In this document: positions 1 through 64,000 of the stretch, piece after piece
Numbering within the stretch: the first letter of the stretch is position 1
Layout: each line of letters begins with the position of its first letter
Assembly (NCBI GenBank): GCA_016219425.1
Contig: JACRNB010000015.1
Location: 1-64,000 of the forward strand
Reading direction: 5' to 3'
Source: Betaproteobacteria bacterium
Lineage (GTDB): Bacteria > Pseudomonadota > Gammaproteobacteria > Burkholderiales > Thiobacillaceae
Length of the DNA stretch: 64,000 nt
Notes under the pieces: model-generated
What the model was told of the DNA's origin: nothing
Seen by the model: only the letters and a program-made list of their open reading frames with translations
Databases searched by the model: none
Program-made: the position numbers and the translations under genes

Positions 1-340
1 AGCCGGGCTCCTACGAAAACAAGGTCTGCGCCTTCATTCGTGTGGCCGGCGCATGACCACGCGCCAGCGGCAAAAACCGGAACGAGCGCGACACCTGTAG
101 GAGCCCGGCTATGCCGGGCGATAGCAACCTGTGGCCGGAGCGAGCCGGCTTATCGCCCGGCACAGCCGGGCTCCTACGAAAACAAGGTCTGCGCCTTCAT
201 TCGTGTGGCCGGCGCATGACCACGCGCCAGCGGCAAAAACCGGAACGAGCGCGACACCTGTAGGAGCCCGGCTGTGCCGGGCGATAGCAACCTGTGGCCA
301 GAGCTAGCCGGCTTATCGCCCGGCATAGCCGGGCTCCTAC
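1..340. repeat. 163-bp tandem duplication built from REP-like hairpins
   Basis: Bases 1-163 recur at 164-326 with only a few substitutions, and a third copy begins at 327-340. Each unit contains a GTAGGAGCCCGGC-type arm and its inverse, which can fold into a hairpin. The same hairpin family recurs at 7982, 58366 and 63719. The array lies downstream of the minus-strand ABC operon. No gene is supported in 1-361. Confidence 0.9.
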
Positions 341-361
341 AAGGGGGGCGGACGCCTTGCG

Positions 362-1042
362 TCAGGAAACCAGACGCCCGTCCACCAGGGTGATGACCCG
401 ATCCGCCAGGGCGAACTGGCGCGGGTCGTGGCTGATCATCAGGAGCGTGGCGCCGCGTTCCCGCACCGCCTCCTGCAGGGCCTGGAGCACCAGTTCGGCG
501 GAATGCGGGTCGAGCGAGGCGGTGGGTTCGTCCGCCAGAATCAGGTCCGGTTCGTTGATCATGGCGCGCGCCACCGCCACCCGCTGACGCTGCCCGGTGG
601 AGAGCTGGCGCGGCAGGGCGTCGCGGCGCTGCTCCAGTCCCATGCGGTGCAGCCACGCCTGCGGGCGCTGGCGATAGTCCTGCGGGCGATAGCGTTCGGC
701 GTGCAGGTCCATGGCCAGTTGCAGGGTCTCCTGCGGGGTCAGGGCGTCAAACAGGTTGTGGTCCTGGAAGATGAAGCCGATGCGCCGCCGCAGCGCCTCC
801 AGCGCTCGCTCCGGCGCGCCCGCGAGGGCGTCCCCCAGCACCGAGAGCGTGCCGGCCTGGACCCGGCGCAGGCCGCCGATCAGGGTCATCAGGGTGGATT
901 TTCCCGAGCCGGAGGGGCCGGTGAGGATGACGAACTGGCCGGCGTCGATGCCCAGGTCGATTGCGTCCAGCACCGGCGGCAGGCCGGGGTCGTCGCTGTA
1001 GCGGAAGGTGAGTCCCTGGCAGGCGATGCGGGGCGGCGTCAT
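362..1042 (-). CDS. DevA-like ABC transporter ATP-binding protein
   Basis: This 226-residue protein is the ATPase of the exporter encoded with the two permeases and the fusion protein upstream. Walker A GPSGSGKST is at residues 42-50. The ABC signature reads LSTGQRQRV, Walker B plus D-loop LILADEPTASLD, and the H-loop is ISHD. Size and sequence fit the DevA/MacB-type family that drives tripartite exporters. The frame stays open far upstream, but the ATG at 1042, eight bases after the permease stop, starts at the conserved N-terminus. It is the last gene of a four-gene minus-strand operon. The exported substrate cannot be read from the sequence; DevBCA of cyanobacteria exports glycolipid. Confidence 0.9.
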   Translation of the reverse strand: MTPPRIACQGLTFRYSDDPGLPPVLDAIDLGIDAGQFVILTGPSGSGKSTLMTLIGGLRRVQAGTLSVLGDALAGAPERALEALRRRIGFIFQDHNLFDALTPQETLQLAMDLHAERYRPQDYRQRPQAWLHRMGLEQRRDALPRQLSTGQRQRVAVARAMINEPDLILADEPTASLDPHSAELVLQALQEAVRERGATLLMISHDPRQFALADRVITLVDGRLVS

Positions 1043-1050
1043 GGGGCGGC

Positions 1051-2169
1051 TCAATAGAGGTCGGAAGGGTTGCTGCGCAGAATCTGGCGTGCGGCGGCCA
1101 GTCCGGCGAGGCCGCAGGTCAGCAGGCTGGCGGCGGCGAGGGCGGCGATGCGCGGTGCGGTGAGGTGGATGGCGAGGCCGCTGAGTTGCGCCAGCGCGCC
1201 GTAGGCGGCCACGGTGAGCGCGAGGCCGGCGAGGAATCCGCCCAGGGCGTAGAACGCCGACAGGCGCAGGATGACGCCCTGGATGGCGGCGTTGCCGAAG
1301 CCCATCGCCTTGAGGGTGGCGAAGGCGCGGAGGCGGGTGCGGATGGCGACGTACAGCACCTGGTAGCAGAGCACGAAGCCGACGCACAGGCCGGCGCTCA
1401 TGCCCGCGCCGAAGAGCAGGCCGATGGGGGCGGCGTTTCTCAGGAAGGCCGCTTCGCGCGTCGCCAGTTCGTCGCGCCGGTAGATGTCCACGTCCTCCCC
1501 CACCCGTTCCAGCAGTTCGCGCTGTACGCGCACGGGGTCGGCTCCCGGCGTCAGGCGCAGCACTGCCATCTTGGGTCGGGTATTCGGGTCCATGGATTTG
1601 AGGGTGCTCTCGCTGGTCACCAGTACGCCGTCGGTGATGACGGTGGGGCCCAGTTCCACGAAGCCCGCCAGACGCAGGCGACGGTCTTCCACCCACAGGC
1701 TCTGGCCCGCCTGCATGGCGCCGTAGATGGGGCGGGAGGCGCGGTCGAACAGGACCGCGTCCGGTTCGCGCAGGCGCTCCAGGGCGTCGGGGCTCCAGCC
1801 CAGGTCCAGGGGCGGGGCGTCGGGCGAGAAGGCGAGGAGGACGATGCGCCGGGCCGGGGCGTCCGCGGCGCTGCGCACGTTGACGCCGCGCTGGTAGACC
1901 GGCAGCGCGGCGGCGACCTCGGGATGGGCGGCGATCTGGCGCAGGCGGATGGGGAGGATCTCGTCCCACTTGTCCAGGTGTACGCGGCGTTTGTCCAGGA
2001 CCGTCAGTTCGCCGCGCGCGGCCTCGATGATGCGCAATTGGGAGTCGAGGATGCCGTTCAGAAAGCCCATCTCGATGAACGCGATGAGCACGGCGACGGC
2101 GATGCCGGCGATGCCCAGGAGCGTGCGCGGGAGGTCGCGCCAGGCCAGGCGCCAGGCCAGGGCGCGCAT
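1051..2169 (-). CDS. DevC-like FtsX-family permease
   Basis: This is a 372-residue membrane protein with one N-terminal transmembrane helix (about 12-35), a large periplasmic domain, and three C-terminal helices (about 255-365). That is the MacB/FtsX layout. The periplasmic part has a VITDGVLVTSESTLKSM stretch resembling DevC permeases. Its ATG overlaps the stop of the upstream permease by one base, and the ATPase follows after eight bases. With the second permease it probably forms a heterodimeric transporter core. Confidence 0.85.
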   Translation of the reverse strand: MRALAWRLAWRDLPRTLLGIAGIAVAVLIAFIEMGFLNGILDSQLRIIEAARGELTVLDKRRVHLDKWDEILPIRLRQIAAHPEVAAALPVYQRGVNVRSAADAPARRIVLLAFSPDAPPLDLGWSPDALERLREPDAVLFDRASRPIYGAMQAGQSLWVEDRRLRLAGFVELGPTVITDGVLVTSESTLKSMDPNTRPKMAVLRLTPGADPVRVQRELLERVGEDVDIYRRDELATREAAFLRNAAPIGLLFGAGMSAGLCVGFVLCYQVLYVAIRTRLRAFATLKAMGFGNAAIQGVILRLSAFYALGGFLAGLALTVAAYGALAQLSGLAIHLTAPRIAALAAASLLTCGLAGLAAARQILRSNPSDLY

Positions 2170-3302
2170 CAGAACAGACTGGCCGGTTCGGCCCGGCCCG
2201 CGCGCAGCGCCGGCAGGGCGGCGGCGGCGAGCATGGGCAGGCAGAGCAGGAGGGATTCCGCGAACATGCGCCCGTCCGCGCCCAGGGGGAAATGGGTGAT
2301 GCGGGCGATCAGGGCGAAGGTCGGCAGGGCGCAGAGCCAGGCCAGGAGGAAGGCCAGGCCGCCCAGCAGGGCGAGTTGCAGGGCGCTCACGCCGTAGGTG
2401 AAGCGGGCGCTGTAGCCCATGGCGCGCAGTACGGCGTAGTCGCGCAGGCGCATCTGCATCTGGCTGGAAAGCGCCTGGTAGAGGGCGGTTGCGCCCACCA
2501 GCAGGCCCAGGAGCAGGCCGAAGCGGACCATCACGCCCAAGGGTTTCACCTCCAGGAAGTAGTTGCGTTCCTGCTCGCGCAGTTCGCTCATGGGCAGGAC
2601 GCGCACGTCTTCCGGGAGCAGGGCGTTGAGCCGGGCGGCGACGGCGGCGGGCGATTCGCCCGGTTGCAGCCGGATCAGGCCGATTTCGATGCGCTGCGGG
2701 TCGCGCCCGGTGTAGAGCCGGAAATCCGCGCCGGAGACCACGGCGGTGGCTGCCGCGTACATGGGCAGCCCCAGGGAGTAGAAGCCGGCCACGGTGGCGG
2801 ATTGCCCGCGCAGACTTCCGTTCAGGCCGATCTCCAGGACGCCCACGTCGGGGTCGGAATGGCGGTCCAGCAGGAGGTGGCGGGCGCGGCGCAGTTCCGG
2901 CAGGGCGGCGCGCAGGTCACGGTCCTTGACGAAGGCGGGGGCCGCCTCCACCCCGATCAGCAACATGCTGGATGCGGCCTGGGTCTCGGGCGCGACCCAG
3001 TAGCCGGAGCCGATGCGCACGGCGGCGACCGCCGCCACGCCGTCCTGGGTGTTGGCCTGGCGCAGGCGGGCGAGGGGGAAGTCGGGGATGTTGTAGAGGA
3101 ACTGGTACTTGCCGGAGATCAGTGCGAGGTCGGCATCGAACAGGTCATAGAGCTGGGAGGAGGTGATTCGCACCGACTGGAGAAAGGCCAGGTGCAGGAG
3201 CGCGACGAAGATCGCCACCCCCGCCCCCGCCACCGCCGCCAGGGTGCGCAGGCGGTCGCCGCGCCACAGGCTGGCCCACGCGATCAGGAAGCCGCCCTGC
3301 AT
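2169..3302 (-). CDS. second DevC/FtsX-family permease
   Basis: This 377-residue protein has the same one-plus-three transmembrane layout as its neighbour and is a diverged paralogue. There is an N-terminal helix near 20-42, a periplasmic domain to about 255, then three helices. The segment before the third-last helix, LREQERNYFLEVKPLGVM, resembles the corresponding part of DevC proteins. It starts eight bases after the fusion-protein stop. Two unlike permeases with one ATPase imply a heterodimer rather than the usual DevC homodimer. Confidence 0.85.
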   Translation of the reverse strand: MQGGFLIAWASLWRGDRLRTLAAVAGAGVAIFVALLHLAFLQSVRITSSQLYDLFDADLALISGKYQFLYNIPDFPLARLRQANTQDGVAAVAAVRIGSGYWVAPETQAASSMLLIGVEAAPAFVKDRDLRAALPELRRARHLLLDRHSDPDVGVLEIGLNGSLRGQSATVAGFYSLGLPMYAAATAVVSGADFRLYTGRDPQRIEIGLIRLQPGESPAAVAARLNALLPEDVRVLPMSELREQERNYFLEVKPLGVMVRFGLLLGLLVGATALYQALSSQMQMRLRDYAVLRAMGYSARFTYGVSALQLALLGGLAFLLAWLCALPTFALIARITHFPLGADGRMFAESLLLCLPMLAAAALPALRAGRAEPASLF

Positions 3303-3310
3303 GCCGCCGC

Positions 3311-4972
3311 TTACTTGGGGCGGGCGGCGCCGGGGGCGTCGATCTTTACATCCACCTGCATGCCGATGAAGCGATCCGCCGGGGCGGGTTTGTCCAGCCG
3401 GATCGAGACCTTGGCGAGACGGTTCACCGGGTCGATCACCCGTCCGATCTGGTCCACCGTCCCTTGCAGGGTCTCGCCCAGCGCACTGTTGCTGACGCGC
3501 ACGCGCTGGCCGACGGCGATCCGGGGCAGGTCGCCTTCAAAGAACTCGGCCTGCACATACATCTTTGCGATGTCCGCCAGGACGATGGCGGGGCCGCCGC
3601 CCAGGGTCATGCCCGCCTGCGCGTTCACTTCGATCACGCTGGCGTCGCGCGGGGCGAGCAACTGGGTGGCCGCCAGGTGGGTGGCCGCCAGTTCCAGGTT
3701 CTTGCGCAGCATGCGGCGATCCGCCTCCAGGCGCTGGCGCAGTTCATCCAGGCGGGCGTTGGCCTGGCGCAGCGCGGTTTCCGCTGCGGTGACGGCGTGT
3801 TCGCGTCCGCGCCGGTCCTTCTGCGCGTAGGTGCGTTCGTCCAGGCCCTGCAACTGGGCCAGGTCTTCGCGCGCGCGGGTGAGGCCCTGTTGCGCCGCCT
3901 CCACGTCCAGTTCGGCCACCCGGCGCTGCGGGGCCGCCTGCTGTTCCAGGCCGCGCAGGCGTTCCTGGGCGAGGTCGTGCTCTTGCGCGCGCGCGGTGCG
4001 GTCTGAGCTGACCAGCAGCAGCGCGCCGCGTTTCACCGTCTGCCCGGCCTGCACCAGCACCCGCTCCACGCGCTGGCCCTGGGGGCCGGTGAGGGCGATC
4101 ACGCCGCCTGCGGGCTGGATGCGGCCCGTGCCGCCCGTTCCCGCCCCTTCCTTGCCGGCGAAGGCGGGCGCGCAGGCGATGGTGAGCGCCGCGCCGAACA
4201 ACAGGGGGAGGAACCAGGCGGGCAGCGGGGCGGGGGCGTCCAGACGGGCGGGGCGGAAGTGCAGGCGCATGGGGGTCACGTAGAAGAGGGCGTAGAGGTG
4301 CGCCAGTATGATCCACGTCAGTTCCATGATCACGAACGCCTTCTGGGTGACGTCGGGCGCGGGATTGCCGGGCCAGTCCTTGAGCACATAGGTGACCAGG
4401 AACAGCAGGGCGGCAAGGATCAGCAGCCGGCCCATGCGGCGGTGCGCCGGGGTCTGCGCCAGGTCTGGTTGCGCCAGGGCGGCATCCAGGCGGGGGCGCG
4501 TCAGCAGGTCGGACAGGACGAGGAAGGACATGCCGAAGAAGAAGGTGTAGGACAGGGCCATGTGCAGGCCGTTGTCCACGCTCAGGCTGATGGCGACGTG
4601 GAAGTAGTGGACGATGCCCAGCGCGCCCGCCAGCACGCTGAGGGCGGCCATGAGGCGCATCAGCCCGGCCTCCCGCCGCATCCCGCCGGCCAGGCGCCAG
4701 CGCATCGCCGCCAGACTCAGGCATCCGGCCAGCAGGCCGGCCCCGGCGATCCCGGCGAGGAGGCGGTGCGTTGCCGCGTTGCCGCTCGACAGCGCGCGGC
4801 TGAAGGTGGGCCAGGACTCGCGGAAATATTCGGGTTGCTCCAGGGCGAAGGCGATCCAGGCGTACACCAGCAGCACGGCGTTGAAGCCGGCCAGCACCCA
4901 CATGCCCAGAGCGCCGGTGCGGAACAGGGCGTCAAGGCGATGCATGCGCGTGGAGGGGGGTTCTGTAGACAT
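3311..4972 (-). CDS. HlyD/DevB-type membrane fusion protein fused to an N-terminal multi-TM domain
   Basis: This 553-residue protein has two parts. Residues about 20-275 contain roughly seven hydrophobic segments, near 20-42, 68-88, 103-125, 133-157, 182-200, 215-240 and 255-275. From about 285 the chain is a periplasmic adaptor, with a lipoyl-like half (RVLVQAGQTVKRGALLL), a coiled-coil hairpin (about 310-430) and a beta-barrel stretch (VNAQAGMTLGGGPAIVLADI). Usual DevB adaptors have one N-terminal helix and about 380-400 residues, so the first 270 residues are extra. The segment PTFSRALSS faintly recalls Frag1/DRAM-type membrane proteins, but I do not assign that family firmly. It is the first gene of the exporter operon. 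Confidence 0.8.
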   Translation of the reverse strand: MSTEPPSTRMHRLDALFRTGALGMWVLAGFNAVLLVYAWIAFALEQPEYFRESWPTFSRALSSGNAATHRLLAGIAGAGLLAGCLSLAAMRWRLAGGMRREAGLMRLMAALSVLAGALGIVHYFHVAISLSVDNGLHMALSYTFFFGMSFLVLSDLLTRPRLDAALAQPDLAQTPAHRRMGRLLILAALLFLVTYVLKDWPGNPAPDVTQKAFVIMELTWIILAHLYALFYVTPMRLHFRPARLDAPAPLPAWFLPLLFGAALTIACAPAFAGKEGAGTGGTGRIQPAGGVIALTGPQGQRVERVLVQAGQTVKRGALLLVSSDRTARAQEHDLAQERLRGLEQQAAPQRRVAELDVEAAQQGLTRAREDLAQLQGLDERTYAQKDRRGREHAVTAAETALRQANARLDELRQRLEADRRMLRKNLELAATHLAATQLLAPRDASVIEVNAQAGMTLGGGPAIVLADIAKMYVQAEFFEGDLPRIAVGQRVRVSNSALGETLQGTVDQIGRVIDPVNRLAKVSIRLDKPAPADRFIGMQVDVKIDAPGAARPK

Positions 4973-5046
4973 GAACAGGCGTGGCCAAGGATGGGGGCGG
5001 AACTCTACCGGGGGGAGCGGCGCGGCGGATAGCCTGCGCCGACGGG

Positions 5047-7128
5047 CTACAGGGCGGGGGTGCGCAGCAGTTCGTCCAGCGCCATGGGGCGTCCGAACAG
5101 GTAGCCCTGGGCCTCGTCACAGCCCAGTTCCTGCAGGATGTCGCGCTGGGCCTCGGTCTCCACCCCTTCGGCGATCACCGAGAGGCCCATGCTGTGCGCC
5201 AGGCCGATGATGGCGGTGACGATCTGGCGGCTGTTGTCGGCCTCGGCCAGATCCTGCACGAAGGATTTGTCGATCTTCAGCCGCTGTACGGCGAAGCGCT
5301 TGAGGTAGGCGAGGTTGGAATAGCCGGTGCCGAAATCGTCCACCGCGAACTGCACCCCGCTCGCTCCCAGGCTCTTGAGGAATTCTTCGGCGGAATGTTC
5401 GCGCCCCATCAGCGCGCTCTCGGTCAGTTCCAGTTCCAGACGGTTGGGCGGGATGCCGTGGCGCGTCAGCACGCCGAGGATGTCTTCCATGGCCTGATCC
5501 TGCCGCACCTGCTGGGCGGAGAGATTGACCGCGAAGCGGAGCGGGACGTCGGGGCGCTGGCGCAGCACATCGACGATGTCGAGGGCGGCCTGCTCCAGCA
5601 CCTGGCGGCTCAGTTCCAGGATCATGCCGCCCTCTTCGGCGATGGGGATGAAGCGGGCGGGCGGCACCTCGCCCAGGGCGGCGTCATGCCAGCGCGCCAG
5701 CGCTTCCATGCCGATCATCTTGCCGTCCGTCAGGCGCACCTGGGGTTGCCAGACCGGGTGGATGTCGCCCGCGCTCAGGCCCGTGCGCAGGGCGTTTTCC
5801 ATGTCCAGGCGCTCGGTTACGCGGCGGTTGAGATCCTGGGTGAAGAAGCAGTAGCGCCCGCGCCCCTTTTCCTTGGCCTGATACATGGCGGTGTCCGCGC
5901 TCTTGAGCAGGGCGTCGGAGCAATCGCCGTCGCTGGGGAAACGCGCGATCCCCACGCTCGCGCCCACGAACAGGTTGCGCCCGTCGATCTGCATGGGGCG
6001 GGCAAAGCTCTTGATGATCTTGCGCGCGATGCCGGCGGCGTCTTCCGGCGTGACTTCGTCTTCCAGGATCACGGTGAATTCGTCCCCGCCCAGACGCGCG
6101 ACGGTGTCGGAGGCGCGCACCGCGTCGCGGATGCGACTTGCCGCATCCATCAGCAGTTTGTCGCCGAAGGCGTGGCCCAGGCTGTCGTTCACGTCCTTGA
6201 AACGGTCCAGGTCGATGAACAGCAGGGAGAAGCCGGCGTTGTCGCGTTGCGCGTGGGTGATGGCCTGCTCCAGACGGTCCAGGAACAACTGGCGGTTGGG
6301 CAGTTCGGTCAGCGGGTCGTAGTAGGCCAGGCTGTGCAGACGCCGCTGCACGTCCTTGTGCAGGGTGATGTCCGAGAAGATGCCGACGTGATGCACCACC
6401 TCGCCGTCGGCGTCGCGGATCACGTTGATGTGCAGCCACTCCGGGTAGATCTCGCCGTTCTTGCGACGGTTCCAGATCTCGCCGCTCCAGCCCCCGGACG
6501 CGCGCACCGCCTCCCACATGGCGTCATAGAACAGGCGGTTGTGGCGGCCTGAACTCAGCATGGCGGGGGTGCGCCCGCGCACCTCTTCCAGGGGGTAGCC
6601 GGTGGTGTCGGTGAAGGCGCGGTTGACCAGGACGATGCGGTTCTCCGCATCCGTGATGAGGATGCCTTCGCTGGTGGCCTCGAACACCGCCGCCGCCATG
6701 CGGTGATGCCCCACTTCCTCCTCCAGGCGTTGGATCAGCACCTCGCGTTCCTGGCGCAGGCGCCGTTCCGCCTCGGACAGGCCCATGAACAGCGAGAGGC
6801 GCGAGATCACCCCGGCCAGATCGCCGGCGGCGTCCGCCACCGGGATGAACTCCTCCTTGCCTTCCTGCATGCGCGTGAGGCAGACCTCCAGCGGGAGACT
6901 GGCCTCCAGCGGCGCGAACTGGCGCAGCACCTGCACCAGGTCCGCGAAGATGCGGCCCGGAAACAGCGCCGCCTGTTTTTCCGTCACCAGGCCGAGATAA
7001 CGCGGCTCGTCGAACACCGCGAACACCTGGGCGCGCTCGCCGTTTTTCACCACGTCGCTGTAGCGCTGATCCGCATGCACCCGCATCAGGCGGGTACACA
7101 GACAGTCGCCGACGGTGATCGGGCTCAT
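5047..7128 (-). CDS. CBS-PAS-GGDEF-EAL cyclic-di-GMP signalling protein
   Basis: The 693-residue cytosolic protein has an N-terminal CBS-pair-like region (about 1-120), a short coiled coil, a PAS domain (about 145-270), a GGDEF domain and a C-terminal EAL domain. The GGDEF motif is intact at 347-351. EAL is intact at 475-477, and the DDFGTGYS loop is present. It could therefore synthesise and degrade c-di-GMP; the net activity is unknown. No transmembrane segment is seen, so the CBS and PAS parts should sense an intracellular ligand. Its ATG overlaps the stop of the upstream small gene by four bases, which suggests translational coupling. Confidence 0.92.
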   Translation of the reverse strand: MSPITVGDCLCTRLMRVHADQRYSDVVKNGERAQVFAVFDEPRYLGLVTEKQAALFPGRIFADLVQVLRQFAPLEASLPLEVCLTRMQEGKEEFIPVADAAGDLAGVISRLSLFMGLSEAERRLRQEREVLIQRLEEEVGHHRMAAAVFEATSEGILITDAENRIVLVNRAFTDTTGYPLEEVRGRTPAMLSSGRHNRLFYDAMWEAVRASGGWSGEIWNRRKNGEIYPEWLHINVIRDADGEVVHHVGIFSDITLHKDVQRRLHSLAYYDPLTELPNRQLFLDRLEQAITHAQRDNAGFSLLFIDLDRFKDVNDSLGHAFGDKLLMDAASRIRDAVRASDTVARLGGDEFTVILEDEVTPEDAAGIARKIIKSFARPMQIDGRNLFVGASVGIARFPSDGDCSDALLKSADTAMYQAKEKGRGRYCFFTQDLNRRVTERLDMENALRTGLSAGDIHPVWQPQVRLTDGKMIGMEALARWHDAALGEVPPARFIPIAEEGGMILELSRQVLEQAALDIVDVLRQRPDVPLRFAVNLSAQQVRQDQAMEDILGVLTRHGIPPNRLELELTESALMGREHSAEEFLKSLGASGVQFAVDDFGTGYSNLAYLKRFAVQRLKIDKSFVQDLAEADNSRQIVTAIIGLAHSMGLSVIAEGVETEAQRDILQELGCDEAQGYLFGRPMALDELLRTPAL

Positions 7129-7463
7129 GCGCCTTTGCTCTCGATGCGCACTTCCACGTCCAGATGGAGGTGGAGGATCTCTTCCGGCCCCATCAGGGGC
7201 TTGACCTCGCGCAGGACAAAGGAGGTCAGGTCTTCGGCGCGGATTTTGCGCAGGATCGCGCTGCGCACCAGGATGTCGCCGATGACGTCATCCTCCACCA
7301 CCAGATGCTGGTAGGGCGTGGAGGTCAGCAGGGACAAGGCCTTCCCCACTGCAACATGGCCGATGGGGGAAAGACGCCCCAGAACCAGTCCGTCTTCGAT
7401 GGGAGGAAGAACAAACTCGCCCACCCGCGCGTGCAGGACGTGGCTGTTTGTGCGATGCGTCAT
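7125..7463 (-). CDS. hypothetical protein coupled to the c-di-GMP gene
   Basis: A 112-residue protein that I do not recognise. It is soluble, rich in hydrophobic beta-strand-like stretches, and carries two HLH-like runs near the C-terminus (ILHLHLDVEV). It has no transmembrane segment or Cys motif. The ATGA overlap with the GGDEF-EAL gene makes a partner or regulator of that protein the simplest inference. It is first in the two-gene operon. The gap to the next gene (7464-7559) shows only a weak dyad. Confidence 0.7.
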   Translation of the reverse strand: MTHRTNSHVLHARVGEFVLPPIEDGLVLGRLSPIGHVAVGKALSLLTSTPYQHLVVEDDVIGDILVRSAILRKIRAEDLTSFVLREVKPLMGPEEILHLHLDVEVRIESKGA

Positions 7464-7559
7464 TCGTTGGCTCCTTATCCCTGTATGTCTTGTGGATTAT
7501 GCCCCCACTTCAGCGCCGTTTCGGGCCAAACCCGGACCGCTGTGGTTTTCATTCCGGGT

Positions 7560-7889
7560 TCATTTGGGCGGCAGCGTGGCCGCGAAATCCCGCCCTCGTT
7601 CCAGCCACGCCAGCAGGGCTGCCTCGGTTTCAAACCCCTCCGGCGCCACCATCACCCAGCCGGCCATGGGGCGGCCCGTGATGTCGAACTCGCGCACGCC
7701 GGGCTGGCCCAGGCACCGGGCATGGCTTTCCGGGCCGCAGCGCACGATGAGCTGATCCTTCCAGATGCCGAACGCCATGTTGTCGTGCAGCAAATAGCCC
7801 AGGCCGCCGAACATCTTTTTCGTGCCGATGCCGGGCCAGTTCAGGGAGAGCAGGTCGATGCGCTCCGCCAGGGTGGTGTCGTAGGCCAT
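7560..7889 (-). CDS. TfoX N-terminal domain protein
   Basis: A 109-residue protein matching the TfoX_N fold, with KKMFGGLGYLL followed by MAFGIWKDQLIVRCG. Stand-alone TfoX_N proteins are common and of unproven function; full TfoX/Sxy proteins regulate competence. The frame opens 15 codons earlier at 7934, but those codons lie in a palindromic repeat, so I chose the ATG at 7889. No TfoX C-terminal domain follows. Confidence 0.85.
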   Translation of the reverse strand: MAYDTTLAERIDLLSLNWPGIGTKKMFGGLGYLLHDNMAFGIWKDQLIVRCGPESHARCLGQPGVREFDITGRPMAGWVMVAPEGFETEAALLAWLERGRDFAATLPPK

Positions 7890-7904
7890 GGCCGTTGCCT
7901 CCAG

Positions 7905-8056
7905 GTAGCGCCGGCTTCCAGCCGGCAAGTTCAAGATGCCGGCTGGAAGCCGGCGCTACGCGTGCCGCCCGTGCGTCCCCCGTAGGAGCCCGGCTGTGCC
8001 GGGCGATGCTTTTGCACGGGGCGAGGGTGGATCGCCCGGCACAGCCGGGCTCCTAC
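7905..8056. repeat. two adjacent REP-like palindromes
   Basis: 7905-7959 is an inverted repeat with arms GTAGCGCCGGCTTCCAGCC and its complement. 7982-8056 is an inverted repeat with GTAGGAGCCCGGC-type arms. Different palindrome families are stacked in one gap between two minus-strand genes. Either could act as a transcript-stabilising or terminating hairpin. No gene is seen in 7890-8069. Confidence 0.85.
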
Positions 8057-8069
8057 AGGGGGGGGCGCG

Positions 8070-9029
8070 TTACCGCGGTTCCCGATCGCGCCACACCAGC
8101 AGGCCCTGGGCGTTGAGTTCCACGTCGTTGGCCAGCAGTTCGCGGCAGACCGCGTCATCCAGGGTGCAGCCGTGGGCGCGCAGGCGTTGCATCAGCACCT
8201 CTTCCAGCGCCTGTTTCAGCCAGGCGTGGCGTTCCGCCCCGACTCCCGGCGCAGCCAGCGTTCGTTCCACATATTCGTCGATCAATTCGTGCAGGTGCAC
8301 GGCCAGGTCTTCCAGCCCGGTGATGCGGCTGTAGTGGGTGAGGTAGGCCGCCTCCGGCTCCAGCGCCAGCAAGCGCTCGATGGAGGCGTGCAGGGCCTCC
8401 GGCTCGAACTGCACCGGGGTGGAGGTGGGGAAGATGAAGGGATGACCCTCCACGTCGAACTCGCGGTAGGAGATGCCGAAGGTGTCGCCGGTGAACAGGC
8501 TCTCGCTCTGCGCGTCGTGGATGCAGAAGTGGTGCCGCGCGTGGCCGGGGGTGTCGATGAAGGTGAGCACGCGCCCGGCCAGTTCGAGGCGGTGGCCGTC
8601 GTTCGCCTCGATCACCCGGTCGGCGGGGCAGGGGACGATGTGGCCGTACAACTCGCGGAACAGCGCCTCGCCATAGACGGCGATGGTCCCCGCCTCCAGC
8701 TTGGCCGGGTCGATCATGTGGCGCGCGCCCTTGGGGTGGACCACCAGGCGCGCGTTGGGGCAGGCCGCCAGCAGCGCCCCGGCGGCCCCGGCGTGGTCCA
8801 GGTGGACGTGGGTGACGATGACGTACTCCACATCCGCCGGGGTCAGGCCCAACTCGCCCAGCGCCGCCAGCACCGTGGGCACGGAGCGGTTCGTGCCGGT
8901 ATCGACGATGGCGACGCGGCCCGCTTCGACGATGAGGTGGATGGCGGCCAGACCGGGACGGACGTACTCCGCATCCAGGGTGTGGATGCCGTGTTCGTGG
9001 TGGATGGGGGCGATCATCGCGGTCCTCAT
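8070..9029 (-). CDS. MBL-fold metallo-hydrolase
   Basis: A 319-residue metallo-beta-lactamase-fold hydrolase with the full metal site: THVHLDHAG, a TPGHARHH loop, FTGDTFG and a later LTHYS. The N-terminal half resembles glyoxalase II-like enzymes. The C-terminal hundred residues are helical and may form a lid or dimer interface. The substrate is unknown. The start at 9029 overlaps the rlmJ stop by four bases (ATGA); an ATG four codons later (9017) is also possible. The intact HxHxDH contrasts with the altered MBL protein at 12629. Confidence 0.85.
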   Translation of the reverse strand: MRTAMIAPIHHEHGIHTLDAEYVRPGLAAIHLIVEAGRVAIVDTGTNRSVPTVLAALGELGLTPADVEYVIVTHVHLDHAGAAGALLAACPNARLVVHPKGARHMIDPAKLEAGTIAVYGEALFRELYGHIVPCPADRVIEANDGHRLELAGRVLTFIDTPGHARHHFCIHDAQSESLFTGDTFGISYREFDVEGHPFIFPTSTPVQFEPEALHASIERLLALEPEAAYLTHYSRITGLEDLAVHLHELIDEYVERTLAAPGVGAERHAWLKQALEEVLMQRLRAHGCTLDDAVCRELLANDVELNAQGLLVWRDREPR

Positions 9030-9919
9030 CGGGTGCGTGGGGCCGGCTTTGCCCGGCTGTGCTGGAACGGCTCCCGCTTGACCGGGGCCATGTCGGAGGT
9101 GGTGATCTGAAACCCCGCGCCTTCGTCCTGGGCCAGGGCGTCTTTCAGCACCGGCATGCATTCCGTCAGGGTGGCGCGCAAGGTCCAGGGCGGGTTGAGG
9201 ATGAACATGCCGGAGCCAAACATGCCGGGTCCGGCGCGGCTGACTTGCAGGCGCACGTCCAGCCATTCGGCCTGGATCGCGTGCAGCCGATCCGGCAGAC
9301 GCTGCGCCTCGGGGCGCGGCAGCAGCGGGTACCAGACCGCGTAGGTTCCGGTGGCGAAGCGGGTGAGGCTGTCCTTGAGGGTCTGCACCACCTGGCTGTA
9401 ATCGCGCTTGTCCTCGTAGGAGGGGTCGATCAGCGCCAGGGCGCGGCGCGACGGCGGCGGCAGCAGGCTTTTGAGGCCGGCGTAACCATCGCCGCGCGTC
9501 ACCATCACCTGCCGCCCGGCGTTCTGGAAGGTCTTGCCCAGCAGGTCCACGTCGGTGGGGTGCATTTCATACAGGCGCAGGCGGTCGTGTTCCCGCATCA
9601 GCTTGTGGGCAATGTAGGGCGAGCCGGGATAGAAGGTGGGCTTGCCGCTGGAGTTCATGCCGCGCACCAGCTCCACGAAATCCGCCAGGGCGGGAGGCAG
9701 GTCGGTGCGCTGCCACAGGCGCGCGATGCCGCCTTCCCACTCCGAGTTCTTCATGGCGTACCCCGCGTCCAGACCATAGGCGCCCGCGCCGGCATGGGTG
9801 TCGATCAGCGAAAAGGGCTTGTCCTTCTGCTCCATGTAACGCAGCAGGGCCACCAGGATGAAGTGCTTGAGGCAATCGGCATGGTTGCCGGCGTGGAAGG
9901 CGTGGCGGTAGCTGAACAT
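9026..9919 (-). CDS. rlmJ: 23S rRNA (adenine(2030)-N6)-methyltransferase
   Basis: A 297-residue protein that starts with the family hallmark MFSYRHAFHAGNHADCLKH and continues IDTHAGAG, a SAM-binding motif I. The catalytic motif is DPSY (ALIDPSYEDK). RlmJ methylates A2030 of 23S rRNA. The frame is open 18 codons further upstream, but the conserved start fixes 9919. It is transcribed away from arsR, with a 95-bp gap between the starts. Confidence 0.93.
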   Translation of the reverse strand: MFSYRHAFHAGNHADCLKHFILVALLRYMEQKDKPFSLIDTHAGAGAYGLDAGYAMKNSEWEGGIARLWQRTDLPPALADFVELVRGMNSSGKPTFYPGSPYIAHKLMREHDRLRLYEMHPTDVDLLGKTFQNAGRQVMVTRGDGYAGLKSLLPPPSRRALALIDPSYEDKRDYSQVVQTLKDSLTRFATGTYAVWYPLLPRPEAQRLPDRLHAIQAEWLDVRLQVSRAGPGMFGSGMFILNPPWTLRATLTECMPVLKDALAQDEGAGFQITTSDMAPVKREPFQHSRAKPAPRTR

Positions 9920-9978
9920 GGGGGCGGTTCCGGGGGACAGGTACGGATTGTAGGCGGCGGCATCAAGCATCACCGGGG

Positions 9979-10013
9979 TTGACGTCTCCCATATATTTCG
10001 ATGATTATAAAAA
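9979..10013 (+). promoter_or_regulatory. ars promoter with ArsR-type operator
   Basis: A TTGACG -35-like hexamer at 9979-9984 is followed by an AT-rich stretch in a GC-rich setting. The core ATTTCGATGATTATAAAAA (9995-10013) reappears with three changes at 12502-12520. ArsR-family repressors bind AT-rich imperfect dyads over their own promoters and release on As(III), so autoregulation is the likely reading. The operator runs up to the arsR start, so the leader must be very short. Confidence 0.65.
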
Positions 10014-10014
10014 T

Positions 10015-10350
10015 ATGGAAATCAAACCCGCCGTCACCGCCCTCGCCGCCCTGGCTCAGGAAACCCGTCTTGCCGCCTACCGTCTGCTGGTGGGGGCTGG
10101 GCCGGCGGGTGTGCCTGCCGGGGAGATCGCCGCGCAACTGGGCGTGCCTCCCGCCACCCTGTCGTTCCACCTCAAGGAGTTGGCCAACGCCGGGCTGGTG
10201 CACAGCCGCAGCGAGGGCCGCTTTGTCATTTACCACGCCGATTTCGACGTCATGAACGCCCTGATGGCCTATCTCGGCGAGCACTGCTGCGGCGGCCAGC
10301 CGGAGCTGTGCCGACCCTGCTCTTCCTCTCCCTCCCAGGAAACCCCATGA
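10015..10350 (+). CDS. arsR: ArsR-family transcriptional repressor
   Basis: A 111-residue winged-helix regulator. LAQETRLAAYRLLV is the family's opening helix, and PPATLSFHLKELANAGLV is the recognition helix-turn-helix. A C-terminal CC pair (EHCCGGQPELCRPC) could bind As(III) in the way of C-terminal-site ArsR types; the classic ELCVCDL site is absent. The start at 10015 is at the first canonical residue; a TTG at 9979 lies inside the promoter. arsC follows with an ATGA overlap. Confidence 0.9.
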   Translation: MEIKPAVTALAALAQETRLAAYRLLVGAGPAGVPAGEIAAQLGVPPATLSFHLKELANAGLVHSRSEGRFVIYHADFDVMNALMAYLGEHCCGGQPELCRPCSSSPSQETP

Positions 10351-10754
10351 CCCAGACCGTACTGGTGCTCTGCACCGGCAATTCCTGTCGTTCGCAGATG
10401 GCCGAGGCCCTGCTCAACCATGATCTGGCCGGGCGGGTGCGCGGTCTCTCCGCCGGCACCCGGCCCCAGCCCAAGGTGGCGGACGGGGCCATCGCCGCCC
10501 TGAAAGAGGCCGGTTTGCCGACCGAAGGGCTGTACCCCAAGGATGTGGACGCGGTGATGGACGAGGCGATTGATCTGGTCATCACCGTTTGCGACAACGC
10601 CAGGGAGGCCTGCCCGATCTTCCCCAAGGCGGTGAAGACCCTCCACCTGCCCTTCCACGACCCACACGGCGAGCCGCTGGAGAGCTTCATCCAGGTGCGC
10701 GACGAGATCCGCGCGCGGCTGATCCCGGCGGTGCGCGAGCAGTTGGGGCTCTGA
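10347..10754 (+). CDS. arsC: arsenate reductase, low-molecular-weight phosphatase type (first copy)
   Basis: A 135-residue reductase that converts arsenate to arsenite. The phosphatase-type P-loop CTGNSCRS holds the nucleophilic Cys near residue 10. CDNAREAC supplies the redox Cys pair with six intervening residues, as in thioredoxin-coupled ArsC. DPHGEP is the conserved acidic loop. Its start overlaps the arsR stop (ATGA). A second arsC lies 146 bases on, separated by a palindrome. Confidence 0.92.
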   Translation: MTQTVLVLCTGNSCRSQMAEALLNHDLAGRVRGLSAGTRPQPKVADGAIAALKEAGLPTEGLYPKDVDAVMDEAIDLVITVCDNAREACPIFPKAVKTLHLPFHDPHGEPLESFIQVRDEIRARLIPAVREQLGL

Positions 10755-10820
10755 TGCCCGCCTAACAACCGCAGTCGATGGACAAATTCATTTCGGTTCA
10801 GTGCGCTGCGGGTTACTTGC

Positions 10821-10868
10821 AGGTGCGAATTCATTCGCACTTAAACCTGTGCGAATGAATTCGCACCT
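10821..10868. repeat. palindrome with GTGCGAATTCATTCGCAC arms
   Basis: Two inverted arms (10821-10840 and 10849-10868) flank an 8-base spacer between the two arsC genes. Each arm is itself nearly palindromic. It is AT-richer than its surroundings and unlike the other repeat families in the window, and may be an mRNA processing or stabilising hairpin inside the ars operon. Confidence 0.8.
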
Positions 10869-10900
10869 ACCAAGGTTCAACAATCTGCCAGGAGGCGAAC

Positions 10901-11404
10901 ATGTCCGACAACGTCATGAATGTGCTGTTCCTCTGCACCGGCAATTCCGCCCGTTCCATCCTGGCGGAGTCGCTGCTCAACAACATCGCCGTGAGCCGGG
11001 GGCGCTTCCGCGCCTTTAGCGCGGGCAGCCATCCTGGCGGCGCGGTGAACCCGCTCGCCATCGAGTTGCTGCAAAAAAACCACCTGCCGACGGAGGGGTT
11101 GCGCAGCAAGTCCTGGGACGAGTTCGCTCAGGCCGGCGCGCCGATGCTGGATTTTGTTTTCACCGTTTGCGACAACGCGGCGGGCGAGGTTTGTCCGGTG
11201 TGGCCCGGCCAGCCCATGACCGCCCATTGGGGTGTGCCCGACCCCGCCGCGGTGGAAGGCGATGACGAGACCCGCCGCCGCGCCTTCTTCATGGCCTTCA
11301 ACCAGCTTCAGAACCGCATCAGCCTGTTCGTCAGCCTGCCGTTCGAGAAGCTGGATCGCATGAAGCTGAAAAAAGCCCTCCAGGACATCGGTCAAACCGC
11401 ATGA
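10901..11404 (+). CDS. arsC: arsenate reductase ArsC (second copy)
   Basis: A 167-residue thioredoxin-type arsenate reductase with CTGNSARS as P-loop and CDNAAGEVC as the redox pair (seven residues between Cys). It is longer than the first copy at the C-terminus and carries the GVPDPAAVEGDD acidic loop of the larger ArsC subfamily. An AGGAGG-like RBS lies before the ATG. Its stop overlaps the acr3 start (ATGA). The two arsC genes belong to different subtypes, so they are not a recent duplication. Confidence 0.92.
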   Translation: MSDNVMNVLFLCTGNSARSILAESLLNNIAVSRGRFRAFSAGSHPGGAVNPLAIELLQKNHLPTEGLRSKSWDEFAQAGAPMLDFVFTVCDNAAGEVCPVWPGQPMTAHWGVPDPAAVEGDDETRRRAFFMAFNQLQNRISLFVSLPFEKLDRMKLKKALQDIGQTA

Positions 11405-12474
11405 GCGCCCAGTGTGAAACCACCGCCAAGCGCGTCGTCGGCGCCCCGATGAACCTGTTCGAGCGCGGGCTCACCCTCTGGGTCGCCCTGTGCATCGTCG
11501 TCGGCATCGTTCTGGGCCAGCTCGCCCCTGCCCCGTTCCAGGCGCTGGGGCGCATGGAAGTGGCCCAGGTGAACCTGCCGGTGGGGCTGCTCATCTGGGT
11601 GATGATCATCCCCATGCTGATGAAGATCGACTTCTCGGCCCTGCATCAGGTGAAGCAACACTGGCGCGGCATCGGCGTCACCCTGTTCGTGAACTGGGCC
11701 GTGAAGCCCTTTTCCATGGCCCTGCTGGCGTGGCTCTTCATCCGGCTATGGTTCGCGCCGTACCTGCCGGCGGACCAGCTCGACAGCTACGTCGCCGGCC
11801 TCATCCTGCTGGCTGCCGCTCCCTGTACCGCCATGGTGTTCGTGTGGAGCCGGCTGACGGGCGGCGATCCCCTGTTCACCCTGTCCCAGGTGGCCTTGAA
11901 CGACACCATCATGATCTTTGCCTTTGCGCCCATCGTCGGGCTGCTGCTGGGGCTTTCCGCCATCACCGTGCCCTGGGCGACCCTGTTTCTCTCGGTGCTG
12001 CTGTACATCGTCATCCCGGTGATCCTGGCCCAGGCCTGGCGCGGCTGGCTGCTGAAGCAGGGCCAGGAACGGTTCGACGCCACCCTGGCGACCCTGGGAC
12101 ATCTCTCCATCCTGGCCCTGCTGGCCACCCTGGTGCTGCTGTTCGCCTTCCAGGGGGCGGTCATCCTCAAGGCGCCTCTGATCATCGCCTTGCTGGCTGT
12201 TCCCATCCTGATCCAGGTGTTCTTCAACTCGGCCCTGGCCTACTGGCTCAACCGCCAGGTGGGGGAGCAGCACAGCGTGGCCTGCCCTTCGGCCCTGATC
12301 GGCGCTTCCAACTTCTTTGAACTGGCGGTGGCGGCGGCGATCTCTCTGTTCGGTTTCGAGTCCGGCGCGGCCCTGGCGACGGTGGTGGGCGTGCTGATCG
12401 AGGTGCCGGTGATGCTGTTGGTGGTGCAAATCGTCAACCGGACCCGACCGTGGTACGAGGTCAAGGCCGGCTGA
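11401..12474 (+). CDS. acr3: ACR3-family arsenite efflux transporter
   Basis: A 357-residue protein with about ten transmembrane helices, opening FERGLTLWVALCIVVG. It contains the family's AAAPCTAMVFVWS helix, with the conserved Cys, and a later GASNFFELAVAAAI helix. ACR3 exports As(III) using the proton gradient. It completes arsR-arsC-arsC-acr3. The first 15 residues are a soluble lead not seen in all homologues. Confidence 0.95.
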   Translation: MSAQCETTAKRVVGAPMNLFERGLTLWVALCIVVGIVLGQLAPAPFQALGRMEVAQVNLPVGLLIWVMIIPMLMKIDFSALHQVKQHWRGIGVTLFVNWAVKPFSMALLAWLFIRLWFAPYLPADQLDSYVAGLILLAAAPCTAMVFVWSRLTGGDPLFTLSQVALNDTIMIFAFAPIVGLLLGLSAITVPWATLFLSVLLYIVIPVILAQAWRGWLLKQGQERFDATLATLGHLSILALLATLVLLFAFQGAVILKAPLIIALLAVPILIQVFFNSALAYWLNRQVGEQHSVACPSALIGASNFFELAVAAAISLFGFESGAALATVVGVLIEVPVMLLVVQIVNRTRPWYEVKAG

Positions 12475-12501
12475 CGCGCCGCGACGCGACGTGTCAGCAT
12501 C

Positions 12502-12520
12502 ATTTCGATAATTAAAAAAC
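12502..12520 (+). promoter_or_regulatory. second ArsR-type operator
   Basis: ATTTCGATAATTAAAAAAC matches the arsR operator core (9995-10013) at 16 of 19 positions in the same orientation. It lies in the 154-bp gap between acr3 and the MBL-fold gene. This implies that ArsR also controls the second half of the region (12629-15285). Nothing else is seen in the gap. Confidence 0.6.
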
Positions 12521-12628
12521 GTGAAAACAGAACCCGCCCTCGCCGCTACGCACTGGTTGATCCCTACCTTGCCCCATCGTGCGAACGCGGTCATGTTGCC
12601 GCACCCCGACAACGAGTAAGGCAATCCC

Positions 12629-13549
12629 ATGTTCAAGTATTTGCTGGCCGTCTTTATGGTCCTGTTTCCCGCCTGGTGCGCGGCGGATTTCCAGCCCCGG
12701 GCGGAGCGGGTGGTGGACAACGTCTATGCCCTGGTCGGTCCTCTGGGCCAGCGTAGCGTGGAGAACGACGGCCTCAACGCCAACTTCGGCTTCCTTGTCA
12801 CGTCCCAGGGCGTGATCCTGATCGACTCCGGCGCCAGCCGTCTGGGGGCGGAAAAGATTGCCGTCGCGATCCGTGCGGTGACGGCGCAGCCGGTGCGCTG
12901 GGTGCTCAACACCGGCAGCCAGGATCACCGCTGGCTGGGTAACGAGTACTTCGCCGCACAGGGGGCGGAGATCATCGCCCTGGCCCGCACCGCCGCCACC
13001 CAGGCGCAGTACGCCGATCCGCACATGAGCGGCCTCCATCGTTTCCTGGGTGCGCGCATGCAGGGCACAGCGCCCCTGCCGGCCACGAAGGCCCTGGCAG
13101 GGGATGGCGTCACTCTGGAACTGGGCGGCGAGACCCTGCAATTGCACTACACCGACGCCCATTTCCCCGGCGACGCCCTGGTGTGGCTGCCCCGGCGCGG
13201 CGTGGCGTTCAGCGGCGATCTGGTCTATGTGGACCGCCTTCTGGGCGTGCTGCCCGGGTCCAGCGTGAAGCGCGGCCACAAGGCCTTCCTCGCCCTGGAG
13301 TCCCTGAAACCCGCGCGCATCGTCCCCGGCCACGGGCGCGTGTGCGACCTAGCCCAGGCGCGGCGCGAGACGGGCGATTACTACGATTTCCTGGTCAACA
13401 AGGTGGGTGCGGCGGCGCAGGAGATGGAATCCATGCCCGATGTGCTCAAGCGTTACACCGACCTGCCGGCCTTCCGCCATCTGCACAACTACGGCGACCT
13501 GCACCGGGCCAACATGAACCGGACGTTCGTGGAGTTTGAAGCGCCGTGA
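12629..13549 (+). CDS. secreted MBL-fold protein with altered metal motif
   Basis: A 306-residue protein with a signal peptide (about 1-18, ending AWCA). It has an MBL fold related to SoxH/quinoprotein-relay hydrolases. Where active enzymes have HxHxDH, this one has NTGSQDHRWLGN, so the two first His ligands are lost while Asp-His remain. DAHFPGDA, SGDLVY and PGHG are kept. It may bind a single metal or act on an unusual substrate. Placement behind an ArsR-type operator and before an ArsP-type permease ties it to arsenic stress by context only. Confidence 0.8.
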   Translation: MFKYLLAVFMVLFPAWCAADFQPRAERVVDNVYALVGPLGQRSVENDGLNANFGFLVTSQGVILIDSGASRLGAEKIAVAIRAVTAQPVRWVLNTGSQDHRWLGNEYFAAQGAEIIALARTAATQAQYADPHMSGLHRFLGARMQGTAPLPATKALAGDGVTLELGGETLQLHYTDAHFPGDALVWLPRRGVAFSGDLVYVDRLLGVLPGSSVKRGHKAFLALESLKPARIVPGHGRVCDLAQARRETGDYYDFLVNKVGAAAQEMESMPDVLKRYTDLPAFRHLHNYGDLHRANMNRTFVEFEAP

Positions 13550-13577
13550 GGAGGTACGGAATCGCCAGAGATTCCAC

Positions 13578-13670
13578 CCTTTGGAAAAGGGGGGCAGGGG
13601 GGATTTCTGAGCTGGGCCGCTTGGTCACCGTCGCAAAATCCCCCTCCTTCCCCCTTTTGCAAAGGGGGAT
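13578..13670. repeat. single copy of the CCCCCTTT palindromic element
   Basis: Inverted arms of the type CCCTTTGGAAAAGGGGGG...CCCCCTTTTGCAAAGGGGG flank a centre (GCGACGGTGACC on the other strand). This is the same element that forms the core of the 135-bp array at 20758-21320. It separates the MBL gene from the permease. Confidence 0.85.
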
Positions 13671-13702
13671 GCCACTCAGGCGAGACCATTGCGGGATTGA
13701 CC

Positions 13703-14659
13703 ATGCTTGACGCCCTCGCCGCCCGGCTCACCTACGGTCTGCTGGGTCTGGACCCCGCTTCCCGTCTGGGCGCGGCGGTGCATTTCTTCCTCTACGACCT
13801 GCCCAAGGTGTTCCTGCTGCTGGCGTCCGTGGTGTTCGTCATGGGCGTGATCCACAGCTTTATCTCGCCCGAGCGCACCCGCGCCTGGCTGGCGAACCGG
13901 CCACTCGGGCTGGGCAACGTCATGGCCGCCGGGCTGGGCATCGTCACGCCGTTCTGCTCCTGCTCCGCCGTGCCCCTGTTCATCGGCTTTCTCTCCGCCG
14001 GCGTGCCTTTGGGCGTGACCTTCTCCTTCCTGATCTCCGCGCCCATGGTCAACGAGGTGGCTCTGGCCCTGCTGTTCGGCCTGTTCGGCTGGAAGGTGGC
14101 GGCGCTGTACCTGGGCCTGGGCCTGACGGTGGCCATCGTCGCCGGGCTGGTGATCGGACGGCTGGGCATGGAACGCCATCTGGAGGACTGGGTGCGCGCG
14201 ATCCAGGTCGGCGCGGCGCCGCAGATCGACGCCGCGCCTCCCGCCTGGCGCGACCGCCTCGGCCACGGGGTCCGCCATGTGCAGGAGATCGTGGGTCGGG
14301 TGTGGCCCTGGCTCGTCGCCGGCATCGCCGTGGGCGCGGGCATCCACGGCTATGTGCCGCAAGACCTGATGGCCGGGATCATGGGCAAGGAGCAGTGGTG
14401 GGCGGTGCCCGCCGCCGTGCTGCTGGGCGTGCCCATGTACAGCAACGCCGCCGGCATCCTGCCCGTGATCCAGGCCCTGCTGGGCAAGGGCGCGGCGCTG
14501 GGCACGGCACTGGCCTTCATGATGAGCGTCATCGCCCTCTCGCTGCCGGAGATGATCATCCTGCGCAAGGTGCTCAAACCCGCCCTGATCGCCGTGTTCG
14601 CCGGGGTGGTGGCTGCCGGCGTCATGCTGGTGGGCTTTGTCTTTAACGCCGTTCTTTGA
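13703..14659 (+). CDS. permease of the ArsP/DUF318 family
   Basis: A 318-residue protein with about eight to ten transmembrane helices. TPFCSCSAVPLFIGF and SAPMVNEVAL are the two family motifs, and a second repeat half carries GVPMYSNAAGILPV. ArsP members export trivalent organoarsenicals; other members of the family have unknown cargo. The start is the ATG at 13703, after a TTG at 13697 that I reject. The next gene starts 11 bases after the stop. Confidence 0.88.
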   Translation: MLDALAARLTYGLLGLDPASRLGAAVHFFLYDLPKVFLLLASVVFVMGVIHSFISPERTRAWLANRPLGLGNVMAAGLGIVTPFCSCSAVPLFIGFLSAGVPLGVTFSFLISAPMVNEVALALLFGLFGWKVAALYLGLGLTVAIVAGLVIGRLGMERHLEDWVRAIQVGAAPQIDAAPPAWRDRLGHGVRHVQEIVGRVWPWLVAGIAVGAGIHGYVPQDLMAGIMGKEQWWAVPAAVLLGVPMYSNAAGILPVIQALLGKGAALGTALAFMMSVIALSLPEMIILRKVLKPALIAVFAGVVAAGVMLVGFVFNAVL

Positions 14660-14669
14660 GGTATTCGCT

Positions 14670-14975
14670 ATGGCCGAACTGCATCCTTCCATCGTCGCCC
14701 TGGTCGCCCTGGCGGCCAACATCGCCAGCAATCATCCGAAACAGGGCTTGTGCCAGGTGGACAGGCTCAAGGAATACGGGGTGGCCAAGGAGCAGATCGA
14801 TACCGTGATCGAGATTGCCCGGCACATCCGGGATGAGGCGGCCCGGCTCAACGACGAGTGTTTCGATGCGGCCTATGCGGAGTGCATCGTCAAACGAGAC
14901 CCCTTCGCCAATATCGCGGTGGTGCAGGGGGGCGGGTGCTGCTCGCCGACGGCCTCCGGCCAGTCCTGTTGTTGA
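14670..14975 (+). CDS. small protein with Cys-rich C-terminal tail
   Basis: A 101-residue protein I do not recognise firmly. Residues 1-65 are helical and recall a shortened AhpD/carboxymuconolactone-type helical core (PKQGLCQVDRLKEYGV). The end reads GGGCCSPTASGQSCC, with two Cys pairs that could bind thiophilic metals such as As(III). Internal Cys are also present at LCQ, ECF and AECI. An RBS-like GAGGT sits 8-12 bases before the ATG. It lies between an ArsP-type permease and a thioredoxin-like gene, which suggests metalloid handling. Confidence 0.75.
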   Translation: MAELHPSIVALVALAANIASNHPKQGLCQVDRLKEYGVAKEQIDTVIEIARHIRDEAARLNDECFDAAYAECIVKRDPFANIAVVQGGGCCSPTASGQSCC

Positions 14976-14978
14976 AAT

Positions 14979-15034
14979 GTAGCGCCGGCATCCTTGCCGG
15001 CTATTTGAACTTGCCGGCTGGAAGCCGGCGCTAC
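14979..15034. repeat. GTAGCGCCGGC palindrome with mismatched arms
   Basis: The left arm reads GTAGCGCCGGCATCCTTGCC. The right arm is the complement of GTAGCGCCGGCTTCCAGCC. The two arms belong to different subtypes of the same family (compare 7905 and 61059), so this copy looks like a hybrid. It ends 11 bases before the next start codon. Confidence 0.8.
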
Positions 15035-15045
15035 AGGGGATTTCC

Positions 15046-15285
15046 ATGAAGCAGATCAAGGTACTCGGCACGGGCTGCCGCAATTGCGAGACCACCGCCA
15101 GGCTGATCCAGGAAGTCGCCGCCGCCTGCGGGGTTGCCATCGAACTGGAAAAGGTCACCGACATGGCGGCCATTCTGGGTTACGGCGTCATGTCCACGCC
15201 GGGGGTGGTGGTGGAGGGCAAGGTGGTCCATGCCGGCGGCGTGCCGGATCGGAAGAAGATCGAGACCTGGCTCATCCCCGCCTGA
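15046..15285 (+). CDS. thioredoxin-like redox-active disulfide protein
   Basis: A 79-residue protein of the TM0996/MTH895 subfamily. The active site is GTGCRNCET (CxxC), and the cis-Pro loop is MSTPGVVV. These small thioredoxins often sit beside ArsP/DUF318 permeases and are thought to serve them as reductants or Cys carriers. It ends the arsenic region. Confidence 0.9.
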   Translation: MKQIKVLGTGCRNCETTARLIQEVAAACGVAIELEKVTDMAAILGYGVMSTPGVVVEGKVVHAGGVPDRKKIETWLIPA

Positions 15286-15491
15286 CGCCCCCCCGCAGCG
15301 CACGGGGTTTCGTCTTTCCGGGCATTCAAGTTAGAGTTGCCGTCAGTGATGCACCGCACACGCATCCGGGGTTTTTTCCACGCCAACAAATGATCCCCTC
15401 GTTCGGGATTCCGGTTTTCCGGTTAGCGCCCTGCGCGCCGCTTCCCTGTTCACTCGCCATCGTTCCCTTGCCTCAATTAAGGATCCGGTCC

Positions 15492-18098
15492 ATGTCGCCC
15501 TGTTTTTCCCGCCGCTCCCCCCTGGCCGCTGCCCTCCTGCTTTCCCTGTCCCTCGCCGGCTGCGGCAAATCGACGGAAACCACGCTCCAGGAAGCCAAGG
15601 CGCAATTCGACAAATCGGACTACCGGGCCGCCGTCATCAACATCAAGGACGTACTGCAAAAGGAGCCGGGCAACCGCGACGCCCGCCTGATGCTGGCTCG
15701 CGCCTACCTCGCCGTCGAGGCCTATGAGGACGCCGTCAAGGAATTGCAGAAGGCCAAGGAACAGGGGCTGCCCGACGAGGTGATCCTGCCCCTGCTGATG
15801 AACGCCTGGCTGCACTCGGGAGAGACCAAGAAGGTGGCGGAATACCAGCTTCCCGCCACCGCCATGAGCCCCGCTGCGACCGCCGCCCTGTTCGGCTATC
15901 AGGCCCAGGCGCAACTGGCCCTGGGCAAGCGCACCGAGGCGGAAGACCTGCTGCGCTCGGGCGAACAGGCCGATGCCAAGTCGGTCCCGGTCCTGCTCAC
16001 CAAGGTGCGCCTGGCGGTGATGGACAAGCAGATGGACCAGGCCAGCCAATGGCTGGAGTCCGTGCTGAAGCAAGACCCCAGGCACATCGAGGCCCACTAC
16101 ATGAAGGCCGCCCTGTTGCAGCAGGCCGGCAACCCGTCCGAGACCGCCAAGGTGCTGCAACAGATTCTCGCCCTGAGCCCGACCCAATACCGCGCCCACC
16201 TTGATCTGGCGCAGATGGCCATCGACAACGGCAATCTGGATTCGGCGGAAAAATCCGTGGCGGCGGCGGAGAAGATCGCCCCCAAGGCGCTCATGGTGCA
16301 GTACCTGCGCGGCCTGCTGGAGCTGCGCCGCAACAATGCCCAGAAGGCCTCCGATGTCCTGGGCGAGGTGCTCAGTCAGGCGCCGGATTTCACCCCCGCC
16401 CTGCTGGCCCAGGCCATGGCCAACATGAGCCTGGGGCAACACGACCAGGCCTTGAAGGCGGCCAGCAAGGTGCTCGCCAACAGTCCGGGGCATCAGGGAG
16501 CCTCCCGCATCCTCGCCGCCGCCCAGGCCCAGATCGGCGACACCAAGGGCGCCCAGTCCACCCTCGCCCCGTTGCAAAGCGCCAACCCCGACGACCCCAT
16601 GCTCAACAGCCTGGCTTCCGCCGTGCGCTACAAACCCCACGAGGCGGCGATTCAGAAGATTGCGGAACAGATCAAGGACGGCCAGTTCGATGCCGCCCTG
16701 CAAGGCATTGACGCCCTGGCCAAGCACCTGCCCAACGACGTCCTGACCTTCAACCTGCGCGGCTCCGTCCTGCTGGCCAAGCAGGATCGCAAGGGCGCAC
16801 GGGCTGCGTTCGAGCGCGCCCTGGCGATCCAGCCCACGTCCTTCCCCGCCGCCCTGTACCTGGGCCGTCTGGATGTGCAGGAAAAGAACCTGGACGCTGC
16901 GCGCAAACGCTTCGAGCAATTCCTGGAGCGGGACAAGAACAACGCCCAGGTCATGATCAACCTGGCCGACCTGGCCGCCGCGCGCAACCAGGAGCAGGAG
17001 TATGTGGACTGGCTGCAAAAGGCCGCCAAGGCCGCGCCCAAGTCGCTGCAACCCCGCGCCAAGCTGATCAACTACCACCTGGCCAAGAAGGACAACAAGA
17101 AGGCGCTGGACATGGCGCGGGAACTGGTGGCTCTGCAGGACAGCGCGGAATCCCACGGTCTTCTGGGCGATGTGCAGATGGCCACGGGCGACCTGCCCGG
17201 CGCCGTCGCCAGCTTCACCAAGGTGACGGAAAAGGCCAAGAACTCGCCCCAGGCCTTCATGAGTCTGGCCATGGCCCAGGCCGCCAACAAGCAGATCGAA
17301 CCGGCCCGCACCAGTCTGGCCGCCGCCCTCAAGGCCAAGCCCGGCTTCGCCCCGGCCATGGACGCCCGCATCGGCCTGGAGATCAGCGACAAGAAACCGG
17401 ATGCCGCCCTGGCGGTTGCCAGGGAGATCCAGATCGCCCATCCCAAGCTGGCGCTGGGCCACGAGCGCGAAGGAGATGTCCTGTCCGTCCAGAAGAAATT
17501 CGCCGAGGCGGCGCAGGCCTACGAGGCCGCCCTGGCGAAACAGCCGAGCACAACCCTCTTCGTCAAGCAGCATCGTTCCCTGGCCCAGGCCGGCAAGGCC
17601 GAGGACGCCGAGAAGAAACTGACGGCCTGGATCAAGGACCACCCCCAGGATCTCACCGTGCGCGCCTACGCCGCCGACCAGTACAGCGCGGCAAAGAAGA
17701 ACCGGGAGGCCATCGCCCAATATGAAGCCATCCTGGCCCAGACCCCGGAGCGCCCGGCGGAACTGAACAACCTGGCCGTGCTGTACCAGGCGGAAAAGAG
17801 CCCGAAGGCCCTGGCCACGGCGGAAAAAGCCCTCAAGCTGGCCCCCAACGCCCCGCAGATTCAGGACACCGCCGGCTGGATCATGGTGGAGAAGGGCGAC
17901 GTGAAGCGCGGCCTGGAACTGCTCAAGGCCGCCCACACCGGCAACCCCAAGGATCTCAGCGCCCACTACCACCTGGCCGCCGCCCTGGCCAAGAGCGGCG
18001 ACAAGGCCCAGGCCAAGGCGGAACTGGAGAAGCTGATGGCAGCCAAGGCCGCCTTCCCCGAGGCGGACGCGGCCAAGGCGCTGCTGGGAACGCTGTAG
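15492..18098 (+). CDS. prsT: PEP-CTERM system TPR-repeat lipoprotein PrsT
   Basis: An 868-residue lipoprotein. The lipobox is LAGC with Cys24, followed by a nearly continuous array of TPR-type helical pairs to the C-terminus. Length, lipobox and repeat pattern match PrsT, which accompanies exosortase/PEP-CTERM systems and is usually encoded in the exosortase exopolysaccharide locus. Its role is thought to lie at the outer membrane in sorting or polymer export. No exosortase is in this window. The frame is open back to 15084, but the lipoprotein signal fixes 15492. The 206-bp upstream gap shows no clear promoter. Confidence 0.9.
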   Translation: MSPCFSRRSPLAAALLLSLSLAGCGKSTETTLQEAKAQFDKSDYRAAVINIKDVLQKEPGNRDARLMLARAYLAVEAYEDAVKELQKAKEQGLPDEVILPLLMNAWLHSGETKKVAEYQLPATAMSPAATAALFGYQAQAQLALGKRTEAEDLLRSGEQADAKSVPVLLTKVRLAVMDKQMDQASQWLESVLKQDPRHIEAHYMKAALLQQAGNPSETAKVLQQILALSPTQYRAHLDLAQMAIDNGNLDSAEKSVAAAEKIAPKALMVQYLRGLLELRRNNAQKASDVLGEVLSQAPDFTPALLAQAMANMSLGQHDQALKAASKVLANSPGHQGASRILAAAQAQIGDTKGAQSTLAPLQSANPDDPMLNSLASAVRYKPHEAAIQKIAEQIKDGQFDAALQGIDALAKHLPNDVLTFNLRGSVLLAKQDRKGARAAFERALAIQPTSFPAALYLGRLDVQEKNLDAARKRFEQFLERDKNNAQVMINLADLAAARNQEQEYVDWLQKAAKAAPKSLQPRAKLINYHLAKKDNKKALDMARELVALQDSAESHGLLGDVQMATGDLPGAVASFTKVTEKAKNSPQAFMSLAMAQAANKQIEPARTSLAAALKAKPGFAPAMDARIGLEISDKKPDAALAVAREIQIAHPKLALGHEREGDVLSVQKKFAEAAQAYEAALAKQPSTTLFVKQHRSLAQAGKAEDAEKKLTAWIKDHPQDLTVRAYAADQYSAAKKNREAIAQYEAILAQTPERPAELNNLAVLYQAEKSPKALATAEKALKLAPNAPQIQDTAGWIMVEKGDVKRGLELLKAAHTGNPKDLSAHYHLAAALAKSGDKAQAKAELEKLMAAKAAFPEADAAKALLGTL

Positions 18099-18099
18099 A

Positions 18100-18177
18100 T
18101 CGCGCGGTTCCGGCGGCCTCGCCCTCCTGGGTCTGGGCCTGATGGGCCTGGGCTTCGCGCGCCGCCGCACGCGCTGA
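18100..18177 (+). pseudogene. orphan PEP-CTERM tail fragment
   Basis: An open stretch ending at 18177 encodes GLALLGLGLMGLGFARRRTR and a stop, but has no start and lacks the VPEP. Bases 18116-18177 are identical to 19073-19134, the end of the intact PEP-CTERM gene. It begins one base after the prsT stop. It looks like the scar of a lost or recombined PEP-CTERM gene. A GC-rich hairpin (18189-18208) follows, perhaps its old terminator. Confidence 0.8.
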
Positions 18178-18211
18178 CGTAACCGCCGGCCCGGCTTGTG
18201 TGCCGGGCGTC

Positions 18212-18229
18212 GGAAATGTTTACATTTCC
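18212..18229 (+). promoter_or_regulatory. perfect dyad, candidate activator site
   Basis: GGAAATG-TTTA-CATTTCC is a perfect 7+4+7 palindrome. It lies about 60-75 bases upstream of a sigma-54-like promoter, the usual distance for an enhancer-binding protein. PrsR-type activators work with RpoN on PEP-CTERM genes in some species. Assignment of this site to PrsR is my inference. Confidence 0.45.
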
Positions 18230-18288
18230 CCGCCGGAAACCCCCGGAGTTCGCATGTAACCTCTTGATGGATATGGGCCAACGTTCGA

Positions 18289-18305
18289 TTGGCTCAAATC
18301 CTGCT
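18289..18305 (+). promoter_or_regulatory. sigma-54 (-24/-12) promoter
   Basis: TTGGCTCAAATCCTGCT has GG and GC separated by exactly ten bases, with TGGC at -24 and TGC at -12. Transcription would begin near 18316, about 40 bases before the PEP-CTERM start codon. Confidence 0.6.
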
Positions 18306-18354
18306 AAGGGCAGCCGAGCTTGATCGTTCGCACCCAACCCTCCGAGGAATCGAC

Positions 18355-19134
18355 ATGAACCTGTTCCACCGCCCGATCCTGAACCTGCTCTTGGGTGTCA
18401 TCGCCCTTCTGGCCGGTACTGTGACCAGCGCCTCCACCATCTACCTCACCGTCAACGGCTCCTCTCTGAGCACGGTCAATACGGCCACCGCCGCGAGCAC
18501 GGGGATCGGCAACTTCGGCTACGGCGGCACCTACGGCAACGCCTTCGACCTCGACGGTACGCTCTACGCCACCACCAGCACCTCCACCCTCTCCCGCATC
18601 AACAAGACCACGGGTGCGGCCACGGTGCTGGGTTCGCTGGGCTCCAGCATGTACGCCATCGACTTCGACCCGCTGGGCAACCTGTACGGCTACGGCCTCA
18701 ACGGCTACCTGTACCGTCTGAACAAGGCGAACGGCTCGATCCTGTCCACGGTTGGCTTCACCGGCGTCAGCAATGTCATGGACATGGCGTTTGACAGCAC
18801 CGGCCAGCTCTACGCCACGGTCAACGGCAGCCTGTACCGCATCAACCCGGCCAACGGCAGCCTGATGAGCACGGTCTCCATGGCGCCCGGCAGCGCGATC
18901 ATGAGCCTGATGTTCGACGAGCTTGACCAGATGTACGCCCTGACCTACGCCAGCAACTCCGCCCTGTACCGGGTCAACAAGACCACCGGCGCGACCACCT
19001 TCGTCGGCAATACCGGGCTCAACTACGCCCACGGCGGCGACATCTACACCCAGAAGGTTCCCGAACCCGCCAGCCTCGCCCTCCTGGGTCTGGGCCTGAT
19101 GGGCCTGGGCTTCGCGCGCCGCCGCACGCGCTGA
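18355..19134 (+). CDS. PEP-CTERM sorting domain protein
   Basis: A 259-residue secreted protein with a signal peptide (about 1-26, ending VTSA), a beta-propeller-like body of repeats (YATT..TLSRINKTTGAAT, LYRLNKANGS, LYRINPANGSL, LYRVNKTTGATT), and the C-terminal sorting signal VPEPASLALLGLGLMGLGF then RRRTR. Exosortase would cleave at the PEP motif and pass the protein to the cell surface or matrix. The repeat spacing suggests a six- or seven-bladed propeller fragment. The gene is monocistronic, with its own sigma-54-like promoter and terminator. Confidence 0.92.
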   Translation: MNLFHRPILNLLLGVIALLAGTVTSASTIYLTVNGSSLSTVNTATAASTGIGNFGYGGTYGNAFDLDGTLYATTSTSTLSRINKTTGAATVLGSLGSSMYAIDFDPLGNLYGYGLNGYLYRLNKANGSILSTVGFTGVSNVMDMAFDSTGQLYATVNGSLYRINPANGSLMSTVSMAPGSAIMSLMFDELDQMYALTYASNSALYRVNKTTGATTFVGNTGLNYAHGGDIYTQKVPEPASLALLGLGLMGLGFARRRTR

Positions 19135-19149
19135 ACCGCCCCGCCCCCG

Positions 19150-19185
19150 ACAGCCCGCCGGCCCGCGCCCGCGGGCTGTTTTTTT
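19150..19185 (+). terminator. rho-independent terminator
   Basis: The inverted arms ACAGCCCGC and GCGGGCTGT are followed by a run of seven T. It lies 15 bases after the PEP-CTERM gene stop. Confidence 0.85.
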
Positions 19186-19246
19186 GCCTACCGGCGCGTG
19201 CGCAAGGCGTCGGATAATCCGCGCGCCTTCCTGATCACGCGAACCC

Positions 19247-20713
19247 ATGCACATCCACATACTTGGCATCTGCGGCACCTTCATGGGCGGCATCGCCGCC
19301 GTGGCGCGCGCCGCCGGCCACACCGTCACCGGCTGCGACGCCAACGTCTACCCGCCCATGAGCACCCAACTCGAAGCCCTGGGCATCCAGTTGATCGAAG
19401 GCTTCGGCGTCGAGCAACTCGAACTGGAACCGGACATCTGGGTGGTGGGCAACGTGATGACGCGCGGCAAGCAGCCGATCATGGAAGAGATCCTGAATCG
19501 CGGTCTGCCCTACGTCTCCGGCCCGCAATGGCTGGCGGAAAACGTGCTGCACGACAAATGGGTGCTGGCGGTGGCGGGCACTCACGGCAAGACCACCACC
19601 GCCTCCATGCTGGCGTGGATTCTGGAGGACTGCGGCCTCTCCCCCGGCTACCTCATCGGCGGCGTACCGATGAACTTCGAGGTCTCCGCGCGCCTGACCG
19701 AATCGCCCTTCTTCGTGATCGAGGCGGACGAATACGACACCGCCTTCTTCGACAAGCGTTCCAAGTTCGTGCACTACCGCCCGCGCACCTGCGTACTCAA
19801 CAACCTGGAATACGACCACGCCGACATCTTCCCCGACCTGACCGCCATCGAGACCCAGTTCCACCACCTGATACGCACCGTGCCGGGCAACGGGCTGATC
19901 GTCGCCAACGGGCGCGAGGCGAGCCTGGACCGGGTGCTGGCGCGCGGGTGCTGGACGCCGGTGGAACGGTTTGGCTTCCTGCCCCCCTCCCCCTCCGGGG
20001 GAGGGGCTGGGGGGGAGGGGGCAACGGTTATGGAACCGCCTACGCGGAATCCACCGTCGCTCCCTCACCCCGGCCCTCCCCCGGAGGGGGAGGGAGAAAG
20101 GCGCTGGCGCGCCCGCGCCGTCAACGAATCCGCCTTTGAGGTGTACCTGGGCGACGCCCTGCAAGGCCGGGTGGCGTGGGAACTGCTGGGCGAACACAAC
20201 ACCCAGAATGCGCTGGCCGCCATCGCCGCCGCGCGCCACTCGGGCGTGCCGGCGAAAGACGCCATCGCCGCCCTGGGCCGCTTCCGCAACGTCAAGCGGC
20301 GCATGGAGGTGAAGGGTGCCGCGCGCGGCGTCACGGTGTACGACGACTTCGCGCACCACCCCACCGCCATCGCCACCACCGTGGCCGGGCTGCGCTCCAA
20401 GGTGGGCGAGCAGCGCATCCTCGCCGTGCTGGAGCCACGCTCCAACACCATGAAGCTGGGCGTGATGAAGGCGCAGTTACCCGGCAGCCTGGCCGGGGCC
20501 GACCGGGTGTTCTGCTACACCGGCGGCATCGACTGGGACGCCGCCGCCGCCCTCGCGCCGCTGGGGGCGAAGACCAGCGCCCACGCCGACCTGGACGCCC
20601 TGGTGGAGGCCATCGCCGCCGCCGCGCGCCCCGGCGATCAGGTACTGGTAATGAGCAACGGCGGCTTCGGCGGCATCCACGACCGGCTGCTGGAGAGGCT
20701 GGGACGACCATGA
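19247..20713 (+). CDS. mpl: UDP-N-acetylmuramate:L-alanyl-gamma-D-glutamyl-meso-diaminopimelate ligase
   Basis: A 488-residue Mur-ligase that attaches recycled tripeptide to UDP-MurNAc. It opens MHIHILGICGTFMGG. The ATP loop is GTHGKTTT near residue 112, and EADEYDTAF and GEHNTQNALAA are the ligase signatures. Residues about 244-286 (FLPPSPSGGGAGG...EGEGER) have no counterpart in E. coli Mpl. They are encoded by an inverted repeat sitting in frame between ERFG and RWRARAV. The rest is full length, so the gene is probably still active. Without the insert the length equals the family norm. Confidence 0.93.
   Translation: MHIHILGICGTFMGGIAAVARAAGHTVTGCDANVYPPMSTQLEALGIQLIEGFGVEQLELEPDIWVVGNVMTRGKQPIMEEILNRGLPYVSGPQWLAENVLHDKWVLAVAGTHGKTTTASMLAWILEDCGLSPGYLIGGVPMNFEVSARLTESPFFVIEADEYDTAFFDKRSKFVHYRPRTCVLNNLEYDHADIFPDLTAIETQFHHLIRTVPGNGLIVANGREASLDRVLARGCWTPVERFGFLPPSPSGGGAGGEGATVMEPPTRNPPSLPHPGPPPEGEGERRWRARAVNESAFEVYLGDALQGRVAWELLGEHNTQNALAAIAAARHSGVPAKDAIAALGRFRNVKRRMEVKGAARGVTVYDDFAHHPTAIATTVAGLRSKVGEQRILAVLEPRSNTMKLGVMKAQLPGSLAGADRVFCYTGGIDWDAAAALAPLGAKTSAHADLDALVEAIAAAARPGDQVLVMSNGGFGGIHDRLLERLGRP
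19976..20101. repeat. palindromic element inserted in frame in mpl
   Basis: Inverted arms of the type CCCCTCCGGGGGAGGG lie at each end of about 126 bases, a multiple of three. A related element is in mshP (37128-37221). It adds about 42 Pro/Gly/Glu-rich residues to Mpl without a stop. Confidence 0.8.
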
Positions 20714-20757
20714 CCCGTGGCCCGGACGCAACCAGCGTTGCCATCAAGACGAGCGGC

Positions 20758-21320
20758 TTCCCCCTTTTCCAAAGGGGGAGTGAGGGGGATTTAGCGACGG
20801 TGGCCGGGCGACCCGGCTCAGAAATCCCCCCTGCCCCCCTTTGGGAAAGGGGGGGAAACCGGTGGGTCTGCTCAGACGCTTCCACGCGCGCCTTCCCCCT
20901 TTCCCAAAGGGGGAGTGAGGGGGATTTAGCGACGGTGGCTAAGCGACCCGGCTCAGAAATCCCCCCTGCCCCCCTTTGGGAAAGGGGGGGAAACCGTTGG
21001 GTTTGCGCAGACGCTTCCACGAGCGCCTTCCCCCTTTTCCAAAGGGGGAGTGAGGGGGATTTGGCGACGGTGGCTGGGCAGGCCGGCTCAGAAATCCCCC
21101 CTGCCCCCCTTTGGGAAAGGGGGGAACACCGGTGGGTCTGCGTAGACGCTTCCACGCGCGCCTTCCCCCTTTTTCAAAGGGGGAGTGAGGGGGATTTAGC
21201 GACGGTGGCCAGGCGGACCGGCTCAGAAATCCCCCCTGCCCCCCTTTGGGAAAGGGGGGAAACCCGTTGGGTTCGCGCAGACGTCTGCACGCGCGCCTTC
21301 CCCCTTTTCCAAAGGGGGAA
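20758..21320. repeat. 135-bp tandem array, four copies plus a partial
   Basis: Units begin at 20758, 20893, 21028 and 21163, with a partial fifth at 21298. Each unit is an inverted-repeat core (TTCCCCCTTTTCCAAAGGGGG ... CCCCCTTTGGGAAAGGGGGG) plus a linker of about 40 bases (CAGACGCTTCCACG). The core alone also occurs at 13578-13670. Because 135 is divisible by three, long open frames run through on both strands, but I see no coding signal. The array fills 20714-21341, between mpl and the lipid-transport operon. Confidence 0.92.
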
Positions 21321-21341
21321 ACGCCCCTTCGTCGGGCAGAC

Positions 21342-22451
21342 ATGACCCACCTGCGCCTTGAAACCCATCCCGATGGTCAGCGTCTGATCCTGCACGGCGA
21401 ATGGCGGTTGGCGCATTTGGCGGCTCTGGACCAGGCTGTGGCGGCGCTTCGGCTTGATCCGGCACAGCCGCTGATCCTGGATGGCGCCGCCCTTACCGGT
21501 CTGGATAGCGCTGGGGCCATGCTGCTGGTGGAGGCGAGCAAGCGTGCGGGGCTGACCTGGAGCGGCGTTGCACTGGAAGGTTTCGAGGCGAAGCACCAGT
21601 CCATGCTCGCCCTGGTGGCGGAACGCTGCGTCCTCTGCCGCCTGACCCCGGAGCCGCATCGCAGCCTGCTGCACCGCTTCGGCGCGCTTATGGTGCGCAC
21701 CCTGCACAAGGCCCGCACCTATCTCGCCTTTTTCGGCCAGACCGTCGATGGCCTGGGGCGTCTGGCCGCGCATCCGCGCCGTTTCCGGCACAAGGAATTC
21801 TTCGTGCAACTGGAGGGCGTGGGGCTGGAGTCCATCCCCATCGTCGTGCTCATGACCTTCCTCACCGGCATGGTGTTCGCCTACCTGCTGGGCATCCAGG
21901 TGGAGAAATACGGGGCCAACATCTTCATCGTCGATGGCGTCTCCCTGGCCCTGGCGCGGGAACTCGCCCCCATGCTGACGGCCATCCTGCTGGCGGGGCG
22001 CTCCGGGGCCGCGTTCACCGCTCAGATCGGGGCCATGCGTGTGGCGGAAGAGGTGGACGCCATCACCACCCTGGGTCTCTCGCCCATCCAGGTGCTGGTG
22101 CTGCCGCGCCTTCTCGCCATCGTCATCGCCATGCCCCTGCTCACCTTCCTGGGCGACGTCACCGGCCTGCTCGGGTCCGCGTTGGTGGCCGCGCAGCAAC
22201 TCGACATCACCCTCTACACCTTCTTCTACCGCCTCAACTCCGTACTTGGCGTGCAGCATGTGCTGTACGGCCTGGCCAAGGCCCCGTTCTTCGCCGCCGC
22301 CATCGCCCTCATCGCCTGCCGCAACGGCTTTGCCGTGAGCCGCGATGCGCGCAGCGTGGGCGAGCACACCACCGCCACCGTGGTGACCAGTCTGGTGGCG
22401 GTGATCCTGATCAACGCCGCCTTTGCGGTGGGCGAGCAGATGACGCCATGA
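21342..22451 (+). CDS. MlaE-type permease with N-terminal STAS domain
   Basis: A 369-residue inner-membrane protein. Residues about 1-100 form a STAS-like domain (LDGAALTGLDSAGAMLLVEA). The rest is the MlaE permease with GVGLESIPIVVLMTFLTGMV, ELAPMLTAILLAGRSGAAF and EEVDAITTLG. With the ATPase, MCE protein and lipoprotein downstream it forms a Mla-type phospholipid transporter. The repeat array ends only 21 bases before the ATG and no good RBS is visible. The ATPase start overlaps its stop (ATGA). Confidence 0.9.
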   Translation: MTHLRLETHPDGQRLILHGEWRLAHLAALDQAVAALRLDPAQPLILDGAALTGLDSAGAMLLVEASKRAGLTWSGVALEGFEAKHQSMLALVAERCVLCRLTPEPHRSLLHRFGALMVRTLHKARTYLAFFGQTVDGLGRLAAHPRRFRHKEFFVQLEGVGLESIPIVVLMTFLTGMVFAYLLGIQVEKYGANIFIVDGVSLALARELAPMLTAILLAGRSGAAFTAQIGAMRVAEEVDAITTLGLSPIQVLVLPRLLAIVIAMPLLTFLGDVTGLLGSALVAAQQLDITLYTFFYRLNSVLGVQHVLYGLAKAPFFAAAIALIACRNGFAVSRDARSVGEHTTATVVTSLVAVILINAAFAVGEQMTP

Positions 22452-23200
22452 CGACCGCTTCCCCGCTCGTGGTCAGCCATCTGCGCACCCGCCTGGACGG
22501 GCGCTGGCTGCATGAGGACATCAGCTTCGAGTTGCGTCCGGGCGAGATCACCGCCCTGATCGGCGCTTCCGGCACCGGCAAGACCGTGCTGCTGCGCGAG
22601 TGCATCGGCCTGATGCACCCCACCGCCGGGTCCGTGCAGTTGTTCGGGGAGAACTTCTGGCGGCTCTCGCCCAAGGGGCGCGAGCGCATGCGCCGACGCT
22701 TCGGCATGTTGTTCCAGGAAGGTGCGCTGTTTTCCTCGCTGACCGTGGCGCAGAACGTGGCCGTGCCGCTCAAGGAGCACACCGACCTGTCCCCCGACCT
22801 GCGCGAACGGGTCACCCACCTCAAGCTGCGCCTCGCCGGCCTGCCCCTGGAGGCGGGACGCAAGCGCCCGAGTGAACTCTCCGGCGGCATGAAAAAACGC
22901 GCCGCCCTCGCGCGCGCCCTGGCGCTGGAGCCGGAACTGTTATTCCTCGACGAGCCCACCTCGGGCCTGGACCCGATCAGCGCGCGCGAGTTCGACCACC
23001 TGCTGCGCACCCTGTGCGACAGTCTGGGCATTACCGCCCTGCTCACCTCGCATGACCTGGACTCGCTCTGGGGCCTGGCGGATCGGGTCATCGTCCTGCA
23101 TGGGGGCCGCATCATCGCGGACGGTCCCACGGCCCAGGTCGCGCAGGTGGAGCACGAGTGGATTCGATCCTATTTCTCCTCGCACGCCGGAGGGAGGTGA
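22448..23200 (+). CDS. MlaF-type ABC transporter ATPase
   Basis: A 250-residue ATPase. Walker A GASGTGKT is at residues 39-46, the signature LSGGMKKRAALARAL, and Walker B LLFLDEPTSGLD. It energises the MlaE-type permease. Its C-terminal QVAQVEHEWIRSYF resembles the MlaF tail that contacts the neighbouring subunit. The MCE gene follows after three bases. Confidence 0.92.
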   Translation: MTTASPLVVSHLRTRLDGRWLHEDISFELRPGEITALIGASGTGKTVLLRECIGLMHPTAGSVQLFGENFWRLSPKGRERMRRRFGMLFQEGALFSSLTVAQNVAVPLKEHTDLSPDLRERVTHLKLRLAGLPLEAGRKRPSELSGGMKKRAALARALALEPELLFLDEPTSGLDPISAREFDHLLRTLCDSLGITALLTSHDLDSLWGLADRVIVLHGGRIIADGPTAQVAQVEHEWIRSYFSSHAGGR

Positions 23201-23203
23201 CGC

Positions 23204-24151
23204 ATGGAACCTGATGCACGCTACACCTGGGTGGGCCTCGCCACCCTGGCCCTGGTCGCACTGCTCGCGGGCGGCCTGTACTGGCTGTTGGGCGGCGCGC
23301 AGAACCGCGAGGTCAAGCGCTACACCGTCTACTTTCAGAAGCAGTCGCTGGAAGGCCTTCAGATCAACAGTCAGGTGCGCATGCAGGGCGTCAAGGTCGG
23401 GCGCGTCACCGACTACGCCATCATGCCGGGTGAGGCCGGGCGGGTTCGGGTGCAGGTCGAGGTGGACCAGCGCACGCCGGTGATGGAGGGGGTGAAGGCG
23501 GTGATCAACCGCCATCTGGTCACGGGCCTCTCTGCCATCGACCTCAAGAACGACGGCAAGAGCCAGCAGCCCTACGCAACCATTCTCGTGGGCGAGGAGT
23601 ACCCGGTGATCGCCGAAGGCGTGCCCACCATCGCGGTCATGGCCAGCACCCTGGAGGAACTGGGCGACGCCGGGCAGGAGACGCTGCACCGGGTCAATCG
23701 CCTGCTCTCCGACCGCAATCAGAAGGCCCTCAGCGGCGCGCTGGAGAACCTGGAGACCGCCAGCGGCGAACTGGCGCGCACCCTGCCCGAGGTGCGCGGC
23801 GCCCTGGGCGAGGCCAAGGAGACCGCGCGCGGCCTGCGCCGTGCGGCGGACGAGGGCGTCGGCGTCGTGCGCCTGATCGGCGCGCGTGTGGACGCCCTCG
23901 CGGGCGAGGCGGGCGCCACCCTGGCGCAGACCCGCAAGAGCCTGGCCGGCCTGGACCAGAACCTGAACGGACTCGCCCTGCAATTGCGTCTGTCCGCCGA
24001 CCTGGGCGTGCAGGAGATGCAGACCACGGCGCAATCCCTGCGTCTCGCCAGCGACACCCTGCAAAAGACCGGACGCGGCCTGTCCGACCCGGCGCGCCTG
24101 ATCTACGGCCCGGCCAAGGGGGATCTCGGTCCCGGAGAGGAAGCGCCATGA
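23204..24151 (+). CDS. MCE-domain (MlaD/PqiB-like) lipid-transport protein
   Basis: A 315-residue protein with one N-terminal transmembrane helix (about 9-30), an MCE domain (about 38-120; VYFQKQSLEGLQINSQVRMQGVKVGRV) and a long helical C-terminal part (about 155-300). The helical tail is much longer than in E. coli MlaD and resembles the MCE proteins of other proteobacteria. It should be periplasmic and form a hexameric lipid channel. ATGA overlap with the next gene. Confidence 0.9.
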   Translation: MEPDARYTWVGLATLALVALLAGGLYWLLGGAQNREVKRYTVYFQKQSLEGLQINSQVRMQGVKVGRVTDYAIMPGEAGRVRVQVEVDQRTPVMEGVKAVINRHLVTGLSAIDLKNDGKSQQPYATILVGEEYPVIAEGVPTIAVMASTLEELGDAGQETLHRVNRLLSDRNQKALSGALENLETASGELARTLPEVRGALGEAKETARGLRRAADEGVGVVRLIGARVDALAGEAGATLAQTRKSLAGLDQNLNGLALQLRLSADLGVQEMQTTAQSLRLASDTLQKTGRGLSDPARLIYGPAKGDLGPGEEAP

Positions 24152-24753
24152 AAACCCTGTTCCTGATCCTCCTGGGCGGCGTCCTCGCCGCCTGTTCCCT
24201 GCCCGGCAAGGAACGCGCCCCGGTCACGCGCTATGTGCTCACCGACCCCGGCCCCGTCGTGCGCAGTACGAAGAGCCTCCCGGGCGTGCTGCTGGTGCGC
24301 GAGATGGAGACCTCGGATTTCTACCAGGACACCCGCCTCGCCTTCAGCCGCGAACCCGCCACGCGCGGGCACTACCAATACGCCTACTGGACCGAAGCGC
24401 CCGCCCGCCGCCTGACCTGGCTGCTGCGCCAGCGCCTGGAGAGCGGCGGCGGATTCGGCGTGGTGGACAGCACCGGCAGCGGCATCGCTGGCGACTACCA
24501 GCTCAACACCCGCCTGATCGACTTTTTCCACGACGCCAGCGTCCCGCCGGGCACGGCCCTGGTGGTGCTGGAGGCGGAACTGGTGAAACGCGCCAGCGGG
24601 CGTCTCGCCGCGCGGCGCGTGTTCGCGGCCCAGCAGGCCGCCGTCAGCCATGACGCGCGCGGCGCCGCCGAGGCCCTGGGGCGCGCCGCCAACCGGGTGA
24701 TGGACGAACTGGTGGTGTGGTTGCCGGAGGCGGCGGACGCCCCGCCCCGATAG
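24148..24753 (+). CDS. ABC-type transport auxiliary lipoprotein (PqiC-like)
   Basis: A 201-residue lipoprotein with lipobox LAAC near residue 16, followed by TRYVLTDPGPVV, the ABC_trans_aux (DUF330) opening. This family anchors MCE transporters to the outer membrane. It closes the four-gene lipid-transport operon. Confidence 0.85.
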   Translation: MKTLFLILLGGVLAACSLPGKERAPVTRYVLTDPGPVVRSTKSLPGVLLVREMETSDFYQDTRLAFSREPATRGHYQYAYWTEAPARRLTWLLRQRLESGGGFGVVDSTGSGIAGDYQLNTRLIDFFHDASVPPGTALVVLEAELVKRASGRLAARRVFAAQQAAVSHDARGAAEALGRAANRVMDELVVWLPEAADAPPR

Positions 24754-24762
24754 AATCGCCCC

Positions 24763-25317
24763 ATGCTCATCTACCTCCACGGTTTCAACTCCTCCGCACA
24801 ATCCGGCAAGGCTCGCTTCATGGGTGAATGGATGGCCGAACGGGGCCTGGCGGAGGCCTATTGCGCCCCCGACCTGCCGCATCGTCCCGCCGCCGCCATC
24901 CAGTTGCTGGAAGGCCTGATTGCCGCCGCGCCGGGTCGCAGCAAGCTCGTCGGCAGTTCCATGGGCGGCTTTTACGCCAACTATCTGGCGCGCAAACACG
25001 GCCTCAAGGCGGTGCTGATCAACCCCTGCGTGTCCTGCCACAAGAAGCTCGCCGATCAAGTGGGAACGCCGCAGAAGAACTGGCACAGCGGCGCGGAATA
25101 TGTCTTCAGCGCGCAACATCTGGCCGAATTGCAGCCCCTGGCCGCATCCCCCAACGCCCCGGAACGCACCCTGCTGCTGGTGGAGACCGGCGACGAGGTG
25201 CTGGACTACCGCGAGGCCGTGGCCTTCCACGCCGGCGCGCATCAAGTGGTGCTGGAAGGCGGCGACCACGGCTTCACCCGCTTCGCCGAAACCCTGCCCA
25301 AGATTCTGGAGTTCTGA
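24763..25317 (+). CDS. YqiA/YcfP-like alpha/beta-fold esterase
   Basis: A 184-residue hydrolase that opens with LIYLHGFNSSAQSGKA. The nucleophile elbow is GSSMGGFYA, the acid lies in VETGDEVLDY, and the His in GGDHGFTRF, so the triad is complete. The family has esterase activity, with an unknown natural substrate. It starts nine bases after the lipoprotein stop. Confidence 0.88.
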   Translation: MLIYLHGFNSSAQSGKARFMGEWMAERGLAEAYCAPDLPHRPAAAIQLLEGLIAAAPGRSKLVGSSMGGFYANYLARKHGLKAVLINPCVSCHKKLADQVGTPQKNWHSGAEYVFSAQHLAELQPLAASPNAPERTLLLVETGDEVLDYREAVAFHAGAHQVVLEGGDHGFTRFAETLPKILEF

Positions 25318-25337
25318 TGCACCTGCCACCCCACCCT

Positions 25338-25476
25338 GTAGCGCCGGCATCCCTGCCGGCTCCTGAGAAACACGAAGGGCAGCCCCGAGTGTTTGCCTCA
25401 CCCCCGCACGGGGCGGACTGGGCGCAGCCCGGCCCTGGGGGCGCTCTCAACTTGCCGGCAGGGATGCCGACGCTAC
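25338..25476. repeat. GTAGCGCCGGCATCC palindrome pair
   Basis: The arms at 25338-25362 and about 25451-25476 are inverted copies (type GCATCCCTGCC) flanking about 90 bases without a gene. Same family as 14979 and 61059. Confidence 0.75.
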
Positions 25477-25486
25477 CCCGCTAATC

Positions 25487-27352
25487 ATGTACGCACTGTA
25501 CGAAGAAGACGGCGACATCAAGGCCGGAACCATCCTGGCCGACAACGATGCCTCGCTCCAGGTCGAATCCCAGCACGGCAAGCGCACCAAGGTGAAGGCC
25601 GCCAGCATCCTGCTGCGTTACCCCAGCCCTGGCCCCAGCGAGGTGATGGAGACCGCGCGCGCGCAGCAGGCCGACCTGGATCTGGACTTTCTCTGGGAGG
25701 CGGCGGGGGCCGATGAATTCGGCTTCGAGGCCCTGGCCACGGACTATCACGGTCACAAGCCCACCGCGCCCGAGGCCGCCGCCATCCTCCTGGCCCTGCA
25801 CGGCGCGCCGATCTTTTTCCAGAAAAAGGGCAAGGGGCGCTACAAGGCCGCCCCCGCCGAACAGCTTGCCGCCGCCAAGACGGCGCTGGAACGCCGGGCG
25901 CGCGAGGCGGCGCAACGGGCGGAATGGGTGACGCAACTCAAGAATGACCAACTCCCCGAGGTCTTCCGCGCCAAGGTGTTCGAACTGGCGCACAAGCCGG
26001 ACAAGAACAGCCTGGAGTGGAAGGCCCTCAACGACGCCTGCGCCGACACCGGTCTCACCCCGGCGCGTCTGCTGGACCGCTGCGGCGCGATCCCGTCGCC
26101 GCACGAATTCCACCTGCAAGCCTTCCTGCTCGCCCAGTTCCCGCGCGGACGCGGTTTTCCCGCCCTGGAAGCGCCGCCGCCGCCGCCCGCGCTGCCGCCC
26201 GGCGACGCCCCGGCCTTCAGCATCGACGACGCCTCCACCACCGAGATCGACGACGCCTTTTCGGTGATCTTCCGCGCCGACGGCTCGGTGCGCGTGGGCA
26301 TCCACATCGCCGCGCCCGCGCTCGGCATCCCGCCCGGCAGCGACCTCGACCGCCTCGCCGCCGCGCGCCTGTCCACCGTCTACATGCCGGGCGACAAGAT
26401 CACCATGCTGCCGGAAGACCTGATCGGCCAGTACACCCTGGCGGAAGGGCGCGACTGCCCGGCGCTGTCGCTCTACGTCGAGGTGGGCGCGGACCACGTC
26501 ATCCGCGCCCTCACCACCCAGGCGGACGTGGTCCGCATTGCCGCCAACCTGCGCCACGAGACCCTGGAGCCGCTGTTCAACGAGGCCACGATAGGGCAGG
26601 GCGGCCCCGATTACCCGTTCCGGCGCGAGCTGGAGTGGCTGTACGGTTTTGCGCGCAGCCTGGAGACGGGGCGCGGCAAGGCGGATCAGATCCAGCGCAA
26701 CGATTACCTGTTCCGGGTGAGCAGCGCCCCCGGCGAACGACTTGAGACGGAAGAGCGTGTGGAGATCGTGCCGCGCCTGCGCGGCAACCCCATCGACAAG
26801 CTGGTGTCGGAGATGATGATCCTGGCCAACAGCCGCTGGGGCGGGCTGCTGGCGGAGAAGGACGTGGCCGGGGTGTACCGCGCGCAGACCGGCGGCAAGG
26901 TGCGCATGACCCTGAAACCCGCGCCGCACGAAGGTCTGGGCGTGGATTACTACGCCTGGAGCACCTCGCCGTTGCGGCGTTATGTGGACCTGGTGAACCA
27001 GCGCCAGATCCTCGCCGCCAGCCGCGGCGAGAGGCCGCCGCATGCGGGCAACGACCCGCTGCTGTTCGCGGCGGTGCGCGATTTCGAGCTGGCCTACGAC
27101 GCCTACAACGAGTTCCAGCGCCGCATGGAACGCTACTGGTGCCTGCGCTGGCTGATTCAGGAAGGCGTGCGCGAACTCGACGCCACCCTGTTCAAGGAGA
27201 CCCTGGTGCGCTGCGACGGCCTGCCCCTGATCGCGCGCGTCACCGGCGCGCCCACGCTGGAGAACGGCGCGCGCATCCGCGTGGCGCTGTCGGACTTCGA
27301 CCTGCTCGACGTGGACCTGGCGTGCCGGTATCTGGGGCCGGCGGAGGCATAA
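25487..27352 (+). CDS. RNase II-family (RNB domain) exoribonuclease
   Basis: A 621-residue RNB protein. An SH3-like N-terminal region (YALYEEDGDIKAGTIL) is followed by a helical segment and the catalytic domain from about 245: SIDDASTTEIDDAFSV supplies the Asp cluster, HIAAPA follows, and the closing region has YAWSTSPLRRYVDLVNQRQI. A short S1-like tail ends the protein. It degrades RNA 3' to 5'. This type, with a nonstandard N-terminus, is common in betaproteobacteria beside a TonB-like gene, as here. Confidence 0.9.
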   Translation: MYALYEEDGDIKAGTILADNDASLQVESQHGKRTKVKAASILLRYPSPGPSEVMETARAQQADLDLDFLWEAAGADEFGFEALATDYHGHKPTAPEAAAILLALHGAPIFFQKKGKGRYKAAPAEQLAAAKTALERRAREAAQRAEWVTQLKNDQLPEVFRAKVFELAHKPDKNSLEWKALNDACADTGLTPARLLDRCGAIPSPHEFHLQAFLLAQFPRGRGFPALEAPPPPPALPPGDAPAFSIDDASTTEIDDAFSVIFRADGSVRVGIHIAAPALGIPPGSDLDRLAAARLSTVYMPGDKITMLPEDLIGQYTLAEGRDCPALSLYVEVGADHVIRALTTQADVVRIAANLRHETLEPLFNEATIGQGGPDYPFRRELEWLYGFARSLETGRGKADQIQRNDYLFRVSSAPGERLETEERVEIVPRLRGNPIDKLVSEMMILANSRWGGLLAEKDVAGVYRAQTGGKVRMTLKPAPHEGLGVDYYAWSTSPLRRYVDLVNQRQILAASRGERPPHAGNDPLLFAAVRDFELAYDAYNEFQRRMERYWCLRWLIQEGVRELDATLFKETLVRCDGLPLIARVTGAPTLENGARIRVALSDFDLLDVDLACRYLGPAEA

Positions 27353-27353
27353 G

Positions 27354-28319
27354 GTGGGGCGACGCCGCGTCCAGGTCGCGCAGGCGCCCTCGCCTGCAAG
27401 CGGGCCGCTTGCCCGCCTGAACCTTGCCGGCGGGGGCGCGTACCAGCCGCGCAGTTCGGCGGACTGGGACGACTTGTTCAATCAAGCCGTCCTGTTCTCG
27501 GTCATCGTCCATGTCGCCCTGATCTTCGGTTTGCAATTCAAGGCCGCGAACCCGCGCCTGTTCGAGAACACGAACCCGCCCCTGGACGTGGTGCTGGTGA
27601 ACGCCAAGTCGCAGACCAAGCCGATCAAGGCGGACGTGCTGGCGCAGGCCAACCTGGACGGCGGCGGCAACGTGGCGGAGGACCGGCAGGCGAAATCGCC
27701 GTTGCCCGTGGCCAAAACGGACCAGGTGATGAGCGCCGAGGCGGAGTCGAACGCTCGGGTGAAGGCGCTGGAGACTCAGGCCCGTGCGCTGATGACCCAG
27801 CTCCACTCCACCTATCAGGCGCCGGAGCAGAAACCGCAGCCGGCGGCGCAGCCTCAGGCCGCCCCCCCCGCGCCCGCGCCGGTGAATCTGGCGGCCAAGT
27901 CCCTGGAGATGGCGAGGCTGCAAGCCCGCATCGACCAGCAGATGGACGAGTACAACAAGCGTCCCCGCCGCGCCTTCGTCGGCGCGCGCGCGCAGGAGTA
28001 CACCTTCGCCCAGTACGTGGAAGATTGGCGCATCAAGGTGGAACGCATCGGCAACCTGAACTACCCGGAGGCGGCGCGCCAGAACGGCCTGCACGGCACG
28101 CTGATCCTCACCGCCAATGTGCGCGCCGACGGCAGCCTGGAATCCGTGCAGATTGACCGTTCATCGGGCTCCAAGGTGCTGGATGCCGCTGCCGTCCGGA
28201 TTGTGGAGATGTCGGCGAAATTCCCGCCCTTTCCCGAGTCCATGCGCCAGAAGGTGGACATCCTGGGCATCACGCGGACCTGGGCGTTTACGCGATCCGA
28301 CCAATTCAATTCTCAGTAA
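27354..28319 (+). CDS. TonB-like energy transducer
   Basis: A 321-residue protein with a transmembrane helix (about 46-63), a long Pro/Ala/Gln-rich periplasmic spacer (about 115-190), and a TonB_C domain (NYPEAARQNGLHGTLILTANVRADGSLESV). It starts at a GTG one base after the RNase stop. Residues about 8-16 read VAQAPSPAS and are encoded by half of a palindromic repeat whose full copy is in mshM, where the same peptide appears. No ExbB/ExbD is nearby. Confidence 0.85.
   Translation: MGRRRVQVAQAPSPASGPLARLNLAGGGAYQPRSSADWDDLFNQAVLFSVIVHVALIFGLQFKAANPRLFENTNPPLDVVLVNAKSQTKPIKADVLAQANLDGGGNVAEDRQAKSPLPVAKTDQVMSAEAESNARVKALETQARALMTQLHSTYQAPEQKPQPAAQPQAAPPAPAPVNLAAKSLEMARLQARIDQQMDEYNKRPRRAFVGARAQEYTFAQYVEDWRIKVERIGNLNYPEAARQNGLHGTLILTANVRADGSLESVQIDRSSGSKVLDAAAVRIVEMSAKFPPFPESMRQKVDILGITRTWAFTRSDQFNSQ
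27375..27397. repeat. half of the GCAGGCGCCCTCGCCTGC palindrome, in frame
   Basis: GTCGCGCAGGCGCCCTCGCC matches the left arm of the perfect palindrome at 46191-46252 with one change. It encodes the same VAQAPSPAS peptide. The right arm has decayed. Confidence 0.7.
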
Positions 28320-28357
28320 CCCGGCGTCAAACAGGCAGGCGGCGTAGCTTCCACCGG

Positions 28358-30133
28358 CTACGAGCGCATCCTGGACCCCGCCCACGCGCGCAGCGCCGCC
28401 GCCGCCTCGCCCACCACGCCCTCCCAGCCGTCCCGCTGCCGGAACAGGCGGAGGGTTGCGGGATACCAGAGCGAATCGCTTCGTTCGTGCAGCCAGCGCC
28501 AGTCCGTACCGCGCTTGGGCAGCAGCACCCAGCACGGCTTGCCCAGTGCGCCGGCGACATGGGCGATGGCGGTATCGACGCAGATCACCAGATCCAGTTG
28601 CGCGACGAGGGCGGCGCTGTCGGCAAAGTCCCGTATCTCGCTGCCGAGGTGCGTCAGCGCTTGACCCGGCGGCGGATGGGCGGCCTCGTCCTCGCCCTGG
28701 CCCTTTTGCAGCGAGACGAAGACGACGCCGGGCGCGGACCAGAGCGGCGCCAGGGTGGACAACCCCGGCATGGAGCGATGGGCGTCATTGCGGTGGCTGG
28801 CGCTGCCCTTCCAGACCAGGCCAACCCGTAACGCCCCCTCCGGCAGGCGCTCGCGCCAGCGCTCCAGGCGCACGGGGTCGGCGGCGAGATAGGGCAGGCG
28901 CGCCGGGATCGTGTCCAACCGCATCCCCAGCCGCCAGGGCAGGCTCATGACGAAGATCCAGAAGTCATAGGCGGGCAGCGGGTCTTCCTTGGCGAGCACG
29001 ACATCCACCCCGTCCAGGGTGCGCAACAACTCGCGCAGGGGCGGGCTGCACAGCAGGATCACCTGGGCGCACCCCCGTTCCTTGAGCAGCGGAGCGAAAC
29101 GGGCGAACTGGATCTCGTCGCCGAATCCCTGCTCCAGCCAGACCACGATGCGCTTGCCGGTCAGGTCTTCGCCCTGCCAGACGGGGTCCAGGTCGGGAAT
29201 GTCGTGCGGTCTTTGCACGTTGGGGTTGCAGCGCGTCTCGTACCGCGCCCAGCCCTCTTCGTAGCGCCCCTGGGAGAGCAGGATCAGGCTCAGGTTCCAG
29301 GCCGCATCGGCATGTTCGGGCCTGACGCGCAGAGTCGCGCGGTAGAACGACTCGGCCTCGGCTTGCTGTTCCTGGTCGCCGTACAGCACGCCCAGGTTGT
29401 AGAGCGCGTCCACATGGTCCGGACAGAGGCGCAGCGCCGCGCGGTAGGCGGCCTCGGCCTCGTCCAGGCGACCGGTCTCCTTGTAGAGCACGCCCAGGTT
29501 GTTGTGCGCGTTGGCATGGTCGGGACGCAGGCGCAGCGCCGCGTGATAGGCCGCCTCGGCCTCTTGCGGTCGCTCGCTTTCCTTGCACACCACGCCCAGA
29601 TTGTTGTGCGCGTCGGCGTGGCCGGGACGCAGGCGCAGGGCCTCGCGGTAAGCGGCCTCGGCCTCGTCCAGGCGTCCGCTCTCCTTGAAGATCACGCCCA
29701 GGTTGTTGTGCGCGTCGGCCTGCCGGGGGTTGCATGACAGGGCTTCGCAGTAGGCCGCTTCGGCCTCGTCCAGGCGACCGGCCTCCTTGTAGAGCACGCC
29801 CAGATTGTTGTGCGCGGGGGCGAATCCGGGGTCGCAACGCAGGGCCTCGTGGTAGGCCGCCTCGGCCTCGTCCAGCCGCCCCGCCTCCTTGTGCAGCACG
29901 CCCAGGTTGTTGCGCGCGCCGGCGTGGTCCGGGTTGCGGCGCAGGGCCTCGCGGTAGGCGGCCTCGGCGGCATCCAGGCGACCGGCCTCCTTGTGCAGTA
30001 CGCCCAGGCGGTTATGGGCGTCGGCCCGTTCGGGCCGGAGCCGGATCAGCGCCTCCCAGTACAGGCGCGCCAGAAAGGAAAAACCCCGCATGGGCGGGGT
30101 TTTCGTGAAGAGTCGCAATAACGGCAACGCCAA
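28358..30133 (-). CDS. TPR-repeat glycosyltransferase-family-9-like protein
   Basis: A 591-residue cytosolic protein. Residues about 30-305 hold eight or nine near-identical 34-residue TPRs (LGVLHKEAGRLDEAEAAY type). The C-terminal half is a GT-B-like domain: GKRIVVWLEQGFGDEIQFAR, GLVWKGSASHRND, FVSLQKGQ, and VICVDTAIAHVAGALGKPCW. Similar proteins use TPRs to bind a protein and modify it, as O-GlcNAc transferases do, though this fold is closer to heptosyltransferases. A TTG at 30133 has AGGA six bases upstream, overlapping the previous stop. An ATG at 30091 is possible but lies inside a terminator hairpin. Confidence 0.85.
   Translation of the reverse strand: MALPLLRLFTKTPPMRGFSFLARLYWEALIRLRPERADAHNRLGVLHKEAGRLDAAEAAYREALRRNPDHAGARNNLGVLHKEAGRLDEAEAAYHEALRCDPGFAPAHNNLGVLYKEAGRLDEAEAAYCEALSCNPRQADAHNNLGVIFKESGRLDEAEAAYREALRLRPGHADAHNNLGVVCKESERPQEAEAAYHAALRLRPDHANAHNNLGVLYKETGRLDEAEAAYRAALRLCPDHVDALYNLGVLYGDQEQQAEAESFYRATLRVRPEHADAAWNLSLILLSQGRYEEGWARYETRCNPNVQRPHDIPDLDPVWQGEDLTGKRIVVWLEQGFGDEIQFARFAPLLKERGCAQVILLCSPPLRELLRTLDGVDVVLAKEDPLPAYDFWIFVMSLPWRLGMRLDTIPARLPYLAADPVRLERWRERLPEGALRVGLVWKGSASHRNDAHRSMPGLSTLAPLWSAPGVVFVSLQKGQGEDEAAHPPPGQALTHLGSEIRDFADSAALVAQLDLVICVDTAIAHVAGALGKPCWVLLPKRGTDWRWLHERSDSLWYPATLRLFRQRDGWEGVVGEAAAALRAWAGSRMRS
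30079..30103 (-). terminator. terminator hairpin inside the start region of the TPR gene
   Basis: On the minus strand the sequence reads AAAACCCCGC, loop CCAT, GCGGGGTTTTT: a ten-pair stem with a T run, 38 bases after the poly-Ser gene stop. It overlaps the N-terminal codons of the TPR gene (TKTPPMRGFSF), so read-through or coupled translation would be needed to express that gene. Confidence 0.75.
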
Positions 30134-30141
30134 GCTGCGTC

Positions 30142-30885
30142 CTAGCTGCTGCTGGAACTGCTGGAGCTGCTACTGCTGCTGGAACTGGAGCTGCTCGTCC
30201 CGCCGCACTTCTGCGCGCTGGTCAGGCTCTGGCTCTGGTTGATCGGGCACTGGGCGGTATTGCCGCCGTCGCAATTGGAAGATGTGCCGCCGTACAGGCT
30301 GGTGAGGTACTCCAGAGTGGTGATGCGCCCGCCGGTCTGCTGGAACAGGGTGTCGTTGCCGTTCATGGCGTTCTTCACCATGGTCTTCACTTCGGTGACC
30401 GTGAGGGGGTAGTTGTCGTGGGTGCTGATGGCGCCCTTGAAGTAGGCGTTGATCAGGCTGGCGACGCCGGCGCGCGCCAACGCGCCGTTCACCGGGCTCT
30501 TGGAGGGATAGCCCGAGCTGCCGTAACTCTGTGTGCACAGCACCCGGATCAGGGTGAGCGTGGACTTGCCGTCGAAGGTGACGCCGAAGATGCTGCTGAA
30601 GGTGGCGGTGCGGCTGATGCCGGAGGGCCAAACCGTCTTGTCTTGTTTCCAGCAGCCGGGGGAGAGGCCAAGGCCGCCGCAGGAACCGGTGGCGTGGGAC
30701 TGGTTGTTGGAGATCTGGCCCGACACCATGCAGTTGTAGGGCAATGCGCCCAGGGCGGGCTTGGACATCAGGGCGGCCAGCGCGACCGGCCCGGCCAGGG
30801 CGCCCTGGGTTAGACGGCGACGCAGAGGATCGACCCGTTCGGCATCCGGCGTCTGGATGCGGTCCATCTCATTGGGATTCGACAT
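30142..30885 (-). CDS. secreted protein with C-terminal 17-serine tail
   Basis: A 247-residue protein with a Tat-like signal (RRRLTQGALAGPVALAALM, about 22-40, then ALGA). The body contains LSPGCWKQDKTVWPSG, which resembles the SPGyWKnHP..WP motif of other secreted bacterial proteins, and several Cys. It ends GGT followed by 17 consecutive Ser. The Ser codons are mixed (ten AGC, four TCC, three AGT), so the tail is not a fresh triplet expansion. The ATG at 30885 has a GAGG RBS; upstream GTG and ATG codons are weaker. It lies directly downstream of the HprK-related kinase operon and has its own sigma-54-like promoter. Confidence 0.75.
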   Translation of the reverse strand: MSNPNEMDRIQTPDAERVDPLRRRLTQGALAGPVALAALMSKPALGALPYNCMVSGQISNNQSHATGSCGGLGLSPGCWKQDKTVWPSGISRTATFSSIFGVTFDGKSTLTLIRVLCTQSYGSSGYPSKSPVNGALARAGVASLINAYFKGAISTHDNYPLTVTEVKTMVKNAMNGNDTLFQQTGGRITTLEYLTSLYGGTSSNCDGGNTAQCPINQSQSLTSAQKCGGTSSSSSSSSSSSSSSSSS

Positions 30886-30925
30886 GTCTGACCTCATGAA
30901 ACTCTGGGTTGTAAGCACTGGCTCC

Positions 30926-30942
30926 TAGCAAGAATAACGCCA
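30926..30942 (-). promoter_or_regulatory. sigma-54 (-24/-12) promoter of the poly-Ser gene
   Basis: The minus strand reads TGGCGTTATTCTTGCTA, close to the consensus TGGCAC-N5-TTGCA, with GG-N10-GC spacing. The start would be near 30916, about 30 bases before the ATG. A GGAAAATATTCC dyad-like site at 30995-31006 lies upstream. Confidence 0.7.
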
Positions 30943-31014
30943 GTTTTTATTGAGTAAAGGATTCAACGGCTTATTTGGCGCTTGCGCTGCGGTTGGAAAA
31001 TATTCCGACAGGGC

Positions 31015-32088
31015 TCAGGTCGATTCTTCCGGTTGCCGGCGCAGGGCCTTGCGCGCCAGGTGGGGCAGCAGCCGGTGCGGGGGCATCTTCAGCCAGTGGC
31101 TGCGCACATACAGGGCGAAGCGCGCCAGCCCGCTCCAGGCATCGTCGAACTCGATATGGGCGGTGGCGAACCCGCGCCGGAACAGGCCGTCCATGAACCC
31201 GGCGCGCAGGCCGATGGTGCGTTGCGCCCAGGCCAGGGCGGGGACCGGCATCGGCGTCGCCAGCAAGGCGGCGGCATGGCGCAGGGCGTAGGCCAGGGGG
31301 CGCGCCAGATCCAGTTCGGCGGCGCGCGCCGTCAGGCTTGTCCAGAACTCGTCACGAGCGCCGAATTCCCGTAGCAGGGCGTCGATGTCGGCCAGATTGC
31401 GCAGGCCATAGCCCCATTCGCCTTCGTGGTAGAGGTGGGTGGCGGCGTGGATTACCAGGTCTGCGTCGCCTAGCCGGTGCAGTTCCGCGTCCAGGCGTCG
31501 GACGCCGGTCCAGAGTCGTTCCGCCTGCGGTTTGCAGCGGGCGGTGAGGGGCAGGATGTTGTGGTGCAGGTCCAGGGTGCTGCCGCGCCGGAAATGGGTC
31601 ACGGGCGGCAGTTCGTGCATCCATTCGCGGTAGTAGCGCTGGTCGTAGGCGTCGTGGCCGGCGCCGAACCAGCCGGCGAAGCGCAGCAGGGTCTCGGCCT
31701 GGTCCAGCCGGTCGCGCGGCAGCAGGAGGTCGATGTCTCCCAGGATGCGGCCCCGCGCCGGGGACAGGCCGGCCATGACGTAGGCGGCGCCCTTGAGCAG
31801 GACGATGGGGCATGCCAGAGGCGCCAGCGCCTGACGCAGCTTGTGCACCTCCCAGCGCACGGCGCGGTGCTGGCGCTCGGCGACGATCTCCGCTGCCCGC
31901 ATGTGGTGGCGCACGATCTCCGGCAGGCCGTCGAACACGCCGGCGGAGCGGACGTCCGCCGCCAGCCGCGAGAGCAGCCCGCAGGCGCGGGCGTGCCGCA
32001 GCAGGCCATCCCAGGCGGCGGCGTCCAGTCCGGCCATGGACGCGGGTTCGCGCAGGGCGCGCAGGAGGGTGTGGAAGGCGGTGTTCAA
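31015..32088 (-). CDS. nucleotidyltransferase-family protein (HPr-rel-A cluster)
   Basis: A 357-residue protein of the NTP_transf_5 type. PIVLLKGAAYVMAGL and GRILGDIDLLLPRDRLDQA contain the G-x-DID metal-binding motif of nucleotidyltransferases, and the C-terminal half is helical with HAATHLYHEGEWGYGLRNLADID. It starts at a TTG whose bases overlap the kinase stop (TTGA). The family occurs beside PqqD-like and HprK-like genes; its substrate is unknown. Confidence 0.8.
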   Translation of the reverse strand: MNTAFHTLLRALREPASMAGLDAAAWDGLLRHARACGLLSRLAADVRSAGVFDGLPEIVRHHMRAAEIVAERQHRAVRWEVHKLRQALAPLACPIVLLKGAAYVMAGLSPARGRILGDIDLLLPRDRLDQAETLLRFAGWFGAGHDAYDQRYYREWMHELPPVTHFRRGSTLDLHHNILPLTARCKPQAERLWTGVRRLDAELHRLGDADLVIHAATHLYHEGEWGYGLRNLADIDALLREFGARDEFWTSLTARAAELDLARPLAYALRHAAALLATPMPVPALAWAQRTIGLRAGFMDGLFRRGFATAHIEFDDAWSGLARFALYVRSHWLKMPPHRLLPHLARKALRRQPEEST

Positions 32089-32996
32089 GTCACCAGCCCC
32101 TCGAACGCGGCCAGGGCGTGGTCGAGATCGCCGTAGCTGAAGTCCAGGCACTCGCTGCGGTCGATCAGGCCGCGCAGGGCCGCGAAGCCGGTCTCGCCCA
32201 GGACGCTGTAGTTGAAGCTGTTCTCGGCGGCGTAGACAAAGGTTCCGGCGCGCGGGCGCGGCTTGAAGCGGGCCGGCGCGCCCGCCTGCCAGCGCGGGAA
32301 CACCACCCAGGCCGGTAGCGCCGGTTCGGCCATGCGCGCCACCGCATCGCCGGGCGGACGCAGGTGGATCACCGCGCCCTTGTGGGTGTCGCGCGAGAGG
32401 GGGCCGTAGACCGCCTCGGGGAAGCGCGCGCGGATGATGTCGATGGAGGCGTTCTTGAGGTTGACCGGGCGCGCCAGGGGCAGCAGCAGGCCATCTTCCA
32501 GGCGCACCAGGGCGATCTCGTCGGAGAGCAGACGCCAGCCCGACAGGGCCAGGGCGGCGGTGAGGGTGCTCTTGCCCGCGCCTGGTTCGCCCGGCAGCAG
32601 CACGGCGCGCCCGTTTTTTTCCAATACCGCCGCGTGCAGGCTGAGCAGGTGGTGGGCGTAACTGGCGATGCACCAGTTCATGCCCCATTCCAGGCTGGCC
32701 AGGGCGTGCTCCGCCGGCAGGGGTTTGAACGGGGCGTGCGCGTCGTGCATGAAGCGGATCTGGGGCCGCAGCCAGCGGCGCAGGCCGGGTACGCGTTCCA
32801 CGCGCACATGGAAATCCCGCAGGGGGGCGGCTTCTTCGGTCACAGGGAAGTCCGCATAGAGACCGTGCAGACCCTCCGCCACCCTGGCCTCGGCGCTGGT
32901 GATGCGGAAACGGAACGGGCCGGTGGCGAGGTCCAGGCCGCGGGCCAGACGTTGCGCCAGTTCGGCGCGGGTGAGGTCGGCGATGCGCAGGTTCAT
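32085..32996 (-). CDS. HprK-related kinase A
   Basis: A 303-residue protein. Walker A GEPGAGKS starts at residue 136, and the fold resembles the C-terminal kinase domain of HPr serine kinase HprK. SLHAAVLEKNGRAVLLPGEP leads into the P-loop, and LLSDEIALVRLED looks like the Mg-binding strand. The N-terminal 120 residues differ from HprK. No HPr or PTS gene is nearby, so the substrate is unlikely to be HPr. ATGA overlap with the PqqD-like gene before it. Confidence 0.85.
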   Translation of the reverse strand: MNLRIADLTRAELAQRLARGLDLATGPFRFRITSAEARVAEGLHGLYADFPVTEEAAPLRDFHVRVERVPGLRRWLRPQIRFMHDAHAPFKPLPAEHALASLEWGMNWCIASYAHHLLSLHAAVLEKNGRAVLLPGEPGAGKSTLTAALALSGWRLLSDEIALVRLEDGLLLPLARPVNLKNASIDIIRARFPEAVYGPLSRDTHKGAVIHLRPPGDAVARMAEPALPAWVVFPRWQAGAPARFKPRPRAGTFVYAAENSFNYSVLGETGFAALRGLIDRSECLDFSYGDLDHALAAFEGLVT

Positions 32997-33325
32997 GCCG
33001 ATTCCAGCAGGTCCAGTTCGTACAGTTCCTGCAGGGCCTCGCCCAGGGCGTCGTCGAGCCAGGAGCGGTCGGCCTCCGCCACCACGTCCCGCAGGGAGGC
33101 GAACAGGGCGGCGTGGTCGGCGGGGCCGGCGCGCAGGGTTTCCAGAATCATGCGCGAGAGGGCGGAGATCCAGCGCGTATCGCCGCTGCCGGTGTGATAC
33201 AGCACGCTCTGGCCGTCCCAGTCGGCGAACAGGTAGTCGCCCTCGCGCGTGAGCCGCCAGGGGTGCGGCGCACGCCCCCCGGTCCCCTCCGCGCGATTCA
33301 CTTCCGTTCCGGCTGTCTCGTCCAT
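32993..33325 (-). CDS. PqqD-like peptide-chaperone protein (HPr-rel-A cluster)
   Basis: A 110-residue protein with a PqqD-type winged-helix core: WDGQSVLYHTGSGDTRWIS, then two helices (AALFASLRDVVAE, LDDALGEALQELYELDLLE). PqqD proteins hold peptides for modifying enzymes. The first 25 residues look disordered. It heads the three-gene kinase operon and is transcribed away from mshG. Confidence 0.8.
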   Translation of the reverse strand: MDETAGTEVNRAEGTGGRAPHPWRLTREGDYLFADWDGQSVLYHTGSGDTRWISALSRMILETLRAGPADHAALFASLRDVVAEADRSWLDDALGEALQELYELDLLESA

Positions 33326-33346
33326 GGCCCTTCGTCCCGATGCGGG

Positions 33347-33418
33347 CCGCACGATACCCCAACCTCCCCGCCCCCTCCATCCCGGTTCCACATCGAAGCG
33401 CCTCCCTGTATCGTGCGG
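33347..33418. promoter_or_regulatory. mirror-image elements in the divergent promoter region
   Basis: CCGCACGATAC (33347-33357) and GTATCGTGCGG (33408-33418) are perfect inverted copies 50 bases apart. Each presents TATCGT at about the -10 position of one of the divergent genes (kinase operon, mshG). They may be paired promoters or operators. Confidence 0.45.
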
Positions 33419-33442
33419 GCGTCTCCGGCTCCGCCCCCCTCC

Positions 33443-34660
33443 ATGCCCGGTTTTTCCTACAAAGCGCGCAACAATCGCGGCGAGCAGCTTACGGGTCGCC
33501 TGGAGGCGGCGTCCGCCGACGCCACCGCCGAAGAATTGATGCGCACCGGCCTGATTCCCATCGAGATCCGCCCCGAGGCCGCCGCCAAGCCCCCGCTCCT
33601 GCTCCGCTTCAGCGAGGAAAAGGTGGAGGCCACCGACATCATGCTGTTCGCGCGCCAGATGGCGAGCCTGTTGCGCGCCGGCGTGCCCATCCTGCGCGCC
33701 CTGGGTTCCCTGGCCGAGTCCACTCCGCACAAGCGTTTCCAGGCCGTATTGAACGATGTGCGCGAGGGTCTGTCCGCCGGGCGCGAGATGTCCGCCTGCC
33801 TGCGCAAGCACCCCACGGTGTTCGAGCCCCTGTTCATCAACATGGTGCGGGTGGGCGAATCCACCGGACGCCTGGATGACGTGTTCCTGCGCCTGTTCCA
33901 CCACCTGGAGTTCGAGCGCGAGATGCGCGAACGGGTGAAGGGCGCGCTGCGTTACCCCACCTTTGTCGTGATCGCCCTGATGGCCGCGCTCGCGGTGATC
34001 AACGTCCTGGTCATTCCCGCCTTCGCCAAGGTGTACAAGAGCGCCCACGCCGACCTGCCCATCTTCACCCGCGTACTGATCGGGATGTCGGAGTGGACCG
34101 TGACCTGGTGGCCTCTGCTGCTGGGCGGGCTGATCGCCGCCGTCCTGGGCGTGCGCGCCTGGAAGCGCACCGCGGAAGGTCGTTATCAGTGGGACAAGTG
34201 GATGCTGCGCATCCCCATCATCGGCGCAGTGCTGAACAAGGCCACCATGGCGCGCTTCGCCAAGGGGCTGGCCATGGCCTACCAGAGCGGCGTGCCCATC
34301 GTGCAGGGGCTCACCCATACCGCCCAGGTGGTGGGCAACGCCTTCGTCGCCAGCCGGGTGGAACAGATGCGCGACGGCGTGGAGAGGGGCGAGTCCCTGT
34401 CGCGCACGGCGCGAGCGAGCGGGGTGTTCAGCCCCATCGTGCTCCAGATGATGTCCGTGGGCGAGGAAACCGGCGAACTGGACCGCCTCCTCAACGAGAT
34501 CGGCGATCTCTATCAGCGCGACGTGGAGTACCAGATCCGCAACCTGTCACAGCAGATCGAGCCCATCCTCATCGCCGGCCTGGGCTTCATCATCGTCACG
34601 GTCGCCTTGGGGGTGTTCCTGCCGGTCTGGGACATGGGCTCCCACATGATGAAGCGATGA
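33443..34660 (+). CDS. mshG: MSHA biogenesis inner-membrane platform protein MshG
   Basis: A 405-residue type II secretion F/PilC-family protein with two homologous halves: QMASLLRAGVPILRAL and RVGESTGRLDDVF; then GLAMAYQSGVPIVQGL and SVGEETGELDRLL. Three transmembrane helices lie near 172-195, 220-245 and 375-400. It anchors the assembly machinery of a type IVa-like pilus. It is first in the msh operon; the usual mshE ATPase gene before it is absent. Confidence 0.92.
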   Translation: MPGFSYKARNNRGEQLTGRLEAASADATAEELMRTGLIPIEIRPEAAAKPPLLLRFSEEKVEATDIMLFARQMASLLRAGVPILRALGSLAESTPHKRFQAVLNDVREGLSAGREMSACLRKHPTVFEPLFINMVRVGESTGRLDDVFLRLFHHLEFEREMRERVKGALRYPTFVVIALMAALAVINVLVIPAFAKVYKSAHADLPIFTRVLIGMSEWTVTWWPLLLGGLIAAVLGVRAWKRTAEGRYQWDKWMLRIPIIGAVLNKATMARFAKGLAMAYQSGVPIVQGLTHTAQVVGNAFVASRVEQMRDGVERGESLSRTARASGVFSPIVLQMMSVGEETGELDRLLNEIGDLYQRDVEYQIRNLSQQIEPILIAGLGFIIVTVALGVFLPVWDMGSHMMKR

Positions 34661-34709
34661 GGTTTCCAGTCACTTATGACTCAAGTCTTCGCATTTTGTG
34701 AGCAGATTC

Positions 34710-34787
34710 GTAGCCTGGATGGAGCGCAGCGGAATCCGGGATCGCACCGCGGAATTCCCCGGATTCCGCGGCGCTCCATCCGGGCTA
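34710..34787. repeat. GTAGCCTGGATGGAGCGCAG inverted repeat
   Basis: The arms TAGCCTGGATGGAGCGCAGC and GCGCTCCATCCGGGCTA flank a GC-rich centre between mshG and mshA. Another repeat family, one copy in this window. A weak TTGAAA/AAGATT promoter (34818-34846) follows. Nothing else is seen in 34661-34903. Confidence 0.75.
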
Positions 34788-34903
34788 CCTCTTTGGCCCC
34801 GGCTTGGGATGATTTGCTTGAAAGCGCCGGAAATGCGCTAAAGATTGATGCAGCAGTGCCGATAAACCCGTCGTATCCGAGTCCACCAAAAGAGGAGCAG
34901 TCC

Positions 34904-35371
34904 ATGCGTACCCGTCAACAAGGTTTCACCATGATCGAACTCATCATGGTCATCGTCATCCTCGGTGTGTTGTCCGCGGTGGCCATGCCGCGCTTCTTTG
35001 ATCTGTCCACGGACGCCCGCATGTCCAAGATGCAGGCCTCGCTGGGCGCGCTCAAATCCGCCTCCGCCATCGCCCACAGCGCCTATCTGGTGGCAGGCAC
35101 CGCACCGACCTCCGTCACGCTGGAAGGCAGCGCCGTACCCCTGGTGAACGGCTACCCGGATGTGAATGCCACCGCGGCCTCTTCCGGCATCGCCATCGCC
35201 GCGGGCGGTCTCGCCGACTACACCCTGTCCGCCACCGCCACGGTGCTCACCATTCGTGCGGACAACACGGCGGGGCGCGCCGCCTGCGCCATCACCTACA
35301 CCGAGGCCCTCAACACCAGTACGCCGCCCGTCATCGTCTCCACCGGCATCACCGCAGCCAACTGCGACTGA
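34904..35371 (+). CDS. mshA: MSHA major pilin-like prepilin
   Basis: A 155-residue type IV prepilin with leader MRTRQQG, cleaved before FTMIELIMVIVILGVLS. The C-terminal AACAITYTE...AANCD gives the disulfide-loop Cys pair of MSHA pilins. A strong RBS (AGAGGAG) precedes the ATG. It is the only one of the operon's prepilins with its own good RBS, which suits the major subunit. Confidence 0.88.
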   Translation: MRTRQQGFTMIELIMVIVILGVLSAVAMPRFFDLSTDARMSKMQASLGALKSASAIAHSAYLVAGTAPTSVTLEGSAVPLVNGYPDVNATAASSGIAIAAGGLADYTLSATATVLTIRADNTAGRAACAITYTEALNTSTPPVIVSTGITAANCD

Positions 35372-35393
35372 TCCCGCGCACGGGCGTTCGAAG

Positions 35394-35843
35394 GTGAAAC
35401 CGCGCACCGCCGGTTTCACCTTGGTGGAACTGGTCGCCATCATCTCCATCCTCGGGATACTGATGGCCGTCGCCGCACCCCGATTTTTCAGCGCCAACAC
35501 CTTTGCGGGTCGGGGTTTTCGCGACGATGCCGCATCCTTCCTGCGTTATGCCCAGAAACGGGCCATCTCCCGGCGCGGCGATGTGGCCGTGGTGGTGGAG
35601 GCCAGCGGCCTGACTCTCTGCACCACTGCCGGGGCCGCCTGCGCTGCGGCCAACCAACTTGCCGGCCCGGACGGGCAGACGCCGTTCCAGAGCCTCACAC
35701 CCAACGGCGTCACCCTGTCCGGCAGCCGCACCAGCGTCCTGTTCGACGCCCAGGGCCGACCCGATGCCGCACTCACCCTCACCATCACCGGCGACAGCGC
35801 CCGCACCCTCACGGTGGAAGCGGAGACCGGCTATGTGCACTGA
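35394..35843 (+). CDS. mshC: MSHA minor pilin MshC-like
   Basis: A 149-residue prepilin starting at a GTG (VKPRTAG, cleaved before FTLVELVAIISILGIL). The middle shows a GspH-like globular domain (FRDDAASFLRYAQKRAISRRGDVAVVV trimmed to its core). Two Cys flank the GAA-C-A stretch. The reading frame is open much further upstream, but the prepilin leader sets the start. Confidence 0.82.
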   Translation: MKPRTAGFTLVELVAIISILGILMAVAAPRFFSANTFAGRGFRDDAASFLRYAQKRAISRRGDVAVVVEASGLTLCTTAGAACAAANQLAGPDGQTPFQSLTPNGVTLSGSRTSVLFDAQGRPDAALTLTITGDSARTLTVEAETGYVH

Positions 35844-36300
35844 AAGGGCGGCCCGTGGGTTCAGTCTGGTGGAAGCCGTCATGTTCATCCTGGTGGTCTC
35901 CATCGCCCTGGTCGTGCTGGTGCAGGCCTATGTGGTTTCCACCACGGGTCTGGCGGAGCCGGTGATCCGGCGTCAGACCCTGGCCATCGCCCAGGCCCTG
36001 ATGGAAGAGATCCAGCTCAAGGACTTCGCCAACCCGAGCGGCGGCTATGCCGGCCCCTACAGCGCCGCCACCCGCAGCCAGTTCGATGACGTGATGGACT
36101 ACAACGGCCTTGCCCTTACCGGCATCAGCGACCTCACCAACACCCCCATCGTCGGCCTCTCCGGCTACAACGCCAGCATCAGCGTCAGCGCCGCCGCCTT
36201 CGGCAATGTCCCCCTGGCCGCAGGCTGGCGCATCCTCGTCACCGTCACCAACCCCAATGGCGGTCAGGTGACGCTGGAAGGGTACAAAGCGGATGCGTAA
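35833..36300 (+). CDS. mshD: MSHA minor pilin MshD-like
   Basis: A 155-residue prepilin with leader MCTERAARG, cleaved before FSLVEAVMFILVV. The body contains RRQTLAIAQALMEEIQLKDF, the typical helix of MshD. It overlaps the end of mshC by 11 bases and the start of mshO by 8. Confidence 0.85.
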   Translation: MCTERAARGFSLVEAVMFILVVSIALVVLVQAYVVSTTGLAEPVIRRQTLAIAQALMEEIQLKDFANPSGGYAGPYSAATRSQFDDVMDYNGLALTGISDLTNTPIVGLSGYNASISVSAAAFGNVPLAAGWRILVTVTNPNGGQVTLEGYKADA

Positions 36301-37108
36301 GGCGCGCGGTTTCACCCTGATCGAACTCATCGTCGTCATGACGGTGATCGGCATGCTCGCCGGCATTGTCTCGGTGTTCATCCGCAACCCGATGGAGGCC
36401 TACATGGCGGGAACCCGGCGCGCGGAACTGGTGGACATCGCCGACACCGCCCTGGCGCACCTGACGCGGGAAGTGCACGGCGCACTGCCCAACAGCCTGC
36501 GCGTCACGCTCTCCGGCGGCGCGTATTACCTGGAATTCCTGCCGGTGCAGGACGGCGGTCGCTACCGCGCCGAACTCACCGGCGCGGGGACCGGAAACGT
36601 ACTGGACTTCACCTCCGGCGCTGACAGCAGTTTTGACGTGCTGGGCCCCCAGGTCACGGCCAGCGCCGGGCAATATCTGGTGATCTACAACCTGGGCCTG
36701 GACGCATCCTCGGACGCCTGGCAGGGGGACAACCGCCGCACCGTCACCAGCGTCGGCAGCGTCGCCACCCTGGCCTTCACCGCCACCGGCGCGCCATTCC
36801 CGCTGGAATCCCCTGGGAAACGGTTCTATCTCACCGGCGGCCCGGTGAGCTATGTGTGCGACCCCGCCGCAGGGACCATCCGGCGCTACTGGGGCTACGC
36901 CCTGCAATCCGCCCAGCCCACCAGTTTTGCCAGCGGCAGCAACGCACTGCTTGCCAGTCGGGTGAAGGACTGCCGTTTCGCCTACGACCCCGGCGCCGCC
37001 GCCAGCATGGGCCAGCTCACCACCTGGATACAGTTGGAAAACGCCGAGAGCGGCACGCCGGAACAGGTCTCCCTGTACCGCGAACTGGCGGTGAACAACG
37101 ATGCCTAA
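36293..37108 (+). CDS. mshO: MSHA minor pilin MshO-like
   Basis: A 271-residue prepilin with leader MRKARG, cleaved before FTLIELIVVMTVIGML. It has a large globular domain with KRFYLTGGPVSYVCD and a C-terminal Cys (VKDCRFAYDPG). Size and order between mshD and mshP match MshO. Confidence 0.87.
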   Translation: MRKARGFTLIELIVVMTVIGMLAGIVSVFIRNPMEAYMAGTRRAELVDIADTALAHLTREVHGALPNSLRVTLSGGAYYLEFLPVQDGGRYRAELTGAGTGNVLDFTSGADSSFDVLGPQVTASAGQYLVIYNLGLDASSDAWQGDNRRTVTSVGSVATLAFTATGAPFPLESPGKRFYLTGGPVSYVCDPAAGTIRRYWGYALQSAQPTSFASGSNALLASRVKDCRFAYDPGAAASMGQLTTWIQLENAESGTPEQVSLYRELAVNNDA

Positions 37109-37637
37109 CCCCCCCCACAACCCAGAACCCTCTCCCTTGAGGGGAGAGGGCAGGGAGAGGGTGTGGAGGGCGCAGCCCGACTTGCCCTCTCCCCAACCCC
37201 TCCCCCTCCGGGGGGGAGGGGCTTACAGGAACGGCTTTGCCCTCCCCACCGCCATCTTCCTGCTGGTGGTGATGGGTAGCCTGGCGGCCTGGCTCTCGCG
37301 CCTGACCGAGTCCACCCTGGCCCAGGACGCCCTGGAACTGGAAGGCGAACGCGCCTGGCTGGCGGCGCAGGCGGGACTGGAGGCGGGGCTGTATGCCGCC
37401 ACCCATGCCGGCGTCTGCGCCCAGACCGTGACGTTCGCCAGCGGCAGCCAGCTCGAACGCTTTCCCGCCACGGTTGCCTGCGCCTCCAGCACGGCGGACG
37501 AGGGCGGCGCCACCGTGACCCTGATCCAGATCACCAGCGTGGCCTGCAATCAGCCCGCCAGCGGCGTCTGCCCCAACCCTGCGCCGCCCTCGCCGGAATA
37601 CGTCGAGCGCCGCGTCCAGGCCACGGTGGAACCATGA
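37101..37637 (+). CDS. mshP: MSHA protein MshP-like with repeat-derived leader
   Basis: A 178-residue protein whose core starts NGFALPTAIFLLVVMGSLAAW, the MshP/PilX-like N-terminus. Between the ATG and that core lie about 40 residues (EPSPLRGEGRERVWR...PLPLRGGG) encoded by a palindromic element. If the ATG at 37101 is used, the prepilin leader is 45 residues instead of about 5-10. Internal GTG or TTG codons could give a shorter form. The following mshQ start overlaps its stop (ATGA). Confidence 0.8.
   Translation: MPNPPHNPEPSPLRGEGRERVWRAQPDLPSPQPLPLRGGGAYRNGFALPTAIFLLVVMGSLAAWLSRLTESTLAQDALELEGERAWLAAQAGLEAGLYAATHAGVCAQTVTFASGSQLERFPATVACASSTADEGGATVTLIQITSVACNQPASGVCPNPAPPSPEYVERRVQATVEP
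37128..37221. repeat. palindromic element inserted at the 5' end of mshP
   Basis: CCCTCTCCCTTGAGGGGAGAGGG-type arms occur in both orientations, closing with CCCCCTCCGGGGGGGAGGGG. It keeps the reading frame open and starts 27 bases after the mshP ATG. Related to the element in mpl. Confidence 0.75.
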
Positions 37638-40600
37638 GAGCCCTGGCCCTGCTGCTCCTGCTGCCGCTGGGCGCGGCCCAGGCCGCCACCCGCTATGTCG
37701 GCGCCTGCGGCAGCCCGACCAACCCCACCCTCGCCGCCGCCATCGCCGCCGCGAGCAGCGGCGACACCCTCCTGGTCTGTCCCGGCGCGTACAACGAGGC
37801 GGTCACGGTCAACAAGGACAACCTCACCATCGCCGGTTCAACCGGCAACCGCGCCAACGTGACCGTCACCCACTCAGGCAGACCGTTCACGCTCACAGGC
37901 GCCAACCTCACCCTCAAGGACATGACCATCACCAGCACGGGCGACCGCGCCATCTATCGCGGCTGGACCGGCAGCCCCAGCGCCTACACCTTCCAGAACC
38001 TGGCCGTTACTGCCGACGACAAAGGCATACACATCGAGGTGGCGGGCAAGATCACCATGACCAGCGTGACCGCGACCAGCCGGGACGACAGCGCCATCTA
38101 CCTCGAAAGCGGCGTCAACGGCGCGCATGTGTTCGATACCGTGACCGCCACGGGCAAGGAATACGGCCTCTACAACTACTACGGCGGCGTCAGCTACACC
38201 AACGTCACCGCCGCCTCCCAAGACAAGCCCGCCCTCTACCTGAGGCCGCGCTATGACACGGTCTTCACCAACATCACCGCCACCTCCGAAGATGACCGCG
38301 CCATCGAGCTGCGCTGGGTCAACACCGCCAAGGCCCTGACCTTCACCAACGTCACCGCCACGGGCAAGGGCGAAGGGATCTACGTCGAGGTCTCGGGCAA
38401 GGTCAGGATGGAAAACGTCACCGCCGCCAGCGATGACGAATCCGCCATCCGCCTGGAAAGCGGCAGCAGCGGCGCGCACGAGTTCGAAAACGTCCGCGCC
38501 ACCGGCAGGCAATACGGCCTCTACACCTACAACGGCGGCGCGCTCTTCAAGGACATCACGGCCACGGCCAGGGAAGAGGACGCCCTCTATCTGCGGCCCG
38601 CCTACGACGCCGCCTTCACCAACGTCACCGCCACCTCCAGCAAGGGTCTGGGGCTGAACATGGGATGGGTCGGCACGGGCAGGAACCTGACCTTCGACAC
38701 CCTGCGCATCACCTCGGAGGAGACCGGCCTGCACCTGGAAGTCGCGCGCGCCGTCACGTTGCGGAACATCGTCGCCGCCAGCAGCAAGGCGGACGGCATC
38801 CGGCTGGGCTGGGCGGTGGCCGGCCCCATCACGGCGGACAACCTCACCCTCGACGCCAAAGACTCGGGTCTGCGCCTGCAATCGTCCACCACCGCTCCCG
38901 CCCTCAGCAACCTGTGCGTGAACAGCGGCGACACCGGCATCCTGCTGGAACAATGGGGCACGCGCAGCGTGAGCATCAGCAACTCCAAATTCAGCGCCAG
39001 CCGATATGGCGTGGATGTGCGCACCGACCCCAACTACAGGGCCGTCGTCAGCAACAGCTGCTTCATGAAATCCTCCCCGCCGCGCGCCCAGAGCAATAGC
39101 ACCCGGCACACCTTCGACGGCAACTACTGGCAGGGCGTGGCGGCGGGTTCCAGCGTCAGCGACGGCAATGTGCGCGGGACCGGCGCGCTGGCCGCCTGCC
39201 CGGTGACGAGCTGCTACGCCTACACCCCGCCGGGGCCGGCCACCCCCGCCGTACTGGTGGGCGACTGGCGTCTGGACGAAGGGCCGTGGGTGCAGAACGT
39301 GGCCAACACCCTGGCCGACTCCAGCGGCAACGGGCTCACCGGCAGGGCCTACAGCGACGTCGCCAGCGCGTCGGGCAAACTCTGCCAGGCCGCCGCCTTC
39401 ACCAGCGCGGGCGCGGCGCAATCCGGGCTGCTGGCGCAGGACAACGCCAAACTCGACGTCGCCTCCGTGACCATGACCGCCTGGGTCTACCCCACCGCCT
39501 ATGGCGGCTGGGACAGCATCGTCAACCGCTGGGCCGCCTACAACATGCTCATGGAATCGAACGGCCTGTTCCGCGCGCGCATGGCGGTAGGCGGCACGGA
39601 TGACGCGCCGGTCTGGCGCGACACCAACTCCGTCGGCCTCTACACGTTGCCGCTCAATGCATGGTCGATGGTGGCAACCACCTACGATGGCCGCTACACC
39701 AGAACCTATGTCTACAACGCCGCCGGCGCCTACCTGGGCGGCCAGACCTATGACTTCGGCTCCAGCCTGCCCCTGCGCAACAGCATTCACAGCGTACGCA
39801 TCGGCTCCTGGGCCGCCTCCGCGCCGCAGGAACAGTTCGACGGCAAGATCGACGAGGTCAAGGTGTTCTCCGGCGCGATGAGCCGGGCCGAGATCGACGC
39901 CATCGCCGCCAACGAGGTGGCCGGGCGGAACTGGAACGGCACGGTGCGCACCTGCGCCGCCCCCCCGAGCGCCCCCGCCGCCCTCAACGCCACGAACACC
40001 GGAGCCAACCCGGCCAGCGGCAAGATCACCACCAAGGTCGCGGGCAGCGCCTTCCAGCTCGACCTGCACGCCCTCAACGCCGGACGCACGGCGACGGACG
40101 CCGCCTTCAACGGCGAGATCCTGGTGGACCTGCTCGCCAACGCCGCCGCCGGCGCGGCCCTGGACGCCAACAACTGCCCGACGGGGGCCGCCGCCCTCAG
40201 CGTCGGCGCGGCAACCCTGAGCGCCGGCAAGGCCAGCGTCAGCATCCCCGGCATCGCCAACTCCTGGCGCGACGTGCGTGTGCGCATGCGCTACCCCGCC
40301 ACCGGCGCGGCCACCGTCACCGCCTGCTCCGCCGACAACTTCGCAGTCAAACCGGCCAGCTTGAGCGTTGCCGCCAGCCATGCCGACTGGCAGACGGCGG
40401 GAACCGCCGCCGCCCTTGCCAACACCGGCGCCAGCGGCGGCGCCCTGCACAAGGCCGGGCGTCCGTTCACCCTGCGCGTCACCGGCTACAACGCCGGCAA
40501 CGCCGTCACCAGCAACTACGACGGCGCGCCCGCCCCCGCCCTGGCCTGCGTGCTGCCCGCCAGCGGCTGCGTCGCGGGCAATTTCAGCGTCGGCGCGTTC

Positions 40601-41662
40601 AGCGCCAGCGGCGGCACGCTCACCAGCAACACCGCCAGCTACAGCGAGGTCGGCGCGGTCGCGCTCAGCCTCACCGACACCGGCTATGCCGGCGTGGACA
40701 GCGGCGACACCGCCGCCAGTTGCGCCGGCTACCACGTCTGCGCCAGCGCACAGAACGTCGGGCGCTTCGTGCCGGACCACTTCGACGTCAGCGCCAACAC
40801 GCCGACGTTCACGCCCGGCTGCGGTCGCTTCACCTACACCGGCCAGCCCTTCCTCCCGGCCCTGACGCCGGTGCTGACGGTCAGCGCCAAGAACGCCGGC
40901 GGCGGCATCACCGCAAACTACACCGGCAACCTGTGGAAACTGGACGCCAGCGGCCTCAACCCGACCTGGAGCGCCGCCAGCGGGACGATCACCAGCGTGG
41001 ACGCCACCCTGCCCGCGCCTACGCTCAGCGACCTGGGCACGGGCAGCGGCACGTTCAGCTTCGGCCTCGGCAACGGCCTGCGTTTCACCCGTAGCGGCCC
41101 GGTGACGCCGTTCAACGCCAGCCTCAATCTGGCCGCCACCCTCACCGACAGCGAGGGCGTGGCCTACAGCGGCAACCCCTACACCCTCACCGGCATCGGC
41201 TTCACCGGCGGCGGCAACGTGGTCCGCTTCGGACGCCTGCGCATGGCCAACGCCGCCGGTTCCGAGCGCCTGGCCCTGCCCGCGCCCGTCACCGCGCAGT
41301 ACTGGAACGGCCAGGGCTACGTCACCAACACCGACGACGCCTGCACCGCGCTGCCCGCGCCCACGCTCACGTTTTTCCCGCAGAGCGCCGATAACCTCCT
41401 TGCCAGCGGCGAGACCACGGCCACCTACAACTCGCCCCTGATCGCCGGCAGCGGCGGCCTGCGCCTCTCCGCCCCCGGCGCGGGCAATCCGGGGTATCTG
41501 GAAGCGGCCTTTACCGCGCCGGAATGGCTGCGTTACAACTGGGACGGAATCGACCAGACCGGCGATGCCAGCGGCCTGTACGATGACAACCCGCGCGCCC
41601 GCGTCAGCTTCGGCATCCGCAAGGGGCGCGACAAGGTCATCCTTCGAAGGGAACTGTACTGA
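37634..41662 (+). CDS. mshQ: MshQ-like giant pilus-associated protein with beta-helix and LamG domains
   Basis: A 1342-residue secreted protein. Its signal peptide ends about residue 18 (AAQAA). Residues about 20-520 form a right-handed parallel beta-helix, with a 117-residue unit beginning at 132, 249 and 366 (IHIEVAGK, IYVEVSGK, LHLEVARA). About 540-770 is a LamG/concanavalin-like domain (GDWRLDEGPW ... FDGKIDEVKVFSGAMSRAEI). About 775-1342 is the DUF6701-type domain that defines MshQ. The beta-helix and LamG parts suggest polysaccharide binding, so a surface adhesin is likely. It ends RRELY with no sorting signal. Confidence 0.85.
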   Translation: MRALALLLLLPLGAAQAATRYVGACGSPTNPTLAAAIAAASSGDTLLVCPGAYNEAVTVNKDNLTIAGSTGNRANVTVTHSGRPFTLTGANLTLKDMTITSTGDRAIYRGWTGSPSAYTFQNLAVTADDKGIHIEVAGKITMTSVTATSRDDSAIYLESGVNGAHVFDTVTATGKEYGLYNYYGGVSYTNVTAASQDKPALYLRPRYDTVFTNITATSEDDRAIELRWVNTAKALTFTNVTATGKGEGIYVEVSGKVRMENVTAASDDESAIRLESGSSGAHEFENVRATGRQYGLYTYNGGALFKDITATAREEDALYLRPAYDAAFTNVTATSSKGLGLNMGWVGTGRNLTFDTLRITSEETGLHLEVARAVTLRNIVAASSKADGIRLGWAVAGPITADNLTLDAKDSGLRLQSSTTAPALSNLCVNSGDTGILLEQWGTRSVSISNSKFSASRYGVDVRTDPNYRAVVSNSCFMKSSPPRAQSNSTRHTFDGNYWQGVAAGSSVSDGNVRGTGALAACPVTSCYAYTPPGPATPAVLVGDWRLDEGPWVQNVANTLADSSGNGLTGRAYSDVASASGKLCQAAAFTSAGAAQSGLLAQDNAKLDVASVTMTAWVYPTAYGGWDSIVNRWAAYNMLMESNGLFRARMAVGGTDDAPVWRDTNSVGLYTLPLNAWSMVATTYDGRYTRTYVYNAAGAYLGGQTYDFGSSLPLRNSIHSVRIGSWAASAPQEQFDGKIDEVKVFSGAMSRAEIDAIAANEVAGRNWNGTVRTCAAPPSAPAALNATNTGANPASGKITTKVAGSAFQLDLHALNAGRTATDAAFNGEILVDLLANAAAGAALDANNCPTGAAALSVGAATLSAGKASVSIPGIANSWRDVRVRMRYPATGAATVTACSADNFAVKPASLSVAASHADWQTAGTAAALANTGASGGALHKAGRPFTLRVTGYNAGNAVTSNYDGAPAPALACVLPASGCVAGNFSVGAFSASGGTLTSNTASYSEVGAVALSLTDTGYAGVDSGDTAASCAGYHVCASAQNVGRFVPDHFDVSANTPTFTPGCGRFTYTGQPFLPALTPVLTVSAKNAGGGITANYTGNLWKLDASGLNPTWSAASGTITSVDATLPAPTLSDLGTGSGTFSFGLGNGLRFTRSGPVTPFNASLNLAATLTDSEGVAYSGNPYTLTGIGFTGGGNVVRFGRLRMANAAGSERLALPAPVTAQYWNGQGYVTNTDDACTALPAPTLTFFPQSADNLLASGETTATYNSPLIAGSGGLRLSAPGAGNPGYLEAAFTAPEWLRYNWDGIDQTGDASGLYDDNPRARVSFGIRKGRDKVILRRELY

Positions 41663-41683
41663 TGCGAAACCCGCAACGTAAAA

Positions 41684-42580
41684 ATGGCCTGGCTCCGCTC
41701 CGGTAAATCCCAACTCGGCTACGCCGTCCTCACCCCGCTCGCGAACGGGGCCGCCGCGTTGCGGCTGGAAGGCGGCGGCGAACGCCCGCGCGTAGCCCTT
41801 GCGCGCTTCGAAACGGAGACGCCCGCCAACGCCGAGGCCTGGCGTCGTCTGGCCCAGGCCGCCGGCCTGGAACGCGCCCGCCTCATCACCCTGCTCGACC
41901 CGGCGTTCTATCAGACCGTCATCATCGAGGCCCCCAACGTGCCGGAGGACGAACTGCGCGGCGCGATCCGCTGGAAGGTGAAGGACATGATCAACTTCCA
42001 CACCGACGACACCGTGCTGGAATACCTGCCCGTCCCCGGCGGCGCGGGTCGTCCCGACTCGCTGTTCGTGATCGCCGCCCAGGCGAGCGCGGTGCGGGAA
42101 CTGGCCGCCCCGTTCCAGGCGGCGGACCTGCCGCTGGCCGTGATCGACATCCGCGAGACCGCGCAGCACCACCTCGCCCGCCTCCTCGCGCCGGAGGACT
42201 ACGCCGTGTCCATGATGCATTTCGACGGCCAGAACGCCCTGCTCACCTTCAGCCACGGCGACCACCTGGTATTCGCGCGCCGCATCGAAGGACGCGGCGC
42301 CAGCGGCGAGTTCCTGCTGGAGCGCCTGGCCATGGAGACGCAGCGCTCGGTGGACTATTTCGAGCGCCAGTTCTCCTGGCTGCCGCTGTCCAAGCTGTTC
42401 CTGGCCCCCACCGAAGTGGGCGAGCCCCTGGCCGTGCGCCTGCGCGGCTATCTCCCGGTGGGGGTGGAGTTGGTCGATCTGGACGCGCTGTTCGACTTGT
42501 CCGCAGCGCCCGAACTGGCCTCCATCGGCAGCCGCACCACGGTATTCCACCTTCTGGGCGCAGCCCTGCGGGACGGTTGA
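41684..42580 (+). CDS. mshI: MSHA biogenesis protein MshI (PilM-like)
   Basis: A 298-residue cytosolic actin-like protein with EAPNVPEDELRGAIRWKVKDMI and LLERLAMETQRSVDYFERQFSW. The PilM family binds the N-terminus of the PilN-like protein encoded next and links it to the assembly ATPase. It starts 21 bases after mshQ; the gap to the next gene is one base. Confidence 0.87.
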   Translation: MAWLRSGKSQLGYAVLTPLANGAAALRLEGGGERPRVALARFETETPANAEAWRRLAQAAGLERARLITLLDPAFYQTVIIEAPNVPEDELRGAIRWKVKDMINFHTDDTVLEYLPVPGGAGRPDSLFVIAAQASAVRELAAPFQAADLPLAVIDIRETAQHHLARLLAPEDYAVSMMHFDGQNALLTFSHGDHLVFARRIEGRGASGEFLLERLAMETQRSVDYFERQFSWLPLSKLFLAPTEVGEPLAVRLRGYLPVGVELVDLDALFDLSAAPELASIGSRTTVFHLLGAALRDG

Positions 42581-42581
42581 G

Positions 42582-43385
42582 ATGCGCTACATCAACCTGT
42601 ACCAGGACGAATTCCGCCCGCCGCGCGTGATGTTGCCGGCCACCCTCGTCCTCCTGCTCGCCGCCGTGTTCGCCACCCTGCTGGGTGCGGCCTGGGCCTG
42701 GCAGGGCGTGCGTCTGGCGCAGTTCCGTCAGGAGGTCGAGGCGGTGAAGACGCGCGCCGACGCGCTCGCCGCGCAGGCGGCGGCCTTGCAGCAGCCGACC
42801 CGGCAGGCCAACCCCGGCCTGATGGCCGAGGCGGAATCCTGGGAGCGCCGCGTTCAGGCTTTGCAACGCGGGCAGGAGGCCGTTGCGCGCGGCGAGGTCG
42901 GCAGCGAGAGCGGACCCTCCGCCCGCTTCCGCGCCCTGGCGCACGCCAGCGTGCCCGGCGCCTGGCTGACCCGGATCGAGATCGCCGAGGCCGGGCGCGA
43001 GATGCGCCTGGAAGGCCGCGCCCTGAGCGGCGAAGAACCGGCCCGGCTGATCGCCAGCCTGCGCAAGGAGCCCCTGTTCGCCGGCCTCAACTACGCCGGC
43101 CTGAATCTGGATGCGCCCAAGGAGGAAGCGGGTCCGGCCAAGGCGGCCCCCGCCGCGCCGCGTTACCTGGAATTCACCCTGCATGCGCGCCTGAACGAGG
43201 CCGGCGGCGCGGCCAGTCCGGCGACGCCGGGCGCGGTTGGCGCCGGTGTTGCGCCGGGTGTGGCGGCGCTCTCCGCCCTGGCCAACCCGCCTTATGCACT
43301 GCCGCCCGATCTGCCCAAGCTGCCGGGGATGCCCGATCTGTCCAAGCTGCCGGGCCTGCCCGCACCTGCCGGAGCCAAGCCATGA
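42582..43385 (+). CDS. PilN-like MSHA assembly protein
   Basis: A 267-residue protein with INLYQDEFRPP at the N-terminus, the PilM-binding motif (INLL-type). A transmembrane helix follows (about 18-40), then a coiled coil (about 45-105) and a ferredoxin-like domain. The C-terminus carries a small tandem repeat, LPKLPGMPDLSKLPGLP, unusual for PilN. Equivalent to the gene annotated mshI2 in some species. ATGA overlap with mshJ. Confidence 0.82.
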   Translation: MRYINLYQDEFRPPRVMLPATLVLLLAAVFATLLGAAWAWQGVRLAQFRQEVEAVKTRADALAAQAAALQQPTRQANPGLMAEAESWERRVQALQRGQEAVARGEVGSESGPSARFRALAHASVPGAWLTRIEIAEAGREMRLEGRALSGEEPARLIASLRKEPLFAGLNYAGLNLDAPKEEAGPAKAAPAAPRYLEFTLHARLNEAGGAASPATPGAVGAGVAPGVAALSALANPPYALPPDLPKLPGMPDLSKLPGLPAPAGAKP

Positions 43386-44056
43386 GCCCCGCCTATGCCC
43401 GCCTGCTGACGCGCGTCCGCATCCGTCCCTGGCTGGCGCGCATCGACGCCCTCACCCTGCGCGAGCGCGCCATCGTGCTGGTGTTGGCGCTCAGCGGGCT
43501 CTGGGGTCTGGCCGATGTCGCCCTGCTCAACCCGCAGGGCAAGGAACGCAAGGAACTGGAAAGTCTCCTGATCCAGTCGCGCACCAGCCAGGCCGAAGCC
43601 ACCGCCCTGATCGCCCAGTACGCCGCCCTCGGCGACCCCGACGCCACCGCGCGCCAGCGCCTGACCCAGGCGCGCAAGGCGATGGAGATGCGCCTGACCC
43701 AGGCGGAGCGCATGCAGGCGCGACTGGTCGCGCCCAAGGACATGCCCCGCGTCCTGCAGGGCCTGCTGGCGAACCAGCCGGGCCTGCGCATCACCCGCCT
43801 CAAGAACCTGCCGCCGCAGGCGGTGGGAGCCGCCGACAAGACCCAGCAGGACGATGCCGCGCTGTTTCGGCACGGCATCGTCATCCGTGTGACGGGGGAT
43901 TACGCCAGTCTGGTGCGCTACATGGAGAGCCTGGAAAGGCTGCCGGTCGGGTTCTACTGGGAACGCGCGGAACTGGACGCCAGCGCGCACCCCGAGATCC
44001 GCCTCACCCTCACCCTCAACACCCTGGGACTGGAACGCGCATGGCTGACCTTGTGA
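43382..44056 (+). CDS. mshJ: MSHA biogenesis protein MshJ (PilO-like)
   Basis: A 224-residue protein with one N-terminal transmembrane helix (about 28-45, IVLVLALSGLWGLADVALL), a coiled coil and a small alpha/beta domain (VTGDYASLVRYMESLERLPVGFYWE). It pairs with the PilN-like protein in the alignment complex. Its end overlaps mshK by 16 bases. Confidence 0.85.
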   Translation: MSPAYARLLTRVRIRPWLARIDALTLRERAIVLVLALSGLWGLADVALLNPQGKERKELESLLIQSRTSQAEATALIAQYAALGDPDATARQRLTQARKAMEMRLTQAERMQARLVAPKDMPRVLQGLLANQPGLRITRLKNLPPQAVGAADKTQQDDAALFRHGIVIRVTGDYASLVRYMESLERLPVGFYWERAELDASAHPEIRLTLTLNTLGLERAWLTL

Positions 44057-44397
44057 GATGGGCCGCGTTCCTGGCGCTGGGCGCGGCCCTGCCCGCGCAT
44101 GCGGAACTGACCGACCCCACGCGTCCGCCGTCCAGTCTGGCGGCGGCGGCGGGGGAGAGCGAAACCCCCTTGCAACTCACCGCCCTCTATCTCGTCGGCA
44201 AGCGGCCCTACGCCCTGATCAACGGCATGAGCGTGCACGTCGGCGACCCCCTTGGGGACGGGCGGGTGACGCGGATCGACGAACAGGGGGTCTGGCTGAA
44301 AGGTCCGGCGGGGGTGCGGCAACTGCGCCTGCTGCCGGAAGTGACGAAGACCCCCGCAGCGCCGCCTAAAGTAACCCCGGACAAGAGCCGTAAGTAG
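44041..44397 (+). CDS. mshK: MSHA biogenesis protein MshK (PilP-like)
   Basis: A 118-residue protein with a signal peptide (about 1-21, ending PAHA) and a short HR-like domain (LYLVGKRPYALINGMSVHVGDPLGDGRV). It connects the inner-membrane alignment complex to the secretin. The reading frame runs back to 43237, but the ATG at 44041 begins the signal peptide. Confidence 0.82.
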   Translation: MADLVRWAAFLALGAALPAHAELTDPTRPPSSLAAAAGESETPLQLTALYLVGKRPYALINGMSVHVGDPLGDGRVTRIDEQGVWLKGPAGVRQLRLLPEVTKTPAAPPKVTPDKSRK

Positions 44398-44439
44398 GTG
44401 CAGAAGCAATGTGCGCCCGCCGGCAAGGAGAACGACGTA

Positions 44440-46182
44440 ATGGTTGAACACACCGGTTCCCTGCGAACCCTGGCCGTCCTGCTCGCAGCCGGCGTGCTGC
44501 TGCCCGGCTGCGCCCAGGTGAAGGAAAAGCCGGCCCTGGCAACGATTCAGGAAGAACTGCGCCGCGCCGTCGAAGCGCCCAAACCCCGGCCCCTGCCACC
44601 CGCTGTGGCGGCGGCGCTGGAACCCGCCACCAAGGTGGAACTGCCCAGGACCGCGCCGATCCCGCTGGAGCCGCGCTTCACTCTGGCGGTGAACAACGCC
44701 CCGGCGCAGCAGGTGTTTCTGGGCATCGCCTCCGGCTCGCGCTACAGCATGCTGCTGCACCCGGAGGTGGCGGGCAGCATCACCGTGAGCCTGAAGGATG
44801 TGACCGTGCCCGAGGCCATGAGCGCCATCCGCGAGCTGTACGGCTACGACTACCACGTTGAAGGCGACCGCATCCTGGTGCAGCCCATCGTCGCCCAGAC
44901 CCGGTTCTATTCCATTCCCTACCCTTCCTCGGTACGCCAGGGACGTTCCGAACTGCGCGTGATCTCGGGCTCCATTGCCGACTCCGGCAGCAGCGGCACA
45001 AGCGGTTCCGCCGCCGGCGCAGCGTCGCAACTGGACAGCAGCCGCATCGTTACCAGCGTCAATTCGGACTTCTGGGGTGAGTTGACGCGCGCGGTCGGCC
45101 TGCTGATCGGTTGCAGTTCGAGTGCGGGCGCGCCCGCCGCCGTCGGCGCGGGCGCGGCAACTGCCGCGTCCTCCGCTTCAACCTGTCCGGCGGGCCGCAG
45201 CATCGTCGCCAGCCCCAGCACCAGCATGCTGGCGGTGCGCGCCCTGCCTTCGGAGCAGCGCCAGGTGGGCGAATACCTCAAGGCCGCGCGCCTCCAGGCC
45301 GACCGCCAGGTGATGATCGAGGCCAAGATCATCGAAGTGACGCTGAACGAAGGCGCGCAGACCGGCATCAACTGGGCCGCGTTCCGCCAGGGCCGCCATG
45401 TCCTGTCCAAGGGCGCGGCCACCGACGGCCTCGCGGTCCCCTTCGACAGCGCCGCCACCGCCACCAACATGAGCGCCCTGCTGGCCTCCGGCCTGCCCTC
45501 CACCAGCGGCGTCGGGACCGCCTCCGGCGGCATCTTCAACCTCGCGCTTCAGGCGCGGAACTTCAACGCCCTGCTCAACTTCCTGGAGTCGCAGGGCAAC
45601 GTGCAGGTGCTGTCCAGCCCGCGCATCGCCGCGCTCAACAACCAGCAGGCGGTGCTCAAGGTGGGCACGGACGAGTTCTTCGTCACCGGCATCACCAGCA
45701 ACACCTCCACCAGCGGCAGCACCACCACCTCGTCGCCCACGCTCACGGTGCAGCCCTTCTTCTCCGGCATCGCCCTGGACGTGACGCCGCAGATCGACGA
45801 TGCCGACAACATCATCCTGCACGTCCACCCCTCGGTCAGCGTGGTGGCCTCCAGCAACAAGGACGTGGACCTCGGCACCCTGGGCACCTACCGCCTGCCG
45901 CTCGCCGCCAGCACCATCTCCGAGACCGACAGCATCGTGCGTCTGAAGGATGGCGAGATCGCCGCCATCGGCGGCCTGATGAAGCGCCAGTCGGTGGACA
46001 GCGGCAGCGGCGTACCCGGGCTGGGCGACGTGCCGGGGCTGGGCAGCCTGTTCAAGAACACCAACGCCACGCGCCTGAAGCATGAGCTGGTGATCCTGTT
46101 GAAGCCCACCATCATCCGCCAGCAATCCGACTGGAACGCCGGCGCGCGCGAGGCGGAAGCGCGGTTGTCGGGGGGCAGGTGA
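44440..46182 (+). CDS. mshL: MSHA secretin MshL
   Basis: A 580-residue outer-membrane secretin with lipobox LPGC near residue 24. N0/N1-type domains (VNNAPAQQVFLGIASGSRYS; VPEAMSAIRELYGYDYHV) precede a Ser/Gly/Ala-rich insert (about 185-250). The secretin core has VMIEAKIIEVTLNEGAQTGINW and GVPGLGDVPGLGSLF. The ATG at 44440 has AAGGAG about ten bases upstream; a GTG at 44398 is less likely. It forms the pilus exit pore. Confidence 0.92.
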   Translation: MVEHTGSLRTLAVLLAAGVLLPGCAQVKEKPALATIQEELRRAVEAPKPRPLPPAVAAALEPATKVELPRTAPIPLEPRFTLAVNNAPAQQVFLGIASGSRYSMLLHPEVAGSITVSLKDVTVPEAMSAIRELYGYDYHVEGDRILVQPIVAQTRFYSIPYPSSVRQGRSELRVISGSIADSGSSGTSGSAAGAASQLDSSRIVTSVNSDFWGELTRAVGLLIGCSSSAGAPAAVGAGAATAASSASTCPAGRSIVASPSTSMLAVRALPSEQRQVGEYLKAARLQADRQVMIEAKIIEVTLNEGAQTGINWAAFRQGRHVLSKGAATDGLAVPFDSAATATNMSALLASGLPSTSGVGTASGGIFNLALQARNFNALLNFLESQGNVQVLSSPRIAALNNQQAVLKVGTDEFFVTGITSNTSTSGSTTTSSPTLTVQPFFSGIALDVTPQIDDADNIILHVHPSVSVVASSNKDVDLGTLGTYRLPLAASTISETDSIVRLKDGEIAAIGGLMKRQSVDSGSGVPGLGDVPGLGSLFKNTNATRLKHELVILLKPTIIRQQSDWNAGAREAEARLSGGR

Positions 46183-47135
46183 AGCTTGTGGTAGCGCAGG
46201 CGCCCTCGCCTGCATCCAACGTCGAGGACGCAGGCGAGGGCGCCTGCGCTACCAAGAAACCCCGCCCCCGCCGCACCTCGCGCAAGCTCACCCCGCCGCT
46301 CACCTACCTCAGCCATTTCGGCCTCAAGGAATTCCCCTTCGGCCTCACCCCGGACACCGCTTACTTCTTCCCCGGCGGCGGCGCCCAGGGCGCGCTCAAC
46401 ACCCTGCTGGTGGCGCTGGAATCGGGCGAGGGGCTGATCAAGATCGTGGGCGAGGTGGGCAGCGGCAAGACCCTGCTCTGCCGCCACCTGCTCAACCGCC
46501 TGGAAAAGGCGGGCTGGGCCGCCGCCTACATCCCCAACCCCCACCTGTCGCCGGAGGGGCTGCAACTGGCCCTGCTGGAAGAACTGGACGGCAAGGCCGC
46601 CAAGGGTCGCGCGCTCACCCGCGCCCTGGAAGAGCGCCTGCTGGCGCTGGCGCAGGAAGGCAAACGCGCCGTGGCCCTGATCGACGAAGCCCAGGCCGCC
46701 CCCCTGGAGACCCTGGAGGCCCTGCGCCTGATCACCAACCTGGAGACCGAGAAGCGCAAGCTGCTCCAGATCGTGCTGTTCGGGCAGCCGGAACTCGATG
46801 CCAAACTGGCCGACCCCGGCGTGCGCCAGATCAGGGGCCGCATCGCCTTCCACGACCAGATCACCCCCCTGGCGGCGAGCGAGACCCCGGCCTACCTGAT
46901 GCACCGCACGCGCCACGCCGGCGCGGGCGAGACCCTGTTCCACCCCGGCGCGGCGCGCACGCTGCACCGCGCCAGCCGCGGCGTACCGCGCCTGCTCAAC
47001 ATCCTGGCGCACAAGGCCTTGTTGTTGGCTTACGGCGAGGGGCGCGCGCAGGTGCTGCCGCGCCATGTGATCCTGGCCGGGCGCGACACGCCGGGCTGCC
47101 GTCTTAACTGGTTTGAAAAGGTGTTTCCGCGATGA
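46179..47135 (+). CDS. mshM: MSHA biogenesis ATPase MshM with repeat-derived N-terminus
   Basis: A 318-residue ExeA/GspA-like AAA ATPase. Walker A GEVGSGKT, Walker B VALIDEAQ, and the family opening LSHFGLKEFPFGLTPDTAYF starts near residue 43. The first 40 residues (MKLVVAQAPSPAS...) are extra, and most are encoded by a perfect palindrome. It starts at a GTG overlapping the mshL stop. ATGA overlap with mshN. Confidence 0.88.
   Translation: MKLVVAQAPSPASNVEDAGEGACATKKPRPRRTSRKLTPPLTYLSHFGLKEFPFGLTPDTAYFFPGGGAQGALNTLLVALESGEGLIKIVGEVGSGKTLLCRHLLNRLEKAGWAAAYIPNPHLSPEGLQLALLEELDGKAAKGRALTRALEERLLALAQEGKRAVALIDEAQAAPLETLEALRLITNLETEKRKLLQIVLFGQPELDAKLADPGVRQIRGRIAFHDQITPLAASETPAYLMHRTRHAGAGETLFHPGAARTLHRASRGVPRLLNILAHKALLLAYGEGRAQVLPRHVILAGRDTPGCRLNWFEKVFPR
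46191..46252. repeat. perfect 23-bp-arm palindrome inside mshM
   Basis: The arms at 46191-46213 and 46230-46252 (GTAGCGCAGGCGCCCTCGCC and complement) are exact inverses around a 16-base spacer. Translated, it gives VAQAPSPAS...GEGACAT near the N-terminus. A half copy lies in the tonB-like gene. Exact arms imply recent insertion. Confidence 0.9.
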
Positions 47136-48118
47136 GCGTCATCAACCGCGTCCTGCGCGACCTGGATCAGGCCGGCGAGGCCTCCCCGGCGGGGCCGGGG
47201 GTGCACGTGGCGCCCGTCGCCCCGGCCACCACCGCCCGCAACGTGCTGCGCGTGAGCATCGCCCTGCTCGGGCTGGCCCTGGCGGTCTGGCTGCTGCTGC
47301 CCTCCGCGCCCAAGACGCCTGCCCGCGCGGTTTCAGCCCCCCCTCCCGTCGCCTCTGTTGCCGCACCGCCGCTCCCGGCCCCTGCCGAAACCAGCGCCCC
47401 CGTCCCTGCGCGTCGATTGCAGCCCGCGGCGGAGGCGGCGCTCCCGCCCGCCGCGGCTCCGGTCCCTGCCCCGGTCCCGGCGGAAACCGCCGTTGCGCCC
47501 GAACCTCGTCCCGCCCTGCGCGCCGAGGCGCGCGTGGTGAAGGAAGCGTCCGCGCCCGCGCCGAAAGACCCGGTGGAAGAGGGCTGGCGCCAGGCCGGCC
47601 AGTCGCTCGAACAGGGGCGCAAGCAGGAGGCGCGCGAGCAACTCCGGGCGGTGCTGCGCGCAGCGCCCGCCCATGCCGCCGCGCGTCAGGCCCTGATCGC
47701 CCTGTTGATCGAGGCCGGCGAGCGCGCCGAGGCCATGCGCCTGCTCGACGAGGGCCGCGCCCTGCACCCCGCCGATCCCTGGTATCCGCGCAGCCTGGCC
47801 CAGTTGCACCTTCAGGCCGGCAACCCGGCGCAGGCCGCCGCCACGCTCAAACCGGCGCTGGGCAAGGCCAGCGAGGCGGGCGATTGGGCGCTGTACGCTG
47901 GCGCGCTGACCAAACTCGCGCACCACGAAGAGGCCGCCGCCGCCTGGCGCGAGGCCCTGCGCGGCAACCCGAATCCGGGCGCGTGGTGGGTCAGCCTGGG
48001 CGTGGCGCTGGAGCACTCGGGCGAGAAGGCGGACGCCGTGCAGGCCTATCAGCGCGCGCTCCAGACGCGGCTGACGCCGGAACTGCGCGAGTTCGCGGCG
48101 GGCAAGGCGGGCGAATAG
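47132..48118 (+). CDS. mshN: MSHA biogenesis protein MshN
   Basis: A 328-residue protein opening MSVINRVLRDLDQ, the MshN signature. A transmembrane helix (about 39-56) is followed by a Pro/Ala-rich linker (about 60-150) and four to five TPRs (about 155-325). It is the last msh gene here; in Vibrio mshE would follow. Confidence 0.88.
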   Translation: MSVINRVLRDLDQAGEASPAGPGVHVAPVAPATTARNVLRVSIALLGLALAVWLLLPSAPKTPARAVSAPPPVASVAAPPLPAPAETSAPVPARRLQPAAEAALPPAAAPVPAPVPAETAVAPEPRPALRAEARVVKEASAPAPKDPVEEGWRQAGQSLEQGRKQEAREQLRAVLRAAPAHAAARQALIALLIEAGERAEAMRLLDEGRALHPADPWYPRSLAQLHLQAGNPAQAAATLKPALGKASEAGDWALYAGALTKLAHHEEAAAAWREALRGNPNPGAWWVSLGVALEHSGEKADAVQAYQRALQTRLTPELREFAAGKAGE

Positions 48119-48181
48119 CCGTAAGATTTCTTTCCCCTGTCCGCCCTATCGCTACACGTTCCATCCACGGTTTACGCAAAC

Positions 48182-49462
48182 ATGGTCCCCCACCTCACCA
48201 CAGCCCTCTCCGGCCCGCTGCTGGAACTGGAACGCCAGGTCATCGAGGCCCAGGCGGACATCGAACACTGGTTTCGCCGGCAATGGATGGACCACGCCGC
48301 GCCGTTCTACAGTTCGGTGGATCTGCGCAACGCCGGGTTCAAGCTCGCGCCGGTGGATACCAACCTGTTCCCCGGCGGCTTCAATAACCTGAACCCGGCC
48401 TTTCTGCCGCTGGCGGTGCAGGCGGCGCAGGTGGCGGTGGAAAAGATGTGCGCCGACGCGCGCCGTTTTCTGCTCATCCCCGAGAACCACACGCGCAATC
48501 TGTTCTACCTGCAAAACGTGGCGGCGCTGGCCGACATCATGCGCAAGACCGGCCTCACGGTGCGCTTCGGCAGCCTGATCCCGGACCTGAAGGCGCCCCT
48601 GACGCTGGATCTGCCGGACGGCGGCCAGCTCACCCTGGAACCCATCCTGCGTGAGGGCGACCGCATCCGCCTGGCGGATTTCGAGCCGTGCTCCATCCTG
48701 CTCAACAACGATCTCTCCGCCGGCGCGCCGGACCTGCTGCGCGGCCTGAACCCGGCGCAGACCTTGCTGCCGCCCCTGCACGCGGGCTGGGCGACGCGGC
48801 GCAAGTCCAACCACTTTGCCGCCTACGACGAGGCTGCCCAGGGCTTCGCCGCCCTGGTGGGCATCGACCCCTGGCTCATCAACTCCTATCACGCGCGTTG
48901 CGGCGAGGTGGATTTCCAGGCGCGCGAGGGCGAGGAATGCCTTGCCAGCCACGTCAGCGACGTGCTCGCCAAGACCCGCGCCAAATACGCCGAGCACGGC
49001 ATCGCGCGCGAACCTTTCGTCATCGTCAAGGCGGATGCGGGCACCTATGGCATGGGCATCATGACGGTGAAGTCGCCCGACGACGTGCGCGACCTCAACC
49101 GCCGCCAGCGCAACAAGATGGCCGTGGTGAAGGAGGGTCTGGCGGTGACCGAGGTGCTGGTGCAGGAGGGCGTACCCACCTTCGAAACCCTGCACGACGC
49201 GGTGGCCGAGCCGGTGGTGTACATGATCGACCACCACGTCATCGGCGGCTTCTACCGCGTACACACGGATCGCGGCGAGGACGAAAACCTGAACGCGCCG
49301 GGTATGGGTTTTGTGCCCCTGGCGTTCGAACAGAGCGGCGGTTACTGCGAATGCGGCCTGTACCCGGATGCGCCGGTGAACCGCTTCTACACCTACGGCG
49401 TACTGGCGCGTCTGGCGGCGCTGGCGGCCGCCCTGGAGCTGGAGCGCACCGCGCCGAATTGA
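48182..49462 (+). CDS. gshA: glutamate-cysteine ligase, T. ferrooxidans type
   Basis: A 426-residue enzyme for the first step of glutathione synthesis. It belongs to the small betaproteobacterial/acidithiobacilli family rather than the E. coli GshA type: SVDLRNAGFKLAPVDTNLFP, ILLNNDLSAG, FVIVKADAGTYGMGIM (ATP-grasp-like) and YMIDHHVIGGFYRVH. The upstream gap is 63 bases with no clear promoter. Converges with the next gene across 34 bases. Confidence 0.9.
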   Translation: MVPHLTTALSGPLLELERQVIEAQADIEHWFRRQWMDHAAPFYSSVDLRNAGFKLAPVDTNLFPGGFNNLNPAFLPLAVQAAQVAVEKMCADARRFLLIPENHTRNLFYLQNVAALADIMRKTGLTVRFGSLIPDLKAPLTLDLPDGGQLTLEPILREGDRIRLADFEPCSILLNNDLSAGAPDLLRGLNPAQTLLPPLHAGWATRRKSNHFAAYDEAAQGFAALVGIDPWLINSYHARCGEVDFQAREGEECLASHVSDVLAKTRAKYAEHGIAREPFVIVKADAGTYGMGIMTVKSPDDVRDLNRRQRNKMAVVKEGLAVTEVLVQEGVPTFETLHDAVAEPVVYMIDHHVIGGFYRVHTDRGEDENLNAPGMGFVPLAFEQSGGYCECGLYPDAPVNRFYTYGVLARLAALAAALELERTAPN

Positions 49463-49496
49463 GCCTGGACCAGCGCTCGTAGCGCCGCGTCGGGGT

Positions 49497-52292
49497 TCAG
49501 TTGGGCGCGATTTGCCGCACGCGGCGGAAGGCTTCGGCGACGCATTCCCGCAACTGGGCGTCATCCCAGGGCTTGGCGACGAACCGGAACACCTCGCCGG
49601 TGTTGATGGCCTCCGCCATGGTCTGGGGATCGGGGTGGCCGGTGAGCAGGATGCGCACTGTGTCCGGGTAAAGCGCGCGGGCGCGGCGCAGGAACTCCAC
49701 CCCCTCCATGTCCGGCATGCGCTGGTCGGAGACGATGACGCCGACGCGGTTGCAGGCCAGCAGGTCGAACGCCTCGCGGGTGTCGTGGGCGAGCAGCAAG
49801 GGGTAACCGTCGCGTTTGAACGCGCGCGCCAGGGCATGCAGCACGTTGGTCTCGTCATCCAGCAGCAGGAGCGCCGGGCTGCCCGCGGCCTGCGCGCTCC
49901 ATTCGCTGCGCCGGGGCTCGCGCAGCATGCGCTCCATGTCCTGCGCCGTGGCGGGCCGGCTGAAGTGGTAGCCCTGCATCTCGTCGCAGTGGCGCGAGGC
50001 GAGGAATTCGCGTTGCGCTGCGGTCTCCACCCCTTCCGCGACCACCGTGCGGCTGAGGCTGTGGGACATGGTGATGATGGCCTCGGAAATGGCCGCGTCG
50101 TCCGGGTCCGTGGTGATGTTCTGCACGAAGGAGAGGTCGATCTTGATGCGGTCGATGGGGAAGCGCTTGAGATAGTTGAGGGAGGAATAGCCGGTGCCGA
50201 AGTCGTCGATGGCGATATGCACGCCCAGCGCCTTGAGGCGATGTAGCACGGCGATGCTCTCCTCCACGTTGTTCATGGCCAGGCCTTCGGTGATCTCCAG
50301 CTCCAGGTAGGCGGCGGGCAGGCCGGTCTCGGCCAGGGTTGCGGCCACCCTCTGCACCAGGTCTTTCTGGCGGAACTGGCGCGGCGACAGATTGACCGCA
50401 ACCGGCGCCATCTCCAGCCCGGCATCGAGCCAGGCCTTGGCCTGGGCGCAGGCGGTGGCGAGCACCCAGAGTCCGAGAGGAAGGATGAGGCCGGTCTCTT
50501 CGGCCAGCGGGATGAACTCCGCCGGCAGCAGCAGGCCGCGGCGCGGATGGCGCCAGCGCAGCAGCGCCTCCATGCCGTTGATGCGACCGCTGCGCAGGTT
50601 CGCCTGGGGCTGGTAATAGAGTTCGAATTGCCCCGCCTCCAGGGCTTGGCGCAGGTCGTTTTCCACCTCCAGGCGCGCCACCGCCTGGGTGGTGAGATCC
50701 TCGGTATAGAACTGGTAGTTGTCGCGTCCCTGTTCCTTGACGCGATACAGGGCGCTGTCCGCATTCTTGAACAGGGTGATGACGTCCGCGCCGTCGTCGG
50801 GGTAGAGGCTGATGCCGATGCTGCCGGAGATGAACACCTCATGGCCGTGCAGGACGATCTTTTCCGACAACGCGCCGAGGATCTTGCGCGCCACCACGCC
50901 GACCGCGCCGGCGTCGTGCACCTCCTCCAGCAGCACGGTGAATTCGTCGCCGCCCAGGCGGCTGACCGTGTCCTGCGCGCGCACACAGGCCGAGATGCGC
51001 TGGGCCACCTGTTGCAGCAGCAGGTCGCCGGCGGGGTGGCCGAGGGTGTCGTTGACGTTCTTGAAACGGTCCAGGTCGATGAACAGCACGGCCACCTTGC
51101 GGCTGTGCCGGCTCGCCTGGGACAGGGCATGCCCGGCGCGGGCGTCCAGCAACAGGCGGTTGGGCAGGCCGGTCAGCGGATCGTGGTGCGCCAACTGATC
51201 CAGCCGGGCCTCGGACTCCTTGAGGGCGGTGATGTCGGAGAACATCTCCGCGTAGTGGCTCACCCGGCCCGACTCATCGCGGATGGCGTTGATGCTGACC
51301 CAGGCGGGGAACTCCTTACCGTCCTTGCGCCGGTTCCAGACCTCGCCCTGCCAGTGCCCGCAGCGCTCGATCTCCTGCGCCATGTCCTGCTCGAACTCCG
51401 CATCGTGCCGTTCGGCGCGCAACGACCGGGGCGTGCGACCGAGAAATTCCTCGCGCGCGTAGCCGGTGATGCGGGTGAAGGCGGGGTTGACCGCCAGCAC
51501 GCGCTGTTCGGCGTCGCAGATCACGATCCCTTCCTGGGTGTTCTCGCACACCGTCGCGGCCTGGCGCAGTTCGGCATTGGAGTCGGCCAGGGCGGCGGCG
51601 TAGCGGGTCAGCGCCGCCTCCACGCGGCGGATCACCCAGAACATGAGCCCGCCCAGCGCCAGGAACGCCAGGCCGATGACGGCCATCTGCCGGGCGGCCA
51701 TGCGCCAGAAGGCCTGCTCGATGTCGTCCAGGTATTCGCCCGAACCGATGATCCAGCCCCAGGGCGCAAAGCCCTTCACATACGACTCCTTGGGCTCGGC
51801 GCTGGTCTGGCCCGGTTTCGGCCACCAGTAGCGGACAAAGCCGGCGCCCTCGCGCCCGACCACGTCGCGCATCTCGATGAACAGGCGTTTGCCCCGTGCG
51901 TCGCTGAACCCGGTGAGATCCTGGCCGTCCAGTTGCGGTTGCGTGGGGTGCATGACCATGCGGGGGTGCAGGTCGTTGATCCAGAAGTACTCCTGCTCCC
52001 CGTAACGCATGTGGCGGACGGCATCGCTGGCGGCGTGTTGCGCCTGGGCGCGGGTCAGCGTCCCGGCCTGTTCCAGGCCGTGGAAGTGCGCCACGACGCC
52101 ATAGGCGATCTCCACCAGATGGCGCGTCTTTTCCGCCCGGTCGTGGTGCAGGGCATAGCTTTGCGCAATCAGGGAGAGCACGGCGATCAGGACCATGGCG
52201 ACGAGCGCCACGGCGGCGACCAGAGCAAGCCGGGCGCGGACATGGAGGTTCGCATCCGGGTTCTGTCCTGCCTTCAGTTTGGCGGCGCTCAT
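49497..52292 (-). CDS. Cache-PAS-GGDEF-EAL-REC c-di-GMP protein
   Basis: A 931-residue inner-membrane protein. TM1 (about 18-40), a single Cache_2 periplasmic domain (about 45-205; GEQEYFWINDLHPRMVMHP, GWIIGSGEYLDDI), TM2 (about 212-232), PAS (about 245-365), GGDEF intact at 447-451, EAL intact at 575-577, and a C-terminal receiver domain (about 815-925) with the phosphoacceptor Asp at 856 in VSDQRMPD. A receiver at the C-terminus behind EAL is rare; most sit at the N-terminus. It may let a cognate histidine kinase tune c-di-GMP turnover. No kinase is nearby. Confidence 0.9.
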   Translation of the reverse strand: MSAAKLKAGQNPDANLHVRARLALVAAVALVAMVLIAVLSLIAQSYALHHDRAEKTRHLVEIAYGVVAHFHGLEQAGTLTRAQAQHAASDAVRHMRYGEQEYFWINDLHPRMVMHPTQPQLDGQDLTGFSDARGKRLFIEMRDVVGREGAGFVRYWWPKPGQTSAEPKESYVKGFAPWGWIIGSGEYLDDIEQAFWRMAARQMAVIGLAFLALGGLMFWVIRRVEAALTRYAAALADSNAELRQAATVCENTQEGIVICDAEQRVLAVNPAFTRITGYAREEFLGRTPRSLRAERHDAEFEQDMAQEIERCGHWQGEVWNRRKDGKEFPAWVSINAIRDESGRVSHYAEMFSDITALKESEARLDQLAHHDPLTGLPNRLLLDARAGHALSQASRHSRKVAVLFIDLDRFKNVNDTLGHPAGDLLLQQVAQRISACVRAQDTVSRLGGDEFTVLLEEVHDAGAVGVVARKILGALSEKIVLHGHEVFISGSIGISLYPDDGADVITLFKNADSALYRVKEQGRDNYQFYTEDLTTQAVARLEVENDLRQALEAGQFELYYQPQANLRSGRINGMEALLRWRHPRRGLLLPAEFIPLAEETGLILPLGLWVLATACAQAKAWLDAGLEMAPVAVNLSPRQFRQKDLVQRVAATLAETGLPAAYLELEITEGLAMNNVEESIAVLHRLKALGVHIAIDDFGTGYSSLNYLKRFPIDRIKIDLSFVQNITTDPDDAAISEAIITMSHSLSRTVVAEGVETAAQREFLASRHCDEMQGYHFSRPATAQDMERMLREPRRSEWSAQAAGSPALLLLDDETNVLHALARAFKRDGYPLLLAHDTREAFDLLACNRVGVIVSDQRMPDMEGVEFLRRARALYPDTVRILLTGHPDPQTMAEAINTGEVFRFVAKPWDDAQLRECVAEAFRRVRQIAPN

Positions 52293-52383
52293 TGCTCAAA
52301 CCTCTTTCGCCTGGGAACGACCGCATCGACGATGGGCGTTCTGGAACGATGCGGTTCGCTTTGCTCACCACATCCTACGCGTC

Positions 52384-53016
52384 CTATCTTTGGCAGCCCC
52401 GCGCCTGATCCGCTTCCACCCCCAGGCGTTCGCGTAACCCTGCCAGGGCCTGGAAAGATTCCTGCATCGCCGCCAACGGGGTCTGCCCTTGCAGGGATGG
52501 GCAGGGGCGGCGCAGCCAGTCGCATTTGAGCTTCGCATCCGCGCCGAAGCGCAGGCGCAGGGCCTTGTTGATGGCGAGCAGATGAGTGGCGCGGGCGAGC
52601 AGGGTGGCGTCGTCGCGCAGGGCCTGGCCGTCCTGGAGGCGGTCCAGGGCGCGCGGGTCCAAATCCAGCAGGGCGGCCTGTTCTTCCACGCCCAGATCCC
52701 AGGCGGTGAACAGTCGCAGCAAGGCATAGGTCTCGGCGGCGCGCACGGATTCGGCGTGGGTGTCAAAGCCTTCCAGCGCGGTGAAGCTGGCGGCGCGCAA
52801 CGCGTAGCCCTCGCGCCGACGGCGGTGGCGCAAGCGGTTCAGGGCGGCCACGCCGTCCTCGTAGCTGTCCATGATCTGCTGCCGCACCCGGCTGGCGCGG
52901 CGGTCGCGCTCGCCCGTGGTCGTGACCAGCACCCAGCCGCCGAACAGGTCGGGCATCAGCATGGCGCTACGGTAGTGGCCGGTGGATTCCCAGTGCAGGG
53001 TGAGGGGCTCGTTCAT
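52384..53016 (-). CDS. WGR-like plus Xre/MbcA/ParS-like protein
   Basis: A 210-residue protein. Residues about 1-75 resemble a WGR domain (YRSAMLMPDLFGGWVLV ... RRREGY), though the WGR triplet itself reads TGE. The C-terminal part (about 95-205; LLDLDPRALDRLQDG, then DWLRRPCPSLQGQTPLAAM) resembles MbcA/ParS/Xre antitoxins with their toxin-binding helix pair. No RES-domain toxin adjoins it. It lies 21 bases after pyrC' on the same strand. Confidence 0.65.
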   Translation of the reverse strand: MNEPLTLHWESTGHYRSAMLMPDLFGGWVLVTTTGERDRRASRVRQQIMDSYEDGVAALNRLRHRRRREGYALRAASFTALEGFDTHAESVRAAETYALLRLFTAWDLGVEEQAALLDLDPRALDRLQDGQALRDDATLLARATHLLAINKALRLRFGADAKLKCDWLRRPCPSLQGQTPLAAMQESFQALAGLRERLGVEADQARGCQR

Positions 53017-53037
53017 GTTCTGAATATAGGCGGGTGA

Positions 53038-54315
53038 TCAGGCGCGGCGATAGTCCAGATGCCCGTCGATCAGGGTGTAACGCACCCGGCCTTGCAGCTC
53101 TCGTCCCAGGTAGGGGCTGTTCTTGCCCAGGCTGGCGAGGCTGTCGGGGCGCACGGTCCAGGCCTCGTCCGGGTCGAACAGGCACAGGTCGGCAGGGCCG
53201 CCGACGCGGATTGCACCGCCGGGCACGCCCATGATGGCGGCGGGACGGTGGGTGAGGTAGCCCAGGGCCTGGGCCAGGGGCAGTCCGGTTTCGCGCGCCC
53301 ATTTCAGGGTGAGGGGCAGCAGCAGTTCCACCCCGGTGGCGCCGGCCTCGGATTCCTGGAACGGCAGTTCCTTGGCGTCTTCGTCCACCGGGGCGTGGTC
53401 GGAACAGATGGCGTCGATGGTCCCGTCCGCCAGGCCCTGACGCAGGGCGTCGCGGTCGCGCTGGCTGCGCAGGGGGGGGATCAGGTGGCAGTGGGCGTTG
53501 AAGTCGGCGGCGTCCATCTCGGAGAGGTGGACGTGGTGGATGCCCACGTCGCAGGTGATGGGCAGGCCGTCGCGCTTGGCGGCGCGCACCATCTCCACCC
53601 CGGCGCGGCTGGACAGGCGCGCCAGATGCACCCGCGCGCCGGTCTCCCGCACCAGCAGGAGGATGGTGGAGAGCGCCACGGTCTCCGCCGGGACCGGGAT
53701 GGCGGGCAGCCCCAGGCGCGCGGCCACCACGCCGTCATGCACCACGCCGTGACGGCCCAGGTGGGGGTCTTGCGGGCGCAGCCATACCGGCAGGTCGAAG
53801 GTCTTGGCGTACTCCAGGGCGCGCAGCAGAACCTCGGCGTTCTCCATGTAGGCGTCGGCCTGGCTGAAGGCGATGCAGCCGGCCTCGTTGAGTTCCGCCA
53901 TCTCGGTGATGCGCTCGCCCTTGAGCTTCCAGGTGAGCGCGCCGATGGGGTAGACGCGCGGCCCCGGCATGTTGCGGGCGCGGAACTTGAGCATCTCCAC
54001 CAGGCCGGGTTCGTCCAGGGGCGGGTCGGTGTCGGGCGGGCAGGCCAGGGAGGTGACGCCGCCCGCGGCGCTGGCGTGCATCTCGGTTTCCAGGGTGGCC
54101 ATGTGTTCGCCGCCGGGTTCGCGCAGGCGCACCGCCAGGTCCACCAGGCCGGGGCTGATCACCAGACCGCTGGCGTCGAGGTGCTGGTTGGCGTGGAAGT
54201 CGGCGGGCGCTGCGCCCAGGCCGACGATGTGGCTGGCCGCGACGTAGATGTCCGTCACCTGATCCAGCCCGCTGGCGGGGTCGATGACGCGACCGTTTTT
54301 GATGTGGATCTTCAT
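53038..54315 (-). CDS. pyrC': dihydroorotase-like protein PyrC' (metal site lost)
   Basis: A 425-residue amidohydrolase-fold protein. Active type I dihydroorotases have DxHxHxREPG; here it is DLAVRLREPG, with both His ligands lost. SDHAP remains. In Pseudomonas a comparable PyrC' has no activity but is needed to assemble aspartate carbamoyltransferase with PyrB. The same role is likely, since a complete pyrC is at 57341. It is separated from pyrB by two small genes. Confidence 0.9.
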   Translation of the reverse strand: MKIHIKNGRVIDPASGLDQVTDIYVAASHIVGLGAAPADFHANQHLDASGLVISPGLVDLAVRLREPGGEHMATLETEMHASAAGGVTSLACPPDTDPPLDEPGLVEMLKFRARNMPGPRVYPIGALTWKLKGERITEMAELNEAGCIAFSQADAYMENAEVLLRALEYAKTFDLPVWLRPQDPHLGRHGVVHDGVVAARLGLPAIPVPAETVALSTILLLVRETGARVHLARLSSRAGVEMVRAAKRDGLPITCDVGIHHVHLSEMDAADFNAHCHLIPPLRSQRDRDALRQGLADGTIDAICSDHAPVDEDAKELPFQESEAGATGVELLLPLTLKWARETGLPLAQALGYLTHRPAAIMGVPGGAIRVGGPADLCLFDPDEAWTVRPDSLASLGKNSPYLGRELQGRVRYTLIDGHLDYRRA

Positions 54316-54323
54316 GGGCGGAC

Positions 54324-54527
54324 TCAGTGCGGCAAGGCGTATTCGATCTCGACGCTATGGGGTTTTTCCACGCGCTGCGAGGCGTTGAGGATTTCCATCC
54401 CGACCAGGTTGCCGATCTTGTCGTAGTCGAGGATGACGCCGGGTTTGTCTTCGTCGCTTTCCTGAATGGCGGCGGCGTTGAACAGGATGCGCAGGATGTC
54501 GGTTTCCGGGTCGTAGATGACTTTCAT
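54324..54527 (-). CDS. DUF2283 protein
   Basis: A 67-residue protein: [16 protein letters not shown] ... GVILDYDKIGNLVGMEIL is typical DUF2283. The family is often paired with a DUF4258 gene, as here with an ATGA overlap, in a toxin-antitoxin-like arrangement; function unproven. AT-richer than its neighbours. Confidence 0.88.
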   Translation of the reverse strand: MKVIYDPETDILRILFNAAAIQESDEDKPGVILDYDKIGNLVGMEILNASQRVEKPHSVEIEYALPH

Positions 54528-54781
54528 GATGTCCTCCAGTACTTCTCGATGCGGCTGGTTCGGTAGACCGTGACTACGGTCAGGGGATCACGTTCGGCGA
54601 CGATGGCGCGCAGGAGATACGTCGCCCCATCGGGAAACGCAACACGCGACTGGTAGGCCGCCAGTCCACGCAGTTCCGGGACGATCTGTTCCGGACTGGT
54701 CATGACCTGTTCGAGCAACGCGAAGGGAATTTCCCTGCGCTGCAATTCAGTTTCCGCATGAGCGGAAAGAACCCAATTCAT
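54524..54781 (-). CDS. DUF4258 protein
   Basis: An 85-residue protein: [26 protein letters not shown] ... [14 protein letters not shown]. The DUF4258 fold is RelE-like in outline, and the family is a candidate toxin partner of DUF2283. Its ATG overlaps the pyrB stop by four bases, so the pair is wired into the pyr operon. The long open frame through pyrB is a shadow. Confidence 0.85.
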
Positions 54782-55725
54782 TGCCCCCCCGCCAACATGC
54801 TCATCACCGCCATGCGCACCGCAATGCCGAACGTGACCTGCGGCAGGATCACCGCCTGCACCCCGTCGGCCACGGCGGAGTCGATCTCCACGCCGCGGTT
54901 CATGGGGCCGGGGTGGAGCACGATGGCGTCGGGTTTGGCGAACTTCAGTTTTTCCGGCGTCAGGCCCCAGCGCTTGTAGTACTCGCCCGCGCTGGGCAGG
55001 CGCGCGCCCTGCATGCGCTCGTTTTGCAGGCGCAGCATGAGCACCGCGTCCACGTCGCGCAGGCCTTCTTCCATCTTGTGGAAGACGTGCACCCCCATGC
55101 TTTCCACGTCGCGCGGCAGCAGGGTCTTGGGGGCCACCACGCGCACCTCGGGGCAGCCCAGGGTGGTGAGGGCGTGGATCTGCGAGCGCGCCACGCGCGA
55201 GTGCAGTACGTCCCCCACCACGGCCACGCGCAGGGTGTGGAAACCGCCCTTGAAGCGGCGCAGGGTGAACATGTCGAGCAGGCCCTGGGTGGGGTGGGCG
55301 GCGCGCCCGTCGCCGGCGTTGACCACGCGGATGTGGGGCGCGACGTGGCGCGCAATCAGGTGCGCGGCCCCGGCGGCGGAGTGGCGCACCACGAACATGT
55401 CCGCCTGCATGGCCGAGAGGTTGGCCACGGTGTCCAGCAGGGTCTCGCCTTTGCTCTGCGATGAGGTGCCGATGTTGAGATTGACCACGTCGGCGGAGAG
55501 CCGCTTGGCGGCGATCTCGAAGGTGGTGCGGGTGCGCGTGGAGTTCTCGAAGAAGACGTTGAAGATGGCCTTGCCGCGCAGCAGGGGCACTTTCTTCACT
55601 TCCTTGTCGCCCACGGTGAGGAAGGATTCGGCGGTGTCCAGGATCTGGGTGAGGATGCGCGCGGGCAGGCCGTCCAGGGTGAGCAGGTGCTTGAGGCGTC
55701 CGTCTTCGGTGAGTTGTTCGTTCAT
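54778..55725 (-). CDS. pyrB: aspartate carbamoyltransferase catalytic subunit
   Basis: A 315-residue enzyme with [11 protein letters not shown] as carbamoyl-phosphate loop, [12 protein letters not shown] (HxxxG-like), [16 protein letters not shown] at the end, and [10 protein letters not shown]. It makes carbamoyl-aspartate in pyrimidine synthesis. No pyrI is present; PyrC' probably forms the complex. ATGA overlap with pyrR. Confidence 0.95.
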
Positions 55726-56234
55726 GGCTTCTCCGTCGCCTCAAGGGTCAGGCGTCCCGTCTCGTCGCGCAGCAGGTCGATGCGGCTGACCTGGGGCTGG
55801 TCCAGACGGATGCCGGTGAAATCCACGCACAGGGGCAGTTCGCGCCCGCCCCGGTCCACCAGCACGGCGAGGCGGATGCTGGCCGGGCGGCCATAGTCGA
55901 ACAGCAGGTTGATGGCGGCGCGCACGCTGCGCCCGGTGTTGAGCACGTCGTCGATCAGCAGGATGTCGCGTCCTTCCACCTCGAACGGGATGCGCGACGG
56001 CTTCACGTCGCCGTGCAGGCCGCGCTGGGCGTAGTCGTCGCGGTAGAACGAGGTGTCGATGACGCCGCTGGGGACGGCCTGGAGGCCCAGGCGCTGCACC
56101 AGGGCCTCCATGACCCAGACGCCGCCGGTGTGCATGCCCACCAGGGCCAGGTTGGGGGGGGATTCCGGTCCCAGCACGGGGGCGAGTTGTTCGACCAGAC
56201 GGTCGATGAGCTGTTCAGGCGTGGGCAGGTTCAT
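55722..56234 (-). CDS. pyrR: bifunctional pyr operon regulator / uracil phosphoribosyltransferase
   Basis: A 170-residue PRTase-fold protein. The PRPP loop is [17 protein letters not shown], with [13 protein letters not shown] and [10 protein letters not shown]. PyrR regulates by RNA binding in Gram-positives; in proteobacteria its role is mainly enzymatic or unclear. It overlaps ruvX by 20 bases. Confidence 0.93.
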
Positions 56235-56655
56235 GGCGATGGGCTTGGTCGAGAAAGTCCTGAAGGATCTGCTGCGCGGCGAGGGCGTCGTCCAGGCCCT
56301 TGCGCGCGCGGCCTTTGACGCCGGCCTCGCGCAGGCGCAGGTCGGCGTCGAAAGAGGTGAGGCGTTCGTCCACCAGATGCACGGGGAGACGGAAGCGGCC
56401 CTGCAACTGGTTGGCGAAGCGGCGCGCGCGGCGGGTCAGGTCATGTTCCTCGCCGTCCATCGAGAGGGGCAGACCCACCACCAGTTCCACGGGCCGCCAT
56501 TCCTCGATCAGGGCGGCGATGCGGGCGAAACGGGCGTCGTTGGCCTCGGCGTCGATCACTTCCTGCGGATGCGCCATCTTCGATTCCCATTCCCCGGTCG
56601 CCACGCCGATGCGGCGCAGGCCGAAGTCGAAGGCGAGCAGGGCGCCCTGGTTCAT
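56215..56655 (-). CDS. ruvX: Holliday-junction resolvase-like protein / rRNA processing nuclease
   Basis: A 146-residue YqgF-fold protein: [16 protein letters not shown] (first acidic strand), [25 protein letters not shown] and [17 protein letters not shown] complete the active site. In E. coli it processes the 5' end of 16S rRNA. It lies seven bases after algH. Confidence 0.93.
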
Positions 56656-56662
56656 CTCGGGT

Positions 56663-57223
56663 TCATGCGTGCCCGGCTTCCTCGGACAGCATGGAAAGAT
56701 CGATGCCGAGCAGGTGCATGGCGGCGGCGAAGCGGTCCTTGGCGGGCAGGGCGAAGATCACCTCCGGGTCGGCTTCCACCGTGAGCCAGGCGTTCTGCTT
56801 GATCTCGTCTTCCAACTGGCCGGGGCCCCAGCCGGCGTAGCCCAGGGTCACCAGCATCTCGGGCGGACCCTTGTGCTGGGAGGCGGCCTCCAGGATGTCC
56901 TTGGACGTGGTCAGCCCCAGGCGGTTGTTCACGACCAGGGTGGAACCCCACTCGCCGATGGGGCGATGCAGCACAAACCCCCGTTCCACCTGCACCGGGC
57001 CGCCGTAGTACACCGGCTGCTGGCGCAGCGCTTCGTCGTCCAGGTCCAGGCCGATCTGGCTGAACAGGGTTTCCAGGTTGATCTCGATGGGGCGATTCAC
57101 CACCACGCCCAGCGCGCCCTGCTCGCCGTGATCGCAGATATAGGCCAACGCGCCTGCGAAATTGGGGTCCAGCATCTTGGGCATGGCGATCAGGAAGTGA
57201 TCGGTGAAATTCGCGTTGTCCAT
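56663..57223 (-). CDS. algH: YqgE/AlgH family protein
   Basis: A 186-residue protein with [48 protein letters not shown] and [16 protein letters not shown], all family hallmarks. Its biochemical role is unknown; AlgH affects alginate control in Pseudomonas. First gene of the pyr operon. The ATG at 57223 begins the conserved start; the frame is open to 58306 by chance. Confidence 0.92.
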
Positions 57224-57340
57224 GAAGGCTCCGAAGTTGGGCGGATTGTACCGCTGCATATCGGCCTCAAAAGCCGCCCGGCGCAGTGGAAAAAGCGGCG
57301 AACCTGAGACAATCCAGCCATTCCCAGCACTGGATGCGCC

Positions 57341-58369
57341 ATGGACCGACTCACCCTGCTCCGCCCCGATGACTGGCACCTGCATGTGCGCGACGGCGCG
57401 ATGCTCGCCGCCGTGCTGCCGGACGCCGCGCGCCGCTTCGCCCGCGCCATCATCATGCCCAACCTCAAGCCGCCCGCCCGCACCGTGGCGGAGGTCGCGG
57501 CCTACCGCGCGCGCATCCTCGCCGCCGTGCCGGCGGGGCTGCGTTTCGAGCCGCTGATGACCCTCTACCTCACCGACAACACCGCGCCGGAGGAGATCTT
57601 TCGCGCCAGGGACAGCGGTTTCGTGCATGCCGTGAAGTACTACCCGGCGGGGGCCACGACCCATTCGGATTCGGGGGTGACGGACATCCGCCGCGTGGAT
57701 GCGGTGCTGGAGGCCATGCAGGAGGCGGGTCTGCCCCTGTTGCTGCACGGCGAGGTGACCGACCCGGCGGTGGACGTGTTCGACCGCGAGGCGGTGTTCA
57801 TCGACCGCATCCTCACGCCCCTGCTCGCGCGCCTGCCGCGCCTCAAGGTGGTGCTGGAGCACATCACCACGCGCCAGGCTGCGGAGTTCGTTGCCGCCGC
57901 CCCCGCCAATGTGGCCGCCACTGTCACCGCGCACCACCTGCTCTACAACCGCAACGCCCTGTTCCAGGGCGGCATCCGGCCCCACTACTACTGCCTGCCC
58001 ATCCTCAAGCGCGAGACCCACCGCGAGGCCCTGACGGCGGCGGTCACGAGCGGCAACCCCAAGTTCTTCCTGGGCACCGACAGCGCGCCCCATGCGAAGG
58101 AGGCCAAGGAATGCGCCTGCGGCTGCGCCGGCATCTACACCGCGCACGCCGCCATCGAGCTGTACGCCGAGGCGTTCGACGCGGCGGGCGCGCTGGACCG
58201 GCTGGAAGGTTTCGCCAGCCGGCACGGGCCGGATTTCTACGGCCTGCCGCGCAACGCGGAGACCATCACCCTGGTGCGGGAAACCCACGAGGTGGCCGCT
58301 GATCATGCCTCCGGCGTGGTCCCCCTGCGCGCGGGCGAGACGCTGGCCTGGCGGCTGCTCTCCGTGTAG
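57341..58369 (+). CDS. pyrC: dihydroorotase (active)
   Basis: A 342-residue E. coli-type dihydroorotase: [10 protein letters not shown] gives the His pair, VKYYPAG holds the carboxylated Lys, LLLHGEV and LEHIT bind metal, and LGTDSAPH gives the catalytic Asp. It closes carbamoyl-aspartate to dihydroorotate. It is divergent from algH across 117 bases. Its TAG stop is formed by the first bases of a REP element. Confidence 0.95.
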
Positions 58370-58391
58370 GAGCCCGGCTGCGCCGGGCGAT
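58366..58391. repeat. single GTAGGAGCCCGGC element
   Basis: One arm (GTAGGAGCCCGGCTGCGCCG) of the family seen at 1-340. Its TAG is the pyrC stop codon. Nothing else is seen before the hemerythrin gene. Confidence 0.8.
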
Positions 58392-58424
58392 GAAGGCGGC
58401 GCGGGCGCATCGCCTACCCCCAGA

Positions 58425-58832
58425 CTATTTCACGCCGTGGGATTTCAGGAACGGGGCGTAGGCCTTGTCCGACTTGAGGATGTGGTAGAGCAGCCAGTGC
58501 TTGAGGAAATCCAGCACCTCCTGGCCCAGCAGTTCGCCTGATTCGTGCCGCTGTTTCCATTCGCGGGCGGCGATGGCGAAATTGACGTGCTCCTTGTGGT
58601 GCGCCTCGCCCAAGGGGTACTGGTAGCGCTCGAACAGGCGTTCTTCGGTGGCGAAGTGGTTGCGCGCGTAGATGACCAGACCGCCGATCAGCACATCCAG
58701 GCGCTCCCGCTTGGGTTCCCCCTTCTGCAATTCCTCGTGCAGCGCGTTGGTGGCTTCCACTAGCCAGCGGTGTTGCCGGTCGATCTCTTCAAAGCCGAGC
58801 TCCAGTTCTTGCGACCATTCCATGAAGGCCAT
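58425..58832 (-). CDS. bacteriohemerythrin
   Basis: A 135-residue four-helix O2-binding protein. The di-iron ligands are visible: IDRQH, then ARNHFATEE, then [10 protein letters not shown], and [12 protein letters not shown]. It binds O2 and may deliver or sense it. An AGGAG RBS precedes the ATG. Converges with pyrC. Confidence 0.92.
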
Positions 58833-58870
58833 GATGTCTCCTCGTAGTCATTCCGCGGGGGGGTCTTCGC

Positions 58871-60547
58871 TTACTTCGCCCATTCCCGGTTGCTCCCGCT
58901 GACCATGCGGTATTGGTAATAGCGGCACTCCAGCGGCCCGTTGTAGAGCTTGGTGCGGCGGCTGGCGGAAAGGCCGATGCCCTTCTCGAAGGCCTCGTCG
59001 GCGGTGATGAACCAGGCGGTCCAGCCGGCGTAGCGTTGCTTCAGCACGTCGCCCATGCCCTGGTACAGGGCCGCCATGTCGTCCACGGAGAGGCGCACGC
59101 CGTAGGGCGGGTTGCTGATGAGGACGCCGGGGCCGGGAGGCGTTTCCACCTCCAGGAAGTCCGCCTCGCGCAGGCGCACGCACTCCAGCAGGCCCGCCGC
59201 TTTCAGGTTGAGGCCGGCGGCGCGCACCATGCGCGGGTCCACGTCGGCGCCGAAGATGGGGAGGGCCTCCGGCTCGTGCGCCTGCGCCTCCGCCTCCTTG
59301 CGCACGCGCTGCCAGGTGAGGTTGTCGAAGCCCTTGAGTTTTTCGAAGGCGAAATGGCGGCGCAGGCCGGGGGCGCGGTTCAGCCACATCATCGCCGCCT
59401 CGATCAGCAGTGTGCCGCCGCCCATCATGGGGTCGAAAAAGGGTGTGCCGGGCTGCCAGCCGGAGAGCCGGATCAGGCCCGCCGCGAGGTTTTCGTTGAG
59501 CGGCGCGGTGGCCGGCTCGACCCGGAAGCCGCGCCGGTTGAGCGGCTCGCCGGTGAGGTCCACATAGAGGGTGTAGCGCTCGTCGGTGAGATAGAGGACC
59601 ACGGGCGCATCCGGCTCGCGCGTATCCACGCTGGGGCGCGCGCCGGTGACGGTGCGGAAGCGGTCGCAGATCGCGTCCTTGATCTTGAGGGTGGCGAAAT
59701 TGAGGCTCTTGAGGGGGCTGTTGCGGCCCACGGTGTTGATCGCAATGGTGCGTTCCACCTCGAACAGGTTGGGCCAGTCCACCTTGGCCGCACCCTGGTA
59801 GAGGTCGTCCTCGGAGCGATAACGGCCCTCGCCCACGCGCCACAGCACGCGCACCGCGAGACGGCTCCACAGGTTCACCCGCCAGGCCAGTTCCAGGTTG
59901 CCGCGAAAGGCGACGCCGCCGGGGGCCGGGCGCGCATCCTCCACGCCGATCTCCGTCAGTTCCGCCACCAGTTCCTGCTCCAGCCCCTTGGTGCAGGGGG
60001 CGAAGAAGTGGTTGAGGCCGGAGGGATGGGCCACGGGCGGGGCGTCGGTGTGGGGACGGCGCGCGGGGCGCGGGCGTTCGTCGTGCTGCGGTTCGCGTTC
60101 CTCCGGGCGCGGACGCCGGCGCGGGGCGTCGCCCATCTTTTCCTGCAACTCCGGGTCGTAGGAGCGGTCGGGTACGCGCGCCTCGCGCCGCACCGGGGGT
60201 TCGCCGCCCTCACTGCGCCGGGGCCGCTCGCCGCCCTCTGCGCGCGGGGTGAATTTGCGCGGCGCATCGTCGGGCTGGTCGCGGCGCGGCTTACGCTCGC
60301 CCCGGTCGGCGCCGGATTTCGGGCCGGGCGCGCCGCTGCGCTCTCGCGGCGGACGTTTGGGTGCGGCGGCCTCGTCCTGCGTCGCATCGGGGCGCTTGGG
60401 CAGCACGGTGGGCACCCCCAGGTCGCGCTTCTGGTTGTGCGACAGGTGCCTGCCGCGCACCGGGTCGCGGGTGCGCTCTTGCGTCTTGCCGGGTGCTTCG
60501 GGTTTGATGCCTATCTTCGGGCGCTTAGGGTGATCGGATGCTGACAA
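58871..60547 (-). CDS. RlmL-like 23S rRNA (guanine-N2) methyltransferase with long disordered N-terminus
   Basis: A 558-residue protein. Residues about 1-175 are Arg/Pro/Glu-rich and disordered. A THUMP domain follows (about 178-290), then a methyltransferase of the UPF0020 type: DPMMGGGTLLIEAAMM (SAM motif) and NPPYGVRL (catalytic). It corresponds to the N-terminal half of E. coli RlmL, which modifies G2445. It starts at a TTG at 60547, overlapping the divergent TlpA-like gene start by ten bases; a GTG about 30 codons in is an alternative. Confidence 0.87.
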   Translation of the reverse strand: MSASDHPKRPKIGIKPEAPGKTQERTRDPVRGRHLSHNQKRDLGVPTVLPKRPDATQDEAAAPKRPPRERSGAPGPKSGADRGERKPRRDQPDDAPRKFTPRAEGGERPRRSEGGEPPVRREARVPDRSYDPELQEKMGDAPRRRPRPEEREPQHDERPRPARRPHTDAPPVAHPSGLNHFFAPCTKGLEQELVAELTEIGVEDARPAPGGVAFRGNLELAWRVNLWSRLAVRVLWRVGEGRYRSEDDLYQGAAKVDWPNLFEVERTIAINTVGRNSPLKSLNFATLKIKDAICDRFRTVTGARPSVDTREPDAPVVLYLTDERYTLYVDLTGEPLNRRGFRVEPATAPLNENLAAGLIRLSGWQPGTPFFDPMMGGGTLLIEAAMMWLNRAPGLRRHFAFEKLKGFDNLTWQRVRKEAEAQAHEPEALPIFGADVDPRMVRAAGLNLKAAGLLECVRLREADFLEVETPPGPGVLISNPPYGVRLSVDDMAALYQGMGDVLKQRYAGWTAWFITADEAFEKGIGLSASRRTKLYNGPLECRYYQYRMVSGSNREWAK

Positions 60548-61041
60548 GAGAATTCCTCAAGAAATGGACGCCCAGTCCGGTGACGGCGATTTTGCTCACC
60601 CTCATCGTCTACCTCTGGTTCCGTCCGCCCGCCTCGGTGGACGATCTGAACCGGCCAGCGCCGGAGCTTCCCGAACTCGCGGCGCTGAAGGGGCAGGTGG
60701 TGCTGGTGAATTTCTGGGCCGTCTGGTGTCCGTACTGCCGCCACGAGATGCCGGCCATGCAGGACTATTACATCGCCAAGCGCGACAAGGGGTTCGCCAT
60801 TGTCGCCTACAGCCTGGACAAAACCCAGGCCGAGGCGGACGCCTATATGCGTCAGGAGGGCTATACCTTCCCCGCGCCCCTGGCGCCGCCGGGCGTTGCG
60901 GCGGCCTTCGGCGGCGTGGACAAGCTGCCCACCTCGTATGTGATCGACCGCCAGGGGCGCATCCGCCACCGCATCAGCGGGCAGGTGCATGCAGGGCGGC
61001 TGCACGACCTGATTGACCCTTTGCTGGCGCTGCCGCCATGA
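60538..61041 (+). CDS. TlpA-like membrane-anchored thioredoxin
   Basis: A 167-residue protein with an N-terminal transmembrane helix (about 14-28) and a periplasmic thioredoxin fold. The active site is FWAVWCPYCRHEM (CxxC), and the cis-Pro loop is KLPTSYVID. Similar to TlpA/ResA proteins that reduce disulfides in secreted proteins or apocytochromes. Confidence 0.88.
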   Translation: MLTREFLKKWTPSPVTAILLTLIVYLWFRPPASVDDLNRPAPELPELAALKGQVVLVNFWAVWCPYCRHEMPAMQDYYIAKRDKGFAIVAYSLDKTQAEADAYMRQEGYTFPAPLAPPGVAAAFGGVDKLPTSYVIDRQGRIRHRISGQVHAGRLHDLIDPLLALPP

Positions 61042-61058
61042 ACGGCCATCGCGCCGAT

Positions 61059-61126
61059 GTAGCGCCGGCATCCTTGCCGGCTCGTTTCCGCCTGCCAGAA
61101 GGAGCCGGCAAGGATGCCGGCGCTAC
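61059..61126. repeat. GTAGCGCCGGCATCCTTGCC palindrome
   Basis: Inverted arms (61059-61083 and 61102-61126) with a short spacer, 18 bases after the thioredoxin gene. Same family as 14979 and 25338. Confidence 0.85.
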
Positions 61127-61158
61127 CTGGGCGCAGGACTATCATCCGCGCCCATGAT

Positions 61159-61391
61159 CCTAGAAACCTCCGTTGACCGCTTCTTTGCCCTCGTGAGGGC
61201 GCATGGATGTTGGCGTTTGCGCCTCCGGGGACGCTCCCCCATTGGGTGGGCCGCTACGCGTCCGATTGCACGGTTTTCGCGTTGCCTGGCGGCGTTGCTC
61301 CTCCTTGCGGGGCTGGCCCCGCCGCGTCGTCGCGCCTTGCCAGGCAACGCGAAAACCGCACACTCGGGCGCGTCCAACGAAGGTTTCTAGG
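61159..61391. mobile_element. 233-bp MITE with target-site duplication ATGAT
   Basis: The ends are inverted: CCTAGAAACCTCCGTTG at the left, and the complement of CCTAGAAACCTTCGTTG at the right. An inner inverted pair (GCACGGTTTTCGCGTTGCC, 61268-61290, and its near-complement 61339-61361) can also fold. ATGAT flanks both sides (61154-61158 and 61392-61396). It has no transposase. The right ATGAT contains the start codon of the next gene. Together with the repeat at 61059 it fills 61042-61391. Confidence 0.88.
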
Positions 61392-63722
61392 ATGATCGCC
61401 TGGTTGCCCCGCTTCTTCTCCCTGCCCGTGCTGGCCGCCGTGGTCGGCGGTTTGTGGCTTTACCCCTATGCCCAGGGGGCGCTGGCCGTTGGCCTCACGC
61501 TCTGCGCCGCCATTGGTTTGTGGCGTCCGGTCTGGCTGCTTACCCTGATTCCCGCCTGGCTTGCCCTGGTCAATCTGGCCCCCTGGAGCGGCAGCGTGTT
61601 CCTGGAGGATTTCGACCTGGCGCTGGGGGCCGCGCTGTTCGTCTTCCTCGCCCGCGCCCGCTACACCCTGGACCTGCGCATGCCCGCCGGGCGGCTCATC
61701 TTCCTGCTGCTGTTCCTGCTTTCCTGCATCGTCAGCATCTCCCGCGGTCTGTATCCCCTGCCGGACTGGGAGCCGGTGGAACTGTCTTCCTACTACAGCC
61801 GCTGGAGCGCCCTGCGCATGGGCAAGAGCTTCCTCTGGGCGCTGCTGCTGCTGCCCGGCGTGGCGGCGTTGATGCGGGAGGATCGCGCCCTGGCGTTGCG
61901 CCATCTGGTCTGGGGTCTGGCCCTGGGCGGGGCGGCGGTGGGCGGCATCGCCCTGTGGGAGCGGGGGGTGTTCAACGCCATCGTCGCGACGGATTCCCTC
62001 CGCCTGGTGCTGTACCGTCTGCTGGATTTCACTTCCAACTACCGTATCACCGGCCTCTTTTCCGAGATGAACGCGGGCGGCGAGGCCATTGACGGTTTCA
62101 TGGCCCTGACCTGGTGTTTCGGTCTTCTGGCCGCCGCAGGCAGTCGTTCCTGGCGCGGCATGGCGGCGGGCGGCGCGTTTTTCGCCCTGGCGCTGTACGC
62201 CCTGGTCACCACCTTCTCCCGCGCCAGCTACCTGGGCCTGCTCACCGGTGCGGCGGCGGGGGCGGCGCTGTTGGTGATGCGTCGTCGCGCCGGGCCCGGC
62301 GGTGCGCCCCTGCGCTTCGACGCCAACAGCCTGCCCGGTCTGCTCGCGCCCCTGACCCTGGCGCTGGCCTACGGCAAGGGCGGCATCATCGCCGTGCTGG
62401 CGGGGCTGCTGGCCTGGGGCGGTGCGCTTCTTGCCGCCTACCTTGCGCGTCAGCGGCATCGGGCGGCCTGGCTCGGTCTGGGCGTGGGGGCGCTGTTCCT
62501 GGGGCTGCTGGGGATGTCCCACGCCATGGAGACCAGCCGTTGGGTGGCGAACGAGTCGGGCGATGCCTTCCTGCTGGCTGCGGCCCTGTGCCTGATCAAC
62601 GCTGCGGGCGGCGGTTGGGCCGGCCACCGGCTGGCGCCGCTGCTGAATCCGCGCGCCCTCATCATCACCCTGGTGGCGGTGGCGGTGGGGCTGGGCGTGG
62701 TGCTGCCCGCCGCCTTCGGCGCCCTGATGGGGGTGCGCATGCAGACCGCCGGCAAGGATGTGGAGAAACGGGAACACCACTGGGTCAAGGCCATCGAGAT
62801 GATGTCCCCGGAACTGGACGCCACCTTGTTCGGCGAGGGCGTGGGACGCTTTCCTGCGCGCTATCTCTGGTCTCAGGGCCGCACCGGCACGGGGATTGGC
62901 GAGGACATGGGCAGCTACCAGTTTCAGCGCGATGAAGAGGGCCGCAATCTCTATCTGGCCATGGGGGGCGGCCAGGATGCGCGCGTGACTCAGCGCGTGC
63001 CGCTGCCGGCGGGGCGCAGCTACACCCTATCGCTCAAGGTGAAGACGGACGATCCGCAGCTCTGGCTGCGTCTGCGCCTGTATCGCCGCAATGTGGTGAT
63101 GCTGGAGGACGGCATGGGTCAGGCGGTGAACTTCGAGCGCACCCTGACCAGTACCCAGGGGCAGTGGGTGACGGTGGCCTGGAACTTCAAGATGGGTGCG
63201 TTGGGGGAGGACGGCCTGACGGCGCGCCTGCCTCTGGTGCTGGAGGTCATGAACCTGCGCAAGTACGACTACACCCAGCGCGCCGGCACCGTGGCCCTGA
63301 TCGACGAGGTGAGCCTGAAAGACCAGTACGGCGAGGAGTGGATTGCCAACGGCGATTTCTCGCGCGGCATGGAGCGCTGGTTCCCGCATTTCGACTTCAA
63401 CCACATGCCGTGGCACATCAAGAACCTGTGGGTGAACATCTACTTCGATCAAGGGGCGCTGGGGGCGCTGGCCCTGGCGGGGTTGTTCTTCACGGTGCTG
63501 GCGGCGTCGGTGCAGCGCGCGCGCCGGGGCGACCTGTGGGGCGTGGCTACCGCCGCCGCCCTGGTCAGCTTCCTGACCGTGGGCCTGTTCGGCGGCCTGC
63601 TCGACATGCCCAGGGTGATGTTCCTGTGCTTCCTGTTGCTGCTGGCGAGTGCGCTGTCCGGTGCGCGTCGCACCCCAAAGCAGCCCCACGGTCACCATCA
63701 CCCTCACCATCACCCCTTGTAG
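61392..63722 (+). CDS. O-antigen ligase-like membrane protein with periplasmic carbohydrate-binding-like domain
   Basis: A 776-residue protein. About ten transmembrane helices occupy residues 8-460, with the Wzy/WaaL-like region (NYRITGLFSEMNAGGEAIDG, TTFSRASYLGLL). A large soluble part (about 500-675) has a beta-sandwich-like run (YTLSLKVKTDDPQLWLRLRL, then WEWxNG-like IANGDFSRGMERWFPH), followed by a further helix pair. The C-terminus is HGHHHPHHHPL. It may polymerise or ligate glycans. Its start codon sits in the MITE target duplication, so no native RBS remains. Its TAG stop lies in a REP element. Confidence 0.78.
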   Translation: MIAWLPRFFSLPVLAAVVGGLWLYPYAQGALAVGLTLCAAIGLWRPVWLLTLIPAWLALVNLAPWSGSVFLEDFDLALGAALFVFLARARYTLDLRMPAGRLIFLLLFLLSCIVSISRGLYPLPDWEPVELSSYYSRWSALRMGKSFLWALLLLPGVAALMREDRALALRHLVWGLALGGAAVGGIALWERGVFNAIVATDSLRLVLYRLLDFTSNYRITGLFSEMNAGGEAIDGFMALTWCFGLLAAAGSRSWRGMAAGGAFFALALYALVTTFSRASYLGLLTGAAAGAALLVMRRRAGPGGAPLRFDANSLPGLLAPLTLALAYGKGGIIAVLAGLLAWGGALLAAYLARQRHRAAWLGLGVGALFLGLLGMSHAMETSRWVANESGDAFLLAAALCLINAAGGGWAGHRLAPLLNPRALIITLVAVAVGLGVVLPAAFGALMGVRMQTAGKDVEKREHHWVKAIEMMSPELDATLFGEGVGRFPARYLWSQGRTGTGIGEDMGSYQFQRDEEGRNLYLAMGGGQDARVTQRVPLPAGRSYTLSLKVKTDDPQLWLRLRLYRRNVVMLEDGMGQAVNFERTLTSTQGQWVTVAWNFKMGALGEDGLTARLPLVLEVMNLRKYDYTQRAGTVALIDEVSLKDQYGEEWIANGDFSRGMERWFPHFDFNHMPWHIKNLWVNIYFDQGALGALALAGLFFTVLAASVQRARRGDLWGVATAAALVSFLTVGLFGGLLDMPRVMFLCFLLLLASALSGARRTPKQPHGHHHPHHHPL

Positions 63723-63796
63723 GAGCCCGGCTGTGCCGGGCGATCAACCCGCTTCGCGCCAGGCAAAGGCATCGCCCGGCACAGCCGGGCTCCTAC
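63719..63796. repeat. REP-like palindrome after the ligase-like gene
   Basis: Inverted GTAGGAGCCCGGCTGTGCCG arms about 75 bases in all. The TAG of the left arm is the stop codon of the preceding gene. Same family as 1-340 and 7982. Confidence 0.88.
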
Positions 63797-63827
63797 AGGG
63801 GGGGTGTGGCGTGACCGGGGGTGGCCG

Positions 63828-64000
63828 TCAGGCGTTCCCGACCTCGTTCAGCAGTTTTTCCACCGCCCTCCGGTAGTAGACGAAGTCCATCTCCGGGCAG
63901 GGCGCGCCCAGGCGGGTGCAGGCGGCGGAGACCTGGCCGCGGTGGTGCTGGTAGTGGCCGAATACATGGGTGAGCGCGTCATGCACCGACATGCGGCGCG
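63828..64000 (-). CDS. DinB-family protein (5' end outside window)
   Basis: The C-terminal 57 codons of a minus-strand gene. HVFGHYQHHRGQVSAACTRLG carries the HxxxHRGQ motif of DinB/YfiT four-helix metalloproteins, and the end reads AVEKLLNEVGNA. The metal site and full function cannot be judged from this part. Confidence 0.7.
   Translation of the reverse strand, partial: RRMSVHDALTHVFGHYQHHRGQVSAACTRLGAPCPEMDFVYYRRAVEKLLNEVGNA

Follow-up and report, generated by a model that had tools for sequence, protein, structure and literature searches.

HprK-related kinase A cassettes and their exported partner: a proposed protein-modification system in Pseudomonadota

Genes and features of the locus

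The window (the whole stretch analysed, 64,000 nucleotides of contig JACRNB010000015.1 from a Betaproteobacteria bacterium) contains five consecutive predicted genes, all real and all on the minus strand; gene calls and family matches bear out the preliminary description in this respect. The locus comprises the following features:

32993-33325, minus: PqqD-like peptide-binding protein of the RRE type (TIGR04353 PqqD_rel_X, 44.7 bits, cut-off 35)
32085-32996, minus: HprK-related kinase A, a PEPCK/HprK-type P-loop kinase (TIGR04352 HprK_rel_A, 380 bits, cut-off 200)
31015-32088, minus: nucleotidyltransferase NTP_transf_5, TTG start (PF14907, 180 bits)
30142-30885, minus: exported partner (family A), 247 residues, RRRL signal; relatives adjoin the cassette
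30745-30822, minus: RR-type (Tat-like) signal, partner residues 22-47
30697-30732, minus: C-x-x-S-G-x-x-S-(G/N)-N-x-S, partner residues 52-63; candidate acceptors S55 and S59 (and S63)
30145-30195, minus: 17-serine C-terminal tail of the partner, seen in no relative
30079-30104, minus: terminator-type hairpin behind the partner gene (-17.2 kcal/mol, z -4.2)
28358-30133, minus: TPR plus GT9-like protein, TTG start (PF01075, 29 bits, weak)
28326-28376, plus: fbp remnant (fructose-bisphosphatase, identified by eye), overlapping the TPR gene at its 3' end

The PqqD-like, kinase and nucleotidyltransferase genes form an HPr-rel-A cassette (TIGR04352, TIGR04353), with the kinase and the PqqD-like protein both over their NCBIfam cut-offs, 4-base overlaps at the PqqD-like/kinase and kinase/nucleotidyltransferase junctions, and the PF14907 enzyme placed by its overlap in the same unit as the kinase. 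To these three genes the locus adds a fourth, exported component; we know of no substrate named for HPr-rel-A.

The kinase is of the HprK/PEPCK type in both fold and catalytic residues. Its Walker A motif, GEPGAGKST, begins exactly at residue 136, as previously noted, and H121, K142, D159 and the following E160 are invariant among the aligned family kinases (alignment A7 holds 40 of the 80 named kinases). With HPr kinase/phosphorylase it shares the fold, the Walker A region, and a His before and an Asp behind Walker A, which we take to be the catalytic positions of HprK; its score with the HPr-kinase profile, 20.7 of 240 bits, is far under the cut-off. In the nucleotidyltransferase, K99, G100 and D118-x-D120 are invariant (28 aligned sequences). 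For the PqqD-like protein (window query sequence four residues short at the C terminus), the best PDB matches of the family profile (A8, 36 of 65 named PqqD-like proteins) were TbiB1 (E 0.002) and TfuB1 (E 0.0034), both presumably lasso RREs, and the PF05402 PqqD and lasso_PqqD_Strm models matched 10 and 2 of 37 members, respectively.

The fifth gene probably lies outside the partner's unit, because a strong terminator-type hairpin followed by T separates the two (0 of 200 shuffles were as good; a terminator consensus scan did not list it). The annotated TTG start of the fifth gene lies upstream of this hairpin, which leaves the gene's actual start in doubt. Its earlier assignment as a TPR and GT-B protein is retained with a qualification, the GT-B part coming entirely from a weak GT9 (heptosyltransferase) match that reaches 31 bits (PF01075) when the C-terminal half is scored by itself. 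Nine relatives of the same family were viewed, and in these fbp (named by eye) occupies this place, between the cassette and a TonB-like gene; the window's remnant of it spans 17 residues with 82% identity to a relative's fbp (E 3e-5, 4.5 kb search); no second full-length copy of the TPR/GT9-like gene was found in the window's own genome. The fifth gene, previously counted as a member of the system, is thus probably a local replacement of fbp and no part of it. Further along, MlaD and ABC_trans_aux proteins are encoded at 23204-24753.

Co-occurrence of the kinase and the exported protein

The window partner matched no Pfam or NCBIfam family, and its relatives were sought with three partner profiles (A, B and C; seed without the interrupted L050 and the chance match L056), scored against the best 8-10 first-look candidates per genome in a draw of 398 genomes from the window's phylum. 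The kinase, called over the TIGR04352 cut-off, was present in 61 of the 398, and 60 of these 61 also encoded an RR-signal exported partner (54 adjacent to the kinase, 6 elsewhere in the genome), against partial or weak matches in 4 of the 337 kinase-less genomes. Profile B was found in 39 genomes, all kinase carriers (0 of 337 others; Fisher 1e-38), profile A in 12 genomes, 10 of them carriers, and profile C in 13, 11 of them carriers (10 at E <1e-50, plus G325, already under B); one further partner, in G395 (locus L133), was recognised by eye. As the profiles were built from kinase neighbourhoods, matches in kinase genomes arise partly by construction, and only the near-absence from other genomes and the six non-adjacent genomes are clear of this bias. 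In four of the five non-adjacent genomes that were read, a PqqD-like gene lies beside the partner.

Other samples agree: a partner was present at 78 of 80 named kinase loci (a sample that overlaps the 398-genome draw in part), and all 31 kinase genomes among 61 relatives have the partner gene (broken by two TGA codons in G032, on another contig in G019). Tandem, diverged partners occur in 5 of 24 neighbourhoods (L033, L034, L037, L040 and L043), in L033 on a stretch without the enzymes, and the named set adds a further case at L245 (its L173 lies on the contig already counted as L040). Together, these distributions strongly support the exported protein as a partner dedicated to the kinase cassette. 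The co-occurrence across genomes that the preliminary description proposed to look for is therefore found for the exported protein, and not for its serine tail.

Conserved serines and candidate acceptor sites

The tail, with exactly 17 serines as first counted, had been proposed as the substrate or a mimic of it. Its codons are mixed (10 AGC, 4 TCC, 3 AGT), which argues against simple triplet expansion, and the longest serine run in each of the window's five other frames is 4 or 5. Yet none of the 31 relatives in alignment A1 has it, and partners at the 78 named loci carry at most five serines among their last 20 residues (the ORF choice at L222 is doubtful), while the enzymes are retained. 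We therefore abandon the tail as substrate, and regard a role as substrate or decoy as highly improbable.

Conservation lies instead at the other end of the protein. In 90 family A proteins (L214, L222, L225 and exact duplicates excluded), only R22 (89 of 90), R23 (90), C52 (88), S55 (89) and S59 (88) are kept in at least 88 sequences, with S63 in 74, and S55 and S59 are invariant in alignment A6 (48 of the 52 listed named partners). The C-x-x-S stretch is thus nearly invariant directly behind the export signal, in proteins whose bodies are highly diverse (mean column identity 15%) and mostly about 130-290 residues long. In the predicted structure of the window partner, residues 41-69, and with them the possibly flexible 52-63 stretch, have low pLDDT, but so do residues 1-40, and the low values may in part reflect the thin alignment. 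The near-invariant twin arginine and a TatC encoded in the window's genome would suit export by the Tat route, but the Tat-signal profile TIGR01409 matches one family A partner in 49 and not the window protein.

Between families A, B and C the serines fall at different, non-aligning positions. All 33 family B and C proteins have a serine within nine residues before the first cysteine, which is unsurprising for so common a residue; both families also have an invariant C-terminal C-(W/F/Y)-x-S motif (C171, W172 and S174 do not vary across the 26 proteins of family B, nor do C121 and S124 across the 7 of family C), so that the acceptor in these families could sit there. A C-terminal acceptor throughout (C-W-x-S-F in B, C-F-A-S-L-Q in C and Y-F-x-S-L-Y in part of A) would resemble phosphorylated lasso peptides, in which, in the accessible text of the sources, PadeK and PsmK target the C-terminal serine (PMC9266682, PMC8498205). 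This reading is unlikely, however, as no C-terminal serine column reaches 60% among the 90 family A partners and several profile-B partners of the named set (for example, L232, L235 and L240) lack the motif. The earlier expectation that a serine receives a phosphoryl, nucleotidyl or glycosyl group still appears likely, with the site moved from the tail to the N-terminal serines in family A and possibly to C-terminal ones in B and C.

A proposed modification pathway and its relatives

We think it reasonably probable that the cassette modifies protein and has the adjacent exported protein as its client, and we infer the client's role, the acceptor serine, the step order, the cap chemistry and the Tat route as follows. 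The PqqD-like protein would hold the leader at the client's N terminus, where the RR signal lies, while the kinase phosphorylates a serine just behind the signal (S55 or S59 in the window); the NTP_transf_5 enzyme would then cap the phosphate, a sugar or a nucleotide being the likeliest group. These steps would take place inside the cell, followed by Tat export of the modified client and removal of the leader by signal peptidase.

The proposed phosphorylation and capping are modelled on phosphorylated lasso peptides and linear polyphosphorylated peptides (LPPs), both of which combine an RRE, an HprK-like kinase and an NTP transferase. In the accessible text on the lasso systems, PadeK phosphorylates the C-terminal serine of paeninodin and PsmN adds hexoses to phosphoserine, and the paeninodin and pseudomycoidin clusters pair these enzymes with a discrete RRE (B1), as here; their clients are short peptides rather than a protein, and, compared by reported motif, their kinases carry His-Lys-Asp-Asp where ours has Asp-Glu (D159-E160) (PMC9266682, PMC8498205). 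A scan of the five genes and of nine proteins on either side of them (23204-37634) showed neither a lasso cyclase (Asn-synthase-like) nor a B2 peptidase. PF13471 Transglut_core3, which we take to be the B2 domain, is absent from the window's genome and matches 2 of 14 control genomes.

The Bacillota LPP clusters, as set out in the accessible text of PMC13381572, share the RRE, HprK-like kinase and NTP transferase core and have one to three client ORFs, likewise seen here. Their kinase LppK acts on a linear core peptide at Ser3, three residues behind the leader, a placement comparable to our conserved serine behind the signal. They differ in client size (35-200 residues, against RR-signal clients mostly of about 130-290 in another phylum) and in having an archaeal-type signal peptidase and an MsbA-like transporter (PMC13381572), neither of which appeared when the five genes and the nine flanking proteins of 23204-37634 were scanned. 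Weighing against the proposal, deletion of lppN had no visible effect in that study; its main text, so far as accessible, mentions neither Pseudomonadota, proteobacteri- nor PqqD (PMC13381572).

Co-occurrence cannot separate a substrate from a co-factor, and the diversity of partner bodies would also suit a protein that acts on the enzymes as effector or regulator, or one exported to work downstream of a separate small-molecule product. We hold this to be improbable: a PqqD-like gene stays by the partner in four of the five genomes read in which the kinase and nucleotidyltransferase lie elsewhere, partners occur in diverged tandems, the invariant serines fall in a low-confidence, possibly flexible stretch, and in lasso and LPP clusters all three enzyme types cooperate in modifying peptides.

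An extension of the client reading is doubtful: HPr-rel-A would be a widespread proteobacterial route to phosphate-linked conjugates on Tat-exported proteins, in which NTP_transf_5 joins a sugar to the phosphoserine that the kinase makes behind the export signal, and the protein, once outside the cell, is built into the exopolysaccharide coat through a phosphodiester anchor. XrtA/EPS genes neighbour 19 of 60 loci and none of the 80 named ones (for which flanks were shorter), and the latter count slightly lowered our already low estimate. If true, this would be a RiPP-type system with a Tat signal as leader and a whole protein as product, a combination for which we know of no other case and found none in open-licence papers.

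Open-licence literature yielded no paper naming HPr-rel-A, TIGR04352 or HprK-related kinase, and none combining PqqD, HPr kinase and twin-arginine. HPr-rel-A, with its kinase over the cut-off in 61 of 398 genomes of the phylum, here gains a probable dedicated client with two or three candidate serines, which would link proteobacterial export to a type of serine phosphorylation known until now from lasso peptides and the LPPs of Bacillota. The same loci offer a defined setting for learning the function of PF14907 enzymes.

The cassette and its exported partner

By their profile scores, the PqqD-like, kinase and nucleotidyltransferase genes of the window make up an HPr-rel-A cassette, encoded alongside an exported protein with an RR signal (the partner), which had no Pfam or NCBIfam family match, and a TPR/GT9-like protein.

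Genes of the window cassette and its surroundings
32993-33325, minus strand, PqqD-like protein (TIGR04353, 44.7 bits, cut-off 35)
32085-32996, minus strand, kinase (TIGR04352, 380 bits, cut-off 200)
31015-32088, minus strand, nucleotidyltransferase (PF14907, 180 bits)
30142-30885, minus strand, exported protein (partner)
28358-30133, minus strand, TPR/GT9-like protein

Among 61 genomes (the window's own and 60 relatives), one protein query found the partner in 25, and the cassette kinase lay on the same stretch in 21 of the 24 neighbourhoods from genomes other than the window's own (L033-L056). L033 holds two partners, with the kinase absent from the stretch, and L050 is a short contig carrying a nucleotidyltransferase and an interrupted partner; L056 was discarded as a chance hit. 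The kinase exceeded its cut-off in 31 of the 61 genomes and, with single-query misses fetched and profile scans added, a partner gene was found in all 31 (interrupted by two TGA codons in G032, and on a different contig from the kinase in G019). In most same-genus relatives, the partner comes last in the cassette order.

The preliminary description had proposed the partner's tail of 17 serines (the longest serine run in each other window frame is 4 or 5) as substrate or mimic and had counted the TPR/GT9-like protein in the system. Comparison with relatives supported neither proposal: no relative seen carries a matching tail, and in nine relatives viewed fbp (named by eye) occupies the place of the TPR/GT9-like gene, which a hairpin (-17.2 kcal/mol) separates from the partner gene. 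An fbp remnant of 17 residues persists at 28326-28376 (plus strand), and fbp appears to have been replaced in the window by the TPR/GT9-like gene; a search run without a positive control found no fbp relative in the window's own genome.

Partner families across the phylum and named genomes

The kinase exceeded its cut-off in 61 of 398 genomes drawn from the phylum, and the 60 neighbourhoods fetched (the window's own left out) contained three partner families: A, that of the window; B, with the signal RRR-x-LLKG-AAGVPAIVTLQSGAALA and C-W-x-S-F ending most bodies (alignment A2); and C, with C-F-A-S-L-Q at its end (alignment A3). Each family's profile was run against the same 398 genomes (E 1e-4). 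Profile B matched 39 genomes, all of them kinase genomes; profile A matched 12, comprising 10 kinase genomes and two others with body-only matches within other secreted proteins (G340, E 1e-9; G397, E 7e-14); and profile C matched 13, comprising 11 kinase genomes (10 strong matches and G325, already counted under B) and two weak matches elsewhere (G284, G442). A further partner, picked out by eye at locus L133 (G395), brings the kinase genomes that have one to 60 of 61; the sole exception, G247, is an incomplete genome (57%) whose kinase sits at the end of a contig. Profile matches in 59 of 61 kinase genomes versus 4 of 337 others give a Fisher P value of 6e-63, a figure that overstates the association, as kinase neighbourhoods were the source of the profiles. 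The partner adjoins the cassette in 54 of the 61; the six genomes in which it lies away from the kinase (G082, G129, G141, G184, G272 and G325) are the portion of the evidence not built in by adjacency, and a PqqD-like gene, weakly matched in G325, adjoins the distant partner in four of the five such places read.

Paired PqqD-like and partner genes, with kinase and nucleotidyltransferase not alongside, were seen at L164, L166, L167, L168 and L169. The body of family A (G-C-T-x-G-Y-W-K ... L-N-A) recurs at the end of other secreted proteins that do not have the signal-serine stretch (L171, 1842-4094; L172, 3487-4353), and one partner (L134, 7090-7917, minus strand) has a C-terminal region that is serine-rich, not poly-serine.

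Of the best 80 loci from a kinase-profile scan of named GTDB genomes (Thiobacillus, Duganella, Massilia, Nitrosomonas, Methylomonas, Gallionella and others), 78 have a partner by profile within 4 kb flanks; at least three of the 80 (L173, L174, L184) are contigs already among the window's relatives. At L227 the contig ends on the partner side; at L252, a Phycisphaeraceae bin with the cassette and no partner in the flanks, the upstream ORF looks transposase-like by eye, which may point to displacement of the partner or to a foreign contig. The commonest cassette order was partner-PqqD-kinase-nucleotidyltransferase.

Conserved serines and a proposed modification

Across 90 family A proteins drawn from both samples (window numbering), the residues kept were R22 (89), R23 (90), C52 (88), S55 (89) and S59 (88), followed by S63 (74), C69 (81), G73 (82), W86 (79) and N146 (83). 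S55 is absent only from L200, and S59 from L200 and L243 (a gap); in alignment A6 (49 sequences, mean column identity 15%), R22, R23, S55 and S59 are invariant columns. Column likeness is higher in the signal region (0.42) than in the mature region (0.26), from which we infer that the PqqD-like protein recognises the signal region as a leader. Structure prediction gave a mainly helical, mostly confident domain at residues 71-200 and averages below 60 in each block of ten over residues 1-70, which places the invariant serines between signal and domain in a possibly flexible stretch. Families B and C carry a serine among the nine residues preceding the first cysteine in 33 of 33 proteins, and a second, C-terminal acceptor site is possible because C-(W/F/Y)-x-S is invariant there in aligned members (A2, A3).

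The cassette resembles paeninodin-type lasso clusters and the linear polyphosphorylated peptide (LPP) clusters of Bacillota, in which, according to published accounts, the same three enzyme types (kinase, nucleotidyltransferase and PqqD/RRE) co-occur (PMC9266682, PMC8498205, PMC13381572). These accounts have the kinase phosphorylating the C-terminal serine of paeninodin (PMC9266682, PMC8498205) and Ser3 of the LPP core (PMC13381572), and, for pseudomycoidin, a nucleotidyltransferase homologue placing one or two hexoses on the phosphate or, as the review authors' alternative, nucleotidyl transfer followed by a host glycosyltransferase (PMC9266682, PMC8498205). By analogy, the kinase would phosphorylate S55/S59 of the partner in the cytosol, the nucleotidyltransferase would cap the phosphate, and the modified partner would then be exported. 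Export by the Tat route, which carries folded proteins, would allow modification to finish before translocation; TatC is present in the window's own genome.

Genomic setting

An XrtA-system glycosyltransferase (TIGR03087; identity checked on two) lies near the cassette in 19 of 60 phylum neighbourhoods but in none of the 80 best named loci, whose flanks are shorter than in the phylum set, and the window's own genome has XrtA on a different contig from the cassette; a role for the modified partner in an exopolysaccharide coat, for part of the family only, is thus a guess. A TPR-sulfotransferase, possibly an extra tailoring step, was seen in 13 of 60 phylum neighbourhoods (L092, L100, L101, L102, L110, L114, L115, L116, L119, L121, L122, L123, L146) and in none of the 80 best named cassette loci; a published account mentions a putative sulfotransferase gene in lasso clusters of Firmicutes (PMC8498205). 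The window's own genome contains one further HprK-like match, which is weak (28 bits, under cut-off; G000:C10:221969-222178, L032). The window also carries, at 33443-41662 (plus strand), pilus-type genes (T2SSF, N-methylated pilins) that we take to be MSHA-locus-like, with a large beta-helix/LamG protein bearing DUF6701 at the end.
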